This document shows, one piece after another, positions 1 to 64,000 of a DNA stretch of 64,000 bases. How positions within the stretch are numbered: the stretch's first letter is position 1; every line of letters begins with the position of its first letter. The stretch covers positions 1,727,704-1,791,703 of the forward strand of contig CP012158.1 of assembly GCA_001189275.1 (NCBI GenBank). The letters run 5' to 3'. The notes beneath the pieces are model-generated. The model saw nothing but the letters and a program-made list of their open reading frames with translations. It was not told the DNA's origin and made no database searches. The stretch comes from Pyrobaculum sp. WP30. Its GTDB lineage: Archaea; Thermoproteota; Thermoprotei; Thermoproteales; Thermoproteaceae. A program made the translations under genes and the position numbers.

Positions 1-1
1 G

Positions 2-886
2 GCCATGAAGGGGGTTACGGACATGTTGCTGGAGCTGGAGAGGACCCGGAGCTACTTGATGTATGAAGAGGTTCTGCATAAACACCTCGCCGTGGCGCGG
101 CTGCTGGGGGTCGAGGACCGCGTCGCGCCGCTCCTCAAGGAGCTGGAAGCCGCCCTAAGGCTCCCCAGGGCCGGGTGGACGCCGGACTACTTCGCATCCT
201 TCGGCGAGAGGCTGTCCGCCGCTATCCTGCACGCGGTGTTGCGGCGGCTCGGCGCAGAGGCCGAGCTCTTTGTAGCGCCGATACTTACAAACAGCAATTT
301 CGGCAACGCCGACCCCCTAAGGCTGGAGCATAAGGACAAAATCGCGGCGCCTGGCGTCGCGGCGGTGGTCACGGGCTTCATCGGGAGAGATGCAGATGGC
401 CGTTTCACCACCGTGGGGCGCGGGGGGAGCGACTACACCGCCACCTACATCGGGAGGGAGATAGGCGCCAGGAAGGTGTCTCTCGTGACGGACGCCCCCG
501 GCGTAATGACGGCGGACCCCCGCGAGGTGGAAGACGCCGCGGTTCTGCCTCTTCTTTCTCTCCATGAGGCTGTGGAGGCGGCTAAGGCAGGTGCCAAGAA
601 CTTCCACCCCCGCACCTTCCTCCCCGTGCTGGAGGCGGGGAACATGGCGGTGGAGGTGAGGAGCTACCACTCCAGGGGGACCCTAATCGCCAACATATAC
701 CCCCCGCCGCCCTACAAGATAGTGACGAAGTGCGGCCAGGGCAGTTGCGTGGTGGGGCTTTCGGCGTATGAGCTGACGAAGCTGGGCGGCACGCCCCTGG
801 GCAGATACAGCGTGAGGCTGGACATCCCGCCGAGGCAGGCACACGAGTTCCTCGTGAAGCCGTACATAAGATATATAAACACATAG
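2..886 (+). CDS. lysC: Aspartate kinase, 5' truncated by window edge
   Basis: Phosphorylates aspartate, the first step towards threonine, methionine and lysine. The reading frame is open to the left edge, and the first residues (A-M-K-G-V-T-D) match an internal aspartokinase motif, so the N-terminal substrate-binding K-x-GG segment lies outside the window. Visible landmarks are GRGGSDYTA and the following TDAPGVMTADPR nucleotide and aspartate region, then the AKAGAKNFHPR segment. Only about 60 residues follow the catalytic domain. That is too short for the usual tandem ACT pair, so feedback regulation may be reduced (inference). The gene is followed 13 nt later by asd and lies in an operon with hom. 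Confidence 0.93.
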   Translation, partial: AMKGVTDMLLELERTRSYLMYEEVLHKHLAVARLLGVEDRVAPLLKELEAALRLPRAGWTPDYFASFGERLSAAILHAVLRRLGAEAELFVAPILTNSNFGNADPLRLEHKDKIAAPGVAAVVTGFIGRDADGRFTTVGRGGSDYTATYIGREIGARKVSLVTDAPGVMTADPREVEDAAVLPLLSLHEAVEAAKAGAKNFHPRTFLPVLEAGNMAVEVRSYHSRGTLIANIYPPPPYKIVTKCGQGSCVVGLSAYELTKLGGTPLGRYSVRLDIPPRQAHEFLVKPYIRYINT

Positions 887-899
887 GGGGGAAGTATAT

Positions 900-1919
900 A
901 TGGACCGCCTTAAGGTATATATCCTCGGCGCCACTGGACTAGTCGGCCAGCGATACGTCCAGCTCCTCGCGAAGCACCCCTGGTTTGAGATTGTGGGCCT
1001 TGCCGCCTCCGAGAAAAGCGCTGGCAAAACCCTAGCCCAAGCCGGATGGGCGCTGGAGGAGCCCCCGCCCCCCGACCTGGCGGAGCTCAAGATAGAGAAG
1101 CTGGAGGTGGACAGAATCCCGAAGGTTGACTTCGTCTTCTCGGCGCTCCCCAGCGAGGCGGCGGCTAAGGTGGAGCCGGAGCTCGCCGCGCGGGGCTTCA
1201 CCGTGGTGTCGAACGCCAGTAACATGAGGATGGACCCCGACGTCCCCCTCGTGGTGCCTGAGATAAACCCGGAGGACCTCTCGCTGGTGATGCAACAGAG
1301 GGCTGGGAGGGGCTGGAGAGGCGCCGTGGTGAAGAAGCCCAACTGCACCACCACAATCCTCAACCTCCCCCTCAAGCCCGTGCTGGACGAGTGGGGCATA
1401 GAGAGGATACACGTGGTCACCATGCAGGCGCTGAGCGGCGCGGGCTTCGCCGGGGTCCCCAGCGTGGCTATAACCGACAACCTCATACCGTATATACGGG
1501 GCGAGGAGGACAAGGTGGTGGCCGAGACCCGGAAGATACTCAAGAAAGACTTCGAGATATACGCCACCACCACCCGCGTCCCCGTCCTCGACGGCCACAC
1601 CGAGGTGGCGTATGTAGACACGGCGAGGGACTTCGACGCAGGCGCCGTGGCAGATGCCCTCGCACGCTTCAGAGGCCTGCCCCAGGAGCTGAAGCTCCCC
1701 ACAGCCCCCGAGAGGCCCATAGAGGTGAGGCCCCACATCGACAGGCCCCAGCCCCGGCTGGACAGGTGGGCCGGCCGGGGGATGGCTGTGGTGGTGGGGA
1801 GGATAAGAAGGCTAGCGCCCCGGAAACTCGCCTTCGTCGTGCTTGGGCACAACACGGTGAGGGGCGCCGCGGGGAACTCGGTCCTCACGGCGGAGCTCAT
1901 GGCGAAGACGCCGGCATGA
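900..1919 (+). CDS. asd: Aspartate-semialdehyde dehydrogenase
   Basis: Reduces aspartyl phosphate to aspartate semialdehyde with NADPH. The 339-residue length is normal for the family. The N-terminal dinucleotide motif GATGLVGQ lies at residues 10-17. The catalytic cysteine is in KPNCTTT near residue 150, followed by the substrate-binding ALSGAGFAG loop and the GHTEVAYVD segment with the conserved histidine. The start is the first ATG after lysC, preceded by a G-rich stretch that can act as a ribosome binding site. The stop overlaps the start of the homoserine dehydrogenase gene (ATGA), so the two are probably translationally coupled. Confidence 0.95.
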   Translation: MDRLKVYILGATGLVGQRYVQLLAKHPWFEIVGLAASEKSAGKTLAQAGWALEEPPPPDLAELKIEKLEVDRIPKVDFVFSALPSEAAAKVEPELAARGFTVVSNASNMRMDPDVPLVVPEINPEDLSLVMQQRAGRGWRGAVVKKPNCTTTILNLPLKPVLDEWGIERIHVVTMQALSGAGFAGVPSVAITDNLIPYIRGEEDKVVAETRKILKKDFEIYATTTRVPVLDGHTEVAYVDTARDFDAGAVADALARFRGLPQELKLPTAPERPIEVRPHIDRPQPRLDRWAGRGMAVVVGRIRRLAPRKLAFVVLGHNTVRGAAGNSVLTAELMAKTPA

Positions 1920-2830
1920 TCCTCCTCTTCGGCTTCGGAGGGGTGGGGCGGACATACGCCGAGCTCCTCTATGAGAGGACCGGGCTGAGGCTCTGCGCCG
2001 TCTTCGACAGCGGTGGAGGCGTCGCCAAGAAAGACGGCTTCGCCAGCGACGAGGTGAAGCAGCTCTTGAAGATCCCCCGGGGCGCTGCGGCGAAAAGCGG
2101 CGTTGGGAGGGCGGCCACGCTTGACGAGGCGCTGGACATCTGCCAAGTTGTGGTAGACGTCAGCCCCCCCAACTACGAGACGGCGGAGCCTGCGCTTTCG
2201 CTGTACAGAAGGGCGCTCTCCAGAGGGCTCGCCGTGGTCACAGCCAACAAGGCCCCCCTGGCCCTCGCCTTCCGCGAGCTGGCGCACAGAAGGCTGTACT
2301 ACAAGGCCACGGTCATGGCCGGTACCCCCCTAGTGGACCTGCTAATGGGCCTCCCTCCGCAGAAGGCGCTGAGGGTCCGGGGGATACTAAACGGAAGCAC
2401 CAACTACGTCATGACGCGGGTCTACAAAGACGGCGTGCCGTTCGAAAAGGCTGTGGAGGAGGCGAAGGAGCTCGGCATACTGGAGCCGGACCCCCGCCTA
2501 GATCTGGAGGGCCTGGACCCCGCCGCCAAGCTCGTGATAATAGCCAACACCCTCGGCGCCCCCTTCGCCCTACGCGACGTCGTCCGGAGGCCGCTGGCGC
2601 CACTAGGCCCCGTCACGCGGTACCTAGCCACGCTGGACCTCGAGGCGGGGAGGGCCTCCGTGGAGCCTGTGCGCCTCGCCCCAGACGACCCCATCCACGT
2701 GGACTACACCATGAACGCGGTAGAGATAGTCACCGAGGTTAACAACATACTGGTGAAGGGGAAAGGCGCAGGCCGGAGGGAGACCGCGCTGGTTTTGCTA
2801 AACGACACGCTGAAGGCGCTGAGGGGTTGA
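1916..2830 (+). CDS. hom: Homoserine dehydrogenase
   Basis: Reduces aspartate semialdehyde to homoserine, the branch point to threonine and methionine. The protein has 304 residues and a GFGGVGRTYAELL nucleotide-binding loop at its very start. Further landmarks are VTANKAPLA, the GTPLVDLLMG segment, GILNGSTNYVMTR and the catalytic-region EPDPRLDLEGLDPAAKL. There is no C-terminal ACT domain, as in other short archaeal enzymes. The reading frame is open far upstream, but the ATG overlapping the asd stop is the only start that places the Rossmann loop at the N-terminus. It is the last gene of the lysC-asd-hom operon. Confidence 0.94.
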   Translation: MILLFGFGGVGRTYAELLYERTGLRLCAVFDSGGGVAKKDGFASDEVKQLLKIPRGAAAKSGVGRAATLDEALDICQVVVDVSPPNYETAEPALSLYRRALSRGLAVVTANKAPLALAFRELAHRRLYYKATVMAGTPLVDLLMGLPPQKALRVRGILNGSTNYVMTRVYKDGVPFEKAVEEAKELGILEPDPRLDLEGLDPAAKLVIIANTLGAPFALRDVVRRPLAPLGPVTRYLATLDLEAGRASVEPVRLAPDDPIHVDYTMNAVEIVTEVNNILVKGKGAGRRETALVLLNDTLKALRG

Positions 2831-2860
2831 TAATTTGGTTTATCGATAATTACAGAAAGG

Positions 2861-2868
2861 AATATATT
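2861..2868 (+). promoter_or_regulatory. TATA element of the acetyl-CoA synthetase gene
   Basis: An AATATATT box lies about 25 nt before the ATG at 2889 in the only intergenic gap between hom and the synthetase. This spacing fits a leaderless transcript and favours ATG 2889 over the upstream in-frame ATG at 2880. Inferred from spacing only. Confidence 0.5.
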
Positions 2869-2888
2869 GAGTCCAAATCATGTGTCAT

Positions 2889-4895
2889 ATGTCTCAAGTT
2901 GAAAAAGAGGCAGAACTACCGTTTGACGAACAAGTAATGAATAAGCAGTGGCAACATAAATACACCCCCATCGACGCCTATTGGAAATTCCACCAGCAGA
3001 CGGCGGAGAACTTCGAGGAGTTTTGGGCCTCTGTGGCGAGGGAGCTGGAGTGGTTTAAGCCCTGGGACAAGGTGCTTGATGCCTCAAACCCGCCGTTTTA
3101 CAAGTGGTTTGTGGGTGGGAGGTTGAACCTAAGCTACTTGGCGGTAGATAGGCATGTGAAGAGCTGGCGTAAGAATAAGCTTGCCATTGAGTGGGAGGGC
3201 GAGCCTGTGGACGAGAACGGGCACCCCACAGACCGCAGGAAGCTAACCTACTACGACCTCTTCCGCGAAGTAAACAGAGTAGCTTGCATGCTGAAATGCA
3301 ACTTCGGGATAAAGAAGGGGGACAGAATAACTCTATATCTGCCGATGATACCGGAGCTCCCCATCGCCATGTTAGCCGCGTGGAGGATAGGCGCCATCAC
3401 CAGCGTGGTGTTCTCCGGCTTCTCCGCAGACGCGTTGGCGGAGCGCATCAACGACTCCCAATCCCGCCTGGTAATAACGGCAGACGGGTTATGGCGGAGG
3501 GGCAAGGTAGTTAGGCTGAAGGAGGTGGTGGACGCCGCGCTTGAGAAGACCACCGGCGTGGAAAACGTCATAGTATTCCCAAGGCTCGGGCTGAAGGACG
3601 TGCCCATGACTGAGGGGAGGGACTACTGGTGGAACAAGATCATGCAGGGCATACCCGTCAACACTTACATAGAGCCGGAGCCCGTGGAGAGCGAGCACCC
3701 CTCCTTCATCCTCTACACCTCGGGCACCACTGGGAAGCCAAAGGGCATTGTCCACGACACAGGCGGCTGGGCCGTCCACGTCTACGCCACAATGAAGTGG
3801 GTCTTCGACCTGCGGGACGACGATGTGTACTGGTGCACGGCGGACATCGGCTGGGTGACGGGGCACTCCTACATCGTGTTGGGGCCGCTCCTAATGGGCG
3901 CCACGGAGATAATATACGAAGGCGCGCCGGACTACCCCCAGCCGGACAGGTGGTGGTCTATCGTAGAGCGATACGGCGTAACCATCCTCTACACCTCGCC
4001 CACGGCCATAAGGATGTTCATGAGATACGGCGAGGCCTGGCCCAAGAAACACGACCTCTCCACCCTCCGCATTATCCACTCCGTAGGCGAGCCCATAAAC
4101 CCAGAGGCGTGGAGATGGGCATACCGCGTCCTCGGCGGTGAAAAGGTGGCCTTCGGCTCCACCTGGTGGATGACGGAGACAGGCGGTATAGTCGTAAGCC
4201 ACGCCCCCGGTCTCTACCTAGTACCCATGAAGCCCGGCACCAACGGCCCGCCGCTCCTCGGCTTCGACGTAGATGTGGTTGACGATAACGGGAACCCGGC
4301 GCCGCCAGGCGTCAAGGGGTATCTGGTCATAAAGAGGCCGTGGCCCGGCATGCTTCACGGCATTTGGGGCGACCCCGAGCGCTACATAAAGACGTACTGG
4401 TCCCGGTTCCCCGGCAGGTTCTACGTAGGCGACTACGCCATAAAAGACAAAGACGGATACATATGGGTCCTGGGCAGGGCAGACGAGGTGATTAAAGTCG
4501 CGGGGCACCGCCTAGGCACCTACGAGCTGGAATCAGCCTTGATATCCTACCCAACAGTTGCCGAGGCGGCTGTGGTCGGCGTGCCTGATACCATAAAGGG
4601 CGAGGTGCCCATAGCCTTCGTGGTGCTTAAGCAGGGGGTAGTGCCGAACGACGAGTTGCGTAAGGAGCTGAGGGAGCACGTGCGAAGGACGATAGGCCCC
4701 ATAGCGGAGCCTGCGCAGATATTCTTCGTGAGCAAGTTGCCAAAGACGAGGTCGGGCAAGATCATGCGCCGCCTGCTGAAGGCCGTGGCTACAGGAGCGC
4801 CGCTGGGCGACGTCACGACGCTGGAGGACGAAACCTCCGTGGAAGAGGCGAAGAAGGCATACGAGGAGCTGAGAGCTGAGGTAGGCAGAGCCTAA
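2889..4895 (+). CDS. acsA: Acetyl-CoA synthetase (AMP-forming)
   Basis: Activates acetate to acetyl-CoA through acetyl-adenylate. At 668 residues it has the usual length. The sequence shows the N-terminal ACS domain, the P-loop-like YTSGTTGKPKG signature (about residue 277), the A5 motif STWWMTETGG, the A7-A8 region with YVGDYAIKDKDGYIWVLGRADEVIKVAGHR split over the hinge, and the C-terminal SGKIMRR lysine that is the usual acetylation site. An ATG 9 nt upstream is also in frame, but the TATA spacing supports 2889. The gene downstream encodes a possible organic-acid transporter, so uptake and activation of acetate or a similar acid may be linked (inference). Confidence 0.94.
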   Translation: MSQVEKEAELPFDEQVMNKQWQHKYTPIDAYWKFHQQTAENFEEFWASVARELEWFKPWDKVLDASNPPFYKWFVGGRLNLSYLAVDRHVKSWRKNKLAIEWEGEPVDENGHPTDRRKLTYYDLFREVNRVACMLKCNFGIKKGDRITLYLPMIPELPIAMLAAWRIGAITSVVFSGFSADALAERINDSQSRLVITADGLWRRGKVVRLKEVVDAALEKTTGVENVIVFPRLGLKDVPMTEGRDYWWNKIMQGIPVNTYIEPEPVESEHPSFILYTSGTTGKPKGIVHDTGGWAVHVYATMKWVFDLRDDDVYWCTADIGWVTGHSYIVLGPLLMGATEIIYEGAPDYPQPDRWWSIVERYGVTILYTSPTAIRMFMRYGEAWPKKHDLSTLRIIHSVGEPINPEAWRWAYRVLGGEKVAFGSTWWMTETGGIVVSHAPGLYLVPMKPGTNGPPLLGFDVDVVDDNGNPAPPGVKGYLVIKRPWPGMLHGIWGDPERYIKTYWSRFPGRFYVGDYAIKDKDGYIWVLGRADEVIKVAGHRLGTYELESALISYPTVAEAAVVGVPDTIKGEVPIAFVVLKQGVVPNDELRKELREHVRRTIGPIAEPAQIFFVSKLPKTRSGKIMRRLLKAVATGAPLGDVTTLEDETSVEEAKKAYEELRAEVGRA

Positions 4896-4973
4896 CGCTT
4901 TTTTAATTTCACATTTTTATTTACAATGTTTTATAATTATAGAAAGATTAAAAAAATTGTTTTTTGTGTTCTC

Positions 4974-7058
4974 ATGGCAAGGGGTCAACTAGCGACGGTA
5001 ATATCCGCATCGTCTGTGGGGTTATTGCTGGAGTGGTACGACTTCTATATCTACGGCATCCTCGCCACTACGGTGTTGAACAAGCTGTTTTTCCCCACGG
5101 GGGACCCACTGGCCAGCGTGTTGCTGGCCATCGCAGGCTGGGCCGTGGGCTTCGTGGTGAGGCCGTTCGGCGCTGCGTTTTTCGGAAGGCTCGGCGACTT
5201 GATTGGGCGTAAGTACACCTTCCTTCTTACGTTGTTTATTATGGGCTTCTCCACATTTGCCATAGGCCTTCTGCCCACGTACAACCAAGTGGGTGTTTTG
5301 GCGCCGGTGTTGCTGTTTCTGCTCCGCGTCCTCCAGGGCCTTGCGCTTGGAGGCGAATACGGCGGCGCCGCTATTTTCGTGGCTGAGTACGCGCCGGACG
5401 ACAAGAGGGGCTTCTACACCGGCTTCATACAGACCACGGCGTCGGTTGGCTACGTCCTCGCCGTGTTTGTGGCGACGGCCACGGAGCTTTGGTTGGGGAA
5501 GACGGCTTTTGAGCAGTGGGGCTGGAGGATACCCTTCCTGCTGGCGGGAGTGCTTTTCCTCATTGGGTTTATGATTAGGCTTAAGCTGGAGGAGACGCCC
5601 ATCTTCTCGGCGATGAAGCTGTTGGGCAAGGCGTCTAGGCGCCCGCTGAGGGAGGCGCTGGCCGAACGCCGCAACCTTATGCTCATACTCCTGGCGTTGT
5701 TCGGCGTCGTCATTGGGCAGGCCGTGGTGTTTTACGCCAGCCAGTTCCTCACGTTGGTGTTCCTCACTAATGCCAACTTGCTCATGCAAGGCGCCAAAGG
5801 CCTCGACAGGCTCACCGCCAACACCATATTGGGCATTGCCATAGCCGCCGCCGCGCCGTTTTTCATTTTCTTTGGCTGGCTCTCCGACAAGATTGGGAGG
5901 AAGCCCGTGATGATAGCCGGCAACCTGCTGGCGGCCCTTACCTACTACCCCATCTTCGTCATCATGGCGCAGAACATGAACCCGCCCAATGTGCCGCTCC
6001 TTACTTTGTTGACGTTTGTGCTGGTTCTCTACGTCACCATGGTCTACGGCCCCATCGCCGCCTTCTTGGTTGAGTACTTCCCAGCGAAGATCAGATACAC
6101 AGCCCTCTCGGTGCCTTACCACATTGGCAACGGCATATTCGGCGGCGGGCTGACGCCGCTGGTGGCCACGGCTGTGGGAGGAGAAACCAAGAACGTGCTT
6201 CTGATGCTCTTGTCGTGGCCCATAATCTGGCCGCTCGTCACTGCGGTGATCATGTCGAAGTGGATTCCGGAGACGTACAAGAGGAGCATCTGGGAGGAGG
6301 TGTCTATCGCCTCTCTGGTCAAGCCGCCGCAGATTGCGCCGCCCAGCGCCCCAATTCGCGACGTGGTGAAGAGAATGGCCAGCAACGAGGGCTACGTCAT
6401 AGTGAGCGACGACGGGAGGAAGCCCGTGGGGGTGGTTTCTGAAAGAGATGTAGTAAGGGCCGTGGCGTCTGGCGTCTCTTTGGACGCCCCCGTCTCGTCC
6501 ATCATGGTGACGCGGGTGTTGACGGTGCCCGACAAGGCGCCGCTCACCACCGTGCAGAGGGTCATGGCGGAGAACGGGCTTAGACACATCGTGGTGGTGA
6601 GAGACGGCGCCATAGCCGGCTATGTCTCCGCCCGCGACATATTCGGCGAGAGGCTCCTCGTGGAGGATGTGGAGACGCGGAGGAAGCTCTCTGCAAAGGC
6701 CGTTAAGGAGGTGATGAAGTCGCCGCCTGTCACGCTGTATCCGCAAGCCGCTCTTGCAGACGCGGCGAGGACAATGGCGGAGAAGAACATAGGCTTTGTG
6801 GTGTTGACGGATGGAGACAAGCCCGTCGGAGTGGTATCGGAGCGCGATGTGGTGAAGGCGCTTGTCTCTGGGATGCCGCTTAATACTCCGCTGGAGAAGA
6901 TCGCCACCAAGAGGGTAATTACGATAGAGCCGGAAAAGTCGGTGGTGGAGGCGGCTGACCTAATGGCGGAGAACAAGATTAGACACTTGGTAATTGCGGA
7001 GCGGGGTAAGGTCGTCGGGGTGATTTCGCTGAGAGACTTGGTAAGGCTGTTAAGATAA
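4974..7058 (+). CDS. MHS-family MFS transporter fused to four CBS domains
   Basis: A proton-coupled transporter of the metabolite:H+ symporter group (shikimate, proline, betaine and citrate type), with the characteristic LLEWYDFYIYG first helix, GRLGDLIGRK loop and RVLQGLALGGEYGGA segment. About 12 membrane helices fill residues 1-430. The cytosolic tail (about residues 450-694) carries two Bateman modules, that is four CBS repeats. Each pair contains the phrase KPVGVVSERDVVKA or a close variant. CBS pairs usually bind adenosine nucleotides, so transport may sense energy charge. The start at 4974 gives a normal MHS N-terminus; an upstream ATG at 4926 adds a lysine-rich leader unlike the family. 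The substrate is unknown; the location next to acetyl-CoA synthetase suggests a carboxylate. Confidence 0.88.
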   Translation: MARGQLATVISASSVGLLLEWYDFYIYGILATTVLNKLFFPTGDPLASVLLAIAGWAVGFVVRPFGAAFFGRLGDLIGRKYTFLLTLFIMGFSTFAIGLLPTYNQVGVLAPVLLFLLRVLQGLALGGEYGGAAIFVAEYAPDDKRGFYTGFIQTTASVGYVLAVFVATATELWLGKTAFEQWGWRIPFLLAGVLFLIGFMIRLKLEETPIFSAMKLLGKASRRPLREALAERRNLMLILLALFGVVIGQAVVFYASQFLTLVFLTNANLLMQGAKGLDRLTANTILGIAIAAAAPFFIFFGWLSDKIGRKPVMIAGNLLAALTYYPIFVIMAQNMNPPNVPLLTLLTFVLVLYVTMVYGPIAAFLVEYFPAKIRYTALSVPYHIGNGIFGGGLTPLVATAVGGETKNVLLMLLSWPIIWPLVTAVIMSKWIPETYKRSIWEEVSIASLVKPPQIAPPSAPIRDVVKRMASNEGYVIVSDDGRKPVGVVSERDVVRAVASGVSLDAPVSSIMVTRVLTVPDKAPLTTVQRVMAENGLRHIVVVRDGAIAGYVSARDIFGERLLVEDVETRRKLSAKAVKEVMKSPPVTLYPQAALADAARTMAEKNIGFVVLTDGDKPVGVVSERDVVKALVSGMPLNTPLEKIATKRVITIEPEKSVVEAADLMAENKIRHLVIAERGKVVGVISLRDLVRLLR

Positions 7059-7060
7059 AA

Positions 7061-7082
7061 GATTCTGTTTTTTCCTCTTTTT
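7061..7082 (+). terminator. T-rich terminator after the transporter gene
   Basis: Two runs of T (T6 and T5, separated by C-rich bases) start a few bases after the transporter stop codon. Oligo-T tracts of this kind terminate archaeal transcription. No stable hairpin is obvious. Confidence 0.4.
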
Positions 7083-7158
7083 ATACCAGTAGACGGCTCC
7101 GAATACTATTGGCGTGAATTTATAGAGAAGACGCGACACCTCATAATACTGGACTAGG

Positions 7159-7531
7159 TTGCCTGATAAGATTTTCGAGTGGACGCCTCCGTCGCCGTTT
7201 AGCCGGCATTATCGTTATTACCTTCTTGGTGGTTTGTGGGCGGCTACACAAACGCCGGGTTCAGTGCCGTGGACTACAATGTGGGTACCTTGGGGTCAAG
7301 ACGGTGCTACGTTCAACATAGTCTTCGCCGGCTTCTTTCCCAACGTTGCTGGTGTAGACTCATCGCCGTGTTTGACAGATTGGAGTTCGTAAACATGTTG
7401 CCCAGGACGTGTTTCGGCTGAAGAGAGTGTGGGCAGGAGTGGCCGTGGGGGATGTCTCCACTATAGAGGGCGATGCGTCGATAGAGGAGGTGAAGGAGGC
7501 CGCGTCGAGGATGGAGATACTGCAGGGTTAA
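7159..7531 (+). pseudogene. Decayed membrane-protein remnant, possibly MFS
   Basis: No intact gene spans this stretch, but three reading frames hold fragments that look coding. One starts LPDKIFEWTPPSPFSRHYRYY and runs into a short hydrophobic segment; a second continues with GYTNAGFSAVDYNVGTLG. A third (7391-7531) reads KHVAQDVFRLKRVWAGVAVG and then an acidic helix ending in MEILQG. Together they resemble the ends of a membrane transporter joined by deletion and frameshift. A weak TATA (about 7119-7126) sits upstream. The tail overlaps the end of the convergent ATPase gene by 3-4 nt. Family assignment is a guess. Confidence 0.3.
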
Positions 7532-8604
7532 CACCTCCACCCGTTTTTCGCCGCGTACCTCATGAGGGGGTCTGTCAGCCGGTAGACCTCCCCCTTTTCT
7601 AGCCACCCTTCGTCAACCAGCGACTTGAGCAATCGGCTCAGCTCGGCGTCGTTGATGGGGCCCTCTTTGATCTCCAGGTACCTCTTCAGCTCTGACCACG
7701 TGGCGCCTTCAGCCGCCGCGTGGACTATGTGGAGATACCTAGCGGTGCCTCTGAGCTTCACGAAGTTGCAGAACTCGCCCCAGGCCATGCGGGCTGCCTT
7801 CTCCACGACCTCTCTGAGGAGCTCCTCTGTGAGCTTGCCGGCTCGCGTCGTCTCTAGGCCGAGGTATGAGAGCCACCCAATTACGCCATCGAGGTGATCC
7901 ACGGCGGCTTCGAGCAACCGGGGGCTGTATACAACGCCGGACTCCGCGAAGCCCTTCGCCAAGAACTCCAAGGCCTTCTCCCTGGGGAGGGGGCTCAACT
8001 TGATGACGTGGACGTACCGCCCGTAGAGGGGTGACTCGGGGTCGTCGAGCCGGAGGAGTCTATGCATGAGGCCCACCTTAGAGCCGGTGAGGAGGAAGAC
8101 GACGTTGTGGAGGTTGTCGTAGGCCCACGCCAGCACCGGCGTGAAGGAGCCGCCCTTCAGCTTGTAGAGCTCCTGCGCCTCGTCTATCACCACCACCAGC
8201 CGCTTAGACTCCGCGGCCGCCCACTCGTCAAGCGCCTTGAGGGTCTCAGGCAGGTGAGGCCTCCCCCGCCCCCTGGCGAACTCCACCGTAAAGCCTGCCA
8301 CCGAAACGCCCGAGATGCGCGACAGCAGATCCAGCGCCTTTTTCGACCTAGGCAAAGCCGTCCGCAACGCGGCATAGAAGTCGTCCCAGGTCACGTACTG
8401 CCTCCACTCGAACTCCCTGAGGTCTACATACACCCGCGCCCTGTCGTAGGTAGCCGCCCGAGCCAGCGACGTCTTCCCCACCCGCCGCACCCCAAGCAGA
8501 AGCACAAGCCTCCTGCCGTTCAGCGCATCCCTAAGCTCCTTAAACTCCTCATCTCTGTCAAAAAGCTCCTCAGGCCTATCCACAGGCCCCTCCCTAAACA
8601 ACAT
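7528..8604 (-). CDS. Archaeal AAA-type ATPase with C-terminal winged helix
   Basis: A 358-residue P-loop ATPase of the archaeal ATPase_2 (STAND-like) type. Walker A is LGVRRVGKTSLARA, Walker B is RLVVVIDEAQELY, and a sensor-1-like LLTGSKVG follows. The C-terminal 90 residues look like a winged helix (SELKRYLEIKEG and DEGWLEKGEVYRLTDPLMRY). Members are encoded in many copies in hyperthermophilic archaea and their function is mostly unknown. I chose ATG 8604 rather than the 5'-most ATG (8661) because it gives the typical VDRPEELFDRDEE N-terminus and because a TATA-like AACTTTATA lies about 25 nt upstream. A perfect palindrome covers the start region. Confidence 0.8.
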   Translation of the reverse strand: MLFREGPVDRPEELFDRDEEFKELRDALNGRRLVLLLGVRRVGKTSLARAATYDRARVYVDLREFEWRQYVTWDDFYAALRTALPRSKKALDLLSRISGVSVAGFTVEFARGRGRPHLPETLKALDEWAAAESKRLVVVIDEAQELYKLKGGSFTPVLAWAYDNLHNVVFLLTGSKVGLMHRLLRLDDPESPLYGRYVHVIKLSPLPREKALEFLAKGFAESGVVYSPRLLEAAVDHLDGVIGWLSYLGLETTRAGKLTEELLREVVEKAARMAWGEFCNFVKLRGTARYLHIVHAAAEGATWSELKRYLEIKEGPINDAELSRLLKSLVDEGWLEKGEVYRLTDPLMRYAAKNGWRC

Positions 8605-8628
8605 ACCTCCCAAGTAACTTGGGAGGTA
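8604..8628 (-). promoter_or_regulatory. Perfect 12-bp inverted repeat at the ATPase start
   Basis: Two 12-bp arms (TACCTCCCAAGT and its exact complement) flank a single central base. The right arm abuts the TATA-like TTTATA on the minus strand, and the left arm reaches the ATG. This is the place where an archaeal repressor would block transcription, and the transcript could also fold over its own GGGAGG ribosome-binding sequence. Autoregulation is an inference. Confidence 0.6.
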
Positions 8629-8764
8629 TAAAGTTTTTCCGCACATGTCGCAAAGCCCCACTCTGCCGGTTTATGCGCGCGCCCGCCTCAGCTTCGGGGC
8701 GTTGACATATTGCAGTTCCAGGAGCTGTAAAGATATTAAAGAGTTTATGCGACATGTCTTTGTT

Positions 8765-9142
8765 ATGAGTTTTGAAGAGGCTGAGCTCCTCAGACTTAGG
8801 GCTGAGGCGTTTCTGCGAAATGCGGAGCGTCTATATGCCGAGGGCGAATACGACCTGGCGGCGTTTAGCATAGAGCAATACTGCCGGCTTATGCTGAAAT
8901 ACAAGCTTCTCCTCAAAACCGGCGCCTACCCCCGCGCGCACTCCCTCATCAGGCTGGTCAGAGAGCTCGGCAAGGCCGCGGAGGGGGCCAAGAGGTTGCT
9001 CAAGGACATAATAATGCTGACCAAAATAGAGGACGCCTACATAGGCTCCAGATGCCTCCCCCGGAGATACGAAAAGGAGGAAGTTGAGGCTATGTTGAAT
9101 TACGTCAAGGAGAAGTTTAGGCCTACAATAGATGAGCTTTGA
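8765..9142 (+). CDS. HEPN-domain protein
   Basis: A helical 125-residue protein of the HEPN family, the usual partner of minimal nucleotidyltransferases. The pattern EEAELLRLRAEAFLRNAE, then FSIEQYCRLMLKYKLLL and PRAHSLIRLVREL, matches the four-helix HEPN layout, including the histidine before the third helix. I do not see a clean R-x(4-6)-H RNase motif, so catalytic activity is uncertain. The reading frame is open further upstream, but a TATA-like ATATTAAAG at 8734-8742 suits ATG 8765 (or 8747). It overlaps the next gene by 11 nt, the usual arrangement of HEPN-MNT toxin-antitoxin pairs. Confidence 0.8.
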   Translation: MSFEEAELLRLRAEAFLRNAERLYAEGEYDLAAFSIEQYCRLMLKYKLLLKTGAYPRAHSLIRLVRELGKAAEGAKRLLKDIIMLTKIEDAYIGSRCLPRRYEKEEVEAMLNYVKEKFRPTIDEL

Positions 9143-9461
9143 TATCTACATAGAGGAGGGGGAAAAGGCGCTTGAGGCGCTCCGGAAATACCGAGAAGTG
9201 GCGGAGAAAGTTAAAGAAGCGGCAAGAAAAATCGCCGGCGACGCCAAGATCTATGTCTTCGGCTCAGCGCTCACAGGACGGTACACGGCGGCAAGCGACA
9301 TCGACATCCTAATCGTGGCCGACATAGGGAAAGAAGAAGTAGCCATCCTCAAGGCTGAGATATACAAGGCGGTAGACGCACCTGTGGAGGTCCACGTGGC
9401 GACGCAGGAACTATTCGAAAGATGGTACAAACGCTTCATCTATAAACTAGAAGAGATCTAA
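9132..9461 (+). CDS. MNT-type nucleotidyltransferase (HEPN partner)
   Basis: A 109-residue minimal nucleotidyltransferase. The active-site signature is complete: FGSALTGRYTAASDIDILIV, with GS and D-x-D, then a third acidic position in APVEVHVAT. Family members act as antitoxins that neutralise HEPN RNases, in some systems by AMPylation. The overlap with the HEPN gene indicates one operon. The N-terminal 45 residues form a charged helix that could contact the partner. Substrate and role here are inferred from context. Confidence 0.85.
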   Translation: MSFDIYIEEGEKALEALRKYREVAEKVKEAARKIAGDAKIYVFGSALTGRYTAASDIDILIVADIGKEEVAILKAEIYKAVDAPVEVHVATQELFERWYKRFIYKLEEI

Positions 9462-9784
9462 CCCGCCCCAAAGGCGGCCTCATTACGCAACTAGGCTTCA
9501 GCTCGCTGATATATCCGAATTATTCAATCCATGTTCAGGGTTAAATACTGTAATACGTAAATGTGAGATTCCTCTGTTTTTCGCAACTTATGAAGGCGAT
9601 CCCCACCGGCCTTAATGAGGGTTTTTGCAGTTAGTAGTATATATGTATATATAATATGTGTAGCTTAATGAAGATTTTCGTTGCCACACTGGAGAATAAT
9701 AGCTGTGCGGAGCCCTGAGGACGCCTACAGACTAGTGGCTCTTCTAGACGGCGTGTACAAGGGGAATTATTTAAATGGGAGTCC
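9462..9784 (+). other. Intergenic region with a TGTACA motif
   Basis: There is no intact gene. A short open stretch (about 9704-9782) reads RSPEDAYRLVALLDGVYKGN and may be a coding scrap or chance. A TGTACA motif at 9754-9759 and a TATA-like AATTATTTAAA at 9765-9775 lie just before the next gene. The same TGTAC core recurs in the two following promoters. Confidence 0.45.
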
Positions 9785-10351
9785 ATGAAGAGGAACGTGT
9801 CTAAAACTACCGTTCCTGTAGACAGCGAGGTGGCTAAGGAGGTGTCGTCGGTGGCGAAGACTCAAGGTTTTTCTGTGGTGAAGCTGGCGTCTGACTCGCT
9901 TAAACTCGCCGTGGAGCTCCTCCGGAGGGGCATCACGCCAACGAAGGCCCTTGAGATGTTTAGACTCACCGAGAAGATCCTAGCCTTCGACGTGGTGCCC
10001 GTGCCTCTCTCATACCTCGAGCTCGTGGCGAGGAAGTGGAAGATGTGCGAAGACCAAGAGGTGGAGCAGTTCCTGCGGGAAACCGGCGAGAAGTTCGGCA
10101 AGGTCGTCGCAGCTGAGTACAGAACCTTCGGGGAGTTCATGGCCACCGCATCGCAGTTCTTCTCCATGTTCCCAGTGGCCAGGCTGTCCTTCAGCAAGAG
10201 CGGAAACACTTGGCGGATAGTCTTCACAGCCACCGGGGAGCTCTCGGTGAAGTGCCTTGGGTACTTCGCAGAGGAGGCGATAAAGCAGTTCGGGTGTTCC
10301 GTGAAGACGAGCTACGAGGGGAACATAATAATCGCCGAAGTGACGTGCTAA
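9785..10351 (+). CDS. Candidate RHH-type regulator, paralogue of the next gene
   Basis: A 188-residue protein of unknown family. The N-terminal 50 residues (KTTVPVDSEVAKEVSSVAK, then a helix with KLASDSLKLAVELL) fit a ribbon-helix-helix DNA-binding domain: a short strand followed by two helices. A second part has a tryptophan and aromatic-rich centre and ends with two cysteines (QFGCSVKTS and VTC at the terminus) that might bind a metal or sense redox state. The gene downstream has the same plan in a shorter form. Position next to the respiratory operon and shared TGTAC motifs suggest a transcription factor (inference). Confidence 0.5.
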   Translation: MKRNVSKTTVPVDSEVAKEVSSVAKTQGFSVVKLASDSLKLAVELLRRGITPTKALEMFRLTEKILAFDVVPVPLSYLELVARKWKMCEDQEVEQFLRETGEKFGKVVAAEYRTFGEFMATASQFFSMFPVARLSFSKSGNTWRIVFTATGELSVKCLGYFAEEAIKQFGCSVKTSYEGNIIIAEVTC

Positions 10352-10354
10352 GAT

Positions 10355-10380
10355 TTATATTCTGTGTACATTTTAGTACA
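10355..10380 (+). promoter_or_regulatory. TATA plus TGTAC inverted repeat before the second regulator
   Basis: TTATATTCTGTGTACA is followed by TTTTAGTACA, forming TGTAC-6 nt-GTACA with centres 11 bp apart. The half-sites overlap the expected transcription start of the gene at 10380. The 16-bp beginning recurs exactly at 10818-10833. Confidence 0.6.
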
Positions 10381-10817
10381 TGCCCTCGAAATATTCACGG
10401 CTTGCCGTTGAGAGACCCCTCGCCGACGAGTTTTCCCTAAAAGTAAGGCGAATAGGCAGAAAACCCTCAGAGGTCGTCACCGCAGTTCTGGCCGCTGTTA
10501 TCGACGGCGTGGATCACGGCATCGACCCAATAGACATGATCCACATATGCAGAGTTGCCCGGAGCATAGGCCCCGGCAGATCCGGCTACGAGGCAGGTGT
10601 AAACGCCGGCGTCCTCCTCCGGGCATATTACAAGCCGAAGGAGTTTCTGGAAGTCATGGCCAGGATAGGCCCTCAGATAATGGGCGTCTACCGGGTGGCG
10701 CCGAACACCTTCCGAGTGACAGACTCCCAGGTCCGGGAAACCGTGAAGGGCCTATTCACAGGCATGGGGTGCAGATGCGAGGAGCAGCAGGAACTTCTGA
10801 AAATTCACTGCGGGTAG
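10380..10817 (+). CDS. Candidate RHH-type regulator with C-terminal cysteines
   Basis: A 145-residue protein that aligns by eye with the previous gene product. It has an N-terminal ribbon-helix-helix-like segment (SRLAVERPLADEFSLKVRR, then PSEVVTAVLAAVIDG), the shared phrase GIDPIDMIHICRVAR (compare GITPTKALEMFRLTE), and a C-terminal part ending in GCRCEEQQELLKIHC. Three clustered cysteines could ligate a metal or FeS centre. Transcription probably begins at or near the ATG. It lies 100 nt upstream of the molybdoenzyme operon and is likely its regulator (inference from context). Confidence 0.5.
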   Translation: MPSKYSRLAVERPLADEFSLKVRRIGRKPSEVVTAVLAAVIDGVDHGIDPIDMIHICRVARSIGPGRSGYEAGVNAGVLLRAYYKPKEFLEVMARIGPQIMGVYRVAPNTFRVTDSQVRETVKGLFTGMGCRCEEQQELLKIHCG

Positions 10818-10863
10818 TTATATTCTGTGTACACATCTGTACGCTTGATATAAACCTTGTACA
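10818..10863 (+). promoter_or_regulatory. Array of three TGTAC motifs before the molybdoenzyme
   Basis: TTATATTCTGTGTACA at 10818-10833 repeats the element before the second regulator. TGTAC cores start at 10828, 10838 and 10858, that is at 10 and 20 bp spacing on the same DNA face. The operon's own TATA (TTTATAAAAG, about 10890-10899) lies downstream, so these sites sit in an upstream activator or repressor position relative to the ATG at 10917. Confidence 0.6.
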
Positions 10864-10916
10864 TGCTTGAACAAGATTTATAATCAGCTTTATAAAAGTA
10901 TCTGTATTTCACACCT

Positions 10917-13900
10917 ATGGAAATTACCCGGAGAGAGGCTATAAAGCTGGGCGTCGCCGCTGGCGTTTTAGGCGGAGTCTCTGGAGTTTTGCTGAAGGCG
11001 GCGGCTGAAAGCCCTGAGACGAAAAGTGAAGGCGCCCTTTCTGTTGTTTCCGTGCCGTCTATATGCGGCATGTGCATGGCCCAGTGCGCAATATGGGTCG
11101 ACGTGGTTAACGGAAAGCCGGTGAGGATTAGGCCCAACACCAACGCCCCCACCAGCGCCATAGGGATATGCGCAAGAGGCGTCTCCGGCACCTTCAACAC
11201 CTGGCTCAACCCAGACGCCATCAAGAAGCCCATGGCCCGCAAGGCACTGGTGGACTGGGCTCAGGGCAAGATCAGCTGGGAGGAGGCTAAGCGCCAGCTG
11301 GCCCAGAGCCGCGGCAGACACGACGACATGGTGGAAACCGACTGGAACACTGCCATAGAGATAATTGCCAAGAAGCTGAAGGAGCTCGCCGACAACAACG
11401 AGCGCCACGCCTTCACCTTCCTCTTCGGCGCCTGGGGCCCCATAGCCTCTATGAGGGCGGGCGTCCCCATAGCTAGATTCGCCGACGCATTCGGCGGCGG
11501 GCAGATAACCTTTGACAACCCCTACTGCACATACCCCCGCTACCTTGGCCACTGGCTGACGTGGGGCCACGGACACCAGGCCCATACCGCATGTGTAGAC
11601 TACGGCGAGGCCGACGCCGTCCTTGTGGTGAGGAGGAACGTAATCGGCGCCGGCGTCGTGACGGAGACCTGGCGCTTCATGGAGGCGGTTAAACGAGGCG
11701 CCAAGATAGTGGTGATCAGCCCCGTGTTTGACGAAACCGCGTCCTACGCCACGGTGTGGCTACCGGTCAAGCCAGGCACGGACCTCGCCGTGTTAAACGC
11801 CTTCATAAAGTACATAATCGACAACAAGTACTACGTAGAGCCCTACCTCGTCAAGTACACCAACGCGCCATTTCTGATAAAAACCAACGACGGCCTCCCG
11901 CTCCTCGCCTCGGAGGTGGCATGGGATAAATACGGCGCCGCGGAGCCCAAGGAGTTCGCCTACGTGGTGTGGGACGGCGGAGCCCCGGCGCCGGACGCCT
12001 CCGCCAAATCTCCGGCGCTCTTCGGCGAGTACGAGATCCAGCTTAAAGACGGCACCGCCGTCAAGGTCAAGACCGCGCTTCAGATCTTGAGGGAGTGGGT
12101 AGATGCAAACTTGGTGGCGTTGGCGAAAAAACACGGCGTGGCGGATTACATGGAGGCCGTTGCCAGAGAAGCCGACGTGGACGTCAACAAGCTGAGGGAG
12201 GCGGCGGAGATCGTGGCGAAGTACCGGGCGGTGTCGCCCATCGGCTGGCACGACCCGAGGTACAGCAACTCGCCGCAGGTTTGGAGGGCCGTGGGCATAA
12301 TCATGGCTCTGCTCGGCAGGTTAGAACAGCCGGGCGGTCTCTTCCTCTTGACCCACCTAATCATGCCCTACGCAGATGTTTACACCAAGGCCATGAAGTA
12401 TACGAGGAAAGACGTGCCGTATAAGACGATACGGGGTCTCACCTTCTCCGAGTACGTGGCGGCGTACGGCTTCGGCATCTACACAGTGCCTCTGGCGCCG
12501 CCTCTGCCGGGCCCAAGCGACCGCGGCGCCAAGCCCGTCGCCGCCCTCACAGAGGTGTGGGGAGAGGAGGCGGAGAAGAAGGGCTACCTCTACCCCTACG
12601 ACACGGTACAGGCACTTTACGAAAGCGTGGTGCACGGCAAGCCCTTCAAGACGAAGGTGGCGTTTATCATAGGCTCCAACCCCATACCGCAAATAGGCAA
12701 CAGCAGGTTGGTAGAGGAGATCTTCAGAAACCTCGACCTCGTGATTATCCACGACATACAGTTCAACGACTCCACAGCCTTCGCCGACTTGATACTGCCG
12801 GACCTGCCCTACCTTGAGCGACTCGACTTGGCGCTCCCCGGGCCCTTCTCGCCGTTCCCCACCATATCTGTGAGATTCCCCTGGTACTACGAAGAGTACA
12901 TGCAGAAAGTCCAACAAGGCGAGAAGCCGGGTGAGCTCGATAAGAAGTACAGGTCAAGAGACGGCAGAACAGCCTTCGAGGTGCTTCTCATGGTGGCTAG
13001 GAGGATTCAGCAACTCGGCGTCAAGGCGAGAGACGGCACAGATTGGCCGCAGAACATGCCCGTGGGCATGATCACGGAAGACGGCATATTCCCCATCACA
13101 AACTTAAAAGCCTTTATCAACGCCACGTTCCGCCGCGTGAGGATCATAGACGAGAATGGGCAGATCAGAGCGCCGACGGTAGACGACGTCTACAAGATGG
13201 GCGGCTACATGGTCCTCGTGCCGACGGGTCGCATGGAGGTGGTGGTGGACGATAGGTGGAGCCAAGCCCTCGGCAAGGAGGTAAAGGTCAAGGTCCACGT
13301 CTTCAGGCCGGTTAAATACAGCGTAGAGCTGGAGAGACAGCTGTGGTTTGATGTGCATTACAACTCGCCTCTGGCCAAGGGCCAGGCCCCGTTCCCCACC
13401 CCCAGCGGCCGTGTGGAGATCTACAGCATAAACCTGGCCTACGACGTGAAAAGGGTGTTCGGCAAGCCCGCCACCTCCATAGATCCGTCAGACCTTGAGG
13501 GCGCGAAGAGCGGCGTGGATCCGCTCTTCTCGCCGGTGCCGCTCTACGCCGGGATGGCTAGGCCGGATTACATGTGGGCCGTCGGCCAGCCTACGGAGGA
13601 CGTTGAGATAAACGGGCTTGCGCCTCCCGACCCGCCGAGGAGGCTTCTGCTCGTGTACCGCCACGGCCCCTTCACCCACACCCATAGCGCGACGCAGAAC
13701 AACCTGCTCCTCGACACGTTGACGCCCGACGAACTCTTAACGGCTTGGATCCACCCAGACACAGCCGCCAGGCTTGGCGTGAAAGACGGCGACTTCATAG
13801 AGGTAAGGCCTGCGGCGCCTAAGGTGTTGAAGCAGCTGGAGGCAGTGGGCGTTAAGGAGGTGCCGACGGCGAGGTTTAGAGTTAGGGTGACTAAATTCGT

Positions 13901-14099
13901 TAGGCCGGACATGATTGCGATCTACCACTACTGGCTCGTGCCCAGGGGGAGGCTCCGCGTCAAGGCGGAGAAGCTGGCCGGCCTGCGCTCCGGCTTCAGC
14001 GACGACAACTATCTCGGCCCGCTTATGGCCAGCAAGCTCGGCGCCGCGGGGGCCATGGGCAACACAGTGGTAGAAGTGGCCAGGTTGGGTGGGCTATGA
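10917..14099 (+). CDS. Tat-exported molybdopterin oxidoreductase, catalytic subunit
   Basis: A 1,060-residue DMSO-reductase-superfamily enzyme. The twin-arginine signal TRREAIKLG (residues 4-12) precedes a hydrophobic stretch, so the subunit should act outside the membrane. The 4Fe-4S ligands are C50, C53, C57 and C85. C204 in DNPYCTYPR is the probable molybdenum ligand, as in polysulfide, tetrathionate and arsenate reductases. Further landmarks are GSNPIPQIGNSR and HDIQFNDSTAFADLILPD. The large size resembles TtrA-like enzymes. The substrate cannot be fixed by eye: tetrathionate, thiosulfate or polysulfide, arsenate and selenate are all possible. It is first in an operon with an FeS subunit and an NrfD-like subunit; the stop overlaps the next start. 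Confidence 0.88.
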   Translation: MEITRREAIKLGVAAGVLGGVSGVLLKAAAESPETKSEGALSVVSVPSICGMCMAQCAIWVDVVNGKPVRIRPNTNAPTSAIGICARGVSGTFNTWLNPDAIKKPMARKALVDWAQGKISWEEAKRQLAQSRGRHDDMVETDWNTAIEIIAKKLKELADNNERHAFTFLFGAWGPIASMRAGVPIARFADAFGGGQITFDNPYCTYPRYLGHWLTWGHGHQAHTACVDYGEADAVLVVRRNVIGAGVVTETWRFMEAVKRGAKIVVISPVFDETASYATVWLPVKPGTDLAVLNAFIKYIIDNKYYVEPYLVKYTNAPFLIKTNDGLPLLASEVAWDKYGAAEPKEFAYVVWDGGAPAPDASAKSPALFGEYEIQLKDGTAVKVKTALQILREWVDANLVALAKKHGVADYMEAVAREADVDVNKLREAAEIVAKYRAVSPIGWHDPRYSNSPQVWRAVGIIMALLGRLEQPGGLFLLTHLIMPYADVYTKAMKYTRKDVPYKTIRGLTFSEYVAAYGFGIYTVPLAPPLPGPSDRGAKPVAALTEVWGEEAEKKGYLYPYDTVQALYESVVHGKPFKTKVAFIIGSNPIPQIGNSRLVEEIFRNLDLVIIHDIQFNDSTAFADLILPDLPYLERLDLALPGPFSPFPTISVRFPWYYEEYMQKVQQGEKPGELDKKYRSRDGRTAFEVLLMVARRIQQLGVKARDGTDWPQNMPVGMITEDGIFPITNLKAFINATFRRVRIIDENGQIRAPTVDDVYKMGGYMVLVPTGRMEVVVDDRWSQALGKEVKVKVHVFRPVKYSVELERQLWFDVHYNSPLAKGQAPFPTPSGRVEIYSINLAYDVKRVFGKPATSIDPSDLEGAKSGVDPLFSPVPLYAGMARPDYMWAVGQPTEDVEINGLAPPDPPRRLLLVYRHGPFTHTHSATQNNLLLDTLTPDELLTAWIHPDTAARLGVKDGDFIEVRPAAPKVLKQLEAVGVKEVPTARFRVRVTKFVRPDMIAIYHYWLVPRGRLRVKAEKLAGLRSGFSDDNYLGPLMASKLGAAGAMGNTVVEVARLGGL

Positions 14100-14788
14100 G
14101 GCCGGTGTTTGTAATCGACATAAATAAGTGCGTCGGCTGCCGCTCCTGCGTGGCGGCTTGCATACAAGAACACGGCCAAGTCTTCACAGCCGCCAAGCCC
14201 GCTAATAGGGGCAAGCCGCAGACCGTGAAGCTTAGGACTTGGGTGGAGTGGCGCGAGTCTGAGGACCCGCCGGCGAGGAGGTTCATGTCTTCGCTGTGTT
14301 ACCACTGCGAAGATACGCCTTGTCAGAGGGTGTGCCCCACTGGCGCCACCTACAAGACGCCGGAGGGCGTCGTGCTTGTGGACAAGGACCTCTGCATAGG
14401 CTGTGGCTACTGCATCATCGCGTGTCCCTACGGCTCTAGGTACAGGCCGGAGCCTCATGAGTGGAGAGAGGCGGAGGAGAAGCCGCTTGTCAAGGAGGCG
14501 GAGGCCGGCGCGGCCTACGGCGGCGTCCTCTTCAAGCCGCCTGTGCCTAACAAATGGGCGTTTAGAGTAGACGCCGTGGATAAATGCACCTTCTGCTACC
14601 ACAGATACAAGGGAGACGGCAAGCTGTGGACGCCGGCGTGCGTCGAGGTGTGTCCCACAGGCTCTAGGCTCTTCGGCGACCTTGACGACCCCAGCGACCC
14701 GGTGGCCGAGCTCGTGCGGAGTGGCGTCGCCAAGCTGGCGAGGCCGGATCTCAAGACCGGAGGAAGAGTGTACTACGTGGGGCTATGA
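14096..14788 (+). CDS. 4Fe-4S electron-transfer subunit of the molybdoenzyme
   Basis: A 230-residue DmsB/PsrB/TtrB-like protein with four cysteine clusters: CVGCRSCVAAC, CYHCEDTPCQRVC, CIGCGYCIIAC and CTFCYHRY...CVEVC. They would hold four 4Fe-4S centres passing electrons from the membrane subunit to the molybdenum site. There is no signal peptide, so it is probably exported together with the Tat-bearing catalytic subunit. It overlaps the genes on both sides by 4 nt. Confidence 0.92.
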   Translation: MRPVFVIDINKCVGCRSCVAACIQEHGQVFTAAKPANRGKPQTVKLRTWVEWRESEDPPARRFMSSLCYHCEDTPCQRVCPTGATYKTPEGVVLVDKDLCIGCGYCIIACPYGSRYRPEPHEWREAEEKPLVKEAEAGAAYGGVLFKPPVPNKWAFRVDAVDKCTFCYHRYKGDGKLWTPACVEVCPTGSRLFGDLDDPSDPVAELVRSGVAKLARPDLKTGGRVYYVGL

Positions 14789-15618
14789 TAGTCCGCAACC
14801 AGGTCTGGGGCCTGCCCATCGCCGTGGAGATGACGTTGCTAGCCGTGGCCAGCTTCGCCGTTGTGTGGGCTTATATCTTCTGGCGCAGGGGGGACGTCAA
14901 GGCCGCGGCGGTAGGCGGGGCGCTGGGGGTTGTGTTGCCCGCCGCCGCCCTCGGCATATTGGCCTCCGAGTTGCTGAAGCCGCCGACAGCCGGCATATTG
15001 GTGTTGCCTTTGCTCAACCCTCACGCTAATCTATCCAGCTGGATGGTGTGGGGCGCCTCCGGGATATCGCTACTGATATTGCTCTCTCTGTTATTCACCG
15101 CGCCTTTGATAAAGCCGTTTGACAAAATAGCGGTGTGGGGCAGAGACAGGAGGGTGATGAACGCGCTGGGTCTCTTGATGTCGGCATTTGGCGTCTTTGT
15201 AGCGTTGTACACCGGGCTGGTGTTGGCATACGAGAGAGGCATACCGTTCTGGCACAGCGCCGCCGTGCCTCTGCTTGCGTTGTTTATGGGCGTGGCGGCG
15301 GGAAGCGGCCTCTACGGGCTGTTGGGCAGAGTGGAGACGGGGAAGTGGATAGCCCTCGGCAGTGGATTAGCCGCGTTGATATACCTAATCCATCTGTATC
15401 TGTCGCTGATAGGGCCGGCGGCAGCGGCGTTCAGCGCCCAGGGCGCCATGTCGGACCCGGCGGCCTTAGGCGGCGTGGCGTTGGCTCTTGCCGCCGCGGC
15501 CGTTGCCATGTTTGGGAGGAAGAGGCCCAGCGTGGTGGCCGCAGGCGCCTTGGCGATAGTCGCGGTCATCTTGATAAGAATGTCGTTGCTGCTCTGGGGA
15601 GCCTGGGACTTTCCCTAA
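14785..15618 (+). CDS. NrfD/PsrC-like membrane anchor subunit
   Basis: A 277-residue protein with about eight membrane helices, lacking haem-ligand patterns. NrfD-type subunits oxidise quinol in the membrane and pass electrons to the FeS subunit. Identification rests on hydrophobicity, length and position as the third gene of the operon rather than on a strong motif. The charged loop KPFDKIAVWGRDRRVMN lies between helices 3 and 4. A 65-nt gap with its own TATA separates it from the flavoprotein gene downstream. Confidence 0.78.
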   Translation: MIVRNQVWGLPIAVEMTLLAVASFAVVWAYIFWRRGDVKAAAVGGALGVVLPAAALGILASELLKPPTAGILVLPLLNPHANLSSWMVWGASGISLLILLSLLFTAPLIKPFDKIAVWGRDRRVMNALGLLMSAFGVFVALYTGLVLAYERGIPFWHSAAVPLLALFMGVAAGSGLYGLLGRVETGKWIALGSGLAALIYLIHLYLSLIGPAAAAFSAQGAMSDPAALGGVALALAAAAVAMFGRKRPSVVAAGALAIVAVILIRMSLLLWGAWDFP

Positions 15619-15683
15619 CTTCAAGTGTGCATAATTGTTCATTTTTTGGGGTAAAACTTAAAAAGAGACCAAAACTCAACCAT

Positions 15684-16844
15684 ATGGTCAAAAAATTGTT
15701 GGTACTGGGTGGCGGCTTTGGCGGCTTGTCGATTTCAAGAGAGGTGCGGGAGAGGCTTGGACCTGGCGAGGTTGAGATCACGGTAGTGGACATGAGGGAT
15801 AGGACTGAGTTCCGCCCCGCCTACCTCTATGTGGCCTTTGGATACAGAAAGCCGGAACAGATCTCGGCGCCGCTTGAGCATCTGAAAAAGTATAAGATAA
15901 ACTTCGTGAAGGCAAAAGTAACTAAGATAGATCCTGCCAACAGGAAAGTCTCCACGACAGCTGGCGACTTCACATACGACGACTTGGTGGTGGCTCTGGG
16001 GGCGGAGACTGTAGACACCGGCCTTCCACACACATGGGAGCTGGAGCCGTCGTTGAAGGTGGCTGAAACACTTTCACAACTTAAGCAGGGCCACATCGTC
16101 ATTGGCGCCTATTCTCTTCCCTATCGTTGCCCGCCGGCGCCGATTGAGTTGGCTATGTTGACGCATTTCTACTACCTCACCAGGGGACTTAGGGACAAGG
16201 TGAAGATTACAGTGGTTCACCCCTCGAAGAGGCCCTTTGAGAGCTTCGGCCCCACTGCGGCCAAGTGGATGTCCGGCTTCCTTCAGCAACTCGGCATTGA
16301 GTACATCGGCGTGGGACAGGGACAAGCCATTAAGTCTATTGGCAAGAACGAGCTTGAGCTCACCAACGGCGAGAGGGTCAAGTTCGACGCGGCGTTTATA
16401 GTTCCTCCGCACAAGGCGCCCGACCCCGTTCTCAACAGCGACTTAGCTAAGAACGGCTGGGCCGCGCCGCGGGTTCCCGCAAACGGCGACTTCAGAAGCG
16501 AGAAATACGACGACGTCTACGTGGTGGGCGACGTGGCGGCCCCCAACGTCCCGGTTGGCATGGCCGGCACCATACTCCACAGCTACTCTCCGTGGGTGTT
16601 AAACAACATCGTGGCGGATCTCGCCGGCGTGTCTCTGGGCAATCCGCCGTTTAGGATGGTGGGCACCTGCGCCCTCGACGTCGGCGCATACGGCATGGCC
16701 GCCGCCTGCGACTTCACGCCATTTGTGAAGAAGCAGAAGCCGTATCCAGACTGCATGTTCCTGCCGCCTTCGCCAGTGACGCGGATATTTAAAGAGATGT
16801 TCGAGAAAATATACTTTAACTGGTTGTTGGGTGTGGTGCCATGA
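15684..16844 (+). CDS. Sulfide:quinone-oxidoreductase-like FAD flavoprotein
   Basis: A 386-residue pyridine-nucleotide-disulfide-oxidoreductase-fold protein. The N-terminal FAD loop is LGGGFGGLSISREV; a second motif DDLVVALGAET and the late VYVVGDVAAPN complete the FAD site. Cysteines occur at CPPAP (about 150), TCALD (about 331) and in AACDF and DCMF near the end. They are candidates for the redox-active pair of SQR or for a related type II NADH dehydrogenase. The C-terminal helix may bind the membrane. ATG 15684 follows a TATA-like ACTTAAAAA by about 25 nt. It overlaps a DUF1641 gene by 4 nt, a pairing common in archaea. Confidence 0.82.
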   Translation: MVKKLLVLGGGFGGLSISREVRERLGPGEVEITVVDMRDRTEFRPAYLYVAFGYRKPEQISAPLEHLKKYKINFVKAKVTKIDPANRKVSTTAGDFTYDDLVVALGAETVDTGLPHTWELEPSLKVAETLSQLKQGHIVIGAYSLPYRCPPAPIELAMLTHFYYLTRGLRDKVKITVVHPSKRPFESFGPTAAKWMSGFLQQLGIEYIGVGQGQAIKSIGKNELELTNGERVKFDAAFIVPPHKAPDPVLNSDLAKNGWAAPRVPANGDFRSEKYDDVYVVGDVAAPNVPVGMAGTILHSYSPWVLNNIVADLAGVSLGNPPFRMVGTCALDVGAYGMAAACDFTPFVKKQKPYPDCMFLPPSPVTRIFKEMFEKIYFNWLLGVVP

Positions 16845-17272
16845 CCGAGGTGGTGACAATCCCCAAGGCCGACTACGAGAAGCTACTTGCCGATGTGGCG
16901 GCGCTTAGAAAAGAAGTTGAGGAATTAAGTTCCCTGCTACTACCTGTAAAAATAGTGTTGGAGAAGTTGCCGCATTTGATGGCTGATATCCAAGTCTTTA
17001 AGGTGGCCGCGCCGCTGATATCTATGCTGACCATAATGGACATGGCCGACATAAACGCCATGGGCGCCGCGATGCAAGGCGGCGTCACCTGCACCAGCAA
17101 GGCACTGCGGCAAATCGCCGAAAACGGCGCGCCGAAGGTGGGCCTCCTCGGCCTGCTCAGCGCCATGCGCGACCCGGAGGTCCAGAAGGCCATGGGCTTG
17201 ATGCTGACAATACTGAAATCGATGGGTAGTTGCATGGAGGAGAACCTCAAACAAGTCAGCGAAAAATCCTAG
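16841..17272 (+). CDS. DUF1641 protein
   Basis: A 143-residue protein with an N-terminal coiled-coil-like helix (residues 8-35) followed by the DUF1641 signature: an amphipathic region with LMLTILKSMGSCM near the end, and two cysteines (VTCTSKAL, GSCMEE). DUF1641 proteins are typically coded next to SQR-like flavoproteins or formate dehydrogenases; their function is unknown, though a role in anchoring or assembly is plausible. The 4-nt overlap with the flavoprotein gene implies co-translation. Confidence 0.78.
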   Translation: MTEVVTIPKADYEKLLADVAALRKEVEELSSLLLPVKIVLEKLPHLMADIQVFKVAAPLISMLTIMDMADINAMGAAMQGGVTCTSKALRQIAENGAPKVGLLGLLSAMRDPEVQKAMGLMLTILKSMGSCMEENLKQVSEKS

Positions 17273-17404
17273 TTTTTCAATCCCCTCTGTTTCCTGCCGG
17301 CACAGCAGTGTGTCATCAAGTGGTTCTACCTTGAGCAAGGCGGAGATCCCGCCGGCGGCTAGGGAGAGGCTGGAAAGTTTTTAACGGAGGGGGCTGTGTA
17401 GGCT

Positions 17405-18142
17405 ATGCCCACGGTTGTGGTGACTGGATCGGGGAGGGGGATTGGGAGGGCGGTTGCGGTTCGTTTCGCGCGTGAGGGCTGGAACGTGGTTGTCAACGCG
17501 AAGAGGGGTAGGGAGGAGGCGGAGGAGACGCTTAGGCTTGTGAGGGAGGCCGGCGGAAGCGGCGTGGTTGTCCTCGCCGACGTGGCCACTAGAGAGGGGT
17601 GTAGAAACGTGGTTAATACGGCTGTTGAACGGTTCGGGGGGTTGGACGTGTTGGTTAACAACGCCGGGCTTGGGCTCTACTCTCTTTTCCTCGCCGCCGA
17701 TGATAGACTTATAGAGAAGCAACTTGAGGTGACGTTAAGATCTGTGATTTACTGTTCTCAAGAGGCCGCTAGAGTTATGAAGGAGGGGTCTATAATCAAC
17801 GTTGCCTCTATTGCGGGCATTAAACCTTTTGTGGGTCTCTCCATATACAGCGCCGCCAAGGCGGCTGTTATAAACCTCACGCAGGCGTTGGCGGTGGAGC
17901 TTGCCCCCCGGATAAGAGTGAATGCGGTCGCCCCCGGCGTGGTGAAGACCAAGATGGGTGACAGCCTCCTCAACCTCCTCGGCGTGAGTGAGGAGGAGTT
18001 CGCGAAGCGGTACACCCTTCTTGGGAGAATCGTGACGCCTGAAGACGTGGCTGAAGTCGTTTGGATGTTGGTGAAAATCCCCACCATCACGGGGCAGGTC
18101 GTCGTGGTAGACTCGGGGCAGTTGTTGCTTGGACGGCTTTAG
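17405..18142 (+). CDS. Short-chain dehydrogenase/reductase (FabG-like)
   Basis: A 245-residue classical SDR. The cofactor loop TGSGRGIGRAVA is at residues 6-17, NNAG near residue 87, the catalytic serine in NVASIAG, and the Y-x3-K pair in IYSAAKAAV. It is likely an NAD(P)-dependent 3-oxoacyl or hydroxyacyl oxidoreductase. A TATA-like AAGTTTTTAA lies about 25 nt before the ATG, suggesting a leaderless mRNA. The 3' end overlaps the convergent acyl-CoA dehydrogenase gene by 4 nt. With that gene and the CoA-transferase it may belong to a fatty or branched-chain acid pathway (inference). Confidence 0.88.
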   Translation: MPTVVVTGSGRGIGRAVAVRFAREGWNVVVNAKRGREEAEETLRLVREAGGSGVVVLADVATREGCRNVVNTAVERFGGLDVLVNNAGLGLYSLFLAADDRLIEKQLEVTLRSVIYCSQEAARVMKEGSIINVASIAGIKPFVGLSIYSAAKAAVINLTQALAVELAPRIRVNAVAPGVVKTKMGDSLLNLLGVSEEEFAKRYTLLGRIVTPEDVAEVVWMLVKIPTITGQVVVVDSGQLLLGRL

Positions 18143-19767
18143 TCCGACATCCAGAGAAGTCCATAACCGGCTTTTTTCACAAGCGCCGACTCCACGTCTC
18201 TTTTCAAAAGCTCCACGTTGACGTATATCTTACTCATGGCGTCTGCCCACTCCTCCTGTGTAGACTCTGCCCACTCCCTATACAGAGCGGCCGCGGCTAA
18301 GGTGCCTATCTGGGTCAGTAGCCTTTTGGCGTGGAGCTCCACGCCGTCTCTCAACGCCGCGGCCGCCTCCTCCCTAGCCTCCTCCAAGGCGGCTACCAGC
18401 TTGCGCCTTACCTCGTCGTCGCGGATTCTAGAAGTCCGGCTGGCCAGCTCCTCAAAGAGAATCTTTCCCGCCTCTTTTCTATAAAACGCCTCGGCCATGT
18501 CCAACGCTTGGATGTTGCTGGTGCCTTCCCATATGGCTGTCACCAAGGCGTCTCTATGTAGCTTAGCCATGGGGTACTCCTCTAAGAAGCCGATGCCGCC
18601 CATAAGCTCCATGGAGTACCTCGTCACATCTATGGAGACCCAGGCCGCCATGTTCTTAACGATATGCGTAAGGAGTCGGGTGTAGTGATAGGTTTGGCTA
18701 TATGGCGGTCTCTCCCCCGGCGCCACGTCGCTGAAGGACTTAGCCGCGGCGAGAGTTAAGAGGAGGACGGCTTGGAGTTTGGCCTCCATCTCCACAAGAT
18801 CCCGTAGATAGAGGGGGTGTTCCACAAGTCTTCTGCCGAATGTCTTTCTCTCGTTTCCGTATAGATACGCCTCCCACAGCGTCTTCCTCGCCAAGCCCAA
18901 CCCCGCGGTGGAGTTGTCGATCCTTGCGATGGTGAGTATCTCAAGGGCGATGTATATCCCGGCCTCGGTGGCGCCTAGGAGGTAGGCCTCTGTGTCTACC
19001 AGCTCCACCTCGCCCGTGGGCACGGTGATTGTGCCTAATTTGTCCTTGAGCCTGAGTATCCTCCAGTTGGGTCTCCCCCCGGCGCGGTAGGCGGGCGCGA
19101 AGAAGGCGGCTACTCCCTTGGCGCCCGGCCGCGGCGGCGCGGGCTTCGCCGTTACGATAGCCGCGTCTGCCAGCCCCACGTTGCTGGTGAAGTACTTAAC
19201 GCCGCGGAGCCTCCACCGCCTCTCGTCGATTCTCTCGGCAACGGTCTCCAACCCGCCGAGGTCGCTGCCGGCCTGGACCTCCGTGTAGAAGGTGGCGCCC
19301 ATCCAGGGCTTCTCTGCCCGTAGGAAGTTGGGGAGGTACAGGGCCTTCGTCTCGTCGTCTCCGTATTTGGCGAGGCCGTAGGCCGTCTGCTCAGTGAGGG
19401 TGATGGTGCAGAAGAAGCCCGCGTCGGAGATCAGATACCCCGAGACGAAGTGATACAGCAGATCTCTCTCGCCCGTCACAGTTTTGGACACCACGCCGAA
19501 TTTGAGGAGGTCGTAAAGGGTCTGAAGGTGGCTGGGGGAGACCTGCACGTAGTTTATCTCCTCCCCCCTCACGCTCCACCGCTTGAGGACTGGTTTAGCG
19601 TAGTGGTCCACATAGTAGGCCTCCTCCATCATTTTTGTGGAGACGTAGGCCCCCAGTGAGGACAAGTCTTCATCTCCTTGGAATTTAAGAGCACCTAGAA
19701 AAAATTGAAGCGGCTTATCGTTGACGTAATAGTTTTTGCCGTGACTTAACCACAAGTCTCTAAACAC
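18139..19767 (-). CDS. Acyl-CoA dehydrogenase family protein
   Basis: A 542-residue flavoprotein related to acyl-CoA dehydrogenases, with an AidB-like long form. Visible landmarks are the FAD/substrate segment CTITLTEQTAYGLAKYG, WMGATFYTEVQAGSDLGG, LRGVKYFTSN, and the C-terminal LMGGIGFLEEYPMAKLHRD and IWEGTSNIQALD motifs that complete the FAD site. About 60 extra residues at each end make it longer than standard 380-residue enzymes. The start is the ATG nearest the divergent CoA-transferase promoter. Substrate unknown. Confidence 0.88.
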   Translation of the reverse strand: MFRDLWLSHGKNYYVNDKPLQFFLGALKFQGDEDLSSLGAYVSTKMMEEAYYVDHYAKPVLKRWSVRGEEINYVQVSPSHLQTLYDLLKFGVVSKTVTGERDLLYHFVSGYLISDAGFFCTITLTEQTAYGLAKYGDDETKALYLPNFLRAEKPWMGATFYTEVQAGSDLGGLETVAERIDERRWRLRGVKYFTSNVGLADAAIVTAKPAPPRPGAKGVAAFFAPAYRAGGRPNWRILRLKDKLGTITVPTGEVELVDTEAYLLGATEAGIYIALEILTIARIDNSTAGLGLARKTLWEAYLYGNERKTFGRRLVEHPLYLRDLVEMEAKLQAVLLLTLAAAKSFSDVAPGERPPYSQTYHYTRLLTHIVKNMAAWVSIDVTRYSMELMGGIGFLEEYPMAKLHRDALVTAIWEGTSNIQALDMAEAFYRKEAGKILFEELASRTSRIRDDEVRRKLVAALEEAREEAAAALRDGVELHAKRLLTQIGTLAAAALYREWAESTQEEWADAMSKIYVNVELLKRDVESALVKKAGYGLLWMSD

Positions 19768-19822
19768 GCAATATACCGGGGCGCATATATTATGTATATC
19801 TACATCACTTGGCTATTGAGTT

Positions 19823-19839
19823 TTTCGCTATTAGCGAAA
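19823..19839 (+). promoter_or_regulatory. TTTCGCT inverted repeat in a divergent promoter
   Basis: TTTCGCT-ATT-AGCGAAA is a perfect 7-bp inverted repeat with a 3-nt centre. It lies in the 95-bp gap between the divergent acyl-CoA dehydrogenase and CoA-transferase genes, next to the AAATTTAAC box about 25 nt before ATG 19863. It is well placed to control one or both genes. Confidence 0.5.
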
Positions 19840-19862
19840 TTTAACATATAAGTTTTGTAGAT

Positions 19863-21506
19863 ATGACTCTTGTGATTAAGAAATTTGTCTCCGCCTGGGA
19901 GGCGGTGTCGGGGATTCCGGACAACGCTGTAGTTGTGATCTCCGGCTTCAACGCGGCCTTGTCGCCGTTTTATCTAATCGATGTATTAATTCAACGCTAC
20001 AGAGAAACGGGGCATCCAAAAAACTTGTTTATAATATCTGACGCTATTCCGGCAATACCTGGATTTGGGCTAGACAAGGTGGGGAGGCTCATACTGGAGG
20101 AGCCTAACCAAGATTTCATCCGCGGTTTTCTACTGCCGTTCTACGGCTGGGCGCCGGCGTTGCAGAAGGCCGTTATGAAGAACTTGGTGGAGGCCTACAC
20201 CTGGCCTATAGGCATAGTTACTAGGTGGCTGAGGGCCGCGGCGTTGGGGACGCCGGGCATTTTCAGCAGGGTGGGTCTCGGCACGTTTATCGACCCGCGG
20301 CAAGACGGCGGATTTCTAAACGACTTAGCAAGAGAGAAGAAGACTGCCGTTGTGGAACACGTCGTTTTGGAGGGCCGGGAGTATCTTCTCTACAAGGCGC
20401 CTAAGCCCAACGTGGCGTTGATAAGGGCAACTACCGCAGACGAGATAGGGAACTTAAGCATGGAGCAAGAGGCCATGTACGGGTCGGTCCTCTCAATGGT
20501 CCAAGCCACTAAGGCCCACCCAGGCGGCCTCGTCGTTGCCCAGGTGTTGAGAGCGGTGACGCTGGGCGAGATACATCCCAAGCACGTTGTCGTGCCCGGC
20601 CCCCTGGTGGATTACGTAGTAGTCTCTAGACGAGGCACAGAGGTGGAGAAGTACCACTGGCAGACGGCCTCCTTTGACTTAAACCCCGTCATCAGCGGAG
20701 ACGCACCATACAGAGTTGCCTACGAGCCTGCGCCTCTAACGGCGGAGAAGGTGGTGGCGAGGCGGGTGGTGCTCGAGCTTGTGAAGCTCGTCGGCGACCT
20801 GGGGCGGCCAGTTATTGTTAACCTAGGAATCGGCATCCCCGCGATGGCCGCAGATGTGATACGCGAAGAGCATCTCGACGACTTTATACACCTCACTGTG
20901 GAGTCGGGGCCTTGGGGCGGCTACGCGCTCATGGACGCAGACTTCGGAGCGGCCATGGGGCACTACGCCGTCCTCCCCATGCCGGAGCAGTTCATCCTCT
21001 ACGAAGGCGGCGCCATAGACGCCACCTCACTCGGCTTCCTCCAGGTGGATAAGGAGGGCAACGTGAACCCCGCCTTTCTCCCAGGCAGACTGCCGGGGCC
21101 CGGCGGCTTCCCGGTAATCGCCATCGGGTCGCCGAGGGTGTATTTCGCCGGCGGCTTCACGGCGGGGAAGAGGAGGATGGAGGTGAAAAACTGCAAACTC
21201 GCCGTGGAGGAGGAGGGCCACATAATAAAGTTCGTTGAAAGGGTTTACAAGATAGTGTTCAGCGGGAGATACGCGGTGGAGGAGGGGAAGGAAGTTCTCT
21301 ACCTTACTGAGAGGGCGGCTTTCAGGCTGGCGCCAGACGGCGTGGAGCTGGTGGAGGTGGCGCCCGGCGTTGACCTAGAGAGAGATGTGTTGGGTAAGAT
21401 GGAGTTTAAGCCGGTGGTGCGGCGCGTGGAGGAGATGGACAGGAGGATATTCTGCGAAGGCAAGATGGGCCTCCGGGAGGAGGCACTTAAAATAGTCAGG
21501 AAATAG
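19863..21506 (+). CDS. Propionate/acyl CoA-transferase (family I, fused subunits)
   Basis: Transfers CoA between acyl-CoA and free acids. The 547 residues contain both halves of a class I CoA-transferase in one chain, like propionate CoA-transferases. Landmarks are GGLVVAQVLRAVTLGEIHPK with VPGPLVDYVVV, the NLGIGIPAMAADVI glycine loop, and VESGPWGGY, whose glutamate is the likely thioester-forming nucleophile. GFLQVDKEGNVN follows as in the family. It reads divergently from the acyl-CoA dehydrogenase and is 12 nt ahead of a polyferredoxin gene. Confidence 0.88.
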   Translation: MTLVIKKFVSAWEAVSGIPDNAVVVISGFNAALSPFYLIDVLIQRYRETGHPKNLFIISDAIPAIPGFGLDKVGRLILEEPNQDFIRGFLLPFYGWAPALQKAVMKNLVEAYTWPIGIVTRWLRAAALGTPGIFSRVGLGTFIDPRQDGGFLNDLAREKKTAVVEHVVLEGREYLLYKAPKPNVALIRATTADEIGNLSMEQEAMYGSVLSMVQATKAHPGGLVVAQVLRAVTLGEIHPKHVVVPGPLVDYVVVSRRGTEVEKYHWQTASFDLNPVISGDAPYRVAYEPAPLTAEKVVARRVVLELVKLVGDLGRPVIVNLGIGIPAMAADVIREEHLDDFIHLTVESGPWGGYALMDADFGAAMGHYAVLPMPEQFILYEGGAIDATSLGFLQVDKEGNVNPAFLPGRLPGPGGFPVIAIGSPRVYFAGGFTAGKRRMEVKNCKLAVEEEGHIIKFVERVYKIVFSGRYAVEEGKEVLYLTERAAFRLAPDGVELVEVAPGVDLERDVLGKMEFKPVVRRVEEMDRRIFCEGKMGLREEALKIVRK

Positions 21507-21518
21507 TTTTAACAGGCT

Positions 21519-22646
21519 ATGGGGAGTGCCGTAATTAGGAGAGATAAGCCGTCGGTCCTCGTGGTGAGGGGGCGTGAAGACGTGACGCGTCTTCTCTCAC
21601 AGACGCCGCTTTTCTTCGCCTACAGAGGGCCCCATGGCGACTGGTTCAAAGAGGTGGCGGAGAGGCATGCGGAATCCGCCGAGTGGCATCTGTTGCCGCC
21701 GGCGGAGTCAAAAGCCGCGACGCGGCGGGAACTCTTGACAGGCGGCTTTATCCGGCTGAGAGACACCGTTGTGGTGGACCAGAGCAGATGCATATGGTGC
21801 GGCCTCTGCGCCAAGTCGTGTCCAGCCTCTGCTTTTGAGTACGTAGAGGGTAAGACGCTCCGGGTGAAGTACGAAGTCTGTATAGACTGCGGGTTGTGCA
21901 ACGCCGTCTGTCCAGTGGCCGCCGTGAAGATGCCGTCGCTCCCCGACGGCTACCTCGCCGACTTGATCAAGACGGCGCCGGGCCCCCTCAAGTTCATCTG
22001 CGACTACGCCTTCCAAGACGGCGAAGAGGAGGGGGTGAGGGTTAAATGCATCGCCGCGGTGCCGAGGCAGTACCTCTACCTAGCCGCCGCGAGGCACGGA
22101 GAGGCCAGGGCGCACTGCTTCCGCGGCGAGACTTGTCCTCTGTGGCCGGCGGTGGAGAGATGGGGCGCGGGGCTTAGACGTGAGGGAGAAGACTTCGTGG
22201 CCCAGGCCGAGAGGAGCCCTCTGCAACCCGGCGACAGGTGGCATACTTGGATGTTGGGGGCCGCGGTTGGGATGCCGGTGGGCGTGGTGAAGGTGGCAGA
22301 AGGATGCACGCTCTGCGGCGCCTGCGTAAACGTATGCCCCACAAACGCCCTCACTCTGAGAGGACATGAGCTGAGGCTCACCCCGGCGCTCTGCGTCGCC
22401 TGCGGCCTATGCGTAGATAAGTGCCCAGAGAAAGTCATGACGGTGGAGCTGGCGCCGGTCCCCAATCCCTATGAGACCAAGACGCTGTTCCGCGACCAGC
22501 CAGCGCGGTGCCGCCTCTGCGGCAGAGAGCTTCCATACACCGAGTCCATGGCCCGCAGAGTAGCCCAGAGACTAAGAGAAAGCCGCCTCCCCTCCGACCA
22601 CGTCTACCTCTGCGAGGAGTGCCGCCTCAAGTCCTCCCCCGCCTAG
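21519..22646 (+). CDS. Polyferredoxin-like protein with four 4Fe-4S motifs
   Basis: A 375-residue cytosolic protein. Two ferredoxin units, each with paired motifs, are visible: CIWCGLCAKSCP with CIDCGLCNAVCP (residues about 88-133), and CTLCGACVNVCP with CVACGLCVDKCP (about 262-305). The C-terminus has CRLCGRELPY and LCEEC, a zinc-ribbon-like or additional cluster site. It is probably an electron carrier for a neighbouring oxidoreductase. The gene is 12 nt after the CoA-transferase gene and likely co-transcribed. The acyl-CoA dehydrogenase across the divergent promoter could be an electron donor (speculative). Confidence 0.82.
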   Translation: MGSAVIRRDKPSVLVVRGREDVTRLLSQTPLFFAYRGPHGDWFKEVAERHAESAEWHLLPPAESKAATRRELLTGGFIRLRDTVVVDQSRCIWCGLCAKSCPASAFEYVEGKTLRVKYEVCIDCGLCNAVCPVAAVKMPSLPDGYLADLIKTAPGPLKFICDYAFQDGEEEGVRVKCIAAVPRQYLYLAAARHGEARAHCFRGETCPLWPAVERWGAGLRREGEDFVAQAERSPLQPGDRWHTWMLGAAVGMPVGVVKVAEGCTLCGACVNVCPTNALTLRGHELRLTPALCVACGLCVDKCPEKVMTVELAPVPNPYETKTLFRDQPARCRLCGRELPYTESMARRVAQRLRESRLPSDHVYLCEECRLKSSPA

Positions 22647-22971
22647 CCCTCGTTACGCTCACGGGCTACGTGGCGAGGACCCGCATCACCGGCGTCGGCA
22701 TCACCACATAGAGACCACATATCTCCAAGCGACGTCGACAATGCACATGCAGGTCCTCGGCAAGCTGGAGCGGCTTAGGGAAAAAGAAGACGCCCGCTAA
22801 AGACATGAGCCGTTTACTGTGAAGACCGCCGTCATCTGCGGCTTGTGGCCGGCAAGGCCCAGGACGCTAGCAAGTCATACTTATCTTACCGGCTAAGCGG
22901 CCTTAAGCGCCCGGCTTCCTCAGCCGACGAGTAATATTGTCGTTAAGTTAAGCCAGCGCGCATGTCTGACC
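22647..22971 (+). other. Intergenic region without a recognisable gene
   Basis: Stop codons occur in all frames on both strands. A 19-codon ORF at 22741-22800 has no support. The base composition resembles coding DNA of the neighbours, so it may be eroded gene material. Confidence 0.4.
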
Positions 22972-23187
22972 CTAAGTTTTTCCCCGCTTGGCCTTCACCA
23001 CGTGTTTCTCGCCTTCGCTGTACACATCTACTATGAAGTAGTTAAAAAGAGGCAAGATGATCTTAAGCACCGCCACGCAGCCCTCGTCAGGCGTCTTGAT
23101 TGCCACAGTCTCCGGTTGCCGCTCCTTTATGTAAGCGACAGCTTTCAAAGACCCCTCTGGGCACCCAGGAACCTCTACTACGTCCAT
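22972..23187 (-). CDS. TusA/SirA-like small protein
   Basis: A 71-residue protein. The N-terminus VVEVPGCPEGSLKAVAYIKE recalls the TusA active-site loop (CPxP) followed by the first helix, here with CPEG. A central helix after DEGCVAVLK and the final strand pattern YFIVDVYSEGEKHVVKAKRG fit the two-layer TusA fold. TusA-like proteins carry sulfur as a persulfide. I chose ATG 23187 because a TTTTATATT box lies about 24 nt upstream on the minus strand. The second cysteine (GCVAV) is unusual. Assignment is by eye and tentative. Confidence 0.5.
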   Translation of the reverse strand: MDVVEVPGCPEGSLKAVAYIKERQPETVAIKTPDEGCVAVLKIILPLFNYFIVDVYSEGEKHVVKAKRGKT

Positions 23188-23278
23188 GGATTGAAGAGGC
23201 AAGGGCAATATAAAAACAGAGAGTGAGACAACATGTGCAATCGACGTAAAGAATAAAAACTAGTAAAAACTACTGTAC

Positions 23279-23611
23279 ATGGTCAGCATAGGTGGAGTAG
23301 TGGGGTTTGTAGTGGGTTGGCTAGTTTCCACCTTCGCCGTGTGGCTGGCGTTGAAGATCTTCCCAGGCAGGCAAAAAAGAGAAGACTTCGCAGGCGCCGC
23401 CTTGACGGCTCTGGTGGGGGCCTTGATCTACTGGGTTTTCCACTCCCTAATCAGGATACCGCTTCTCGGCGGCCTCATAGCCTTCGTGGTGTGGCTCTAC
23501 GCCCTCCGGAAGCTACAAGGCGTCGGCTGGCTAGGCGCCTTGGGGCTCGCCATCTTGATATGGATAATCAACACAATACTGGGCCTCTTCCTCCCACACC
23601 TAAAACTGTAG
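23279..23611 (+). CDS. Small membrane protein, unknown function
   Basis: A 110-residue protein with about four hydrophobic helices (residues 3-24, 39-55, 58-78 and 86-106) and basic loops (PGRQKREDF). There is no known motif. It is 6 nt upstream of a GTG-initiated winged-helix gene, so the pair is probably an operon. Confidence 0.65.
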   Translation: MVSIGGVVGFVVGWLVSTFAVWLALKIFPGRQKREDFAGAALTALVGALIYWVFHSLIRIPLLGGLIAFVVWLYALRKLQGVGWLGALGLAILIWIINTILGLFLPHLKL

Positions 23612-23617
23612 TTTTTC

Positions 23618-23908
23618 GTGATCCCCAAGTTTCCCCAGGGATGCGGCGTTTTGTGCCGCCTCGCCGCGGTCTTAGCTAAGGCCTTCGCAGAGGCGCAGGG
23701 CAACTCAATCTCGCTGTACCCCAGCGAAGTTGCGAAAAAGGCACAAGTCTCACAACAGGTAGTGGGTGAGATCTTCAGAGCCCTAGCGGAGAGGGGCTAC
23801 ATGGAATGCGTCAGGACGGACAGACGGATGAGGTGCGTAGTGACACGGAGCTCTCCGCTCTGGTCCGCTGAACAGGACAAGATATACAACATATTAGAAA
23901 CTCTATAA
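23618..23908 (+). CDS. Small winged-helix transcription regulator
   Basis: A 96-residue protein starting at GTG. The central part YPSEVAKKAQVSQQVVGEIF followed by RALAERGYMECV is a helix-turn-helix with a wing (RTDRRMRCVVT). Two cysteines near the N-terminus (GCGVLC) could be functional. It may control the adjacent membrane-protein genes. Identification is from secondary-structure pattern only. Confidence 0.65.
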   Translation: MIPKFPQGCGVLCRLAAVLAKAFAEAQGNSISLYPSEVAKKAQVSQQVVGEIFRALAERGYMECVRTDRRMRCVVTRSSPLWSAEQDKIYNILETL

Positions 23909-23937
23909 AACTTATAAAGGTAGATACCTAAGCATTT

Positions 23938-24630
23938 ATGGAAACACGAAATGTAGAGATATCGGCGTTGAGAACGCTTAGAGGCGGCTTCCTCTACCTC
24001 CTCGTCGCTGTGATTGTGGGCATCGTAGCCGCATTTGCAGGGCTCTTCTCTTTTATAGTTGCCATCGGCTCCATGTCCATGCCTCCGCACAGTCCCTTTG
24101 CCGGAGTTATCGGCGCAGTGGCCATTCTGCTCGTCCTGTTGCTGGTTGCCGTCGGCATCGTGCTCTACGCAGTCTTCGGGAAGATCCGCCCCGGCATGCG
24201 TCGGCTATCAGAGGTAGACAACGGGTTCCGCATAAGCTACACAGGCACCACGCTCATGCTTGTGGGGCTTGTCATAATGGTGCTGGGGCTCATAGTTCTA
24301 GTCGCGGCGTTCGCCGCGGTGAGCTTCTCGCCTATGCGGGGCAGCGTATTAGGCGGCCTCATCCTAGCCTTGGGGGTGCTCCTCATCGGCGGCATAATCG
24401 CCATAATAGGCAACATACTGACCTTCGTGGTCGGCGCCTTCAAGCTATACAGCAGATATCAAAACTCCCTATACATGGCGGCCGGCATTCTCTTCATCAT
24501 AGACATCGCCTTGATCCTCGTCGGCTTCTCCGGCATACTCTCCCTCGTAGGCTATATACTCATGTACATCGCCCTCGGCGACACGATAAATAAGCTGAGC
24601 ACGGCGGCCGCAACCCCGACACAGGCCTAG
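23938..24630 (+). CDS. DUF996 integral membrane protein
   Basis: A 230-residue protein with about five or six membrane helices and the layout of DUF996 proteins: an N-terminal short cytosolic piece with a LRGGFLYLL first helix, a central GTTLMLVGLVIMVLG helix, and a C-terminal GYILMYIALGDTINK helix. Function is unknown. A TATA box (CTTATAAAG, about 23911) lies about 25 nt before the ATG. A frameshifted paralogue is present at 57878-58403. Confidence 0.7.
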   Translation: METRNVEISALRTLRGGFLYLLVAVIVGIVAAFAGLFSFIVAIGSMSMPPHSPFAGVIGAVAILLVLLLVAVGIVLYAVFGKIRPGMRRLSEVDNGFRISYTGTTLMLVGLVIMVLGLIVLVAAFAAVSFSPMRGSVLGGLILALGVLLIGGIIAIIGNILTFVVGAFKLYSRYQNSLYMAAGILFIIDIALILVGFSGILSLVGYILMYIALGDTINKLSTAAATPTQA

Positions 24631-24779
24631 AGCTCGTCGACGCTCAGCACCAAAACCAGCAACCACGCCTTTCTCCCCGGCCCCGTCCTCAGCAAACCGC
24701 GCCAATCCGCCGCATAGTCACCACATACCACGCATCAAACCAGCCACCACTCTACCCCCCGGAGTCTGACCACCTCCTC

Positions 24780-25088
24780 CGTGTAGACCCTCAAAACCCC
24801 GTCGAGGTTCTGAAACTTCGGCAGTTTTCTAGAGGGAGTCTTCAGAGACGTAGACGTCACGGTTTATACCTCCGGCGAGGCGGACCTCCTAGACGCCGCG
24901 GCATAAGCCGCCTCACCACCCTCGTAGGCCTCCCCGTGGACGTGGTTGTGCTAAACTTCGCCCCAACTTGGCTACGGAGGAGGGTCTTCTCCGGCAGGGA
25001 GCTGGTGGTCAAAGACGAGTTGCTCTACGCCGCCCTGTGGGCCAACGCGCTAGACGAAGAGCTAGGCCTCACAGCCCACTCCAGGTAA
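24780..25088 (+). pseudogene. Decayed MNT nucleotidyltransferase
   Basis: Fragments of a minimal nucleotidyltransferase lie in two frames. The first (about 24815-24905) reads FGSFLEGVFRDVDVTVYTSG, keeping the GS and D-x-D active-site residues, but is preceded by stop codons and ends in TAA. The second (about 24902-25088) continues ISRLTTLVGLPVDVVVLNFA and ends in GLTAHSR. Restoring one frameshift near 24903 joins them. An upstream in-frame TGA and TAG show that the N-terminus is also broken. No HEPN partner gene is recognised beside it. Confidence 0.7.
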
Positions 25089-25117
25089 AAGATATATGTA
25101 ACTACCCACATCTTCAA

Positions 25118-25492
25118 GTGTACGACTACTTGCTACAACTCCTCATCCACCTGGTGTCGCTTCTGCCTCTAGCCAAGGAGAAGCCCTACGAGGCCTTCCG
25201 CGAGGGGGGACTGGTCGTGATATGCATATACGGCCTCTCCAAAGACCTGGAAGTGGAGGCTGTCGACGTCGGCGGGTACTACCTCGCCCTCGACTCCGTA
25301 GAGAGGGTAGGCCCCGCGGAGCTGAGGGAAGGCAGGATACTGATCCCCAAGAAGACGCAGGCAGCCCTGCTCCTAAAAGGCGCTGAGTGGGCCGACGAGG
25401 TGAAGCTCCACACTAATCAAGGTACCCATAAGCTGAAGATACAGAAACATGGCCGTTGCCCACTTCTCTCCGAAGCCGAGAAAAACTTATAA
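25118..25492 (+). CDS. Hypothetical protein
   Basis: A 124-residue protein starting at GTG; TATA-like AGATATATG lies about 25 nt upstream, matching a leaderless start. The sequence alternates strands and helices (GGLVVICIYGLSKDLEVEAV, then GRILIPKKTQAALLLKGAEW) and ends with a basic, cysteine-containing tail. I do not recognise a family. It stands alone just before the tRNA gene. Confidence 0.55.
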   Translation: MYDYLLQLLIHLVSLLPLAKEKPYEAFREGGLVVICIYGLSKDLEVEAVDVGGYYLALDSVERVGPAELREGRILIPKKTQAALLLKGAEWADEVKLHTNQGTHKLKIQKHGRCPLLSEAEKNL

Positions 25493-25517
25493 ACTGGGGG
25501 TAATTATCAAACCGCTG

Positions 25518-25590
25518 AGCGGGGTAGGCCAGCCTGGTAGGCCGCGGGGCTCATAACCCCGAGGTCCCCGGTTCAAATCCGGGCCCCGCT
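25518..25590 (+). tRNA. Initiator tRNA-Met (CAT)
   Basis: A 73-nt cloverleaf: acceptor stem AGCGGGG with CCCCGCT, anticodon stem CGGGG with CCCCG around loop CTCATAA (anticodon CAT at 25552-25554), and T-arm CCCGG-TTCAAAT-CCGGG. The A1:U72 first pair and three consecutive G:C pairs in the anticodon stem are hallmarks of archaeal initiator tRNA. No intron is evident; CCA is not encoded. A TATA-like box (TTATAAAC, 25487-25494) lies upstream. Confidence 0.93.
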
Positions 25591-25714
25591 ATATCCTCGC
25601 TTCCAGTTTTATGGTCGGACATTGGAAAAATCGGGGTTCATTCGCTGGAAAAACGCATAGTCAAAACTATACCTTTCTACGGCGCCATTTTCGCAAAGCC
25701 AGCCAGGGAGACTC

Positions 25715-26263
25715 TTAGGTAGTGTCGTTCCCATATAGCCTCGTGTTATACGGCAGACGCGGCACCAGGGCCATTGCCACGGCCGCGAGGTTGAGGTCCA
25801 GCCGCGTCACGCGTCTCCTCGTCAAGAGGCCGATTATGCCCTCGCGGTAGCCGACGGCGCCCCGCCTGAAGTGCCGCTCTGCGAGGACGCCCAGCTCCAC
25901 GCCGCGGAGCACCTCCCCGAGGAAGACCGCGGGGATTTGAAAGGCGGGGCCGAAGCCGAGCGTCACCTCGCCGGCTCTGTCGGCCACGGCGGCCACTGTA
26001 ATGTCTAGGTGTCTTCCGGCTACGGCCACGGCGCCTGCCTCTATCCCCACGCCGTGTTCAGCCTCAGCCACAGCCTGCAGAGCCGCCTCTGCCCTCTTCA
26101 CGGCACCCTCTACAACTGCGTCGAGTCCTATGGGCTGGGGAGGCAGAGCCGCCGGCTTAGCCGCCGCGATGACAGACGCCGGGATGCCAAATAACATATA
26201 CGCCTTCTCCACCGCCCTAAGCTTGTTGGGGTTCCGGGAGGCCAAGGCGACGATCACGCCCAT
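25715..26263 (-). CDS. Inosine/xanthosine triphosphatase (YjjX/DUF84 type)
   Basis: A 182-residue house-cleaning NTPase that hydrolyses ITP and XTP. The N-terminus VALASRNPNKLRAVEKAY is the family's substrate loop. EAGAVAVAGRHLDITVAAVAD and GFGPAFQIP match the middle, and EGIIGLLTRRRVTR near the C-terminus is highly typical. It lies 14 nt downstream of the methyltransferase gene, possibly in one operon. Confidence 0.87.
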   Translation of the reverse strand: MGVIVALASRNPNKLRAVEKAYMLFGIPASVIAAAKPAALPPQPIGLDAVVEGAVKRAEAALQAVAEAEHGVGIEAGAVAVAGRHLDITVAAVADRAGEVTLGFGPAFQIPAVFLGEVLRGVELGVLAERHFRRGAVGYREGIIGLLTRRRVTRLDLNLAAVAMALVPRLPYNTRLYGNDTT

Positions 26264-26277
26264 CTAAAAACTCCACT

Positions 26278-26895
26278 TTAAAAATCGTCGCTACGGAACT
26301 CTAGACAGACAAACCCCATCTCTTCGGCCTCCTCCACCGACACCTCTCTAGGCTCCTCCACGGCCTCCGCCGCGTCTGGGCCGTAGGAGAGGGTAGCCAC
26401 GACCCGGCTGGGGGCGACACCCGCCATCTCCACCACCTCTCTTACGGTGTAGAACCTGGCCTTCGCGTAGAAGGGGTGGCCCCGCGCCGCCGCCTCTCTG
26501 TAGCGCCTTCCCCAGGCCGAGTCCCTGGGCACTATGCACGCCGCGACTCTATCCGCCACACGCATCGCCTCTCTCAACACCGCGGCTGGGTCCTGAACGA
26601 AGCAGAGAGTGACCACCAGCAACGCACAGGTAAACGCCCGGCGCCTCATGGGGAGCATCTCCCCCACACCCTCCACCAGATCTAACTCACGCGGCGCGAG
26701 TCTCAACATCTCTCTCGCGGGGTCTACCCCCGCCCTCAGCCCCAGAGGCGCGGCGAACCTCCCAGTGCCCACCCCCACCTCCACGCCGCCTCCGCAGTCA
26801 AGCCTAGCGGCGGCGAGGAGCTCCGACTTATAGAGAGAGGGGTGCTTTACGTACCAGGCGTCGTAGTCCAATGCCCTGGCTTTGAAAACCTCCAC
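26278..26895 (-). CDS. SAM-dependent methyltransferase, class I
   Basis: A 205-residue UbiE-like methyltransferase. Motif I is VEVGVGTGRFAAPLG, motif II is AGVDPAREMLRLA, and the motif IV and post-IV segment is FTCALLVVTLCFVQDPAAVL. The short N-terminal FKARALDYDAWYVKHP pattern is typical of archaeal members of unknown substrate. It is cotranscribed with the NTPase gene downstream (14-nt gap). Confidence 0.83.
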   Translation of the reverse strand: MEVFKARALDYDAWYVKHPSLYKSELLAAARLDCGGGVEVGVGTGRFAAPLGLRAGVDPAREMLRLAPRELDLVEGVGEMLPMRRRAFTCALLVVTLCFVQDPAAVLREAMRVADRVAACIVPRDSAWGRRYREAAARGHPFYAKARFYTVREVVEMAGVAPSRVVATLSYGPDAAEAVEEPREVSVEEAEEMGFVCLEFRSDDF

Positions 26896-26923
26896 GGATA
26901 AATGGCGGCCTCTCCTTATATAG

Positions 26924-27211
26924 CTACCGCCTCCAGGCGGACCTATCGCTTAGAGCCCGGTTCACCTCCTCTGGCGTTGCGTTGCAGCCGTTTTTCCTCA
27001 GCCAGTCTGTCAGCAGTCGGAGGAATAATTCTGCGTTGTGTCTGCCGACGGTTTTCTCCAGTACTTCGTATGCCCGCCAAGGCTCCTCCACGAGAAAATA
27101 GTCAAAAGGCTTGCCGAAAGTTGCCAAGACGCGGTAATGGATAAGCGTACGCATGGCAAAAAACGCCGAGTCACCGTAAAACTTCGCCAGAAGCTCCCTT
27201 GTAATGCACAT
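26924..27211 (-). CDS. Small partner protein of a KaiC-like ATPase
   Basis: A 95-residue helical protein with the strongly conserved core FGKPFDYFLVEEPWR, then AYEVLEK and GRHNAELFL. It begins 1 nt after the stop of the KaiC-like gene. A paralogous gene at 41476-41757 has the same core and the same 1-nt spacing to another KaiC-like gene. Such single-domain proteins next to archaeal KaiC homologues have been proposed as signal-output partners. The exact family is not certain by eye. Confidence 0.7.
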   Translation of the reverse strand: MCITRELLAKFYGDSAFFAMRTLIHYRVLATFGKPFDYFLVEEPWRAYEVLEKTVGRHNAELFLRLLTDWLRKNGCNATPEEVNRALSDRSAWRR

Positions 27212-27212
27212 A

Positions 27213-28421
27213 CTACTCTTTGGTATATACTACCCTTCTCTTTTCCATGTCTACGCGGAATTTAAACCGGAGGGGTTGCGCCGTCTCCGGCGTATACGCC
27301 GTGAATGCGTCTTTGTCAAATATGAAGACGTAATCCGCCAGCGAGCCCACTTTACTAGATATATCTCTCCAGACGTTATGAGAGTTAAACACAAGTACCG
27401 TGGTGACTGGGTGGTCTATAACTGACTGATACAACCTGGCGGCCTCTATTAGGAGGCCGGCGCCTGCCGTCACGGCAACTTGTTCGAACTGATCTACAAT
27501 ATGCACGTCGTATCTTTCCCGGTTTATCATCGAGGCGCTGGCGTACCACCAAGCCGAAGACCTATGGTCAGCCACTGGGTGGTAGAACCAATGGATTTCC
27601 GGCCTCTGCCACTTGACACCTAACGTCTCGGCGAATTTCACAAAGGTGGGCACTATCTTGTGGTGGTGGTACAACACCTTCTGCCCCCTCCGCGCCAACT
27701 CAGCCGCGGTCAGCACCATAAGTTTGCTGGCAAGTCCGTCGACCGGCCCGACGACGGCGACGAGGCTCCCCCTCAAGACTCCGCCTCCAAGCGCCTCGTC
27801 GATCTCCGGGAAGCTTGTGGTGAGCCGGTCTCCGGTGAGTTCTCTGGTCTCCTCCCGCGGCTCTATGACCACAGGACCCTCTTCGGTAATGACGTAGGGG
27901 AGGGATGTGTATCTCACAAACCGGCCTCTGGCCTTCAAAACTTTTACATATCTAATCGAGACGCCGCCTTCAAGCAACCGATGCTCCACTTCCAGTATCA
28001 CATCTGCCAAGTAGACCGCTGGCGAAATGTCGGTGCCCTCCTTGATGAGGATTACGGGGATGTTTCGAGATATGCCGTGGTAGAAAACCGCGTGTACAAG
28101 CTCCCGCTCGTCCCCAAGACTCAACGCGCTCAGCCCGTCTACGACAACCGCGTCGGGGTTGAGCTTAAGCGTCGTCTCCACGATGTACTCCACAGCGGCT
28201 TTATCTCTCACGGTGACTAGGTCAAACACGTGCCTAGGCGGCTTGAGACCGACGGAGCTTAAATACTTGGCGAGGCGCTCCGCGGTTTCGTAAAACGTGA
28301 ACCAAGCCACGTTGTTGAAGCGAGAGACCGCCTTTGCCGCTAAAAGCGTCTTGCCAGCGCCCGGGAGACCCTTAACCAACACAACTTCTTCATTAACTAA
28401 GTCAGAGATATTGCAATCCAT
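27213..28421 (-). CDS. KaiC-like ATPase with degenerate second P-loop
   Basis: A 402-residue RecA-fold protein with two KaiC-like halves. The N-terminal Walker A is KGLPGAGKTLLAA (about 18-30) and Walker B is NPDAVVVDGLSAL. The second half has LTTSFPEIDEALGGGVLRG, the usual KaiC pre-P-loop phrase, but its P-loop reads GPVDGLASKLMVL, lacking the GKT lysine-threonine pattern. So one catalytic and one non-catalytic domain are likely. Archaeal KaiC homologues are thought to act as signal-transduction hubs. It is coupled to a 95-residue partner gene downstream. Confidence 0.82.
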   Translation of the reverse strand: MDCNISDLVNEEVVLVKGLPGAGKTLLAAKAVSRFNNVAWFTFYETAERLAKYLSSVGLKPPRHVFDLVTVRDKAAVEYIVETTLKLNPDAVVVDGLSALSLGDERELVHAVFYHGISRNIPVILIKEGTDISPAVYLADVILEVEHRLLEGGVSIRYVKVLKARGRFVRYTSLPYVITEEGPVVIEPREETRELTGDRLTTSFPEIDEALGGGVLRGSLVAVVGPVDGLASKLMVLTAAELARRGQKVLYHHHKIVPTFVKFAETLGVKWQRPEIHWFYHPVADHRSSAWWYASASMINRERYDVHIVDQFEQVAVTAGAGLLIEAARLYQSVIDHPVTTVLVFNSHNVWRDISSKVGSLADYVFIFDKDAFTAYTPETAQPLRFKFRVDMEKRRVVYTKE

Positions 28422-28469
28422 AGAAAAAGCTGAGAGTCTGTATCTAAATCTTTTGGTGTAGTTCCCTTT

Positions 28470-29480
28470 CTATACTTTAAGCTCCTCCGTCGCCAGCTTC
28501 AAGGCTTTTGCGGCTAATTCAACCTCGTGGATGTTTATGTGTTCGTCTTCGGTGTGGGCTAGGCGGGGGTCGCCGGGGCCGAAGGCGGCTATGTTTCTGG
28601 TTAGTGTAATCAATAGATTGAAGTCGGCGGTGCCCCACTTCCTGCTTAACTTAGGCTCTACCCCGAGCTTGAGGAGGGCGCGGGTCAGGGCCCTGGCCGC
28701 TGGGTTTGTCGGCGACGCCTCGGCGGGTTCGGTGCAACTCTTCGCCTTGGCCTGTGACGGCAACGCCAAGAGGAGGTCTTTGCAGGTCTTGCCTGGGGGT
28801 ATCCTCACGTCAAGAATCATAACGCACTTCGTGGGTATCTTATTCGGCGCCTCTCCGCATTGCACGATGGTGGGTGTTACGGTGTAGGAGTTGTACTGCT
28901 CCGCGTGGCCCAAGGCCCTCTTCACCTCTTGATACAGGGCGTATAGCTCCTCTACGATGTTGTTGTATATGGGGGAGCTGGCGTGGCCTCCCCGCGACTC
29001 TAGTTCGATGTAGATCTTGGCTCCGCCTCGGTAGGCGTAGGCCACGTGAAGAGAGGTGGGCTCCCCCACGTAGATGTGGTGAGGCCTTGGGGGGCCGCCT
29101 TGGAGGAGGGCCTCCGTCCCCGCGCTGTCGTCTTCCTCCGCGGTGACTAAGGCGAGGACAAGCGTGCCCCGGGGCTCCGCCTCTAGAAACGCCTTCACAT
29201 ACGCCACCAGAGGGCCTTTATCATCCACCGCGCCGCGCCCCCACACAACACCATTTTCATAACGCACAGGAAGGGGGCCAGGCACCGTGTCCATGTGAGC
29301 ATGAAGCCACACCACCGGCGCCCCGCGGCCCTTCACCGCCAGCACGTTCCCCGCCTCGTCTATCCAGACGTCGTCTACGTGGTTCTTCAGGAAGGCGTGT
29401 AGCCACTTGGCCAGCTCCGCCTCGCCGTGCGGGGGGCTGTAGATCTTCAACACCTCCATGAGCACAGACGCAGTGTCCAT
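28470..29480 (-). CDS. lysK: [LysW]-lysine/ornithine hydrolase (M20 peptidase family)
   Basis: Removes the amino-acid product from the carrier protein LysW in archaeal lysine and arginine synthesis. The 336-residue length fits LysK. Zinc-binding landmarks are WLHAHMDTVPG, WGRGAVDDKGPLVAYV, TAEEDDSAGTEALL and the late HTEDEHINIHEVE. RGGAKIYIELESRGGHASSP lies in the lid domain. ATG 29480 follows TATATAAAAA (read as its complement) by about 23 nt, supporting a leaderless start over the ATG at 29513. It reads divergently from the winged-helix gene at 29543. Confidence 0.87.
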   Translation of the reverse strand: MDTASVLMEVLKIYSPPHGEAELAKWLHAFLKNHVDDVWIDEAGNVLAVKGRGAPVVWLHAHMDTVPGPLPVRYENGVVWGRGAVDDKGPLVAYVKAFLEAEPRGTLVLALVTAEEDDSAGTEALLQGGPPRPHHIYVGEPTSLHVAYAYRGGAKIYIELESRGGHASSPIYNNIVEELYALYQEVKRALGHAEQYNSYTVTPTIVQCGEAPNKIPTKCVMILDVRIPPGKTCKDLLLALPSQAKAKSCTEPAEASPTNPAARALTRALLKLGVEPKLSRKWGTADFNLLITLTRNIAAFGPGDPRLAHTEDEHINIHEVELAAKALKLATEELKV

Positions 29481-29496
29481 GGCCGTGATTTGCGAG

Positions 29497-29526
29497 GTAT
29501 ATAAAAACCACAAAACATATATAGAG
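29497..29526. promoter_or_regulatory. Divergent promoter between lysK and a winged-helix gene
   Basis: GGTATATAAAAA (29497-29508) serves the minus-strand lysK, and ACATATATAGAG (29515-29526) serves the plus-strand gene. Each lies about 23 nt from its start codon. The two boxes are only a few bases apart, so factors binding here would affect both genes. Confidence 0.55.
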
Positions 29527-29542
29527 CCATGTAGCTGTTTCT

Positions 29543-29806
29543 ATGTTTCTCCGCGAAGTTCTCCAGATGGCGCGGAGGTTCGGCGCCTTCACGGCGGCTC
29601 AGGCCGCTGTGCATCTAGGACTGCCGCTTGACGAGGCCGCGCGGCGGCTGGACAAGGCGGTGGAGGGGGGACTTCTAAAGGCGGTCGACGTGGCGGGCGT
29701 GAGGTTTTACTATAGAGACCCCGAGGAGGCGGCCGACGTAATACTTGGCTCCGTGGACTTGAGCGTCTTGCCGCGGGTTGAGAGGGAGAAGCTTATGCGT
29801 CTATGA
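29543..29806 (+). CDS. Small winged-helix protein
   Basis: An 87-residue protein. FTAAQAAVHLGLPLDEAARRL followed by DKAVEGGLLKAV and the wing AGVRFYYRD is a typical archaeal winged helix. It overlaps the cupin gene by 4 nt and shares a promoter region with lysK, so it may regulate either neighbour (inference). Confidence 0.65.
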   Translation: MFLREVLQMARRFGAFTAAQAAVHLGLPLDEAARRLDKAVEGGLLKAVDVAGVRFYYRDPEEAADVILGSVDLSVLPRVEREKLMRL

Positions 29807-30114
29807 CCTGGCAGTGGGAGAAGCTGAACGACTGCGTCGAGAGGCGGTTTTTCTCAGGAGAGAGGCTGACGGTGGCGCAGTTCCGGCTGAAGGCTGGTTG
29901 CGTGGTGCAGAGACACAGCCATCCCCAGGAGCAGATCACCGTTGTGCTGGAGGGGCTTCTGGAGTTTGAGGTGGGCGGCAGGAGGTTCACGGCGGCCGCC
30001 GGCGACGTGGTGCACGTACCGCCGGGCGTCGAGCATTCGGCCGCCGCCGTTACAGACGCCGTGGTGGTGGACGTCTTCTCGCCGCCTAGAGACGACTGGG
30101 GGCGGCGCGCCTAG
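29803..30114 (+). CDS. Cupin-domain protein
   Basis: A 103-residue single-domain cupin. Motif 1 is HSHPQEQITVVLEGLLEF and motif 2 is GDVVHVPPGVEHSA; together they supply the histidine, glutamate and histidine metal ligands. Small cupins may act as sensors, isomerases or dioxygenases; the role here is unknown. It is co-translated with the upstream winged-helix gene. Confidence 0.83.
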   Translation: MTWQWEKLNDCVERRFFSGERLTVAQFRLKAGCVVQRHSHPQEQITVVLEGLLEFEVGGRRFTAAAGDVVHVPPGVEHSAAAVTDAVVVDVFSPPRDDWGRRA

Positions 30115-30153
30115 CGCCCGAAAGCGTATATATACACCCTTCTTCTACACTCC

Positions 30154-31815
30154 ATGGCAGATAGGAACCTAGCCGTAGGCGTGGCGCTGGCCCTGGCGCT
30201 GGGCGTCGCCGCGCTCCTCATCGTGCTTACGCAGTGTATGCCGAAGCCAGCCGCGGAGGCTCCGCAACCCCAGAAGCCGAAGATTGTGCTCGTCCCCGTG
30301 GATTTCGTCCTCCAGAGCCCCCAGGTGGGCCAGCTGGTGTCTGCACTCACGAAGCTGGCGCAGAGGAACGACGTGGCTGGGCTTGTGCTTGTGATAAACT
30401 CGCCGGGGGGCACCGTCTCGGACACGGAGGCGCTGTACACCGCGCTCCGGGGTATAAACAAGACTAAATACGCCGTTGTGACCGGCCTCGCGGCGTCGGG
30501 GGCCTACTACGTGGCGGTGGCCGCCGAGAGGATATACGCGACGCCCTCCAGCTGGGTGGGGAGCGTCGGGGTAATCGCGGTGCTGTGGCCTGAGGAGTAC
30601 CTCTACGACATACCTGACTACATCTACACCACGGGCCCTCTCAAGTACTACGGAAGAGACCTCACGGACTACTACAACGACATTGAACGCGTCAGGCTTA
30701 ACTTCGTCGAGGCGGTCCTCAGGGGCCGCGCCGGCCGGATAAAGACAGACCCCGCCGTCTTCGAAACTGCGGCCGTCTTCACTGCGGACCAGGCTAGGGA
30801 GATGGGGCTTATAGATAAAATCGGCGGCGTGTTTGACGCCGTGGACGACATGGCCAAGGAGCTGGGCTTGAAGCAGTACTCCGTCGTGTACATCGGCGAG
30901 GCGGCGAACGCCTCCGCGCGCCAGAGCGGCGCCGCATGGCGCGTCTCCCTGTCGCAACTGCTCAACTCCACGCCGTTTCCCATGTTCTACCTCTACCCAG
31001 CCGCCCTCCAGCTAGACGTCAGGACAGACGGGAGGAGAAACGCCACGTTGCCCACCTATCCCACAGACAGGCCCTACGTCGTGTTAGACATGGCCCACGG
31101 CAACATGGTGCCGAGGAGCTTCGTCGAGGTGCTCAGGGCCGAGCTCGCCGCCAGGGGCCGCGTCCTCGTGGCGGCCTCCAGCGAGAATCAGCTAACCACA
31201 CTGCTGGGCAACGCCACGGCGCTGGTGGTGGTGAACCCAACCGCCCCCTTCTCCCGCGACGCCGTGGCCGCAGTGGTAAACGCCACGGCACGCGGCGTGA
31301 GGGTGGCCTACTTCTACGACATGAGAGCCAGCGCCATAGTGACGATCTCGGGGGTCTCCTACGTGGCGCCTTACTCCGCCTTCGCCGCCTTCGACCCGTT
31401 GCTGATGTATTTCAACATGTCGGGTCTCCGCGCCGTCTACAACTTCACCGCCGGCGGCGACAACTACCTCCGCAACTGGCAGTTCGTCGCCGTCGAGCCG
31501 CGGGGCAACTGGAGCCTGCTCCGCGGCGTCACGAGGCTGGTTCTCTTCAGCCCCTCGGCCGTCGCCACCAACGCGCCGCACCGCCTAACGGCCAGGGGGT
31601 ACGTCTTCGGCTACGGCGAGGGCAACTACACAGTGGCGACGCAGACGGGCAACTTCCTATTCATCGGCTCCGTGAGGTCCTTCACGCCGTATTTCATAAC
31701 TCAGGGAGACAACTGGCAATTCCTCCGCAACGTCGTCAACTGGCTCACGGAGCCCAGGGAGATAAAGAAGCTGGCGAAGCCCCCCACCTCCGGCGTCATC
31801 TACGTCTCGGGCTAG
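30154..31815 (+). CDS. SppA-like signal peptide peptidase with large C-terminal domain
   Basis: A 553-residue membrane-anchored S49 protease. An N-terminal hydrophobic segment (residues 6-28, ending VLTQCMP) is followed by the ClpP/crotonase-fold domain: INSPGGTVSDTEALY, the catalytic serine in VTGLAASGAYYVAVA, and SSWVGSVGVI. From about residue 275 to the end there is a second domain rich in aromatics and N-glycosylation sequons, resembling DUF4350-type extracytoplasmic domains (RPYVVLDMAHGN near its start, NWLTEPREIKK near its end). A fusion of S49 protease with such a sensor-like domain is uncommon. The gene ends 4 nt into the convergent DHH gene. Confidence 0.78.
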   Translation: MADRNLAVGVALALALGVAALLIVLTQCMPKPAAEAPQPQKPKIVLVPVDFVLQSPQVGQLVSALTKLAQRNDVAGLVLVINSPGGTVSDTEALYTALRGINKTKYAVVTGLAASGAYYVAVAAERIYATPSSWVGSVGVIAVLWPEEYLYDIPDYIYTTGPLKYYGRDLTDYYNDIERVRLNFVEAVLRGRAGRIKTDPAVFETAAVFTADQAREMGLIDKIGGVFDAVDDMAKELGLKQYSVVYIGEAANASARQSGAAWRVSLSQLLNSTPFPMFYLYPAALQLDVRTDGRRNATLPTYPTDRPYVVLDMAHGNMVPRSFVEVLRAELAARGRVLVAASSENQLTTLLGNATALVVVNPTAPFSRDAVAAVVNATARGVRVAYFYDMRASAIVTISGVSYVAPYSAFAAFDPLLMYFNMSGLRAVYNFTAGGDNYLRNWQFVAVEPRGNWSLLRGVTRLVLFSPSAVATNAPHRLTARGYVFGYGEGNYTVATQTGNFLFIGSVRSFTPYFITQGDNWQFLRNVVNWLTEPREIKKLAKPPTSGVIYVSG

Positions 31816-32753
31816 GAGCCTCCGGCCAGACTGTTGAGCTCCTCCACCACCGTTTTAAGCAGGTGCTTCGGCATCCTCGCGCCGGCGGCGTTGGGGTGGC
31901 CCCCGCCCGACACGCCGTATCTCTTCGCAAAGCCCCTAAGGAGCTGGTTCAGATCCACCCTCTTCGACCTGAGGCTCATCACGTATATGTCGCCTCTCTC
32001 CTCAGCCGCCACGCCCACCTCAGCCCCAGTCAGCCCCCTCGCCAGGTTGGCGGCGAGCCCCAGCGGCCCTGGGGGGTTGACAACCACAGCCACTGCGCCG
32101 TGTAGAGAGGCGTTTCTCGCCACCCAGCCCACCAACGCCTCGTTGATCCTGGCCTGCTCCTCGGCGAGCTTCATGAGGCGCTCCATGGCCGAAGGCGGCG
32201 AGTTCCCCGCCAGGTGGTCAACCACAGCCCGCTTAAACTCGTGGTCTTTCCGCGCCCGCTCCAGCCCCTGCATGAGGACGCCTGCCTCGAAATACACAAT
32301 CCTCTTGTCCCAAGCCTCCAGCGCCTCCTCCACCCACTCCGTGTGGTCGAGGTAGTCCCCAATGGCGCCGTACAGCGCAATTCTGCTGTACAGCCTCGGC
32401 AACCTGCCCCCCAGGTGGCGGTAGGCGAGCTCAGAGGCGGAGCTCCCCACCTCGTGCACCACCTCAACCCCCGGCAGATCCACAGAGAGCGGGTGGTGGT
32501 CTATATACACAACCCTCCCCCCGTAGCTCCGGAACGCCCTCCGCACCTCCTCGGCTGTCTTCTCATCAATAGCCACGTCGACGACGTAGACATCCCCCTC
32601 GGCGAACGCCTCAAAATCCTTAGCCAAGTCGACGGGGTGCGTGAAGTAGACCCTCACAGCCTCGTACTCGCTGGCCAGCGCCGCCTTAACCACAGCGGCG
32701 GAGCTGACCCCGTCGGCGTCGCCGTGAGCCAACACCGTCAAGACACGCGCCAC
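31812..32753 (-). CDS. DHH-family phosphoesterase
   Basis: A 313-residue RecJ/nanoRNase-like phosphoesterase. The motifs are VLAHGDADGVSSAAVV, VYVVDVAIDE, VVYIDHHPLS (the DHH signature) and ALYGAIGDYLD; the DHHA1 signature GVSGGGHPNAAGARMP is at the C-terminus. Members hydrolyse short oligonucleotides or cyclic dinucleotide products with two metal ions. No extra domain is seen. Confidence 0.87.
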   Translation of the reverse strand: MARVLTVLAHGDADGVSSAAVVKAALASEYEAVRVYFTHPVDLAKDFEAFAEGDVYVVDVAIDEKTAEEVRRAFRSYGGRVVYIDHHPLSVDLPGVEVVHEVGSSASELAYRHLGGRLPRLYSRIALYGAIGDYLDHTEWVEEALEAWDKRIVYFEAGVLMQGLERARKDHEFKRAVVDHLAGNSPPSAMERLMKLAEEQARINEALVGWVARNASLHGAVAVVVNPPGPLGLAANLARGLTGAEVGVAAEERGDIYVMSLRSKRVDLNQLLRGFAKRYGVSGGGHPNAAGARMPKHLLKTVVEELNSLAGGS

Positions 32754-32863
32754 AGATTTTTAACCCCCCAAGTATATATACATGGCGACGGAGAGCCCCG
32801 AAGGGGGCGCCGTGAAGCGCCGAGTCGGTCCCCCTTGATATACACCAAGATGGTTATCTGCAA

Positions 32864-33622
32864 CTACCAGTCTTCCAGATCCCACTCCGGGCGCCACTCC
32901 CCCCGCGCGATTAGCCTTCCCTCTAGTATCGCTATGAGCATCTGAAGCTTGAGGTTGTAGTCTAGGAGGTCTCTCCGGTTGTTTTCCCACCCCTCCTTCT
33001 CTATGAGCTCCGATATCCGCCTAAGCTCCTTCACCTCAGTTGCAGTGTACCTCCCCTCCTTAACTCCCTTCAAAATCTCGATAAGCCGCTGACGCACCTC
33101 CTCAGTAAAATACTTCGACTTGGCGGGAGGCACATACAGCAGGTGGCTACTAAGCGCCTCGGCCTCCGTCTCGGTCAACACGCCCTTGGAAGACAGCACC
33201 TTCAACAACGTCGAGTTGTAGATCTGGAAAGCTTTCACAAGCTGTCCCACCTGCCCCTCCACGCGCCCCAACTGCTCCTCTAAGCGTCCGACCCTCCCCT
33301 TGAGCTCTGCCACCTCATTCTCCACCCGGCCCAGCCGCTCCTCTAAGCGCGCAACCCTCCCCTTGATCTCCGCCACGTCACTCTCCACGCGCCCCATCTG
33401 TTCCTCGATTTTTGATGTGCGCTCCTCCAGCCTGACAACCCGCTCTTCGAGCTTGTCGATGCGTCTCTCTACCCGCCTAACTTCGCTCCGTATCTCCCGG
33501 CTCAAAAGCACATACAGCACCACAACTGCCACAGCGACTAGAGGCGCCTGGCCAGCCACCGCCACAGCTACATCCCAAACATCCACGGACGGGGAGGCGC
33601 CGCCAGTTAAAAACTTTTTCAT
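32864..33622 (-). CDS. Membrane-anchored coiled-coil protein with 21-residue repeats
   Basis: A 252-residue protein. A membrane segment (residues 27-45) is followed by a long coiled coil (about 48-132). Within it, a near-exact 21-residue unit beginning GRVESDVAEIKGRVARLEER or GRVENEVAELKGRVGRLEEQ occurs in tandem. The C-terminal 110 residues are helical and end acidic (EWDLEDW). The repeated DNA could expand or contract. Function unknown; a scaffold or tether role is plausible. Confidence 0.7.
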   Translation of the reverse strand: MKKFLTGGASPSVDVWDVAVAVAGQAPLVAVAVVVLYVLLSREIRSEVRRVERRIDKLEERVVRLEERTSKIEEQMGRVESDVAEIKGRVARLEERLGRVENEVAELKGRVGRLEEQLGRVEGQVGQLVKAFQIYNSTLLKVLSSKGVLTETEAEALSSHLLYVPPAKSKYFTEEVRQRLIEILKGVKEGRYTATEVKELRRISELIEKEGWENNRRDLLDYNLKLQMLIAILEGRLIARGEWRPEWDLEDW

Positions 33623-34011
33623 TTAGGTAACAAAATAGATGTACCGACGAACCTGCCCCTCGGAGCGGGCTAAAAGGAAGGAGCCATGTCCGAGGAGTGC
33701 GGCATCGGCGCTACGGCTCTCGACATAAGGCCAAGGACGACGCCGACCTGCAGATCTCGGCGGCAGATCCTCGTCAAGCGGTTACCACCTTATACACAGC
33801 TTAAAACGCCTACTCCTAAGCAACACTGAAGCCGCCGGCGATGTGTGATTTTTACATCTCATGCAGGGCCTAACCCCAGAGGCGTTGTGGCGACGGTGCT
33901 TTATAGTTACCATCTACTACACGGCTTCGACGGCTCCGCCGTTGCCGATTGAAAACGGAGGCTCTCGTGAACAGCCGGCCTGTTGAACGAACACTTTTAT
34001 CCCCCCTCGCT
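33623..34011 (+). other. Intergenic region without a recognisable gene
   Basis: All frames carry stops. A short ORF from 33684 starts MSEECGIGA, which resembles a class II glutamine amidotransferase N-terminus, but its continuation does not match. Nothing else stands out. Confidence 0.4.
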
Positions 34012-34400
34012 TCCTCATTTCTCTACGGCGTCTGCAAGCCCGGCGAAGCGCCTGAAGCCGTCCAGATGCTCCCCGCCGCATGTTGCCGCTCCTCTCAATT
34101 ATCCTCGGCTTCCTTCCGGTGGGGCCTTAACCAGCGCTGAGAGCCTCTCCGAGTTTGCCGAAGGAGATGTCTACCCTGGCGTATACGTAGCCCACGCCGG
34201 CTCCGTGCCTGCTGAAGATGATCGCATATTCGCGCCTTGCGCCGTTCCTCGGCAACCTCCCGCCCCACTTGAGCTCAGCCTCTTCGCCACATGCCCCCGA
34301 TCTTCTTCTCGAGGCTAGGGACCTCCTCGCCCCCTCCACGGCTCTTTATACGTCGCCTCTCAAGCGCTCCGGCACGGTGCCGGGGGCGCTTGGCGGAGCA
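34012..34400 (-). pseudogene. PaREP2-like gene remnant
   Basis: Minus-strand fragments in more than one frame look coding: VPSLEKKIGGMWRRG, then GARREYAIIFSRHGAGVGYV with ARVDISFGKLGEALS, and finally EHLDGFRRFAGLADAVEK before a stop near 34020. The joined fragments resemble the C-terminal part of PaREP2-type proteins of Pyrobaculum. At least two frameshifts are needed. Family assignment is tentative. Confidence 0.35.
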
Positions 34401-34454
34401 ACCTCCGCTGGACGCGTCGGTGCAAAATATATATAGCCAATAGCACACGTATGC

Positions 34455-35225
34455 ATGTACCTCAGCCAACACACTCAGCCAGCGCAAGACGTAAAAGTCC
34501 GCCGCGTGCGCGGCGCACTACGTGTGATTGCGGCTCTTGGGGTTGTCGTTGCGATCGTGGTCTTTGCGTTGTTTCTGCTGGTTGCGCAACCTGGCGAGGC
34601 GCCGGGTACCAGCGGGGCTTACCAGTACGCCAAGCTTCACGTGACGCTTTACGGCAAGATGGCGGCGCTTTCTCACCACGACGTTTTAAAGACCACGGAG
34701 CCGTTGACGTGTTCAGACGGCGTCCAAAACTTCACGTGTCTGCTCTCCAAGACCGACATAACGCCGGTTTTGAGAGAGCTGAGGAAGATCGACGCGGCGC
34801 CGGAGGTCTCGCCGGTTGCGCGTCGCTGGGTTCTCGTGCTTGACTTCAACTACACAGACGGAACCTGGCGCTGGCGCAACGTCACGGTCGTAAGAGGCTG
34901 GGAGCTGAAGTGGAACAACCAAACGGCGTATGTATTCCAGGCGCAGATCAAGAAGTCGCTAGGCGAAATGGTGAAGATAAACGATGAGCTTTCAGAGGCC
35001 TTTCTTATACGTCGTGAGCTGAAAAACATAACCGCCGTAGCCGTCTACGCCGACAAAATCGCCATAGGAACCTCCAACGGCACAGCAACCAACGGCAAAG
35101 GCAAACCAGACCACAAGACGATAGAAAGAATCAGAGAGTATATAAGGAAGAGATACGGTGATGTAATCGTTGAGGTGTACTACACACCGGGTGCGACGCC
35201 TGTAATCGGGATGGCCGGGGGTTAG
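34455..35225 (+). CDS. Membrane-anchored extracytoplasmic protein, unknown
   Basis: A 256-residue protein. One membrane segment (residues about 23-44) anchors an outside domain with several N-glycosylation sequons. The end reads IREYIRKRYGDVIVEVYYTP followed by GATPVIGMAGG and stop, which resembles the junction between the propeptide and catalytic domain of secreted serine proteases. The TnpB element begins 60 bp later, and a serine-protease C-terminus lies on its far side. The gene may therefore be the front part of a broken protease gene. This is an inference. Confidence 0.5.
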   Translation: MYLSQHTQPAQDVKVRRVRGALRVIAALGVVVAIVVFALFLLVAQPGEAPGTSGAYQYAKLHVTLYGKMAALSHHDVLKTTEPLTCSDGVQNFTCLLSKTDITPVLRELRKIDAAPEVSPVARRWVLVLDFNYTDGTWRWRNVTVVRGWELKWNNQTAYVFQAQIKKSLGEMVKINDELSEAFLIRRELKNITAVAVYADKIAIGTSNGTATNGKGKPDHKTIERIREYIRKRYGDVIVEVYYTPGATPVIGMAGG

Positions 35226-35293
35226 AAGTTCTGCTATGCAAGTAAGACTGACGGTAGTGCTGACCTCCCGATCATGTTACAAATAATTGAAAG

Positions 35294-35313
35294 CCTCGTC
35301 CTTTAGGGCGGGG
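35294..35313 (+). repeat. Left-end hairpin of the TnpB element
   Basis: CCTCGTCC-TTTA-GGGCGGGG folds into an 8-bp stem with two G-T (G-U) pairs. It mirrors the right-end stem CCCCGCCC/GGGCGGGG and is the type of structure recognised by HUH transposases. Confidence 0.6.
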
Positions 35314-35349
35314 GTTCGGTTCGTCAAAGTTTTTAGGGGTGGTGGGGAC

Positions 35350-36891
35350 ATGGAGTGTGTGAGGAGGGCTGTTGCTGTAGAGCTTGAGCACCCGCCGCCT
35401 GAGCTTTCCGCCATAGAGGAGCCGTACCACCGCATTGTGGAGGAAGTCGCGGCATACGTCGCAGAGAGGAGGACGCTGGAGAAGGAGAAATACGGCGAAC
35501 TGTACCGCCGTTTCAGAGAGTTGTACCCCATGCCCGCCCAACTGATCCAGCAGGCGATGAACCAAGGCGTAGAGATTGGCAAGTCGTTTCTAGAGGCAAA
35601 GAGAAACGGCCGAGTCCACAGACCCCGCCCCGAGGTTCGGCGGGTTTCGATAAGATTCGCCAAAGACAGCTGGAGTTATAAGAAAGCCATCAGCTCTGTA
35701 GCCCCCGTCCGGCTGGGGCTGTCCCTCCCCGGCGGGAGGAGAGAAATCTGGATTAAGCCCCACAGAAGGTTCTGGCTGTATTGGTGGAAAGTTCTTCGTA
35801 AAGAGGCTGAGCTGGCGTCCACGTTGGTGTTGAAGCGGAGGCGGAATAAGTGGTATGCGATATTCGTCTTGGACGTGGCTCCTGAAAGGAAGCCTCCGGC
35901 GGAGGTCGCCGCCTTCGACGTAAATGAGAACTGGATCGCAGTCGCCAGAGTGAGTCTCTTGTCGACTGTGGATAGAGTTGCCAGCTGGAACAGACAGTAC
36001 ATAAACCCCGCCGTCTACTCCATAAGGACGGACTTCGGCAGGCTTGCCAAGCGGTACGAGGCCGTCAGAAACGCAAAGCTGGAGGAGCTCAAGCACAGAT
36101 ATCCATACGCCGGGAGAGACGAGGATGAGCGGAGGCAGAACGTCGCAGATACAAGAGAATACAAGAAATTCGCGAGGAGACTTAGGGAGAGAAGGCGGAA
36201 GGAAGGCCGCATAAAGCAAGTCGTCCGCGAGGTGACGAAAAGCCCCGCCGTGATTATAACGGAGGAGCTTGGCAAAAACCCACAAGAGGAAATGATCGGC
36301 GTCGAGAAGAAGAAGGTGAAGAAAAGAGAGCTGAGGCATCGCGTCAAGCAGACACCGTTTAAGAAGCTGGTAAGAGCTGTGGAGGATAAGGCGAGGGAGA
36401 CCGGCTCCGCGGTCTTCTACGTCTCCAGCTTTAGAAACAGCAGGGTGTGCCCCATCCACTTCGCCAGGCTACAGAATGGGGATAGTTGGCATACTTTGCA
36501 CTGCCCCCATGGCCACGATGTTGACCGCGATCTTGCCGCTGTGTTGAACATGTTGTGGAAGATTACGCCAGAGGGCGCGGCCAAGGCCGTGTGGTGGGAT
36601 CTGAAAGACGTGAAAAAGAGACTGGAGAAGGGGAGAAGACTCGTGCCTAAGGAAGCTGTAAGGAGGAGAAATCCGCTTGTCACATGGCCCGTCGTACGCG
36701 CCGTCTGGACTTCGCTCATGGCGCTGAAGGCCGGCGACAAGTGGCCCGCAGTGCTGGCCCGGGCCGCCCCCATGAACCCCGCCCAAGGTGCCGATGAAGG
36801 CGGGACGAGGGCGCCGGTGAGCCGTCCAGGGGGCGGGAACCCCCGCCCTTCGGGGCGGGGAGGAGGTCAGAACTGTCAAAGTGCGATATGA
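35350..36891 (+). CDS. tnpB: TnpB RNA-guided nuclease (IS605 OrfB)
   Basis: A 513-residue protein. RuvC-like landmarks are the first aspartate in VAAFDVNENWIAVARV, the glutamate in AVIITEELGKN and the last aspartate in DVDRDLAAVLNM. The zinc-finger region is CPIHFARLQNG...LHCPHGHD, in which one C-x2-C pair is replaced by C-x2-H. KTLRHRV-like arginine-rich parts precede it. The 5'-most start at 35287 lies inside the left-end hairpin; ATG 35350, which starts MECVRRAVAVELEHPP, is the real candidate. The C-terminal tail is translated from the right-end hairpin, as usual for TnpB genes. Such proteins cut DNA guided by an RNA from the element's right end. Confidence 0.85.
   Translation: MECVRRAVAVELEHPPPELSAIEEPYHRIVEEVAAYVAERRTLEKEKYGELYRRFRELYPMPAQLIQQAMNQGVEIGKSFLEAKRNGRVHRPRPEVRRVSIRFAKDSWSYKKAISSVAPVRLGLSLPGGRREIWIKPHRRFWLYWWKVLRKEAELASTLVLKRRRNKWYAIFVLDVAPERKPPAEVAAFDVNENWIAVARVSLLSTVDRVASWNRQYINPAVYSIRTDFGRLAKRYEAVRNAKLEELKHRYPYAGRDEDERRQNVADTREYKKFARRLRERRRKEGRIKQVVREVTKSPAVIITEELGKNPQEEMIGVEKKKVKKRELRHRVKQTPFKKLVRAVEDKARETGSAVFYVSSFRNSRVCPIHFARLQNGDSWHTLHCPHGHDVDRDLAAVLNMLWKITPEGAAKAVWWDLKDVKKRLEKGRRLVPKEAVRRRNPLVTWPVVRAVWTSLMALKAGDKWPAVLARAAPMNPAQGADEGGTRAPVSRPGGGNPRPSGRGGGQNCQSAI
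36831..36860 (+). ncRNA. Putative guide (omega/reRNA) 3' structure at the element's right end
   Basis: CCCGCCC (36842-36848) can pair with the upstream GGGCGGG (36831-36837) or, as part of CCCCGCCC, with the downstream GGGCGGGG (36853-36860) across a TTCG tetraloop. The structure overlaps the last codons of tnpB, where the omega RNA scaffold of TnpB elements is normally encoded. The guide would start after about 36870. RNA not demonstrated. Confidence 0.5.
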
Positions 36892-37244
36892 AAGCGGGGA
36901 ATTCCTTGTGGATAAGACTGGGCCGTTCGGGCGTGGCGAGCAATAACGTAGTAAACTCACTTTGTGCAGACGGTAGAGCCGGTCTATTTGAGTTCATCCG
37001 GAAAATCATTCCTTCCGTGTATTACATACCCGTATGGAACTGTCACACCAAGCTATCAGCCGGCACGTATGAACCAATTCCAGGCGACTCCGGCTCGCCA
37101 GTCTATAGGCTCCGTGTAGATCCAGATTACAGATATGCAGTAGTGGATGCCTACGGCATTTATAGCGGTATGGATAAAGAAACTAAGGAGGTATACGTGG
37201 CCGACATAAGTTGGATTTATGTAAAGGTTTCATGGCTGGGATAG
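36888..37244 (+). pseudogene. C-terminal fragment of a chymotrypsin-like serine protease
   Basis: The frame contains EPIPGDSGSPVYRLRVD, the GDSGSP catalytic-serine motif of S1 peptidases, followed by VVDAYGIYSGMDKETKEVYV, the usual end of the fold. The histidine and aspartate parts are missing. Directly after the TnpB end, another frame reads VKVRYESGEFLVDKTGPFGR, so a frameshift is likely near 36945. The ATG at 36888 is therefore probably not a genuine start. Confidence 0.6.
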
Positions 37245-37732
37245 CGCAGGACTCTAAAGAAATTTTAAAAAATTTCGTTCTTTCTTTACTGTTGTTTTAC
37301 TCAGTAACTTTAGTTTTTATAAAAAGAGCTTACGAGATAACCCTATTTTCCATTGCCTGTCCCTTCAAGATAATACCCGACCTGCTTTCCACAATCTTTT
37401 TACTCCCCCCAATATTATCACTGCTTTTATTGCGGCGGCCTGGTGCTGGCAGGATATACTTCCATCTAGCTGTAAATATTTCCATCATTCTCGTTTATAA
37501 TCTTCTCCCCTCCTTTGTACCGCTTGTTAAACCGCTCGTAGAGGAGGGTTCAATCTTTTGCCAATGGTTCAACCCGATCTATTACCTATATGGCAAACTA
37601 GCAACAGTATTGAGCACGGGCCTGAGCCTCATGGCCGGCGCGGCCGCCGTACGTAATTACGAGGGCTTAGTCAAGTATTTATATTACGCCACTGTAGTAC
37701 TGTGGACTATTATTGTCGTAGTAATCGTGTGA
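37232..37732 (+). CDS. Small membrane protein, family A
   Basis: A 166-residue protein with about four or five membrane helices. The core PILSLLLLRRPGAGRIYFHL is shared with the protein at 38714 (PLLSLLMLRRPSSVRVLLHA), so the two are paralogues. It overlaps the end of the protease fragment by 13 nt and was probably the second gene of that operon. Function unknown. Confidence 0.6.
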   Translation: MAGIAQDSKEILKNFVLSLLLFYSVTLVFIKRAYEITLFSIACPFKIIPDLLSTIFLLPPILSLLLLRRPGAGRIYFHLAVNISIILVYNLLPSFVPLVKPLVEEGSIFCQWFNPIYYLYGKLATVLSTGLSLMAGAAAVRNYEGLVKYLYYATVVLWTIIVVVIV

Positions 37733-37896
37733 CGCAAATCCACCAACAGAGAACGCTTGTGCTCCAGAGACATCCGTGAGCCAAACAGCCGACGCGCAAA
37801 ACCCGCCCCGTACTAGTGGGAGGAAAACTGGCATAATTGCCGACTACGCGCGAGCGCCCACTTGATTATTTATATAGGCCGACCTCAATAGATTAT

Positions 37897-38604
37897 ATGA
37901 GGAAGTATCTAAAGCGTTTTTTGTTCTTTTTGTTTCTGTTGGCTCTTGTGTTTTTGGCTTGGTCTTTTCTTGCCGCGCCGTGGGTCTGCCTTATTGGGGG
38001 TGACGTCGTCTGTTTCGGCGGCGCGGCTGAAGTGACCAGCTCTGTGTGGGGGCCGTGTAACTACACCGGCGCAGTGGAGATAATCGACGGGCCGCCCATC
38101 GACTGGTGGGGCGGCTTTAAATGCATTGCGGCTGGGCGTGCAGGCGGGAAGACATACGCCGTATTTATAAGAGAGGCTGTTGCAGACACGCTCACCGGCG
38201 ACCCGTTTAAAAGCGATGCAGAACGCGACCTCTGCTACTGCGCCAAAAAGAGGATAGTGCCCTGCATGTTTGCCAGAACCCTTGCGGCGTATATGCACGT
38301 CGGCATCCTCGTGGTGGATGTGGAAGAGGGCGTGGGCTACCTCTCCATCGGCTACGGGATGAGACCCTATCATCTCAACCACAGCCGCTTTATCTTCGGC
38401 GATGGCGTGTATCTCAACGTAGAAGGTTTTGAGACTCTGAGGTACATGGGCGGTTTAAAGGCCGCGGTAGGCGTCAAGCGGGAGATAATGGGCCCCCTCC
38501 TTGAGGGGTGCGCCTACCGCGTCAAAGTCAGGGTGGAGCCGGAGAAGCTCATGACCAGCCAACCACTGTACAACGCCACCGCAAGAGCCGTCAGAGTGAG
38601 ATGA
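37897..38604 (+). CDS. Secreted or membrane-anchored cysteine-containing protein
   Basis: A 235-residue protein with a basic start (MRKYLKRF) and one hydrophobic helix (about residues 7-28). The outside part has eight or more cysteines, including RDLCYCAKKRIVPCMF, suggesting disulfide bonds as is common in Pyrobaculum proteins. A TATTTATATAGG box lies about 26 nt before ATG 37897 and argues against the 5'-most ATG (37837). Family not recognised. Confidence 0.6.
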   Translation: MRKYLKRFLFFLFLLALVFLAWSFLAAPWVCLIGGDVVCFGGAAEVTSSVWGPCNYTGAVEIIDGPPIDWWGGFKCIAAGRAGGKTYAVFIREAVADTLTGDPFKSDAERDLCYCAKKRIVPCMFARTLAAYMHVGILVVDVEEGVGYLSIGYGMRPYHLNHSRFIFGDGVYLNVEGFETLRYMGGLKAAVGVKREIMGPLLEGCAYRVKVRVEPEKLMTSQPLYNATARAVRVR

Positions 38605-38713
38605 CGCGCACTCCCCAACACACACCTACCGAATACTGCACTCCTCTAAGGACAATTATCGCCTCTATTGACCGGATATATATTAAGCTCTGGTAGGTTT
38701 ACAACAAGATTTT

Positions 38714-39151
38714 TTGTCTATCACAGTGATATTTGTCTTTATCGTTGTAGATTCTTTTTTGCGTTTTTCTGCATCGTTCCCTCCTCGCGAAATTGTCGTC
38801 TATCCTTCTCGCGATAGCTTAATAGATTTTCACACTTTAGCTTTCAACCTTGTCTTACTTCTCCTCAGCTCACCTCCGTTGTTGTCTTTGCTTATGTTAC
38901 GCCGACCGAGCTCCGTGCGCGTACTCCTCCACGCGACATGCGTCCTCTACATACTCGTTGCACTGCCTCTGATGCTGAACTACTCGCCCCTACTCGTGTT
39001 GGTGATTTCCGGCGCCGCCCTTGTCGCCGGGTTGCCAGAGGCAATGGCGGTCGGCAGGTGGGCTAGATGGGTCTACTACGCCGCGCTTCTGCTTTGGCTT
39101 TTCCTCGTAGTCATGCCATGGACCTACTTCGTAGCTACGCTCATCTCATAG
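38714..39151 (+). CDS. Small membrane protein, family A paralogue
   Basis: A 145-residue protein with four membrane helices and the core PLLSLLMLRRPSSVRVLLHA shared with the protein at 37232. The start is uncertain: TTG 38714 is about 26 nt after an ATATATATTAAG box; GTG 38726 is possible. The gene ends 80 bp before the left copy of the pilin inverted repeat. Confidence 0.55.
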   Translation: MSITVIFVFIVVDSFLRFSASFPPREIVVYPSRDSLIDFHTLAFNLVLLLLSSPPLLSLLMLRRPSSVRVLLHATCVLYILVALPLMLNYSPLLVLVISGAALVAGLPEAMAVGRWARWVYYAALLLWLFLVVMPWTYFVATLIS

Positions 39152-39302
39152 CCTTCCGCCGTCAACACCCCCTCGTAGAGACATCGCTCTTGTCTGGTTG
39201 TGGTTTTCAGGTTTGGGGAAGCGGCGTCTTCGACGCTAACCACAACCTCAGAAACCCCAAGCATGTAGATATCTACCAAAATTAAAGAAATATTTTTCTG
39301 TG

Positions 39303-39434
39303 CCGCCGTGCCCCACTTTCATATGAAAAATATCTTTAAATTAGTAAAAACAAAACCCACATGAAAACCCGCCGTGCCCCACTTTCATATGAAAAACATC
39401 CTTAAATTAGTAAAAACAAAACCCACATGAAAAC
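39303..39434 (+). repeat. Two 66-bp tandem repeats carrying promoter and start codon
   Basis: Unit 1 (39303-39368) and unit 2 (39369-39434) differ at two positions. Each holds the TTAAATTAGTAAAAAC promoter-like box and an ATGAAAAC start about 25 nt later. The first ATG opens a 14-codon ORF ending in TAA; the second starts the pilin gene. A leader peptide or double promoter is possible. Confidence 0.85.
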
Positions 39435-39882
39435 CAAAATAAAAGGTCTCGAACCAGTAGTCGCCGCGGTGTTGCTAATAGTGGTGGCGGTGATAGGCGC
39501 GATGCTGGTGTACGTCTGGCTCACAGGCTACGTAACAAAAGCCACAAGCCAAGCCGAGTCAACGGCCACCTCAGAAAGGCTGAAAATAGAAGCCGCATCA
39601 TTCACATTTTACGACAACGGATCAGTCAGGCTTACACTCTACACGCGGAACATAGGCGGCGATGCCGTGAAGCTGAGGGGGCTCTACGTATTTAGGCCTG
39701 GATCACTCAACGCCCTCTGTTCAATTGGCATACCCGGCTTCCCCACGATAGATCCTGGGTACTACCGCGCAATATACAACATAAATCTGGATCGTTGCAA
39801 TATTGTACGTGGTAATGAATACGTGATTAAGGTAGTTACCCAGAAGGGTACTGAGTTCGCGATTACGGTCACCGCCACGTAA
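39427..39882 (+). CDS. Archaeal type IV pilin, left copy
   Basis: A 151-residue pilin. The class III signal KIKGLEPVVAAVLLIV has the basic-G|L-E-P cleavage pattern of prepilin peptidase and is followed by the hydrophobic assembly helix (residues 8-33). The rest is beta-rich. It matches the pilin at 46402-46848 at both ends but differs around residues 58-72 (FTFYDNGSVRLTLYT) and 115-130 (GFPTIDPGYYRAIYNINLDR). Two cysteines are conserved between copies. The gene lies alone, without downstream assembly genes. A T-rich terminator (about 39886-39900) follows. Confidence 0.85.
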   Translation: MKTKIKGLEPVVAAVLLIVVAVIGAMLVYVWLTGYVTKATSQAESTATSERLKIEAASFTFYDNGSVRLTLYTRNIGGDAVKLRGLYVFRPGSLNALCSIGIPGFPTIDPGYYRAIYNINLDRCNIVRGNEYVIKVVTQKGTEFAITVTAT

Positions 39883-39902
39883 AAAAATTCCTCTTTTTTC
39901 CT

Positions 39903-39978
39903 ATGTCTATTTCTTTTTTCCGGGGTTTGGACCTGGTGGTTGGCGCTCTTTTGCTTGTTATTGTGGTAGTTGGGGTCT
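39903..39978 (+). pseudogene. Truncated start of a second pilin-like gene
   Basis: MSISFFRGLDLVVGALLLVI and a few more residues match the start of the pilin-like gene at 46381, then homology stops at the inner repeat boundary and the frame runs into unrelated sequence. It marks the end of the duplicated cassette. Confidence 0.75.
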
Positions 39979-40005
39979 GTCGTCGGTGCACCACTCCCGC
40001 GGAGG

Positions 40006-40410
40006 CTACTCTGCCGAAGAGCCCCAGCCTCTGCGGCGTCTCAAAGATGGGGGAGTTGTCCTAATCTGGCCTCCGTCGTCATATCTCAAGACTGCTATAA
40101 CCTCTGCATTGATGCCCGTCACCTTCAATAGCCGGGCCGCAAGCTCGCCGCGGCCCCGATCAGTCGGGCGGAATTGGAGCTTGACCGCGTTTTCGCTCAG
40201 GTATACGTTATACTTCACGGCAACACCGCCCCCCGAAATGATCAAGTCGGCGGCTACATTGCCGCCGTCAGTCAACTTTACGCTACCGTCCAGAGACATG
40301 TGGGTGGTCGTAGGGGCGTCGCGGTTTCCGTGAGGACTCGCGGCATATGCGGTGGTATGCACATGCGCCCCGCCGCATAGTGACGAGCTTGGTGGAGGAG
40401 AGACTCGCAA
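40006..40410 (-). pseudogene. PaREP2b-like fragment
   Basis: The open frame contains GGGVAVKYNVYLSENAVKLQ, then FRPTDRGRGELAARLLKVTG and NAEVIAVLRYDDGGQIRTT, a pattern I associate with the PaREP2b family of Pyrobaculum. The ends look like junk, so this is an internal fragment of a larger gene rather than a complete protein. Confidence 0.5.
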
Positions 40411-40673
40411 GGCGGCACAAGAAAGGCATATACCTAATCAAGAGGGCGATAGAGACGGTTAAGAGTAAGGGCGATGGAGACGGCTGGTACATCAGAGCCT
40501 CAACGGTCGTGCTGGCGGCCGCGCGCGAGGAGCTCAGAAAAGCCCTGGCCGTGATTCATCAAGACAGCCCTTGCGAGGGGCTTGGTGGACGCCGGAGAGG
40601 CGGAGCGATGGGTGGAGAAGCTGGAGAGGGGAGTGGTGGCGTGGGAGGGTATGAAGTTCAAGGTGAGGCTTTG
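40347..40673 (+). pseudogene. PaREP2b-like fragment, frameshifted
   Basis: Plus-strand frame 1 reads KKGIYLIKRAIETVKSKG and GDGWYIRASTVVLAAAREEL with RKALAVI; after a frameshift near 40565 the next frame continues LARGLVDAGEAERWVEKLER and GVVAWEGMKFKVRL before a stop at 40673. These phrases fit the C-terminal part of PaREP2b proteins. It faces the minus-strand fragment next to it, so two decayed copies abut in opposite directions. Confidence 0.5.
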
Positions 40674-40813
40674 AGAGACGCGTTGGAGGTGAGCTGGTTA
40701 TTGTGTGGTGCTGTGTCCGAGGCGGCGCCTAGGAAAGAGGTTGGGGGAATTAAGTTGGTCTCGCCGCCACGGTGATTTGAGGTGAGTAAAAGCTATATAC
40801 TCCCTCACCCCGC

Positions 40814-41479
40814 GTGGACGTGGAGATTGTGGTTAAAGACGTCCATAAGTACTACGGCGAGTACCCGGCGCTCAGAGGCGTGACGCTGGAGGTGCCTAAG
40901 GGGATCTTCCATTGCATCCTCGGACCCTCGGGGTCGGGCAAGTCTACTCTCCTCCACATAATCGGCGGTGTCGACAAGCCGACGAAGGGCGAGGTGGTGG
41001 TGGCCGGAGTCAGGCTGAACGACCTAAGCGACGACCAGCTGGCTGAGTTCCGGAACAGAAACATCGGCTTCGTCTTCCAGCTCTTCTACCTCATCCCCCG
41101 CATGTCTATCTTAGAAAACGTCGAGCTTCCCCTGATCCTCCGCGGTGTCCCCAGGGAGGAGAGGCGGAGGCTGGCGCTTGAGGCCCTCCAGCTCGCCGGC
41201 CTAGGCCACGTGGACCCCAAGAAGAAGCCCACCCAGCTCTCAGGCGGTGAGCAACAACGCGTCGCCATAGCCAGGGCCATAGTCACCAAGCCCCGCGTGC
41301 TCCTGGCAGACGAGCCCACCGGAAACCTCGACAGCGCCACCGCCAAGGTGGTCATGGACACCTTCCTCAACCTCAAGAAGCAACTCGGCATAACCATCGT
41401 GATGGTCACCCACAACCTAGAGCTCCTCCCCTACTGCGACCGCCACGTAAGAATGAGAGACGGAAAAATCGTGGACTAG
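40814..41479 (+). CDS. ABC transporter ATP-binding protein (LolD/MacB type)
   Basis: A 221-residue ATPase. Walker A is [12 protein letters not shown], the Q-loop [20 protein letters not shown], the signature [15 protein letters not shown], Walker [14 protein letters not shown] and the switch histidine MVTHNLEL. The [17 protein letters not shown] segment is typical of the LolD/MacB/FtsE-like subfamily that drives lipoprotein or peptide export permeases. GTG 40814 follows a CTATATAC box by about 22 nt. No permease gene is adjacent; the gene ends 4 nt into the convergent KaiC-partner gene. Confidence 0.88.
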
Positions 41480-41757
41480 CCCCAAGCCTCCTGGGCCGTC
41501 AGATAGCGCAAAACTTGGTCCTGCGTCACGTTGCATCCGTTTTTCTTCAGCCAGTCGGTGAGGATGTTTATAACCAGCTCGGCGTTGTGTCTGCCGAGGG
41601 CTTTCTCCAGCACTTCGTATACCCGCCAAGGCTCCTCCACAAGGAAGTAGTCAAAAGGCTTCCCAAAGGCGGCTAAGACCCTGTAATGCACAAGAGTACG
41701 CAAAGCGAAGTTCAACGCGCCGTAGAACCTAACTAAGAGTTCTTTTGTGAGGCACAT
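41476..41757 (-). CDS. Small partner protein of a KaiC-like ATPase, paralogue
   Basis: A 93-residue paralogue of the protein at 26924-27211, sharing FGKPFDYFLVEEPWRVYEVL and GRHNAEL. The gene starts 1 nt after the restored stop of the KaiC-like gene at 41759, the same spacing as in the other pair. It is intact even though the ATPase gene upstream is frameshifted. Confidence 0.7.
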   Translation of the reverse strand: MCLTKELLVRFYGALNFALRTLVHYRVLAAFGKPFDYFLVEEPWRVYEVLEKALGRHNAELVINILTDWLKKNGCNVTQDQVLRYLTAQEAWG

Positions 41758-41758
41758 A

Positions 41759-42842
41759 TCAACACTTTATCTTCTCTCCTATCCTTCCCTGCGGCCCCCT
41801 TACGCCGATTACGCTCCTCTCTTCCATCTGTACAATGACGTCGAACAACATGTCGAGGTTGTGTAGATTTCTTAGCAACACCACCACAGCCCTGCCGCCT
41901 CTGGCCATCTGTAGCAGAATCCGCAACACCATATATAACACAGAGGGGCCGTACATCGTGGACAACGCCTCTAAACCTCTGATAAACACCACGTCGCGGT
42001 CTGTAGAGGCCACTGCGGCAAACAACTCCTCTACGTTCAAATCCACCTCTACCGCATCTACTCCAAACCGCTCTGCATATACCGCGCCGGCGCCCGATAC
42101 GGAGATGTAAACGGCGCCCCCCCCCCTCCTTTAGGGCGCTCGCCGCTTTGAGCATAAGCCAAGTCTTCCCTGCGCCCACTGGGCCGACGATTGCGTGAAG
42201 CAGACCCTTATAGACCCCGCCCACCGCCTCGTCTAGACATGTGCCGGTGCTCAACTGCTCCGCCGCAGTCTTCGCCGGGGCCTCAGGCGTTAAGAACACG
42301 ATGCCCCTTCCCTCTCTTATGATAAACGGCATGGAGTAGCCTGCCTTCCCGCCTCGTATTTTCCTCACCACCACCTCTCTCAACGCACCGTAGGGATACA
42401 CCTCATATAGCAACTCTATCACGTTATCCGCCACGTAGGCAACTTTAGGGGCCACATCTTTTTCAGCTGTCAAAAACACGTCGACTCCGCTCTGCTTAAC
42501 TGCGCGGTAAAGCACGTTGTGGATAATGTCAAGCCCTCCGCCCCACGCCAACACCTCAGTCACTGAGTCTATGACGAGGACCTCCGGACGTTCCCGCGCA
42601 ACGGCGTCTAGAAGCGTGCCGAAAAACGCCTCAGCCTCGGCCAACGGCGCCTCCCAAAACACAAGCCGTTCTCCGAAATCGTAGCCAAAAGAAGCCATGT
42701 TCCGGCGGAACGTCGCCTCGTCCTCAAATACAGAAACCCAAAACACCCTTTTATAGTTGTGGTAGGTGTACCACGCGGCAAAGGTCGTCTTTCCGGCGCC
42801 TGGGGGTCCATATACAAGAGAAACTCCCCGTAGCCTAAACAT
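41759..42842 (-). pseudogene. KaiC-like ATPase gene with frameshift at a G10 tract
   Basis: The N-terminal frame carries a first P-loop GPPGAGKTTFAAW, Walker B EVLVIDSVTEVL and a second P-loop GPVGAGKTWLMLK. At 42117-42126 (C10 on the plus strand, G10 in the gene) the frame is lost: GGG is followed by RRLHLRIG instead of the sensible AVYISVSGAGAVY. The other frame continues with VDAVEVDLNVEELFAAV and RDVVFIRGLEALST to KIKC and stop. One G fewer (or two more) in the tract restores a protein of about 360 residues. Either a sequencing artefact, slippage-controlled expression or a young pseudogene. Confidence 0.75.
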
Positions 42843-42906
42843 AAGCGCAGAATAATCGTTTTTTATAAATCTTCCGTTATATTTTACAGTTAGAATTTAA
42901 TTCGAA

Positions 42907-43692
42907 TTATATATTTGTCATAGAATCAAATATTAGGTAGAAGACGATCCCAACAATCGGCGTGTAGACTAGACCCATTAACATCATCAACGTCAAGGGG
43001 TCGATTCCGAGGCCCCCAACCTCTAGGTTGCCGAGTGGGCTGAAGGACAGCGCCACTATGTAAACCATGATGGGAAGCAACATCACTGCCACTACGAAGA
43101 TTTCAAACATAAGCGAGAGCGACCTCACCAGCGACTGCGCCTTTACCTGCTTCGTCCTTAGGGCCCAGTCCAGCCTGGCCAGGAGGGCTATGTCTATCCT
43201 CTGCGTAATCCTCGCCGCCTTTGTCAAAACCTCCACAGTCTCCCGGTAGGTGGGGCTCGGCGTCCTCTCTGCGCTGTTCCGCAGAGCCTCCTCCGGCGTG
43301 GCCCCCATGACGATCATCTCCCGCGCAGCCAGCGCCAGCTCCCTTGCGATGTATTTATCCTCCTCCACCTCTGCCAGCCGTGTCACGGCTCTGCCGAGGG
43401 GCACCTCCGCCGCGAGAAGAGGCAGAAGGACACCTAGAGTGTAGACGAAGTTGTTCTCAAAGTGGCTACGCCGCGCAGTGACTAGGTGGACGGGGTACAG
43501 CACAAGCCCGGCGAAGGCTAGAAGCGCCGCCATGAGGCCGAAGGCGGCGCTGGCTAGGGGACCCAGGAGGAGGAGCCCAGCCACGCCGGCTGCCGTCCCG
43601 GCGGCTAAGGGCACCAGGGCGAGGGCTGCCATGTACCTCCGGTAAGAGAAAGCCAGCCCGCTCTGCCGGTAAAGCTCGTAAAACAGCCTCAT
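42907..43692 (-). CDS. Type IV pilus TadC-like membrane protein 2
   Basis: A 261-residue T2SF/TadC-domain protein with membrane helices at about residues 20-60, 190-212 and 235-257. The cytosolic central part (RLAEVEEDKYIARELALAAR to LDWALRTKQVKAQS) is the T2SF helix bundle that contacts the ATPase. Its ATG overlaps the stop of the ATPase gene (ATGA). Together with the protein at 45140 it makes up the two-part assembly platform seen in crenarchaeal pili. Confidence 0.78.
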   Translation of the reverse strand: MRLFYELYRQSGLAFSYRRYMAALALVPLAAGTAAGVAGLLLLGPLASAAFGLMAALLAFAGLVLYPVHLVTARRSHFENNFVYTLGVLLPLLAAEVPLGRAVTRLAEVEEDKYIARELALAAREMIVMGATPEEALRNSAERTPSPTYRETVEVLTKAARITQRIDIALLARLDWALRTKQVKAQSLVRSLSLMFEIFVVAVMLLPIMVYIVALSFSPLGNLEVGGLGIDPLTLMMLMGLVYTPIVGIVFYLIFDSMTNI

Positions 43693-45167
43693 ATCTTTCC
43701 GGCCTTGGCCGCCTCCAGCGCGGCCTCGGGGTTTAGGTGGTACTGTGTGAACACCTTAGCGACGATATACGGCGTGGAGTAGCCCCGCTCCACCATCGCC
43801 GCGATCAGCTCCCTACGCCTCTTGTACTCGGCCTTGAGGAAGTCCAGCGACACAAACCGCGTCCTTGCGATGGTCTCTAGATGTCTGCTCTCTTCTACAG
43901 GCTCCAACACGTCTTTCTCCGGGTTCCACCGGAAGATGTAGTGGAGGCGGGGTCTGCCGCCTCGCGCCACGCCCATGTTTTCGGCGATCTCCACCACTCT
44001 ACGCACTATGCTGTTCCCCACCTTGACCCTCAAGACCCTGACGAAGACGTGGGCGAGGCCGACCAGCATAGGCGGCACGTTCATGGGCCGAGTCAAGAGA
44101 CGCCTCACCGCATCTTCGATAGTTTCGGCGTGTATCGTCGTGGCGCCGGTGTGGCCCGAGCCGAAGGTCTGGAACAACACATACGCCTCCTCCCCCCTCA
44201 CCTCCCCCATCACTACGTAGTCGGGCCGCGACCTCAAGGCTATGGCCAAGAGGTCGAAGGCTGAAACGTCTCTGACCGCTTCTGCCCTAGACGGCCTCGT
44301 GACTAAGGCCTGCCAGTGCTCATGGACGATGTTGATCTCCCTAGTGTCCTCAATAGTGAGGATTTTGGCATCCGGCCTGATTAGGTACAGCAGAGCGTTT
44401 AGGAGGGTGGTCTTCCCCGCGCCGGTGGGGCCCACGATCACGATGTTGCGGCCGTAGTCCAGCATAAGCCAGAGGTAGGCGACAGCGTCCGCCGAGATCG
44501 TGCCCATCTTCACCATATCCACAAGCGTGATGGGCACCACGAAGTATTTCCTAATCACGAAGGAAGGCCCCCTGTAAGAGATGGGCGGCGCCGCCAATTC
44601 GACACGGAAGCCCTCAGGGAGCGTCCCCTCCAAGATGGGGTCGGCGTAGGAGACAGACTTCCCCACCAGCGCCGAAACCCTCTGCACGTAGCCGTCGAGG
44701 TCGTCGGGAGACAGCACGACGTCGGTCTTAAGAGATTCCCACCGGCTGTGCCATACGTAGACGTGCCCAGGCCCGTCCACGTGGACGTCCTCTATGTAGG
44801 GGTCCCGCACCAGGGGGTCAAGCACCCCGTACCCCAGGAAGTCCCGCCGCAGGTAGTACATCATCTTCCCCCAAGTCCTCTCATCGAGCTTAATCTTAAA
44901 CTCGGCCACCGCCCTCTTCGCCAGCTCATCGAGGTACTCCGCCCGCCTCTCCCGCGCAAGCCTCAAACCACCGTCCCGCGCCTCACCCACGTTTTGTATA
45001 GCCCGCTTGAGCCGTGCCAGCGTCTCTACCTCTTCCCTAGACAGGGGAGGCTCCACAGCCCTATACCGCCTAAAGCCCTCTTTATCAACGTATACTACTG
45101 CACGTACGAGATCTGAGATCTCGTACTGGTCTAGGACCTTCAAAACTTCATCCACTGCGGAGCCCAT
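43689..45167 (-). CDS. Type IV pilus assembly ATPase (TadA/GspE family)
   Basis: A 492-residue secretion ATPase that powers pilus assembly. Landmarks are the N-terminal GVLDPLVRDPYIEDVHVDGP domain, Walker A IVGPTGAGKTTLLNAL, the Asp box ILTIEDTREI, Walker B PDYVVMGEVRGEEAYV and the His box GHTGATTIHAET. The C-terminal 60 residues form a helical tail. It overlaps both adjacent TadC-like genes, indicating a tightly coupled operon. Confidence 0.9.
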   Translation of the reverse strand: MGSAVDEVLKVLDQYEISDLVRAVVYVDKEGFRRYRAVEPPLSREEVETLARLKRAIQNVGEARDGGLRLARERRAEYLDELAKRAVAEFKIKLDERTWGKMMYYLRRDFLGYGVLDPLVRDPYIEDVHVDGPGHVYVWHSRWESLKTDVVLSPDDLDGYVQRVSALVGKSVSYADPILEGTLPEGFRVELAAPPISYRGPSFVIRKYFVVPITLVDMVKMGTISADAVAYLWLMLDYGRNIVIVGPTGAGKTTLLNALLYLIRPDAKILTIEDTREINIVHEHWQALVTRPSRAEAVRDVSAFDLLAIALRSRPDYVVMGEVRGEEAYVLFQTFGSGHTGATTIHAETIEDAVRRLLTRPMNVPPMLVGLAHVFVRVLRVKVGNSIVRRVVEIAENMGVARGGRPRLHYIFRWNPEKDVLEPVEESRHLETIARTRFVSLDFLKAEYKRRRELIAAMVERGYSTPYIVAKVFTQYHLNPEAALEAAKAGKI

Positions 45168-45910
45168 AGCCCCACCGCCAGTATTACCGCCGCCGCGCCC
45201 GCATGAACGAGACCCGCCCGCGGGCCCCCGTACACCACCCTGCCCACGATTAGCCCGCCCACGACTGCACTTACGAAGCCGGATATATAAAGAACGCGGA
45301 TGACATCCCCCTGCTCCAGAACCACCGGCTCGATGCCTTGTTGCGTCGGGGCTGAGGCTGTGAGCTGGGCAAGCTGCGGCAGAAGCATGTAGACCAAGAC
45401 GTCAGCCAGCACCGCGAAGACGGCCACCACTGCGTAGAAAAGAGCCACGTAGGGCCTGAGCTGAGAAGCCACCGCCTGCCGGAACTCCACCACTGTGGCG
45501 AAGCTCCGCGCCGCCACGTCCAGCACCTCCGGAAACCTCGCCCCCGAACGCGCCGCTTCAGTCACAATGAGAGCAAACCTCCTAAAGTTAGGCGAGGGTA
45601 TCTCCTTAGCCACCCTCCACAGCGCCTCCTCCACCGTGAGCCCGCCTACCTCAGTCAGCGACAGAACCTGCCTAAGCACATCTCTCATAGGCCTAAGCGC
45701 CGGCGCCGCCGCAGACTCCACAGCCCCCTTCAAGCTAAGCCCCGCAGAAACTGCGTCAGAAAGCACACGCAAAACCTGCGGAATCTGCCCCTCAAGCCTA
45801 AACACATACACAGCCCTCCTCCACGCCCCAACACCCACCAACGCCAACGCCAACCCCGCCGCCACCCCCACAACAAACACCAAATCAAACATATCAAAAA
45901 CCTGCCACAT
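45140..45910 (-). CDS. Type IV pilus TadC-like membrane protein 1
   Basis: A 256-residue T2SF-domain protein: an N-terminal membrane helix (FDLVFVVGVAAGLALALVG), a cytosolic T2SF bundle with the phrase AVSAGLSLKGAVESAA and FRRFALIVTEAARSGARFPE, then three helices near the C-terminus. ATG 45910 is 1 nt after the stop of the second pilin gene; ATG 45892 is also possible. It overlaps the ATPase gene by 28 nt. Confidence 0.78.
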   Translation of the reverse strand: MWQVFDMFDLVFVVGVAAGLALALVGVGAWRRAVYVFRLEGQIPQVLRVLSDAVSAGLSLKGAVESAAAPALRPMRDVLRQVLSLTEVGGLTVEEALWRVAKEIPSPNFRRFALIVTEAARSGARFPEVLDVAARSFATVVEFRQAVASQLRPYVALFYAVVAVFAVLADVLVYMLLPQLAQLTASAPTQQGIEPVVLEQGDVIRVLYISGFVSAVVGGLIVGRVVYGGPRAGLVHAGAAAVILAVGLWAPQWMKF

Positions 45911-45911
45911 A

Positions 45912-46381
45912 TTAACTAGCAAACACAACAGACGCCTCCGCCCCGCGGGCAGTCACCAACTTAACCACATACACAGCCCCAGACACAACAGCCTCCCCAC
46001 ACCCAGCCACTACACCACCACCAACGTCAGACGGCGGTCCCACCGGCATCCAAACATCAAGATACTCCAAACGCACCGGCCCCACAACCCAAGGAAGACC
46101 ATCAGCAAAACACACAACGTCGCCGTTGTATACATACACCGTACGCGGCAACACAGCGCCCCCACCCAAATTACGAACCCACAGAAAAACCCTCACACCC
46201 CCACCCAAGTTAGTGACATAGCCCCCTCGATCTTCAACACATCCGGGGCAAACTCCGCAGAAGGCGCCGCTTTCCCCAAACCTAAAAACCACATCCATAC
46301 AAGAAAGACCCCAACTACCACAATAACAAGCAAAAGAGCGCCAACCACCAGGTCCAAACCCCGGAAAAAAGAAATAGACAT
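45912..46381 (-). pseudogene. Second pilin-like gene, frameshifted
   Basis: Frame 1 starts MSISFFRGLDLVVGALLLVI, a class III signal (R-G|L-D) plus hydrophobic helix, and runs to KIEGAMSLTWVGV and stop. Frame 2 continues GGGVRVFLWVRNLGGGAVLP, then TVYVYNGDVVCFADG, to VVFAS. Adding one G to the GGGTGGGGG stretch (near 46193-46206) gives an uninterrupted pilin of about 155 residues. It lies 20 nt downstream of the first pilin and directly before the TadC-like gene. Confidence 0.7.
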
Positions 46382-46401
46382 AGGAAAAAAGAGGAATTTT
46401 T

Positions 46402-46848
46402 TTACGTGGCGGTGACCGTAATCGCGAACTCAGTACCCTTCTGGGTAACTACCTTAATCACGTATTCATTACCACGTACAATATTGCAACTAGTCACATT
46501 TATGTTGTATATTGGGCGGTAGGACCCAGGATCTATCGTGGGGGTGCCGGGTATGCCAATTGAACAGAGGGCGTTGAGTGATCCAGGCCTAAATACGTAG
46601 AGCCCCCTCAGCTTCACGGCGTCGCCGCCTATGTTCCGCACGTAGAGTGTAAGCACGCCTGTTGTTCCGTTGAGTGATGCGGCTTCTATTTTCAGCCTTT
46701 CTGAGGTGGCCGTTGACTCGGCTTGGCTTGTGGCTTTTGTTACGTAGCCTGTGAGCCAGACGTACACCAGCATCGCGCCTATCACCGCCACCACTATTAG
46801 CAACACCGCGGCGACTACTGGTTCGAGACCTTTTATTTTGGTTTTCAT
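46402..46848 (-). CDS. Archaeal type IV pilin, right copy (operon head)
   Basis: A 148-residue pilin, first gene of the pilus operon. The signal and assembly helix (KIKGLEPVVAAVLLIV and onward) and the C-terminal 20 residues (EYVIKVVTQKGTEFAITVTA) are identical to the left copy. Differences are confined to LNGTTGVLTLYV near residue 58 and TPTIDPGSYRPIYNINVTS near 115. It is likely the major pilus subunit. The promoter is duplicated in tandem upstream (46841-46972). Confidence 0.87.
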   Translation of the reverse strand: MKTKIKGLEPVVAAVLLIVVAVIGAMLVYVWLTGYVTKATSQAESTATSERLKIEAASLNGTTGVLTLYVRNIGGDAVKLRGLYVFRPGSLNALCSIGIPGTPTIDPGSYRPIYNINVTSCNIVRGNEYVIKVVTQKGTEFAITVTAT

Positions 46849-46972
46849 GTGGGTTTTGTTTTTACTAATTTAAGGATGTTTTTCATATGAAAGTGGGGCA
46901 CGGCGGGTTTTCATGTGGGTTTTGTTTTTACTAATTTAAGGATGTTTTTCATATGAAAGTGGGGCACGGCGG
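46841..46972 (-). repeat. Two 66-bp tandem promoter repeats of the pilus operon
   Basis: Same tandem repeat as at 39303-39434, here on the minus strand. Both units carry AAGGATG in place of the AAAGATA variant found in unit 1 of the left copy. Each unit contains a TTAAATTAG box and an ATG about 25 nt downstream. Confidence 0.85.
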
Positions 46973-47010
46973 CACAGAAAAATATTTCTTTAATTTTGGT
47001 AGATATCTAC

Positions 47011-47412
47011 ATGCTTGGGGTTTCTGAGGTTGTGGTTAGCGTCCTCCTTTTGCTAGTTACGGTACTGCTGGCGGCCACAGTCGTGTCGTTTTTCTTCAAC
47101 GTGGTGTATAGCCCCGCCCAGTCCCAGTTTGTGCTTGAGGGCGCGAAGCCGCTGTGTACGGCGCGGGTGGTGGCCGTGGCGGACAACGGGAGCGGGTACG
47201 CGAGGATCTATGTCTACAACAGGGGCAACTCCTTATGCATATTTGACACGGTCTACGCAGTATATAACGGCGCTGTGGTGGACAGGGGCAGTATATATCT
47301 GCGTGTACAACCCGGCCAGGTGGGCTTCAACGACACCACCATCCGCTACATGCCGGGCTGGGCGTACCGCCTGACTGGTCCAAGAGGCGAAGTTGCAGAG
47401 GGGAGGCCATGA
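47011..47412 (+). CDS. Pilin-like protein, divergent from the pilus operon
   Basis: A 133-residue protein. MLGVSEVVVSVLLLLVTVLL resembles a class III signal (G|V-S-E) plus assembly helix; the rest is a small beta domain with two cysteines (KPLCTARV and NSLCIFD). ATG 47011 is about 26 nt after an AAATATTTCTTTAA box. The first 11 codons lie inside the inverted repeat. It overlaps the next gene by 4 nt and may be a minor pilin of the same structure. Confidence 0.7.
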   Translation: MLGVSEVVVSVLLLLVTVLLAATVVSFFFNVVYSPAQSQFVLEGAKPLCTARVVAVADNGSGYARIYVYNRGNSLCIFDTVYAVYNGAVVDRGSIYLRVQPGQVGFNDTTIRYMPGWAYRLTGPRGEVAEGRP

Positions 47413-48881
47413 GGGGTCTCTCGACGGTGGCGGCCTTTGTCATGTTCCTTACGGCGTTTGCTGTGGTGATGTTTTCAGTATTTTACTTCTACAACGCACT
47501 CCGGGAGACCACGCAGAGGGGCGTGGAGACTATATACTCCGCCGTTACGCACGACGGCTCCACCGGCATAAGCTTCAACGGGACGATATGTAACTCAACG
47601 GGCGGACGCTACATATTTTACATAGTGACAGACAAGGCTGGCCGCGTGGTGTACAACGGGTCCGGGCCTCCTCCCTGTCCCCCCGCCAGGTGGGGGCTCT
47701 ACACCTACAGGGCCGTGCGGAGGGACAGCGGCTTAGACGTCGCCTTGGCCGCCGTAGGCAACCTCTCGCTGTCTTTCTCTGCAAACAGTTCTATTGCGGT
47801 GGTGAACGACTACAACCGAAGCGCCGCGTTTAAGATAAGGGCTCTGCTGGTTAACCCCAACGGGGCCTATGCCCTCTTGACAAACATCACAACAAACATC
47901 ACAACGACTCCGGCGGCCGACGGCTTTACTTGTGCACCCTCTGTGCTTAGGGTGGATAAGCCTCTCCTGATCCCGCCCGGCGGCTCGCTGGCCGTAGATA
48001 TGGGCGCTGTTGCTTGCAACGCCACGGACGCCTATCTATATGCCCAGGGGGCTCCGCCGGTGTCGCTGACAGTAACCGGCGCGGCGTATTACAACGGCGT
48101 AATGGTTGCCAACGCCTCCCAGCCCGTCGCAAGCATCGCCGGGGCGTCCTCTAAGCCGGGCAACTTCACGGCATACGGCGGGAGGTGCAAGGTCGGCTAC
48201 TTCTCCGGCGACCCGCCTCGGTACTACGTCCTGCTCAGCGGGGCCTCCCCAGTGGCGCGGGGCGCCGTCGCCGAAACTGACGGGGGCTATGCAGTTGTGC
48301 CGTGTCCCGCCTCCAGCGGGTTCTTCCGGTACAGGATCGTCACGGCGTCGGGTGCCGTCGTGGAGGTGCCGGTGGGCGTGGGGCGGGTCTTGGCCTGGGC
48401 CGAGAGCAACATGACAGTAGCATATGTCAACGGCATCGGGCAGAGCGTATCCTTCGACCTCTACCTACGCTTCACGAACCCCAACGCGGGCTACACAGCC
48501 CTAAACTTCACCTACAGGCTGATATACGATGAGCGGCTCCTCAACTGCACCCCCAATGACGGAAGCGGCACCCTCACGCTCCAGCCAAGCGAGACCAGGG
48601 CGATCTACGTCGCCACCCACCGATGCGTTGTGCTGGATGAGTTCGACGAGGCTAACATCGCTGTTGATATTACAGCCACCTACACCGGCGGCGGCTACAC
48701 CGCTACGCTGTATCGAGGCGTGGTGGGCATGCCCAGCTTCGCCGGGGCCCCCAGCTGGGTTGTGCTTAAGATACTGTGGGGTAGCGGGAAAGTGGTCGCC
48801 AACCCGGGCTACAGCGCCTTGCAACTAGCCTACCGCAAATCTCTGGCGACGTTGAGGTGGGCGCCCGTGGCAAGGCCTTAG
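47409..48881 (+). CDS. Large pilin-like surface protein, N-terminal part before TAG
   Basis: A 490-residue secreted protein. It starts MRGLSTVAAFVMFLTAFAVV, a class III-type signal (R-G|L-S) with a hydrophobic helix, followed by repeated beta domains rich in N-glycosylation sequons and paired cysteines. The phrase LLVNPNGAYALLTN and the later LRFTNPNAGYTALN are similar and suggest repeated domains. The frame ends in TAG at 48879-48881, but the next 705 codons are open in the same frame. It may be a pilus-tip adhesin or a surface-layer protein (inference). Confidence 0.65.
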   Translation: MRGLSTVAAFVMFLTAFAVVMFSVFYFYNALRETTQRGVETIYSAVTHDGSTGISFNGTICNSTGGRYIFYIVTDKAGRVVYNGSGPPPCPPARWGLYTYRAVRRDSGLDVALAAVGNLSLSFSANSSIAVVNDYNRSAAFKIRALLVNPNGAYALLTNITTNITTTPAADGFTCAPSVLRVDKPLLIPPGGSLAVDMGAVACNATDAYLYAQGAPPVSLTVTGAAYYNGVMVANASQPVASIAGASSKPGNFTAYGGRCKVGYFSGDPPRYYVLLSGASPVARGAVAETDGGYAVVPCPASSGFFRYRIVTASGAVVEVPVGVGRVLAWAESNMTVAYVNGIGQSVSFDLYLRFTNPNAGYTALNFTYRLIYDERLLNCTPNDGSGTLTLQPSETRAIYVATHRCVVLDEFDEANIAVDITATYTGGGYTATLYRGVVGMPSFAGAPSWVVLKILWGSGKVVANPGYSALQLAYRKSLATLRWAPVARP

Positions 48882-50996
48882 CCGGCGTGCCCCCGCACTC
48901 TTGTCTACGTCAACGAGTCGCTGTTTCCGCTTCTCTCCGCCAGCTGGGCCATTGCTGGAATCTACAACGTCACGACGCTCACCATGAAGGTGTTCCCTGG
49001 CTGGCCCGAGGACTACGTGCCTGCGACGCTGGCCCCCACCCAGCCGCCGCAGTCGCTTTCGCTTCGCAGAACCAGCTTCTTAGGCGCCGGCCTCTATTCG
49101 GTGTATCTCGGCGGCCTTCTACAATTTAACTACTCCGCACCGGGTCCAGGTCGAGCCGTTACGCTTCCGGCTGTGTTGAGATGGTTGACGACTACCTCGG
49201 CGGCTTACACAGTCGTTGCTAACGCCACGGTGCCTACGGTATGTACTTACCCGTTGCTCAGCTTCACGGCGGTGCCGATGAATAACCTCCTACGTCAAAC
49301 CTACGCATGTGGCGCTTCGCAACTATATGATGACTACAGCAATTACGCTACAACCATCTACTGCAACGCAACCGACTTTTCGAGGTCTGTACCCCATAGG
49401 ACGTATACAAGAGACGCAAGTATCAGTTTAGCGAGGGCGCCGAAGTACCGCGGCACGACGGCGACTGCGCCCTCCTTGTTACTAAATATAACTAGGGACG
49501 GCGGCATAGCTGTGTTTTATATAGATGTAGCCAGTTGGCTCGGCAGGGTGTCTGCCTCAGCTGGCTTCTCTGTGTGGATATATCCTGAAAAGAAACCTGA
49601 CGGAAAGCACTGGTACTGGGTAAGCTTTTTCATCGACATAGATGGAGACGGTAAGCCAGATAGAGAGGTTATTTACTATGCGAGAGGCGGCGGCTACGTC
49701 GCCGTGGGTAGCTACTTAGGATTCACGACAAAGACAGAGGTGAGAGGAACCTTCGGAGTTAAGGCGGATAGATGGAGGCAGTTTCAACTCTCCTCCATAT
49801 ATCCCTCCGGCTACTTAGTGGGGGTGGCGTTAGCTGTTCAGGGCAAAAGCGATGCGGATGCGTATTGGGACGACGTGAAGATATGTCCAGTTTCCTACTT
49901 CACCAACGTCCCCTACATCTCTGTGACGTTTGACGGCTGGACCTCCACCGGCGTGTACATAGATGCACAGACCAGCCCTAGCACGCCGCCTTCCTTAGTT
50001 ACCGAAGTAGACGCCAGCGACGCCACGGGTACCCCCTCAGCGGACTACGGCTACGCGTCGGCCATATATAACATAACCATGTGGGCACAGTACATGAACA
50101 GGCCTTGGCCTGTGCCTGCCTACGGCACCTCTATCTCTGTGTGGGGGAGGTATGTGAGAGATGCCGGCGACGCTCAGAACAACGTGGCTTACCTCTCCAT
50201 AGGCGTAGATACAAACGGCGACGGGCAGGTGGACAAGGAATACATCATATACCGATACGACACTGCAGGTGGAAGTGGCGTAATAATCTCAATGTATTTT
50301 GACGACCCTAACACAGGCGACCCCGTGGTGGTCTGTACCGTGAGCAACGCCGGCGTCTGCACGCCGGCAGATCCGCGTTTCGTGGTTGTCAACGCCGGCT
50401 CTATGGCCAGCGGCAACAACTACCAGTGGAGCTATACCCTGTACGAACAAGGCGCCGTGTTGGCGGTGGCGCTTGTAGCTGTAGACGCCACAGGATATCG
50501 CGACGGCGCGGCAGACGACTTCTGGGTGTATTGGGACGACTTGACTATTGAATACAGCGCGTGTCCCCCGCCTACCGGCTGGAACGCGGCTGGTAGCTAC
50601 GTGTGGCAGTCTAACAACTATCTGCTGGTTACTGGCTCGGCAACGGCGTATATGCCGCTTATCACCGCGCCTACCCGCGCCTTGACTTACGTGGCTAACT
50701 TCACCGGCGTGGGGACGTATGCAGTTTTCGATTCTTCGCTAGGCGTGATATTTGGCGTTTCTGCCAGCGGTAGCTTGTTTACAGCGCTTTGCGGCGGCGG
50801 GTCTACGCCGCTTGGCTCTCTGCCGGCGGCGAGATATGTGGAGCTCAGGCCGCTGAGCAACTTCGGCGACATAATAATACGGGATCAATACGGCGCGATA
50901 TTAGCCAGATACGGTTGCAGATACACAACCACCCCGCAGTACGTGGGGTTCAGAGGCGGACTGCTGAGGGTGTACTTGGTAGAGGCTTGGGGGTAG
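48882..50996 (+). CDS. In-frame continuation of the large surface protein
   Basis: About 704 residues after the TAG in the same frame; the first internal ATG is at 48984. Two tandem domains each contain an EF-hand-like loop, FIDIDGDGKPDREVIYYA and GVDTNGDGQVDKEYIIYRYD, and end in a tryptophan-aspartate phrase (AYWDDVKI and VYWDDLTIEY). A C-terminal domain ends RGGLLRVYLVEAWG. The calcium-loop and beta-sandwich pattern suits a glycan- or surface-binding protein. Without signal or start, it would be expressed only by readthrough or after correction of the sequence. Confidence 0.6.
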   Translation, partial: PACPRTLVYVNESLFPLLSASWAIAGIYNVTTLTMKVFPGWPEDYVPATLAPTQPPQSLSLRRTSFLGAGLYSVYLGGLLQFNYSAPGPGRAVTLPAVLRWLTTTSAAYTVVANATVPTVCTYPLLSFTAVPMNNLLRQTYACGASQLYDDYSNYATTIYCNATDFSRSVPHRTYTRDASISLARAPKYRGTTATAPSLLLNITRDGGIAVFYIDVASWLGRVSASAGFSVWIYPEKKPDGKHWYWVSFFIDIDGDGKPDREVIYYARGGGYVAVGSYLGFTTKTEVRGTFGVKADRWRQFQLSSIYPSGYLVGVALAVQGKSDADAYWDDVKICPVSYFTNVPYISVTFDGWTSTGVYIDAQTSPSTPPSLVTEVDASDATGTPSADYGYASAIYNITMWAQYMNRPWPVPAYGTSISVWGRYVRDAGDAQNNVAYLSIGVDTNGDGQVDKEYIIYRYDTAGGSGVIISMYFDDPNTGDPVVVCTVSNAGVCTPADPRFVVVNAGSMASGNNYQWSYTLYEQGAVLAVALVAVDATGYRDGAADDFWVYWDDLTIEYSACPPPTGWNAAGSYVWQSNNYLLVTGSATAYMPLITAPTRALTYVANFTGVGTYAVFDSSLGVIFGVSASGSLFTALCGGGSTPLGSLPAARYVELRPLSNFGDIIIRDQYGAILARYGCRYTTTPQYVGFRGGLLRVYLVEAWG

Positions 50997-51158
50997 TCTG
51001 TTTTTGTTGCAGGTTTACGTAAAGGGATAAGCGTTATTGCCGGTGTGTCCCGCGTCTAGCGTAAAAAGACGCGGGGAGGCGAAGCCTTTACGTTATGCCG
51101 CGGCGTCCGCAGGGCCCGGCGGTATCTAAGCTTTTAAAAAGAACATGCACAAGTTTCC

Positions 51159-51710
51159 ATGGTTGTAGAGCTTGTGGAGAGGCCTCTTCCTAGGCCCTCT
51201 GACGAGGGCTATATCGAGGCTAGGCTTCTAGAGGCTTTGGGCGAGGCTCGTCTCGCTCTCCGCTTCTTGGAGGAGGGGTTGACGCGTAACGCCGCGTGTA
51301 AGGCCTTCCAAGCCTGGAAAGCACTTTTAGCCGCCTTGTTGCGGCTTGAGCTGGGCAAGCTTAAGGCCCTGGCCAGGACCGAGGAAGAGAAGGGGTGGCT
51401 TGAGTCTAAGGCCGTGCCGCGGGTTCCCACGTCTAGGATGGTTGTTCTTTCGCTTCTGCTTGAGAAGGCAGGTCATGAAGCTGTTGCGGCGTGGACCTCC
51501 CTAGCTCTTGACCTACACGACTACCAATATCACGGCCCAGATCCAGACATGGCTCTTTCCAAGTTCAGAAACAGGGAGGAGGCGGCGGAGTACACCCGGC
51601 GGCTCGCCGCAGAGGTGGCTAGGCGGGTAGAGGCCCTTAGAGGGCGCGTTAAATGGACCGACGAGTTGGAAAAGGCGCTGAGGGAGGTGAGGGAGGCCTT
51701 GGCGCGTTGA
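51159..51710 (+). CDS. PaREP1-family protein
   Basis: A 183-residue helical protein. It has the family pattern VERPLPRPSDEGYIEARLLE, ALGEARLALRFLEEGLTRNA, and KAFQAWKALLAALLRLELGK, then LHDYQYHGPDPDMALSKF. PaREP1 belongs, as I recall, to the HEPN-like group of helical proteins. A TTTTAAAAAG box lies about 25 nt before the ATG. It stands just upstream of a P-loop ATPase gene; the same pair occurs at 61585-63213. Confidence 0.85.
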   Translation: MVVELVERPLPRPSDEGYIEARLLEALGEARLALRFLEEGLTRNAACKAFQAWKALLAALLRLELGKLKALARTEEEKGWLESKAVPRVPTSRMVVLSLLLEKAGHEAVAAWTSLALDLHDYQYHGPDPDMALSKFRNREEAAEYTRRLAAEVARRVEALRGRVKWTDELEKALREVREALAR

Positions 51711-51786
51711 AAGCGCTGGAGCGTCTCCGGCTACCGGCGTTACAACTTCGGCGCAACTGCGGCTCTCAATAGCTACTGTCTGTGCT

Positions 51787-51816
51787 AAAGCTTTATTTAA
51801 AGTCTATTTAAAAGAC
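51787..51816 (+). promoter_or_regulatory. Promoter of the first PaREP1-linked ATPase
   Basis: AAAGCTTTATTTAAAG followed by a second ATTTAAAAGAC lies directly before GTG 51817. The same element with two base changes occurs at 61555-61584 before the second ATPase, although the DNA further upstream differs. Confidence 0.65.
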
Positions 51817-52827
51817 GTGAAGAGGATCAAAGTTGAAATCGCGCCCGGTGTCGAGACTGAGTTTGTGGATAGAGACCGCGCTCTTGCGCAGGTTAAGGAG
51901 TGGGCTGAGAAAAGCACGAGGTGGCCCGTCGTAATCTTCGGCCCAGAGGGATGCGGCAAGACTGCTTTTCTCCGGCAGGCGGCTTCTGGGCTGAGGGAGC
52001 TGGGGTACGACGTCTTTTATCTGCATCCGCTGGATAGGGTCTTTTTGGCTGAGGTGGATGATTCCGATGTCAAGTCGCTCTTCCTAGATCTTGTGCGGAA
52101 GACTCTGGAGGATGAGAAGTGGGGCCGGCTGGCGCTGGCTGTGTTTGACCTCACGCGGGAGATTTTGAAGAAGCGGAGGCGGAAAATCGCCGTAATCGCT
52201 GACGACGTCTTCCAAGCAATAGGGCTGGACAAGGCCGCCGCCTACGTAAAAGGACTGCTAAACACGATAGAACACCCCGTGTATAGGTACGAAAAAATCG
52301 TCGTGCTGGTGGCAACTAGCGAAGGCATGTCGAGAGGTGAAATCGGCCGCCATAGGTGGGCCGACATAATGCCCGTGTGGAATATGCCAAGGGAGGGGTT
52401 CCAGCAACTGTACGAGAGAATCCCTGGCCCCAAGCCCTCTTTCGAAGAGGTGTGGAGGCTCACCGGCGGCAATCCGGAGATGTTGGTGAGGTTGTATAAG
52501 GCTGGGTGGAATATTGAGGAGGTAGTGCTCCGCTTAATGCAGAACAAGCAACTATCTGCGGAGTTTGTTAGGCGGTGGGGGAGGTGGCTTAAGGTGGCGG
52601 TGGAGGATCCTGAGGTGCTTTGGTTCGGCGGCGCGCCGGAGGAGCTGATAAGGGAGCTGGAGGCGAAGAACCTGATCGTATACAACATGTACGACAGGAG
52701 GCCCAGCTTCTGGATAGACCAGCCGCCGCCGGAGAAGGACCCAGAGCTCGGCATAGGCAGAAATGTGGCCTGGCAGACCCCCATACACAGAGAAGCCGTG
52801 AGGAGGGCGCTTAATGAGGCTGGTTGA
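51817..52827 (+). CDS. P-loop ATPase of a PaREP1 module, copy 1
   Basis: A 336-residue archaeal ATPase. Walker A is FGPEGCGKTAFLRQA (about residues 42-56), Walker B is RKIAVIADDVFQAIG (about 123-137), and a sensor-like VVLVATSEG follows. The C-terminal third (from about residue 200) is a helical, winged-helix-like part with EVWRLTGGNPEML and AKNLIVYNMYDRR, ending TPIHREAVRRAL. It starts at GTG. The N-terminal 180 residues are almost identical to copy 2 at 61585, while the middle of the C-terminal part is diverged. Function unknown. Confidence 0.78.
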   Translation: MKRIKVEIAPGVETEFVDRDRALAQVKEWAEKSTRWPVVIFGPEGCGKTAFLRQAASGLRELGYDVFYLHPLDRVFLAEVDDSDVKSLFLDLVRKTLEDEKWGRLALAVFDLTREILKKRRRKIAVIADDVFQAIGLDKAAAYVKGLLNTIEHPVYRYEKIVVLVATSEGMSRGEIGRHRWADIMPVWNMPREGFQQLYERIPGPKPSFEEVWRLTGGNPEMLVRLYKAGWNIEEVVLRLMQNKQLSAEFVRRWGRWLKVAVEDPEVLWFGGAPEELIRELEAKNLIVYNMYDRRPSFWIDQPPPEKDPELGIGRNVAWQTPIHREAVRRALNEAG

Positions 52828-52841
52828 GTTAGGGATATGTG

Positions 52842-53333
52842 CTACTTGGGGTTGAGGCGTTGTCTTAGGGTTTCTGCGAATTCGGTGGTGCGTTGCGCGA
52901 GCTCTTTGACGTCTTCTTCGACTTGTTGTAGTGTGGAGTATTTGCTGAGGACGCCGCTTTCGTCTAGGCCATTGTACTGAACCTCGTGTAGGTTGAGGGC
53001 GAGGGCTGTGAGGAGGACGACCACGTCGCCGTATATCTGCCGCAGGACGCGGGCCGCCTCCCACATTCTGCCTGTGGGCATTAGGGCGATCAGCCAGTCG
53101 GCCAGCTCCACCTCGGCACCTTCCCGAGCCGCGGCCTTTCCCCTGTATCTTTTAAGCATCTCATCGCGGGCTAAGGCCGCCGCCGCGGCAAGCGCCGCCT
53201 TCCAGGCTTGAAACGCCTTCCCAGCCGCATTTCTGTGGAGCCCCTCTTCTAAGAAGCGTAGGGCAAGCTCTGCCTCCGCCAGGGCCGCCTGGAGCCTCGT
53301 CTCTACCTTTTGTCTTATGGCCCAAGCGTCCAC
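52842..53333 (-). CDS. PaREP1-family protein, diverged member
   Basis: A 163-residue protein with the core AEAELALRFLEEGLHRNAAG and KAFQAWKAALAAAAALARDE, then LNLHEVQYNGLDESGVLSKY. It lacks the N-terminal PLPKPSD segment and belongs to a different PaREP1 subgroup from its neighbours. It is convergent with the ATPase gene (14-nt gap). Confidence 0.8.
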   Translation of the reverse strand: MDAWAIRQKVETRLQAALAEAELALRFLEEGLHRNAAGKAFQAWKAALAAAAALARDEMLKRYRGKAAAREGAEVELADWLIALMPTGRMWEAARVLRQIYGDVVVLLTALALNLHEVQYNGLDESGVLSKYSTLQQVEEDVKELAQRTTEFAETLRQRLNPK

Positions 53334-53391
53334 GCGTTTACGGCAAGGCTATGTTTAAAAGCAATTATCGAAAAATATTTATTGACGCGGC

Positions 53392-53970
53392 ATGGCGTTT
53401 ATGGTGTCCGTGGAGGTTCTGGATAGGCCTCTTCCTAAGCCGTCTGATGCGGCTTATGTGGAGGCTAGGCTTCTTGAGGCTTTGACTGAGGCCAAGCTGG
53501 CCGTGGAGTTCCTCGGACGGGGACTTGTGCGAAACGCCGCGGGGAAGGCCTTCCAGGCCTGGAAGGCGCTTCTGGCCGCTCTCCTCCGGCTTGAGCTGGA
53601 GAAGCTGAAGGCCCTGGCCAGGACGGAGGAGGAGAGTAGGTGGCTGGAGTCCACCGCAGTCCCCAGGGTCCCGACGACGCGGATGTTTTCGCTTTCGCTT
53701 ATGCTGGAGGGCTTGGGGTACCGCGGCTTGTCGGCCTGGACCGAGAGGGCGTTGAATATCCACGACTACCAGTACCACGGCCCAGACCCAGACATGGCCC
53801 TCTCGAAGTACCGCTCCAAGGAGGAGGCGGCTAGGGCCATCTTGGCGCTTGTGGCTGAGGCGGCGGAGAGAGCCGAGGCGCTGAGAGGCCGCGTCAAGTG
53901 GGGCGACGAGCTGGAAAAGGCGCTGGAGGCTCTGCGGATCTCGTTGTCTACGGCCTCCGGCTCCCTCTAA
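53392..53970 (+). CDS. PaREP1-family protein
   Basis: A 192-residue protein closely related to the one at 51159: LDRPLPKPSDAAYVEARLLE, LGRGLVRNAAGKAFQAWKAL and IHDYQYHGPDPDMALSKYR. ATG 53392 or 53401 may be used; AAAATATTTATTG lies about 20 nt upstream. It diverges from the PaREP1 gene at 52842 across a 58-bp gap. Confidence 0.83.
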   Translation: MAFMVSVEVLDRPLPKPSDAAYVEARLLEALTEAKLAVEFLGRGLVRNAAGKAFQAWKALLAALLRLELEKLKALARTEEESRWLESTAVPRVPTTRMFSLSLMLEGLGYRGLSAWTERALNIHDYQYHGPDPDMALSKYRSKEEAARAILALVAEAAERAEALRGRVKWGDELEKALEALRISLSTASGSL

Positions 53971-54016
53971 CGCCGCCCGTGGGGAATGTTTTTATTGGAG
54001 ATGTTCCCCTGGGGGC

Positions 54017-55087
54017 ATGGAGTTGCCTCTGCTTCAGGTGGCGTTTCTGGTGTTGCTGGTGGCGCTTCCCATACTTTCGAAGAAGGTGGAGCACAACCTA
54101 GAGCTGTTTTTCCTGGCGATGGCTGTGGCGGGGGCCACCTTGGCGGGGATCTGGAGCCCCCACCTCGTCGAGGAGGCCCTTCTCCACCCGCTGACTGTTT
54201 ACCAGCCCGGCGTCGGCTACGTGCCTATCGGCATAACCCAGGTGGTGCTGGCGGCGGGCTTGGTCTTCTACTTTCTTAGGCACAGGCTGGCGGCGAAGGC
54301 CGACGTGTTGGCGAGGCCTGGGATTCTTGCCCTTCTTATCTTCGCCCTTGGCCTCTCCAGTAGCGCGATTTCGGCGATTGTGGCGGCTGCGGTTTTGGCG
54401 GAGCTCCTCGGCTTCGCCAACGCGCCGCACGGCTACAAGGCCCGGGCGGCTACGTACGGGGCCTACGCCATAGGCACGGGGGCGGCGCTCCTCCCCATCG
54501 GCGAGCCCCTCTCCACCATCGCCGTCGCCAAGCTGAAGCAGGGCTTCTTCTACCTCGTAGACGTGCTTTTCGACGCCGTGTTTATCATAGTGGCGTTCTT
54601 CGCCCTCTACGCCTACTTCGCCTTGAGGAGGCTCCGCGTGGCTGGTGTGGAGGTGGAGCCCTACGAGCCGGAGCTCCGGGAGGTGCTCCTCAGGGCGGCT
54701 AAGATATTCATCTTCATCTTCGCCTTGACGATACTGGGCGAGTTCTTCAAGCCCGTCGCCGAGGTCGTGGCGGGGCTGGGGAGGGAGGTTCTCTACGTCT
54801 TCGGCATGTTGTCCGCCGTGGCCGACAACGCCACGCTTGTCGCCGCACTTGTGGCGCCGGGGATGGCTGAGGACGCGTTGAGGAGCTTCCTTATTTCGCT
54901 GGTGCTCTCCGGCGGCTTCACCATACCGGGCAACGTCCCCAACATAGTCTTGGCAACAGTGCTGAAGATGGGGTTCCGCGAATGGATAAAGCTAGCCCTC
55001 CCCATAGGCCTCGCGGTCTTCGCCGCCATGGGCCTCTACGTCCTAGTGCTGATGCCCCACCCGCCTCTCTCCGGCGCCTTTAGATGA
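54017..55087 (+). CDS. DUF1646 putative cation transporter
   Basis: A 356-residue membrane protein with about ten helices. It shows the ion-transporter-superfamily phrases ALGLSSSAISAIVAAAVLAE, GTGAALLPIGEPLSTIAVAK and LSAVADNATLVAALVAPGM, then GGFTIPGNVPNIVLATVLKM. These inverted re-entrant-loop patterns resemble NhaD/ArsB-type carriers. DUF1646 proteins are predicted cation or Na+/H+ transporters; the substrate is unknown. Confidence 0.8.
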   Translation: MELPLLQVAFLVLLVALPILSKKVEHNLELFFLAMAVAGATLAGIWSPHLVEEALLHPLTVYQPGVGYVPIGITQVVLAAGLVFYFLRHRLAAKADVLARPGILALLIFALGLSSSAISAIVAAAVLAELLGFANAPHGYKARAATYGAYAIGTGAALLPIGEPLSTIAVAKLKQGFFYLVDVLFDAVFIIVAFFALYAYFALRRLRVAGVEVEPYEPELREVLLRAAKIFIFIFALTILGEFFKPVAEVVAGLGREVLYVFGMLSAVADNATLVAALVAPGMAEDALRSFLISLVLSGGFTIPGNVPNIVLATVLKMGFREWIKLALPIGLAVFAAMGLYVLVLMPHPPLSGAFR

Positions 55088-55121
55088 AACACAATTTGAG
55101 ACCTCTGCACCTTCTAAAGCC

Positions 55122-55685
55122 GTGATCGCAATTGAGAGGGAACCCAGCTGGCTTGACCGCCTAGTGATGGAATTCGTAAGGTGCCTCGGCTTCAACTACG
55201 TCATCGTGGCCGGATACGTAGCTATATTGCTGGGCCGCACAAGAACCACAGACGACGTCGACGTGGTGGTCGACGCGGCCTCCGGCGCCGAGGTAGCCGC
55301 AAGGGCGGCCAGATGCGGCTTTAAGCCCCTCACCCTTGAGAGCAACCTAGACTACGAGTTCAGACACGCATCGGTCAGGTTCTACAAGCCGCCCGCGGTT
55401 CTGCCAAACTTCGAGGTGAAGCCGCCGCGGAGCTTCTACCAGCGCTATGCCCTGGCCCGGAGGGTTGCTGTCTCCATAGCCGGGGAGGTTCTGTACGTGT
55501 CGCCGCTGGAGCTCCAGATCGTCTACAAGCTGTGGCTCGGCTCCGACAAAGACTTTGAAGACGCTGTCTTCCTCTACGCCTTCGCCAAGTCGAAAGGAAT
55601 TTTAAACCAGGAGGAGCTTGAGGCGTGGGCGAGGAGGCTCGGGACGTCGTTGGAGAGGCTGAGGAGGAGCGTAGGAGAAACTTAG
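55122..55685 (+). CDS. Nucleotidyltransferase-like protein (DUF6036/AbiEii type)
   Basis: A 187-residue protein starting at GTG. YVIVAGYVAILLGRTRTTDD with DVVVD gives the G-x(n)-R-x-T-x-DxD active-site pattern of this nucleotidyltransferase branch, and SPLELQIVYKLWLGSDKDFED is the conserved C-terminal motif. Such proteins are often toxins or phage-defence effectors. The next gene overlaps by 61 nt in another frame, which suggests a coupled pair. Confidence 0.78.
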   Translation: MIAIEREPSWLDRLVMEFVRCLGFNYVIVAGYVAILLGRTRTTDDVDVVVDAASGAEVAARAARCGFKPLTLESNLDYEFRHASVRFYKPPAVLPNFEVKPPRSFYQRYALARRVAVSIAGEVLYVSPLELQIVYKLWLGSDKDFEDAVFLYAFAKSKGILNQEELEAWARRLGTSLERLRRSVGET

Positions 55686-55921
55686 CACACAACGCCAAGG
55701 TGCTCCGCCTCTTCGCGGAGCTCGCAGCTAAAAACGACAAAGACTACTGGAGGGCCTACCTCAACTTCATCAACGACTTCTACCGCTATGTCTGGCGGCG
55801 GCTTGAGGAGGATCCCCTCTTCCGGGAAACCTACATGAAGATACTCGCCGAGAGGGCCAAGAGGCCGAGGAGAGAGCCGCCCGAGGAGCAGGTCGCCGCT
55901 GAAAAGACTCCGCCCGCATGA
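55625..55921 (+). CDS. Small charged partner protein of the nucleotidyltransferase
   Basis: A 98-residue helical, highly charged protein starting at GTG inside the nucleotidyltransferase gene. The part after residue 18 (LAHNAKVLRLFAELAAKNDK and INDFYRYVWRRLEEDPLFR) looks well structured; the proline-rich tail does not. No family is recognised. Overlap suggests translational coupling. Confidence 0.55.
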   Translation: MGEEARDVVGEAEEERRRNLAHNAKVLRLFAELAAKNDKDYWRAYLNFINDFYRYVWRRLEEDPLFRETYMKILAERAKRPRREPPEEQVAAEKTPPA

Positions 55922-56047
55922 GGCGCGTCAGCGCCGTCGCCGGAGCGGAAAACTGCAACGGTACATATTGCTCTGGAATCAGTATTACAGGTATCATATT
56001 TCTACGTCGGCGTTCCTTATCCGCTCAACAAATGATAACGAAGAACC

Positions 56048-56473
56048 GTGGGTCCGTGGGCGTCGGTGGAGGGCATTGGGCCCGTTGTTGTTGCTAATAG
56101 TAGCGGCAGTGATAGGCGCGGTGTTGGTGCACCTCTGGTTCGCAGGCTACGTAGCAGAAGCCAAGCCGAGTCAATGGCCGCCTCAGAAAGGCTGAAGATA
56201 GAAGCCGCATCACTCACGGCTGGCACAGTCGGATCCGGCGCGGCCGTGTTGCGGCTCTACGTATGCAACGTGGACAGAGCCGCTGTTGACGTGGTGGACG
56301 TCTATGTGTATAGGCCGGGAACTGCAGGTCTCCGGCCTCTACTTTCCCCACAGTCCGGCGAGCATGCGCAGTGCACAAGCCGCCCGGGTGCGGGATCTAC
56401 CCGGGATACGACTATGATTAAGCCCGTCACGCTGAAGGGCACCGGGTTGGTGGCCGCCGTCACGGCATCGTGA
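56048..56473 (+). pseudogene. Third pilin gene, decayed by two frameshifts
   Basis: Fragments match the pilins at 39427 and 46848: SVEGIGPVVVA (frame 1), then LLIVAAVIGAVLVHLWFAGY with VAEA (frame 2), then QAESMAASERLKIEAASLTA and VLRLYVCNVDRAAVDVV (frame 1 again). The end ITLKGTGLVAAVTAS-like tail aligns with the pilin C-terminus. Two indels separate the parts. It lacks the 66-bp promoter repeats. Confidence 0.75.
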
Positions 56474-56542
56474 GGGCTACGGCACATCTCCCCCAGACCC
56501 GCCTCTAACCCCAAATTTATTAGGTGAAGTCGACGTCTAGGC

Positions 56543-57157
56543 ATGGAGTGCAGAGAGGTTAGGCTGGATGCCCCGTGGCCGCCTAACCAGGTCAAGGCTC
56601 ATAGGTTCGTGATCTACGACGTGTTTGAGCCTCCCGACGTGCCCTTCGAGAGACATGTAATCCGGGTGGTGGGCGCGGTGGAGAAGCCTCTTGAGGTACC
56701 GCTTAGGGAGCTGGCGGAGAGGTACCCCTGCGTAGATCTGGTTGCCCCCTTCCACTGCGTCACTGGCTGGAGCGTGGAGCGGGTGGTGTGGCGCGGGGTC
56801 CAGACCAAGGCCCTGCTGGAGGAGGCGAGGCCCTACGGGCGGTACGTCTTGGCGTGGGGGGTAGACGGCTACAGCGCCTCTCTGCCGGTGGAGGCTCTTC
56901 TGGAGGAGACCTCCATCATAGCCTGGGCCATGGACGGCAAGCCCATCCCCAAGAAACACGGCGCACCCGCGAGGCTGGTGGTGCCCACCCGCTACGCGTG
57001 GAAAAGCGTGAAGTATTTCGGCACGTTGGAGGCCCTGGAGGAGCCGGTGCCGGGCTACTGGGAGATGCAGGGCTACTCCCTCAACGCCGACCCCTGGCGC
57101 GAGGAGCGCTTCGACTTCGGCAACCCCGTTATGAAGGGCCGAAGAGTCTCGGTGTAG
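56543..57157 (+). CDS. Sulfite-oxidase-like molybdopterin protein
   Basis: A 204-residue single-domain oxidoreductase of the sulfite oxidase family (MsrP/YedY-like). The molybdenum-ligating cysteine is in VAPFHCVTGWSVERVVWRGV (about residue 77). Further conserved parts are DGYSASLPVEALLEE, AWAMDGKPIPKKHGAPARLV and the YAWKSVKYFGTLE tail. It lacks a signal peptide and dimerisation domain, so it is probably cytosolic. Substrate unknown. Confidence 0.85.
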   Translation: MECREVRLDAPWPPNQVKAHRFVIYDVFEPPDVPFERHVIRVVGAVEKPLEVPLRELAERYPCVDLVAPFHCVTGWSVERVVWRGVQTKALLEEARPYGRYVLAWGVDGYSASLPVEALLEETSIIAWAMDGKPIPKKHGAPARLVVPTRYAWKSVKYFGTLEALEEPVPGYWEMQGYSLNADPWREERFDFGNPVMKGRRVSV

Positions 57158-57877
57158 CAGTAAGGCGGGAACGTGAAATATCCACATAGAGACACGGCAA
57201 TAGGAGTCGCCTAGTTGTCTCGTTGATAGCCTTGGGACTTAATGCTTTGTCGCAACGCCCCACCCAGACGGCCGCGACGTCTCAGACGGCACTGACCCCC
57301 CCCCCCCCACCGCCGCCTCTTCTGCAGTGCCCCACCGCCGGGTCTCAAAGTGGGTCTCTTACCGCACGGAGCCCACCAGAGACCCCACTTCGTGTCCTAC
57401 GTGATCCGCCAACGACTGGGCAACACCCCGGCGTCTAGGTCGCCATTCAGCCCGTGCCGTTGCCTAGACGATCCAGACGGCATCGGTAGCGTTGCAGAAC
57501 AAGAATCCTCACCTCGCAACGATGGTCTCCACCTCTCCCAGGCCTCCGCGCCAACGCCCTACCTCACGGTCCCCCCTTCAACAAGGGGTTAGAAACCCCC
57601 ACACCTGCCGTCATAATGTTGTCAAGCAATGGGGGCCACAAGGCGTTAGGAGTGTCTTTTCAAGGTCGTCAGCTACCTCCTACCGGAGCCCGATTAGGCA
57701 GTGGTTGGCCACTGGCTTGACTGTATTGCCTAGTCTACCTGGAACTGCTTATACCAGCGCCGGCTTCTATGCAAGACAGGTGGCAATTAAGTATCGCCCC
57801 CCCCTCCCCCACAGACCCAAACACTCTATCTTTGTTGAAGATGGTTGTTAGTTTTAAAGAGGTGGAGAGGAGGTGAC
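57158..57877 (+). other. Long intergenic region with C-rich homopolymers
   Basis: No convincing gene on either strand over about 720 bp. It contains a C13 tract (57296-57308), a C8 tract (57797-57804) and a small inverted repeat near 57570-57600 (CCCCTTCAACAAGGGG). The TATA-like GTTTTAAAG (57850-57858) belongs to the next gene. Confidence 0.4.
57296..57308 (+). repeat. C13 homopolymer tract
   Basis: Thirteen consecutive C, the longest mononucleotide run seen in the window. It lies in noncoding DNA. Long G/C runs in Pyrobaculum are prone to length change. Confidence 0.9.
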
Positions 57878-58403
57878 ATGGATTTAGAGCTTGCCAAGGT
57901 CCTCGCGGGGGTGGGCGGGCTGGTGGCGGGCGTGGGGGGTTTTTACCAACTGGGCGGCTGTGTTGATAGGCGCCGTCTTGATATACGTGGGCCTCTCCGC
58001 ATATGTAGAGAAGCTAGGCGACGTCGTTGCCAAAGACAACGCTGTGAAGTGGCTGGTGTATGTGGTCTTCGCCTCCGTCGCCTTCGCCATGGCGCAGAGC
58101 GCCACCGGCTTCTCTCTGCTGAGCCTCCACGCGGTTTGGGCTCTCCCCTTGGCTGGCGCGGCGCTGGCCGTGGCTGTGGCCGCCTGGGTGGTGGGGTGGA
58201 TCCTGCAAGTGGCCTCCGCCTACAGGGTGCGGCAGTTGCTTACGCTAATGAAGGAGACAACCGGCGAGGGGCTCTTCGGCGCCGTCAACACGTTGTACTG
58301 GTGGGGCTCTGCGTTGACCATCGTGCTCATCGGCGTGGTCCTCCTCTTTGCGGCATACATCCTGATAGGCGTCGGCTTCCTCACCGCAAAGCTTCAGAAG
58401 TAG
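57878..58403 (+). pseudogene. DUF996 membrane-protein gene with frameshift at a G6 tract
   Basis: Frame 1 starts MDLELAKVLAGVGGLVAGVG; from the G6 tract at 57934-57939 onwards the sensible sequence is in another frame, VFTNWAAVLIGAVLIYVGLS to FLTAKLQK. Dropping one G gives a protein of about 174 residues with five membrane helices that resembles the DUF996 protein at 23938. The promoter looks intact (GTTTTAAAG about 25 nt upstream). Confidence 0.65.
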
Positions 58404-58462
58404 AACACGGCGGGTGCCCCCCCCTAAGCGGCAGGCGCACATATAAGCCGCCGGCCGCCGCG

Positions 58463-59212
58463 TCAAGCCACCTTGTTAAGCGGGAGCCTGTCTTCTTTCA
58501 GCTCCTTTATCAACTGGACGAGCTCCTCCACTGCCGCCTTGAGGATGGCCTCCCCCTTCTCTCTTGAGGCCTTTGAGGGGTAGCCCTGCACCGCCCTTTG
58601 ATACAGGAGCCGGTTCGCCTCTCTGCCGAATACCGCGTATCTAGCCTCCACCCACTCATCTACATCTCTCGGCACCTCCCGGACCAGGTGGGGGTAGGCC
58701 GCCATGACTTCGCTCGTCTCGTCCTCGGCGGCGTGCCCCTCCGGCGTCTCCAGAACCCGTCTTCTAGCCTCCTTGGCTAGGTCTACCCACCAGTTTATCA
58801 ACACGACGACGAGGTTCGTCGTCTTGGCGACCTCCCGAGCGGCTGTTCTCAACAGGTCTACGTTGCCGCCGTGTCCGTTGACCACCACCAAGTACTTAAC
58901 GCCGTTCCGCGCCGCCTCTAGAAACACATCTTTGTAAAGCCTGTAGAGGGTTTCCTGCGATATGGAGATGGTGCCGGGAAATTTGTCGAGGACATAGGTG
59001 TAGCCGTACCAAATAGGCGGCAGTAGAAGGACGCCGGCCTCCTCGGCGGCCCTCTCGGCGATGTACATCGCCATAAGGGCATCCGTGCCCAGGGGGAGGT
59101 GGGGGCCGTGCGCCTCCACCACGCCCACTGGGAGAAGCGCCACCTTCTTATCCACCTTCTCAAACTCCGGCCAGGTGAGCTCAGCCCACTTCACGACGTC
59201 GGCATCTTGCAA
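58463..59212 (-). CDS. Creatininase-family amidohydrolase
   Basis: A 249-residue metal-dependent amidohydrolase. Landmarks are LPVGVVEAHGPHLPLGTDAL, PPIWYGYTYVLDKFPGTISI, VVNGHGGNVDLLR and HAAEDETSEVMAAYPHLV, which supply the acid and histidine metal ligands. Archaeal members include the formamide hydrolase ArfB of riboflavin/F420 synthesis and enzymes of unknown role, so the substrate is open. A TATA-like AAAAAGTTATT lies just upstream on the minus strand. Confidence 0.85.
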   Translation of the reverse strand: MQDADVVKWAELTWPEFEKVDKKVALLPVGVVEAHGPHLPLGTDALMAMYIAERAAEEAGVLLLPPIWYGYTYVLDKFPGTISISQETLYRLYKDVFLEAARNGVKYLVVVNGHGGNVDLLRTAAREVAKTTNLVVVLINWWVDLAKEARRRVLETPEGHAAEDETSEVMAAYPHLVREVPRDVDEWVEARYAVFGREANRLLYQRAVQGYPSKASREKGEAILKAAVEELVQLIKELKEDRLPLNKVA

Positions 59213-59247
59213 GTTAATAACTTTTTAAACCTCTATCAGAGAGGCAC

Positions 59248-59634
59248 GTGTTAGATCTACTGCTGTGGCTTCTAGGCTTTTCCCTCCTGCTGTGGCTCTT
59301 GTTGAGCCTCCTCGCCGGCCGCCTCGTGAACCCGCTCGGCGTGTTTCTAGGCGTGTTGCTGGCGCCGGCCGCCTTCATAATAGGCGTCTTTTTGACGGGG
59401 GCGGCGTTGGCGTTTCTGGCGCCGTCTCTCCCATGGCTCCTCCTCCTCGCCGTTCCCCTCGCGTTGTTTGTGGGGTTCCTCCTTGCCCTCTTCACCCTGG
59501 CGGCCCTGTCGGGCACCGGCATCGGCGCCGCCTTCCTCGCCCTACTCCTGGCGCTGATCATAATGACGTTGCTCAGCGCCGCGGCTTGGCACACACCTAC
59601 GCCTCCCTCGCTCCCCAGGCACCTAATGTTTTAA
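59248..59634 (+). CDS. Small membrane protein upstream of HtrA-like protease
   Basis: A 128-residue, leucine-rich protein with four membrane helices (about residues 2-24, 28-52, 54-85 and 88-112). It starts at GTG about 22 nt after a CTTTTTAAAC box. It is 20 nt before the protease gene, which has its own TATA inside this gene's 3' end. A membrane partner or anchor for the protease is plausible (inference). Confidence 0.6.
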   Translation: MLDLLLWLLGFSLLLWLLLSLLAGRLVNPLGVFLGVLLAPAAFIIGVFLTGAALAFLAPSLPWLLLLAVPLALFVGFLLALFTLAALSGTGIGAAFLALLLALIIMTLLSAAAWHTPTPPSLPRHLMF

Positions 59635-59654
59635 ACCTACCAGTAGACGCCTCC

Positions 59655-60527
59655 GTGGACTTGAGCAACTTGGTGGAGAAGGTCTCTAAATCCGTGGTTG
59701 CGGTCACCACGAGGAGATTCGAATGGCCAGGCGACGTGGGGCTCGGCACCGCCTTCGCAGTAGACCGCGGCGTCTACGTCACCGCCTACCACGTGGTGGC
59801 GTCCGGCGGCGGCGTGGCGTTGGTAACGCCGGAGGGGGAGTGGAGCAAGGCAGAGGTGGCGGCGGCGGACCCAGCCGAGGACCTCGCCCTGCTTTATTCA
59901 GACCTCTCGACGCCGCCGCTGCCGATGGGCAGCGTGTTGAGGCTTAGGGTGGGCCAGGGTGTGGTGGCGGTCGGGTTCCCCCTGGCGCTTCTGGACAAAC
60001 CCACCGCCACCTTCGGCATAGTGAGCGCCGTGGGGAGGTCGCTGAGGGCAGGGGACCACTTTTTCGAATATCTAATCCAGACCGACGCGGCGATCAACCC
60101 AGGCAACTCAGGGGGGCCTCTGGTAGATATGTCAGGAACCGCCGTGGGGGTCTGCTCGGCGGTAATCGCCGGGGCCCAGGGGGTCGGCTTCGCCGTGCCC
60201 ATAGACCTGGCTAGGGTTATGTACGAGATGGTGCGGCGCTACGGCCGCTACGTGAGGCCGGCCTTAGGCATCTACGTAGTCGCCCTCAACAAGGCGCTGA
60301 AGACGCTCTACCGCCTACCCACCGACAGAGGGCTACTGGTGGTAGACGTGGTGCCCGGCTCACCCGCGGAGGAGATGGGACTCGCCAGAGGCGACGTGGT
60401 AACCAGAGTCAACGGCAGAGAGGTAAACAACGTCTTCGAGTTCAGGCTCCACCTGGGTGAGTCCATAATCCAGAACAGGCCCCCCAGGCTGGAGGTGCTG
60501 AGAGGCGGAGAAAAGGTGGAGCTTTAA
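59655..60527 (+). CDS. HtrA-like serine protease with PDZ domain, cytosolic
   Basis: A 290-residue trypsin-like protease. The catalytic triad is H46 (VTAYHVVA), D76 (DPAEDLALL) and S152 (INPGNSGGPLV). A single PDZ domain fills residues about 195-290 (RGLLVVDVVPGSPAEEMGLA and GDVVTRVNGREV). There is no signal peptide, unlike most HtrA proteins. GTG 59655 was chosen because an AATGTTTTAAAC box lies about 25 nt upstream. It ends with a 4-nt overlap with the convergent stomatin-like gene. Confidence 0.87.
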   Translation: MDLSNLVEKVSKSVVAVTTRRFEWPGDVGLGTAFAVDRGVYVTAYHVVASGGGVALVTPEGEWSKAEVAAADPAEDLALLYSDLSTPPLPMGSVLRLRVGQGVVAVGFPLALLDKPTATFGIVSAVGRSLRAGDHFFEYLIQTDAAINPGNSGGPLVDMSGTAVGVCSAVIAGAQGVGFAVPIDLARVMYEMVRRYGRYVRPALGIYVVALNKALKTLYRLPTDRGLLVVDVVPGSPAEEMGLARGDVVTRVNGREVNNVFEFRLHLGESIIQNRPPRLEVLRGGEKVEL

Positions 60528-61390
60528 CCCTCCCCCTTCCTAACCAGGTTCTGGAGGAAGGCCAGCACCTCCATGGGCAACACGATTTTGGCAGAGGGCG
60601 AGGCGGCCATGGCCTTAAGCGCCTCGAGGTACTGGAGCAGTATGGCGTTCTGCCCCAGCTTCGAGGCGGCCTCGTTCAGAAGCTCCAACGCCCTCGCCTG
60701 GCCTTCGGCGCGGAGGATGGCCGCCTGCCGCTCCCCCTCCGCCTGCAGAATCGCCGACTGCTTCTGCCCCTCGGCCTTGAGGATAGCCGCCTGCCTCTCG
60801 CCGTCGGCCTGCGCAATCATGGCGCGCCTCTCCCTCTCGGCGGCTATCTGCTTCACCATGGCCGACTGAACCGTGGAGGGCGGCGTGATCTCTCTGATCT
60901 CGACGGCGGTCACCTTGACGCCCCACCGAGCCGTCACCTCGTCAAGCTTCGCCCTAAGCACCGAGTTGATGTACTCACGCTTAGCCAACACCTCGTCCAG
61001 CTCTATGTCCCCCACCACAGCCCTCAAAGTCGTCGTGGCTATGCCCACCGCCGCCTGCTTAAAGTTCTGAACCTGCGTAATCACCTTCTCCGGATCCGTC
61101 ACCTTCAGATAGATAAGGAGGTCAATATCCACAGGCGCGTTATCCTTCGTGATGCAGGTCTGCTTAGAAACATCAATAACCTGCTCCCTAAGATCCACAG
61201 GAAACGCCTGATCAATCACCGGAATAAGAAACACCAGCCCCGGCCCCCTAATCCCCACAAGACGCCCCAGCCGAAACACCACAAGCCGCATAAACTCCGG
61301 CACCACCCGAATCGAACTAACCAACACACCCACAATAACAACCACAAGAAACACCACAACAGCCGCCACCCACTCCAACTGCAGAAACAT
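60524..61390 (-). CDS. Stomatin/prohibitin-like SPFH protein
   Basis: A 288-residue SPFH-domain protein. One N-terminal membrane helix (residues 8-28) is followed by the typical RPLVGIRGPGLVFLIPV-like loop (here GRLVGIRGPGLVFLIPVID), VSKQTCITKDNAPVDIDLLI and RAVVGDIELDEVLAKREYIN. The C-terminal half is an alanine/glutamate-rich helix with repeated QAEGERQAAILRAEGQ units. Such proteins form membrane scaffolds and often pair with NfeD and with membrane proteases; an NfeD-like gene lies at the window end. Confidence 0.9.
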   Translation of the reverse strand: MFLQLEWVAAVVVFLVVVIVGVLVSSIRVVPEFMRLVVFRLGRLVGIRGPGLVFLIPVIDQAFPVDLREQVIDVSKQTCITKDNAPVDIDLLIYLKVTDPEKVITQVQNFKQAAVGIATTTLRAVVGDIELDEVLAKREYINSVLRAKLDEVTARWGVKVTAVEIREITPPSTVQSAMVKQIAAERERRAMIAQADGERQAAILKAEGQKQSAILQAEGERQAAILRAEGQARALELLNEAASKLGQNAILLQYLEALKAMAASPSAKIVLPMEVLAFLQNLVRKGEG

Positions 61391-61554
61391 AACAAACCCA
61401 CCAAAGCCCTACTTAAACATTACGCCGCCACACCCAGCATAGAAACCCGAAAGACGGAGACGCCCAGAGACGCGGCAAGACGCCGGACGAGACCATAGCG
61501 CGTTGCGCCGAAGACATCCCAGCGCCCATTATCAGCTGGCAACCTCTCGGCGCC

Positions 61555-61584
61555 AAAGCTTTATTTAAAGCCCATTTAAAAGAC
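61555..61584 (+). promoter_or_regulatory. Promoter of the second PaREP1-linked ATPase
   Basis: AAAGCTTTATTTAAAG plus CCCATTTAAAAGAC directly before GTG 61585; nearly identical to 51787-51816. Confidence 0.65.
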
Positions 61585-62595
61585 GTGAAGAGGATCAAAA
61601 TTGAAATCGCGCCCGGCGTAGAGACTGAGTTTGTGGATAGAGACCGCGCCCTTGCGCAGATAGCGGAGTGGGCGGAGAGAGGCACCAGATTTCCCATGGT
61701 GATCTTCGGGCCGGAGGGGTGCGGGAAGACTGCCTTTCTCCGGCAGGCGGCTTCTGGGTTGCGGGAGCTTGGGTACGACGTCTTCTACCTCCACCCTCTT
61801 GACAGGGTCTTCGCGGCTGAGGTGGATGATCCCGACGTCAAGTCGCTTTTTGCAGATTTAGTGAGGAAGACTCTGGAGGATGAGAGGTGGGGCCGGCTGG
61901 CGCTGGCGGTGTTTGACCTCACTCGGGAGATTCTAAAGAAGCGGAGGAGGAAGATCGCTGTCATCGCTGACGACGTCTTCCAAGCCATCGGCCTGGACAA
62001 AGCCGCCGCCTACGTAAAAGGACTGCTGAACATGATAGAGCACCCCGTGTATAGGTACGAAAAAATCGTCGTGCTGGTGGCAACTAGCGAAGGTGTGACG
62101 CGGGATGAGTTAGGCCGTCATAGGTGGTCTTTAGCCATGCCTATGTGGAACATGCCGCAGAACGGATTCCGGCAACTCTATGAGAAAATGCCAAGCCCCA
62201 AGCCGCCGTTTGAAGAAGTGTGGCGCTGGACCGGCGGAAACCCCGACATGCTCTCCAAGCTATACACGGCAAAATGGGATAGAAACGCCGTAGTCACATG
62301 GCTAGCCAAGGAGAAGAAGCTAACCCCAGACTTCGTGACGAGATGGAGGAGCTGGCTTGAGAAGATTGTTGATGACCCCCAGGTCCTGTGGAGCCCAGAC
62401 GCCCCCGAGGAGTTGATTAGGCAACTGGTGGAAAGGAACCTCATCCTATACAACATATACGAAAGACAACAGATATTCTGGGTCGACGAGCCGCCGCCGG
62501 AGAGGGATCCCGAACTAGGCATTGGGAGAGACGTGGCGTGGCAGACGCCGATACACAGAGAAGCGGTAAGAAGGGCGTTGGGGGCGCCTTCTTGA
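61585..62595 (+). CDS. P-loop ATPase of a PaREP1 module, copy 2
   Basis: A 336-residue paralogue of the ATPase at 51817 with the same length and GTG start. Walker A GPEGCGKTAFLRQAASG and Walker B IAVIADDVFQAIGLDKAAAY are identical, and the DNA is near-identical over long tracts (for example around 62035-62095). The part from residue 195 to 300 differs much more (RYTAKWDRNAVVTWLAKEKK-like versus copy 1), before the shared ending TPIHREAVRRAL. Variable C-terminal sensing on a constant ATPase core is a reasonable reading. Confidence 0.78.
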   Translation: MKRIKIEIAPGVETEFVDRDRALAQIAEWAERGTRFPMVIFGPEGCGKTAFLRQAASGLRELGYDVFYLHPLDRVFAAEVDDPDVKSLFADLVRKTLEDERWGRLALAVFDLTREILKKRRRKIAVIADDVFQAIGLDKAAAYVKGLLNMIEHPVYRYEKIVVLVATSEGVTRDELGRHRWSLAMPMWNMPQNGFRQLYEKMPSPKPPFEEVWRWTGGNPDMLSKLYTAKWDRNAVVTWLAKEKKLTPDFVTRWRSWLEKIVDDPQVLWSPDAPEELIRQLVERNLILYNIYERQQIFWVDEPPPERDPELGIGRDVAWQTPIHREAVRRALGAPS

Positions 62596-62652
62596 CATCA
62601 GGACCTCGGGGGCGTCTGTGTAAAAGTTTTAAAGAGAGATGTAGCCTTATTC

Positions 62653-63213
62653 GTGGTTGTTGAGTTTGTGGAGCGTCCTCTGCCCAAGCCCTCCGACGAG
62701 GGCTATGTAGAGGCTAGGCTTCTGGAGGCGCTGGGCGAGGCTCGGCTAGCGTTGGAGTATCTTGAGAGGGGTCTTACGAGAAACGCCGCTGGAAAGGCCT
62801 TCCAGGCCTGGAAGGCCCTTCTCGCCGCATTGCTACGGCTCGAGCTGGGGAGACTGAAGACGTTCGTCAAGACTGAAGAGGGAAGGCGTTGGCTCGAATC
62901 GACGGCTGTGTCTAGAGTTCCGACGGGGAGGATGAAGACTCTAGCCCGGCTTCTCGAAGAGGCGGGTCATGGGGGGATGTCGCTCTGGGTGGCAGTCGTC
63001 CTCGACCTCCACGACTACCAGTACCACGGGCTCGACCCAAGCGGCGAGCTCTCTAAATACGCGACCAGAGAGGACGCGGCCGCCGACATAACGTCGGCAT
63101 TAGAGGAACTGACGAGGCGCGCAGAGGTGCTTAAGGGACGCGTCAAGCGGAGCGGCGAGCTGGAGAAGGCCCTTGAGGAACTGAAGCAGGCACTGACGAG
63201 GCGAGCACAGTAG
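62653..63213 (+). CDS. PaREP1-family protein
   Basis: A 186-residue member starting at GTG: VERPLPKPSDEGYVEARLLE, LERGLTRNAAGKAFQAWKAL and LHDYQYHGLDPSGELSKYA. An AAGTTTTAAAG box is about 24 nt upstream. It is 57 nt downstream of ATPase copy 2 in the same direction. The first 40 residues are very close to those of the protein at 51159. Confidence 0.84.
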   Translation: MVVEFVERPLPKPSDEGYVEARLLEALGEARLALEYLERGLTRNAAGKAFQAWKALLAALLRLELGRLKTFVKTEEGRRWLESTAVSRVPTGRMKTLARLLEEAGHGGMSLWVAVVLDLHDYQYHGLDPSGELSKYATREDAAADITSALEELTRRAEVLKGRVKRSGELEKALEELKQALTRRAQ

Positions 63214-63360
63214 ATGCCGGCAACGGACTCCCCACGGTCGTCGAGGCTTAAAAAGCCGCTTTCCAAGCCCTCCGACGCGGCTTGTGTGGAGGCCCGGCTT
63301 GTAGCGGCTTTGAAGAGACCGGCGTTGGAGTTTTTGGAAAGGGGCCTCACCTGCAAAAGT
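63214..63360 (+). pseudogene. Truncated PaREP1 fragment
   Basis: Directly after the previous stop, the frame reads KKPLSKPSDAACVEARLVAA and LEFLERGLTCK, the N-terminal 35 residues of PaREP1, and then loses similarity. The conserved RNAAGKAFQAWK block is absent. Confidence 0.7.
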
Positions 63361-63662
63361 ATGTGTCTGTGGTGGGGATGGTCTCAGTGGGCGTGTGTCG
63401 CGTGGCTGGGCGCCGTCTTTGGCTTTTTTGTGCGCTGGACGCGTCGAGGAGCCGGTGGTGTGATGTGGTGGAGTGGTTTTGGAGGCGCCGGGACGTGGCT
63501 ATGGGGTCTCGGCGAAGGTCTGCGGGGGTCTGTTTTGCTTCTTGTCTTGAAGGGGGCTTTCAGCGCGTTGATGTTGCGGGGTCTAGGGAGGGATGGGGGG
63601 TCTTTGCGGTGTTTGGGTGCGTTGTGTCTGGGAAGTGCGCTGGTGGGGTTTTGGTTGTGGTG
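63361..63662 (+). other. G-rich stretch with no recognisable gene
   Basis: Several frames are open because stop codons are rare in this G/T-rich plus strand, but none shows a family pattern. It may be the eroded rest of the PaREP1 copy. Confidence 0.4.
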
Positions 63663-63998
63663 TTAATTGGGCTGTTGGTGTTTTTTGACTTTTAGGGTGA
63701 GGCCCTCTATGGCGGTGATGGTTACTTTGGCGCCTTGGGGTATCTCTTCGTCGGCTTCGGCGGTCCATTCTTCGCCGGCGGCGTAGACTACGCCGGATTT
63801 GCCGGGGGCTATGGGGGTTTTGGCGACGCCTACTGCGCCTATTAGTTGGGTGGTGTAGTCCTGGGGGCGGCGTCGTAGCACATGTCTGACTTTGTGGCCG
63901 AGGTAGGCGAGGGCTACTGCGGCTGTGGCTAGTATCCCGGCGGCGGCGTATGCGGCGGCTTGTGCCTGGTGGTAGGGCTGGCCTGCGGCGGCCATGTA
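63663..63998 (-). CDS. NfeD-like protein, probably cut by window edge
   Basis: The visible 110 residues hold a membrane helix (AAYAAAGILATAAVALAYLG) and the NfeD C-terminal OB-fold: LIGAVGVAKTPIAPGKSGVV, AAGEEWTAEADEEIPQGAKV and TAIEGLTLKVKK. The frame remains open to the window edge, so further membrane helices are expected upstream. NfeD proteins pair with stomatin-like SPFH proteins, and one is present 2.3 kb away. Confidence 0.8.
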   Translation of the reverse strand, partial: YMAAAGQPYHQAQAAAYAAAGILATAAVALAYLGHKVRHVLRRRPQDYTTQLIGAVGVAKTPIAPGKSGVVYAAGEEWTAEADEEIPQGAKVTITAIEGLTLKVKKHQQPN

Positions 63999-64000
63999 GA

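Follow-up and report, generated by a model that had tools for sequence, protein, structure and literature searches.

Two type IV pilin alleles in inverted arms beside the pilus assembly genes of Pyrobaculum sp. WP30: a candidate for pilin diversification by recombination

Described systems of pilin variation and archaeal genome inversion

Variation of surface pilins through recombination is well known in bacterial pathogens that evade immunity. In the Moraxella Piv system, a dedicated recombinase inverts a coding segment behind one promoter, such that two pilin variants can be made, and in Neisseria the variation of the pilin spares its conserved N-terminal helix. The Neisseria pilE/pilS system is one of gene conversion between duplicate pilin sequences (PMC6796969, PMC3547852). 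Inversions by homologous recombination have been reviewed for the archaea (PMC8371274), and the genus Pyrobaculum supplies an example of its own: in P. oguniense, the GluDH region and the RAMP/paREP region are inverted in 17% and 18% of a population, respectively (PMC3558965). Near these two inversions we found inverted repeats of 1215 bp (96.6% identity) and 1123 bp (98.8%), whereas at the ends of a third inversion (C8) nothing longer than a repeat of 85 bp at 73% was seen. Our search of the literature found no crenarchaeal case of pilin switching comparable to these systems, in agreement with the original prediction, whose author knew of no well-described one.

We describe here a locus in a window of 64,000 nucleotides (C1:1727704-1791703) from the genome of Pyrobaculum sp. 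WP30, which is a single contig (C1) of 1,993,257 bp with 99.84% completeness. Near-identical inverted arms in this window, each with a complete pilin gene, flank a set of pilus assembly genes. Neither a donor array nor a recombinase close by was found, so that the locus is not of the Neisseria type and not of the Moraxella type, though its workings may be somewhat akin to those of a Neisseria system with two copies. Gene conversion between pilin duplicates would be common to the Neisseria system and this one; instead of an array of silent, 5'-truncated donors, however, there is one pair of genes here, both of them complete and promoter-bearing. A genome-wide blastn search returned two full arm copies only (100% and 96% over 750 bp) and a degenerate 129-bp match at window positions 56089-56217, which belongs to a remnant without a matching variable patch; several silent cassettes lacking a promoter and 5' end, as in Neisseria, were not found. 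As in Moraxella, there are two pilin variants and a potentially invertible segment, but each pilin has its own complete promoters inside its arm, whereby an inversion would not change the coding sequence behind a promoter, and no dedicated site-specific recombinase was detected among the 20 ORFs of 34.4-52.8 kb that were scanned. The only protein of any such kind among these ORFs is TnpB-like (35287-36891). The resemblance to P. oguniense lies in the shared genus and in inverted duplicate genes (~1.1-1.2 kb at 96.6-98.8% in that species), whereas the inversions there span 23-172 kb and involve metabolic and CRISPR/paREP genes, and the repeat of 0.75 kb described here carries a pilin with apparently selected patches and borders an inversion that is so far unobserved.

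The reading that we favor, with a probability that we put at roughly 0.55, is that the two arms hold a pair of pilin alleles which recombine with each other and which selection, perhaps exerted by viruses that bind the pilus, diversifies.

The pilus locus and its two inverted arms

The arms (Table 1) are 96% identical over 750 alignment columns, which is far beyond chance, and their longest run of identity measures 265 bp (permutation p=0.0003). The repeat search divided them into two inverted pairs of sub-blocks, 39232-39604/46671-47043 (373 nt, 99%) and 39623-39981/46303-46661 (359 nt, 96%), which are separated by a 9-bp indel. True differences between the arms are confined to positions 39331, 39335, 39601-39644, 39663 and 39739-39793 of the left arm, and a mismatch at 39979 is already target sequence rather than arm. 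Each arm contains a tandem pair of 66-bp promoter/start units and one complete pilin gene (the proteins, PilL and PilR, are 93% identical to each other). The neighboring genes begin within the arms as well: pilin-2 is present there with its first 25-26 codons, and pilin-3, which is divergent, with its first codons only. The repeat search, blastn and alignment all bear out the earlier claim of near-identical, oppositely oriented segments with this content. Two details of that claim need to be amended: the left arm was found, but the left insert as a whole begins at 39186 and not at 39232, and the right copy, which alone was thought to run into complete neighbors, does so for pilin-3 but not for pilin-2 (46381-45912), which is frameshifted.

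The minus-strand genes that follow from the right arm are, in order, PilR, the frameshifted pilin-2, a TadC-like protein, a TadA/FlaI-like ATPase, a second TadC-like protein and a KaiC-like ATPase; the genes for pilin-3 and then for two large surface proteins run in the opposite direction, to the right. An assembly ATPase (T2SSE), two TadC-like proteins (T2SSF) and PilA-type pilins are thus combined as in archaeal type IV pilus (T4P) loci, and the predicted gene content fits the clade 4B T4P that Makarova et al. (PMC4858521) describe for the Thermoproteales. That clade and the flagellar-like T4P of P. calidifontis (PDB 8fk7) resemble this locus in that a single assembly ATPase goes together with two TadC-like proteins, with PilA-type pilins and with genes for large surface proteins; relatives have one full-length major pilin of the family, and the inverted-arm duplication occurs in the WP30 genome only. 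PilR is homologous to 8fk7 in sequence (E=1.4e-37) and also by fold. The Pfam Pilin_N scores of the two major pilins (24.9 and 20.9 bits) both fall below the cut-off of 25.2, and pilin-3 scores 26.0; Pfam and NCBIfam profiles gave no match to the two large surface proteins. The frameshifts in the KaiC-like ATPase and in pilin-2 may mean that the pilus is impaired, or else that these reading frames contain sequencing errors.

Table 1. Features of the pilus locus and of its inverted arms, in window coordinates
Feature	Position	Strand	Basis or remark
Permuted piece of left insert (pilin-2 codons ~27-41)	39186-39231	+	Out of register with right arm; matches 46302-46257 (-) at about 87-89%
Left inverted arm	39232-39981	+	In-register copy of 47043-46303
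Two tandem 66-bp promoter/start units, left	39303-39434	+	Distal unit differs by 2 T's (39331, 39335)
Left type IV pilin PilL, 151 aa	39427-39882	+	ORF, pilin-family evidence; complete, own promoters, monocistronic
Variable patch A in PilL	39601-39644	+	Arm alignment; contains the 9-bp indel that sets it apart from right arm
Variable patch B in PilL	39739-39793	+	Arm alignment; 8 substitutions, all replacement
Truncated pilin-2 start in left arm	39904-39978	+	Arm alignment; identical to right
ABC transporter ATPase	40814-41479	+	Conserved neighbor of pilus locus in relatives
KaiC/RecA-superfamily ATPase	41759-42842	-	Frameshifted at C10/G10 tract (42117-42126)
TadC/T2SSF-like pilus platform protein 2	42907-43692	-	Pfam T2SSF
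T2SSE/TadA/FlaI-like pilus assembly ATPase	43689-45167	-	Pfam T2SSE
TadC/T2SSF-like pilus platform protein 1	45140-45928	-	Pfam T2SSF
Pilin-2	45912-46381	-	Frameshifted in G-rich stretch near 46214
Right inverted arm (ancestral locus)	46303-47043	-	Repeat search, blastn, synteny
Right type IV pilin PilR, 148 aa	46402-46848	-	First gene of assembly operon; homologous to the flagellar-like T4P of P. calidifontis (8fk7)
Two identical tandem 66-bp promoter/start units, right	46840-46971	-	
Divergent pilin-3, minor pilin-like	47011-47412	+	Pfam Pilin_N, synteny; complete on right, only first codons in left arm
Two large surface/adhesin-like proteins	47409-50996 (47409-48881, 48984-50996)	+	Conserved in relatives, some of which have a single fused ORF instead
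Degenerate third pilin copy	56089-56474	+	No start, frameshifted; 84% identical in conserved helix region only

The pilin operon of the right arm is syntenic in five other Pyrobaculum genomes (G002, G003, G004, G005 and G009), with local exceptions in that the pilin-3 module is reversed in G005 and pilin-2 is absent or unrecognized in several; the ABC transporter gene was not found near the pilus locus in G002. Every relative that has the locus contains one full-length copy of the major pilin, at the position of the right arm, and a pilin search of 11 genomes of the genus and 19 of the family detected two full copies in the WP30 genome only. In G004 and G005, the counterpart of the gene at 31827-32849 lies within ~30-320 bp of the ABC transporter gene, as against 8 kb in the window (32849-40814), and the left arm sits inside these extra 8 kb. 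Since the sole copy of the relatives occupies the right-arm position and the left arm lies within the 8-kb insertion, the left copy is derived and confined to this lineage. By these comparisons, the right arm is the ancestral pilin operon and the left arm is unique to this genome. The 6.3-kb segment that separates the arms stands in the assembly, as judged by synteny, in its ancestral orientation.

Arrival of the left copy and probable exchange between the arms

The sequences that flank the left copy on its left (37902-39185) and right (39976-40067) are contiguous with each other at C1:841996-843347 elsewhere in the genome (83% and 90% identity), and shorter contiguous versions of them exist near C1:22731-22867. 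The stretch at C1:841996-843347 is an empty site, and the insert (39186-39981) lies in a repeated intergenic unit whose empty form is kept at paralogous places. The insert opens with a piece of pilin-2 whose register differs from that of the right arm; a genome search with 39188-39231 matched C1:1773963-1774007(-). The insert as a whole has the arrangement of the source sequence 47043-46257 rotated to start at 46302, i.e. a circular permutation: alignment to the rotated source gave 759 identities, 24 mismatches and 17 gaps, as compared to 722, 19 and 101, respectively, for the unrotated source. In our reading of the alignments, a short TC/TCT is common to source and target at the junction. A 0.79-kb piece with the pilin-3 start, the promoters, the major pilin and the pilin-2 start was copied to a place ~7 kb away, inverted, into the repeated intergenic unit. 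The copying and the insertion are evident from the anatomy of the insert, and the simplest route might have been through a small DNA circle opened at 46303/46304; copying out of a former tandem duplication might take the place of the circle.

Following the insertion, homologous recombination between the arms would have homogenized them repeatedly by gene conversion. The permuted piece can serve as an internal clock for such a process because it has no in-register pairing with the right arm. This 46-bp piece is ~13% diverged from the right pilin-2 (about 6 events in 45 bp), whereas the neighboring in-register pilin-2 start (39904-39978) exhibits 0 changes in 75 bp (Fisher p=0.002 against the permuted piece), and all of the non-functional in-register sequence on the left side together exhibits 0 changes in 167 bp (Fisher p=7e-5). 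Silent-site changes between the arms amount to about 1.3 in 114 in the pilin, and there are 2 changes in 124 in the promoter region. In-register duplicates are thus more alike, in a small sample, than is non-pairing sequence of equal age. The control itself is only about 45 bp long. Since the permuted piece has diverged and the equally useless in-register pieces of the left copy are identical to their counterparts, gene conversion is favored over mere recency, and we think it probable that the arms have been homogenized in this way. At two sites the permuted piece matches G009 and not the right pilin-2 of WP30, which indicates that part of the change arose in the right pilin-2; rapid evolution or decay of that gene may weaken the case for conversion. 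The original prediction had conversion move pilin variants into an expressed site. The permuted control supports an exchange between the arms, but not the division into silent cassette and expressed site, as both copies have full promoters and a start codon.

The same comparison bears on an ordinary recent duplication with neofunctionalization, by which a young left pilin would be co-expressed and co-assembled with the right one under positive selection, in arms that do not recombine. A dS of only 0.012 between the pilins is consistent with such a history, as is the lack of a second copy in any other genome of the family that was searched, and T4P loci of Thermoproteales clade 4B normally contain two pilins of the PilA type (PMC4858521). 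A recent duplication together with very strong selection could also give similar patches. It would not lead one to expect ~13% divergence in the permuted piece next to 0/167 in adjacent, equally non-functional sequence that is in register, however, and we consider it unlikely.

Putative selection on the pilin surface and possible inversion of the assembly genes

Outside of the two promoter changes and one silent change, all differences between the arms are located in patches A and B. The substituted codons are replacements in all but one case, to which a 3-codon indel is added, and the comparison of PilL with PilR yields dN 0.065, dS 0.012 and a dN/dS of about 5.6 (Fisher p=0.011), a ratio that overcounts independent changes if patch A arose as one block event, as is possible. 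The patches coincide with columns that are hypervariable in the genus, and the N-terminal helix is nearly invariant across the genus. In predicted models of the two pilins of the window (pLDDT 73, moderate confidence), the patches lie in or beside turns of a beta-rich head. PilR contains two N-glycosylation sequons (NGT60 and NVT117) and PilL one fewer (NGS64 only). The virus PFV2 binds to the T4P of P. arsenaticum and may touch the pilin directly; this pilus is made of a different pilin, which bears one N-glycan (PMC7347861).

For the recombining pair of alleles, these observations would mean that diversifying selection preserved or widened the differences in two short patches, which encode loops of a predicted Ig-like head, while the remainder of the arms was homogenized. 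Such selection plausibly acted through pilus-binding viruses, and escape from viruses is a reasonable candidate for the cause of the divergence. The cell would then hold two expressible pilin alleles that are able to exchange patches, and the likely benefit would be variation of the pilus surface and of its N-glycan sites, plausibly against such viruses.

A genome-wide search (<=3 mismatches) for a donor of patch A in either copy returned only the patch itself, and no donor for either patch was found elsewhere in the genome. The third pilin remnant (56089) was considered as a donor and rejected, its variable region matching neither patch. The missing donors would be accounted for if the pilin DNA had come from a different strain with another allele and had been inserted ectopically, in which case the patch differences would be allelic polymorphism imported whole, and the left pilin-2 piece does differ from the resident pilin-2 and is closer to G009 at two sites. 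But silent differences would then be expected along the arms as in the permuted piece, and these are absent; conversion would still be needed, and we regard this origin as improbable.

If an exchange between the arms were resolved as a crossover, the 6.3-kb assembly segment would invert. To judge by the inversions of P. oguniense, arms as long as these would be expected to recombine, and an inversion between them is possible and plausible, if undemonstrated here. Its effects would depend on the place of the crossover: in the stretch of roughly 370 bp that is 5' of the patches, the linkage of pilin and operon would remain unchanged; in the 185 bp that are 3' of the patches, PilL would come to head the assembly operon; and between the patches, mosaics would be formed. 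The expectation that recombination inverts 6.3 kb and puts the assembly operon behind the left pilin is therefore allowed by the geometry, but a new leader of the operon results only from a crossover 3' of the patches. The proposal that went with it, of an invertible switch that swaps the pilin at an expressed site, draws on this geometry and on the 1.1-1.2 kb inverted repeats that accompany population-level inversions in P. oguniense. We think such a switch very unlikely, because the promoters in both arms are complete and nearly identical, so that both copies can, to judge by these promoters, be expressed and neither would be turned on or off, because only the 3' stretch or, in part, the interval between the patches would alter linkage, because no recombinase was found among the adjacent ORFs scanned and because the assembled orientation is the ancestral one. 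An assembly artefact around the 0.75-kb repeat is very improbable, for although short reads can be misassembled around a repeat as long as this one, and spanning reads are needed to orient the 6.3 kb inside, the flanks of each arm are unique and its patches are its own, a clean empty-site counterpart exists for the left insert, and the genome is a single contig of high completeness.

A more specific version of the favored reading, which we offer tentatively as possible, is that of a crenarchaeal system for pilin diversification, in which two inverted and complete major-pilin alleles would continually recombine, with inversion of the operon as a by-product, and in which selection by pilus-binding viruses would maintain the differences at two patches of the surface and at one N-glycan site. 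If this is true, viruses would seem to be a sufficient cause of pilin variation, given that a hyperthermophilic archaeon is confronted with them but not with an immune system. The locus would be a ready test case for this idea, and pilus-binding viruses of the genus exist.

Surroundings of the left pilin arm

The segment that adjoins the left arm, when compared with three paralogous units elsewhere in the genome, is flipped in orientation relative to its surroundings. To the left of the pilin arm, the 8-kb lineage-specific insert also holds a gene for a TnpB/Cas12f-like protein with a Cas12f1-like TNB domain. An unknown membrane-protein gene pair, for which no Pfam match was found, belongs to an expanded, lineage-specific family and is repeated at two other sites on the same contig.

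Features in and around the pilus locus (window positions unless another contig or locus is named; C1, the single contig of the same genome)
Feature	Position	Identity or length
TnpB/Cas12f-like gene	35287-36891	
Membrane-protein gene pair (also cited: loci L079, L080)	37837-39151	
Repeats of the gene pair	C1:841996-843257; C1:263267-264494	83%; 73%
Segment adjoining left arm	40100-40475	
Paralogous units compared with it	C1:22300-23500; C1:1573300-1574200; C1:1935800-1938000	
C tract in ATPase gene	42117-42126	C10
Pilin-2 (frameshift near 46214)	45912-46381	
Pilin-2 counterpart, G009	L018, about 9380-9844	
PaREP1-like genes, direct repeats	51160-51683; 53410-53929; 62654-63178	68-72%
ATPase_2 gene, direct repeats	51776-52809; 61544-62577	79%
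Third pilin copy	56089-56474	
Other G/C runs	57296-57308; 57797-57804; 58417-58424	13; 8; 8 bases
Inverted module, G005	L019, 11225-13542	

Third pilin copy and the locus in relatives

A third, degenerate pilin copy lacks a start codon and carries a 7-bp deletion, its frame is open between the frameshift and the stop, and its variable part resembles neither the left- nor the right-arm pilin. The window's right side also contains direct repeats of PaREP1-like and ATPase_2 genes.

Two relatives have a decayed pilus locus: in G001 (L043) the ATPase is truncated and the pilin is absent, and in G006 (L022) only remnants of pilin and ATPase are left. The module of pilin-3, the divergent minor pilin-like gene, and surface-protein genes is inverted in G005 compared with the other species.

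Frameshifts at mononucleotide runs

Pilin-2, which follows the right-arm pilin, is frameshifted in a G-rich stretch, and runs of G (G8) are likewise sites of frameshifts in its G009 counterpart. More long mononucleotide runs of G or C lie to the right of the pilus locus. The KaiC/RecA-like ATPase gene of the locus goes out of frame at a C10 tract (G10 on the coding strand), while its homologue is a single open frame in G004 and others. This tract is a candidate either for slipped-strand phase variation or for a sequencing error.

Follow-up and report, generated by a model that had tools for sequence, protein, structure and literature searches.

The analysed window, a 64,000-nucleotide stretch of the complete 1.99 Mb genome of Pyrobaculum sp. 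WP30, carries two pilin genes, A and B, that are 93% identical and lie about 7 kb apart in inverted orientation. The genes form the cores of a pair of inverted-repeat arms separated by 6.3 kb. Identity between the arms (~740 bp) extends beyond the pilins, taking in the promoter region as well as the beginnings of the two neighboring genes. The features of the locus are listed in Table 1.

Table 1. Features of the pilin A and pilin B loci (positions within the window).
Feature	Position	Strand	Remarks
Copied pilin2 piece	39186..39231	+	upstream side of arm A; 39188-39231 matches 46304-46260, 89%
Whole inserted block	39186..39977	.	~792 bp, within genomic repeat copy
Inverted-repeat arm A	39232..39977	+	~740 bp; 96% over 750 columns vs arm B
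Tandem 66-bp duplication upstream of A	39303..39434	+	promoter-like sequence and start codon
Pilin A	39427..39882	+	ORF, 151 aa; derived extra copy
Patch 1	39601..39663	+	12 substitutions in amino-acid-changing codons, 1 synonymous, net 9-bp indel
Patch 2	39739..39793	+	8 substitutions in 6 codons, every one amino-acid-changing
Pilus operon between arms	41733..46381	-	Pfam T2SSF, T2SSE, KaiC; gene order
KaiC-like	41733-42842	-	pilus operon
TadC, second	42907-43692	-	pilus operon
ATPase	43689-45167	-	pilus operon
TadC	45140-45928	-	pilus operon
pilin2 (frameshifted)	45912-46381	-	downstream of pilin B
Inverted-repeat arm B	46303..47043	-	partner of arm A
Pilin B	46402..46848	-	ORF, 148 aa; ancestral, heads type IV pilus operon
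Tandem 66-bp duplication upstream of B	46840..46971	-	matches 66-bp duplication upstream of A
Divergent pilin-like gene	46996..47412	+	first ~15 codons copied into arm A
Third pilin remnant	56089..56473	+	frameshifted; 84% DNA similarity to pilins, ending at patch 1 boundary

Both proteins have the architecture of archaeal type IV pilins: a short charged leader (MKTKIKG, cut after the glycine), a hydrophobic helix beginning LEPVV, and an Ig-like C-terminal domain. The B operon supplies the linked assembly ATPase and TadC genes (one T2SSE and two T2SSF genes). Matches to the class III signal peptide family Pilin_N scored 24.9 and 20.9 bits, both slightly short of the 25.2 cutoff (pilin A, E 0.00066, below cutoff). 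A whole-pilin search of the genome returned no close copy beyond A and B, and a scan of the genome contigs for close relatives returned nothing. None of the nine orthologues inspected had a visible 66-bp tandem duplication upstream.

All coding differences between the two pilins lie in two patches, as the earlier note had claimed, although its span (39580-39850) did not take in pilin B (46402-46848). The conserved ends are slightly longer than it described: residues 1-58 are identical, where 57 had been given, and identity at the C-terminus covers the last 28 residues (A 124-151) instead of about 20. Patch 1 corresponds to A residues 59-73, close to the 58-72 proposed, and contains the predicted 9-bp length difference as a net indel. 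Patch 2, placed at 113-130 in that note, falls a few residues away at A 105-123. Between the patches are 31 identical residues (A 74-104).

The aligned arms differ by 23 substitutions and the indel. Only two of these substitutions fall outside the patches, both upstream of the gene in the first 66-bp unit, and the four longest identical runs measure 265, 187, 94, and 75 bp. Clustering of this degree was equalled in none of 20,000 random placements. Differences were neither evenly spread nor mostly synonymous; 20 of the 21 coding substitutions occurred in amino-acid-changing codons. Counted per nucleotide, 1 of 21 was synonymous, where random changes would give 26% (p about 0.01, for a single gene pair in which neighboring substitutions may be non-independent). 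A per-codon count, slightly dependent on gap placement, gave 14 non-synonymous changes and one synonymous change. None of 79 fourfold sites differed between A and B, including none of 35 in the middle region.

Among relatives, the order ABC transporter, KaiC-like gene, TadC, ATPase, TadC, pilin, and divergent pilin-like gene is largely kept, so that the B locus is syntenic, and relatives have one such pilin. Pilin B therefore occupies the ancestral site, and the present orientation of the operon is ancestral. In one relative (G012; L070, 7779-8337) the pilin faces away from the assembly operon, unlike most other relatives. The frameshift in pilin2 lies at a run of five G residues near 46224; pilin2 may be a pseudogene, the run may be a phase-variable tract, or the frameshift may be a sequencing error. 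The pilin2 counterpart in G003 likewise has stops.

Copy A is a duplicate of the B pilin module at an ectopic site. It is inverted and circularly permuted, and was inserted within one member of a genomic repeat family. Arm A contains the cut-off starts of both genes that flank pilin B, namely about 15 codons from the divergent pilin-like gene and 76 bp from the beginning of pilin2. Directly upstream of arm A, a 45-bp piece of pilin2 resumes precisely where arm B ends (46304-46260), so that the A block has the order of the B block in circularly permuted form. This piece matched 46304-46260 within the window at E 2e-8, and genome-wide its best match elsewhere was the same pilin2 site (E 1.6e-9), with none better.

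The bounds of the insertion (39186-39977) follow from uninterrupted copies of the target repeat. Sequences flanking the block join without a gap in L079 and L082 and with a 3-bp gap in L078; in L079 the empty target site reads CATC followed directly by TGTCGTCGG, the insertion point falling between the two. Together with the truncated starts of both B-flanking genes, these uninterrupted paralogues identify A as the derived copy. The repeat family (38606-40448 plus L078, L079, L080, L081, and L082) has several copies in the genome, is uncharacterized, and had no match in Pfam or NCBIfam.

The junctions suggest how the copy formed. A module consisting of the promoter region, the pilin, and the starts of both neighbors would have been copied from B and would have moved as a small circle or a head-to-tail intermediate. 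Site-specific insertion of a circle, of the serine-recombinase or IS605 type, was rejected because the closing and opening points of the circle would have been about 43 bp apart. The permuted insertion is an unusually clear trace of the formation of an archaeal gene copy.

The 45-bp pilin2 piece bears directly on why the arms are now so similar. Outside the arm it has five differences in 45 positions (11%), while the same gene inside the arm has 0 of 76 (p 0.006); set against two differences in about 375 near-neutral arm sites (synonymous and non-coding), p was 0.0002, in both cases from a small sample of 45 bp and five differences. A remnant more diverged than the arm beside it is unlike a plain recent copy and favors later homogenization of the contiguous arms. 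Gene conversion, proposed in the earlier note, is thus the likely reason that the flanks have stayed identical; recombination between the two inverted arms after the insertion would have maintained their identity, a reading to which the remnant lends moderate support short of proof.

The patches themselves are another matter: conversion probably did not make them, and they do not resemble tracts taken from a diverged allele. They lack synonymous divergence, and a genome search for a patch 1 donor returned nothing beyond A, B, and 24 bp of the third remnant. In Neisseria pilE/pilS antigenic variation, a conserved N-terminus is likewise combined with variable patches; here, neither the patch 1 search nor the whole-pilin search revealed silent cassettes that could have supplied the patches. 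A diversity-generating retroelement was rejected, as the genome has no RVT_1 reverse transcriptase; three of the control genomes were positive.

Selection for variation in exposed loops, as originally suggested, is supported by one synonymous change in 21, by none at the fourfold sites, and by the position of the patches in predicted loops. In the middle region pilin B is nearer than pilin A to all nine outgroups, although this comparison slightly favors B since the extra A residues were scored as mismatches; A has probably changed more. Diversifying selection acting mainly on A fits the patches best, judging from the substitution pattern, and would have altered two loops of the Ig-like domain without changing the assembly helix or the C-terminus.

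An unlikely alternative does without gene conversion altogether: the gene would have been duplicated recently, and two loops would then have come under very rapid positive selection. It accounts for the uniformly low neutral divergence of the arms (one synonymous and two upstream differences) and for patches that bear no synonymous imprint. The 11% divergence of the copied remnant outside the arm counts against it, since pilin2 is frameshifted and presumably near-neutral.

Comparison of sister species showed how this part of the pilin evolves elsewhere. In two pairs, G003/G005 and G004/G009 (pilin middles compared at loci L065 with L068 and L066 with L067), the TadC-ATPase part of the operon was mostly 90-98% identical and the pilin middle about 30-60%. 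Fourfold sites in the pilin middle differed at 12 of 13 positions (G003/G005) and 12 of 25 (G004/G009), while for the ATPase gene the corresponding figures were 11% and 6%. The G009 middle was 55% identical to that of G017, a member of another genus, versus 36% to its sister G004, and shared an insertion with the genus of G017; the ends of the G009 pilin matched G004 at 94% and 92%. Sister species swap this pilin region by recombination. The comparison marks the same part of the pilin as both fast-evolving and exchangeable across the genus. The A and B patches lack such import-like synonymous change, which points to amino-acid-changing mutations or very short tracts.

Import is also the basis of a second alternative, in which A came from another strain whose pilin allele already had both loops changed. 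Sister-species pilins differ mainly in this region, the middle has been exchanged across genera, and a different strain of origin would also account for the diverged 45-bp remnant. Imports between species carry synonymous changes (12 of 25 fourfold sites in G004/G009) against 0 of 35 in the A/B middle; import may instead have been at the level of strains. Overall, this origin is rated distinctly unlikely.

The arrangement of the arms also recalls a switching system, in which recombination between them would flip the pilus operon or shuffle the loops to give phase or antigenic variation. The arms (~740 bp) are inverted, nearly identical, and bracket the assembly operon, and a crossover between the patches would yield hybrid pilins. 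With regard to a Moraxella-type invertible pilin segment, inverted arms exist and the orientation of the operon relative to its neighbors is ancestral; the idea of a currently inverted operon was rejected on synteny. Each copy has its own promoter region, so a flip would give no obvious expression switch, and patch 1 has no donor in a genome without a reverse transcriptase. It is improbable that the arms recombine in living cells in a way that inverts the operon and reassorts the patches; were they to do so, this would be an archaeal pilin-variation system needing no dedicated recombinase. Decay of a non-functional A, a truncated module outside the operon, is the least credible reading, because its ORF is intact without a stop or frameshift and the changes bypass the cysteines as well as the helix and C-terminus, whereas lost constraint would have scattered them everywhere.

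The preferred reading, an ectopic permuted copy, homogenization of the arms, and loop diversification mostly on predicted pilin A, is given a probability of about 0.6. A monomer model built from the A/B alignment (mean pLDDT 71, modest confidence) contains a helix at residues 9-49 and seven strands. In this model patch 1 falls in a beta-hairpin loop around residues 61-64 of B, and patch 2 in the loops on either side of strand 110-117, beside the second conserved cysteine. At this modest confidence, the patches map to loops of the Ig-like domain. Predicted N-glycosylation sequons are located at mature residues 53 and 110 in B and only at 57 in A: the patch 1 sequon shifts position between the copies, and the patch 2 sequon (NVT in B) is missing from A. 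With a shared assembly helix and changed loops, the cell would have two predicted major pilins with different surfaces.

The nearest solved structure, by both sequence and fold, was 8fk7 (E 1.4e-37), the type IV pilin of Pyrobaculum calidifontis, which belongs to the same operon type. The pilin of G010, in the same genus, reads like the 8fk7 chain and is 53% identical; there the pilin is single-copy. The Pyrobaculum arsenaticum pilus has an Ig-like globular domain, is bound by the virus PFV2, and shows one N-glycan, at Asn55 (PMC7347861). By residue number, Asn55 is near the patch 1 sequons (mature 53 and 57).

The closest precedent is the pilA1/pilA2 pair of Sulfolobus islandicus, and the present pair is ordinary in kind and informative in detail. 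S. islandicus has two highly similar, adhesive major pilins per genome, encoded close together on opposite strands in the studied strain; they are required for infection by several viruses and show codon-level diversifying selection, which was read as virus evasion (PMC7217056). Both systems combine a near-identical pilin pair per genome (here 93%) with a signature of diversification, found here as 20 of 21 amino-acid-changing substitutions in one pair. The A/B host differs in belonging to another archaeal order, its copy A can be traced to a permuted insertion within a repeat element, and its two pilins differ in two loops only. It is a further instance of a known paired-pilin kind, and its origin is recorded unusually well.

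Given PFV2 binding in Pyrobaculum and the S. islandicus precedent, both of them known from relatives, virus pressure is a likely cause of the loop variety; from the literature, pilus-binding viruses and/or adhesion are the likely selecting force. Since pili serve as virus receptors in hyperthermophilic archaea, loops that vary amid a fixed remainder would mark the contact surface, and the A/B pair offers a ready-made test, being two pilins that differ in those loops only. A study of flagellin diversity describes conserved ends and a highly diverse middle within one filament protein (PMC7018530). The sister-species pilins likewise combine a conserved and a diverse region in a different protein.

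Additionally, a second, diverged repeat pair (83%) was found in the window at 27030-27160 and 41579-41709, the latter within a small ORF (41476-41757) adjoining the pilus operon.
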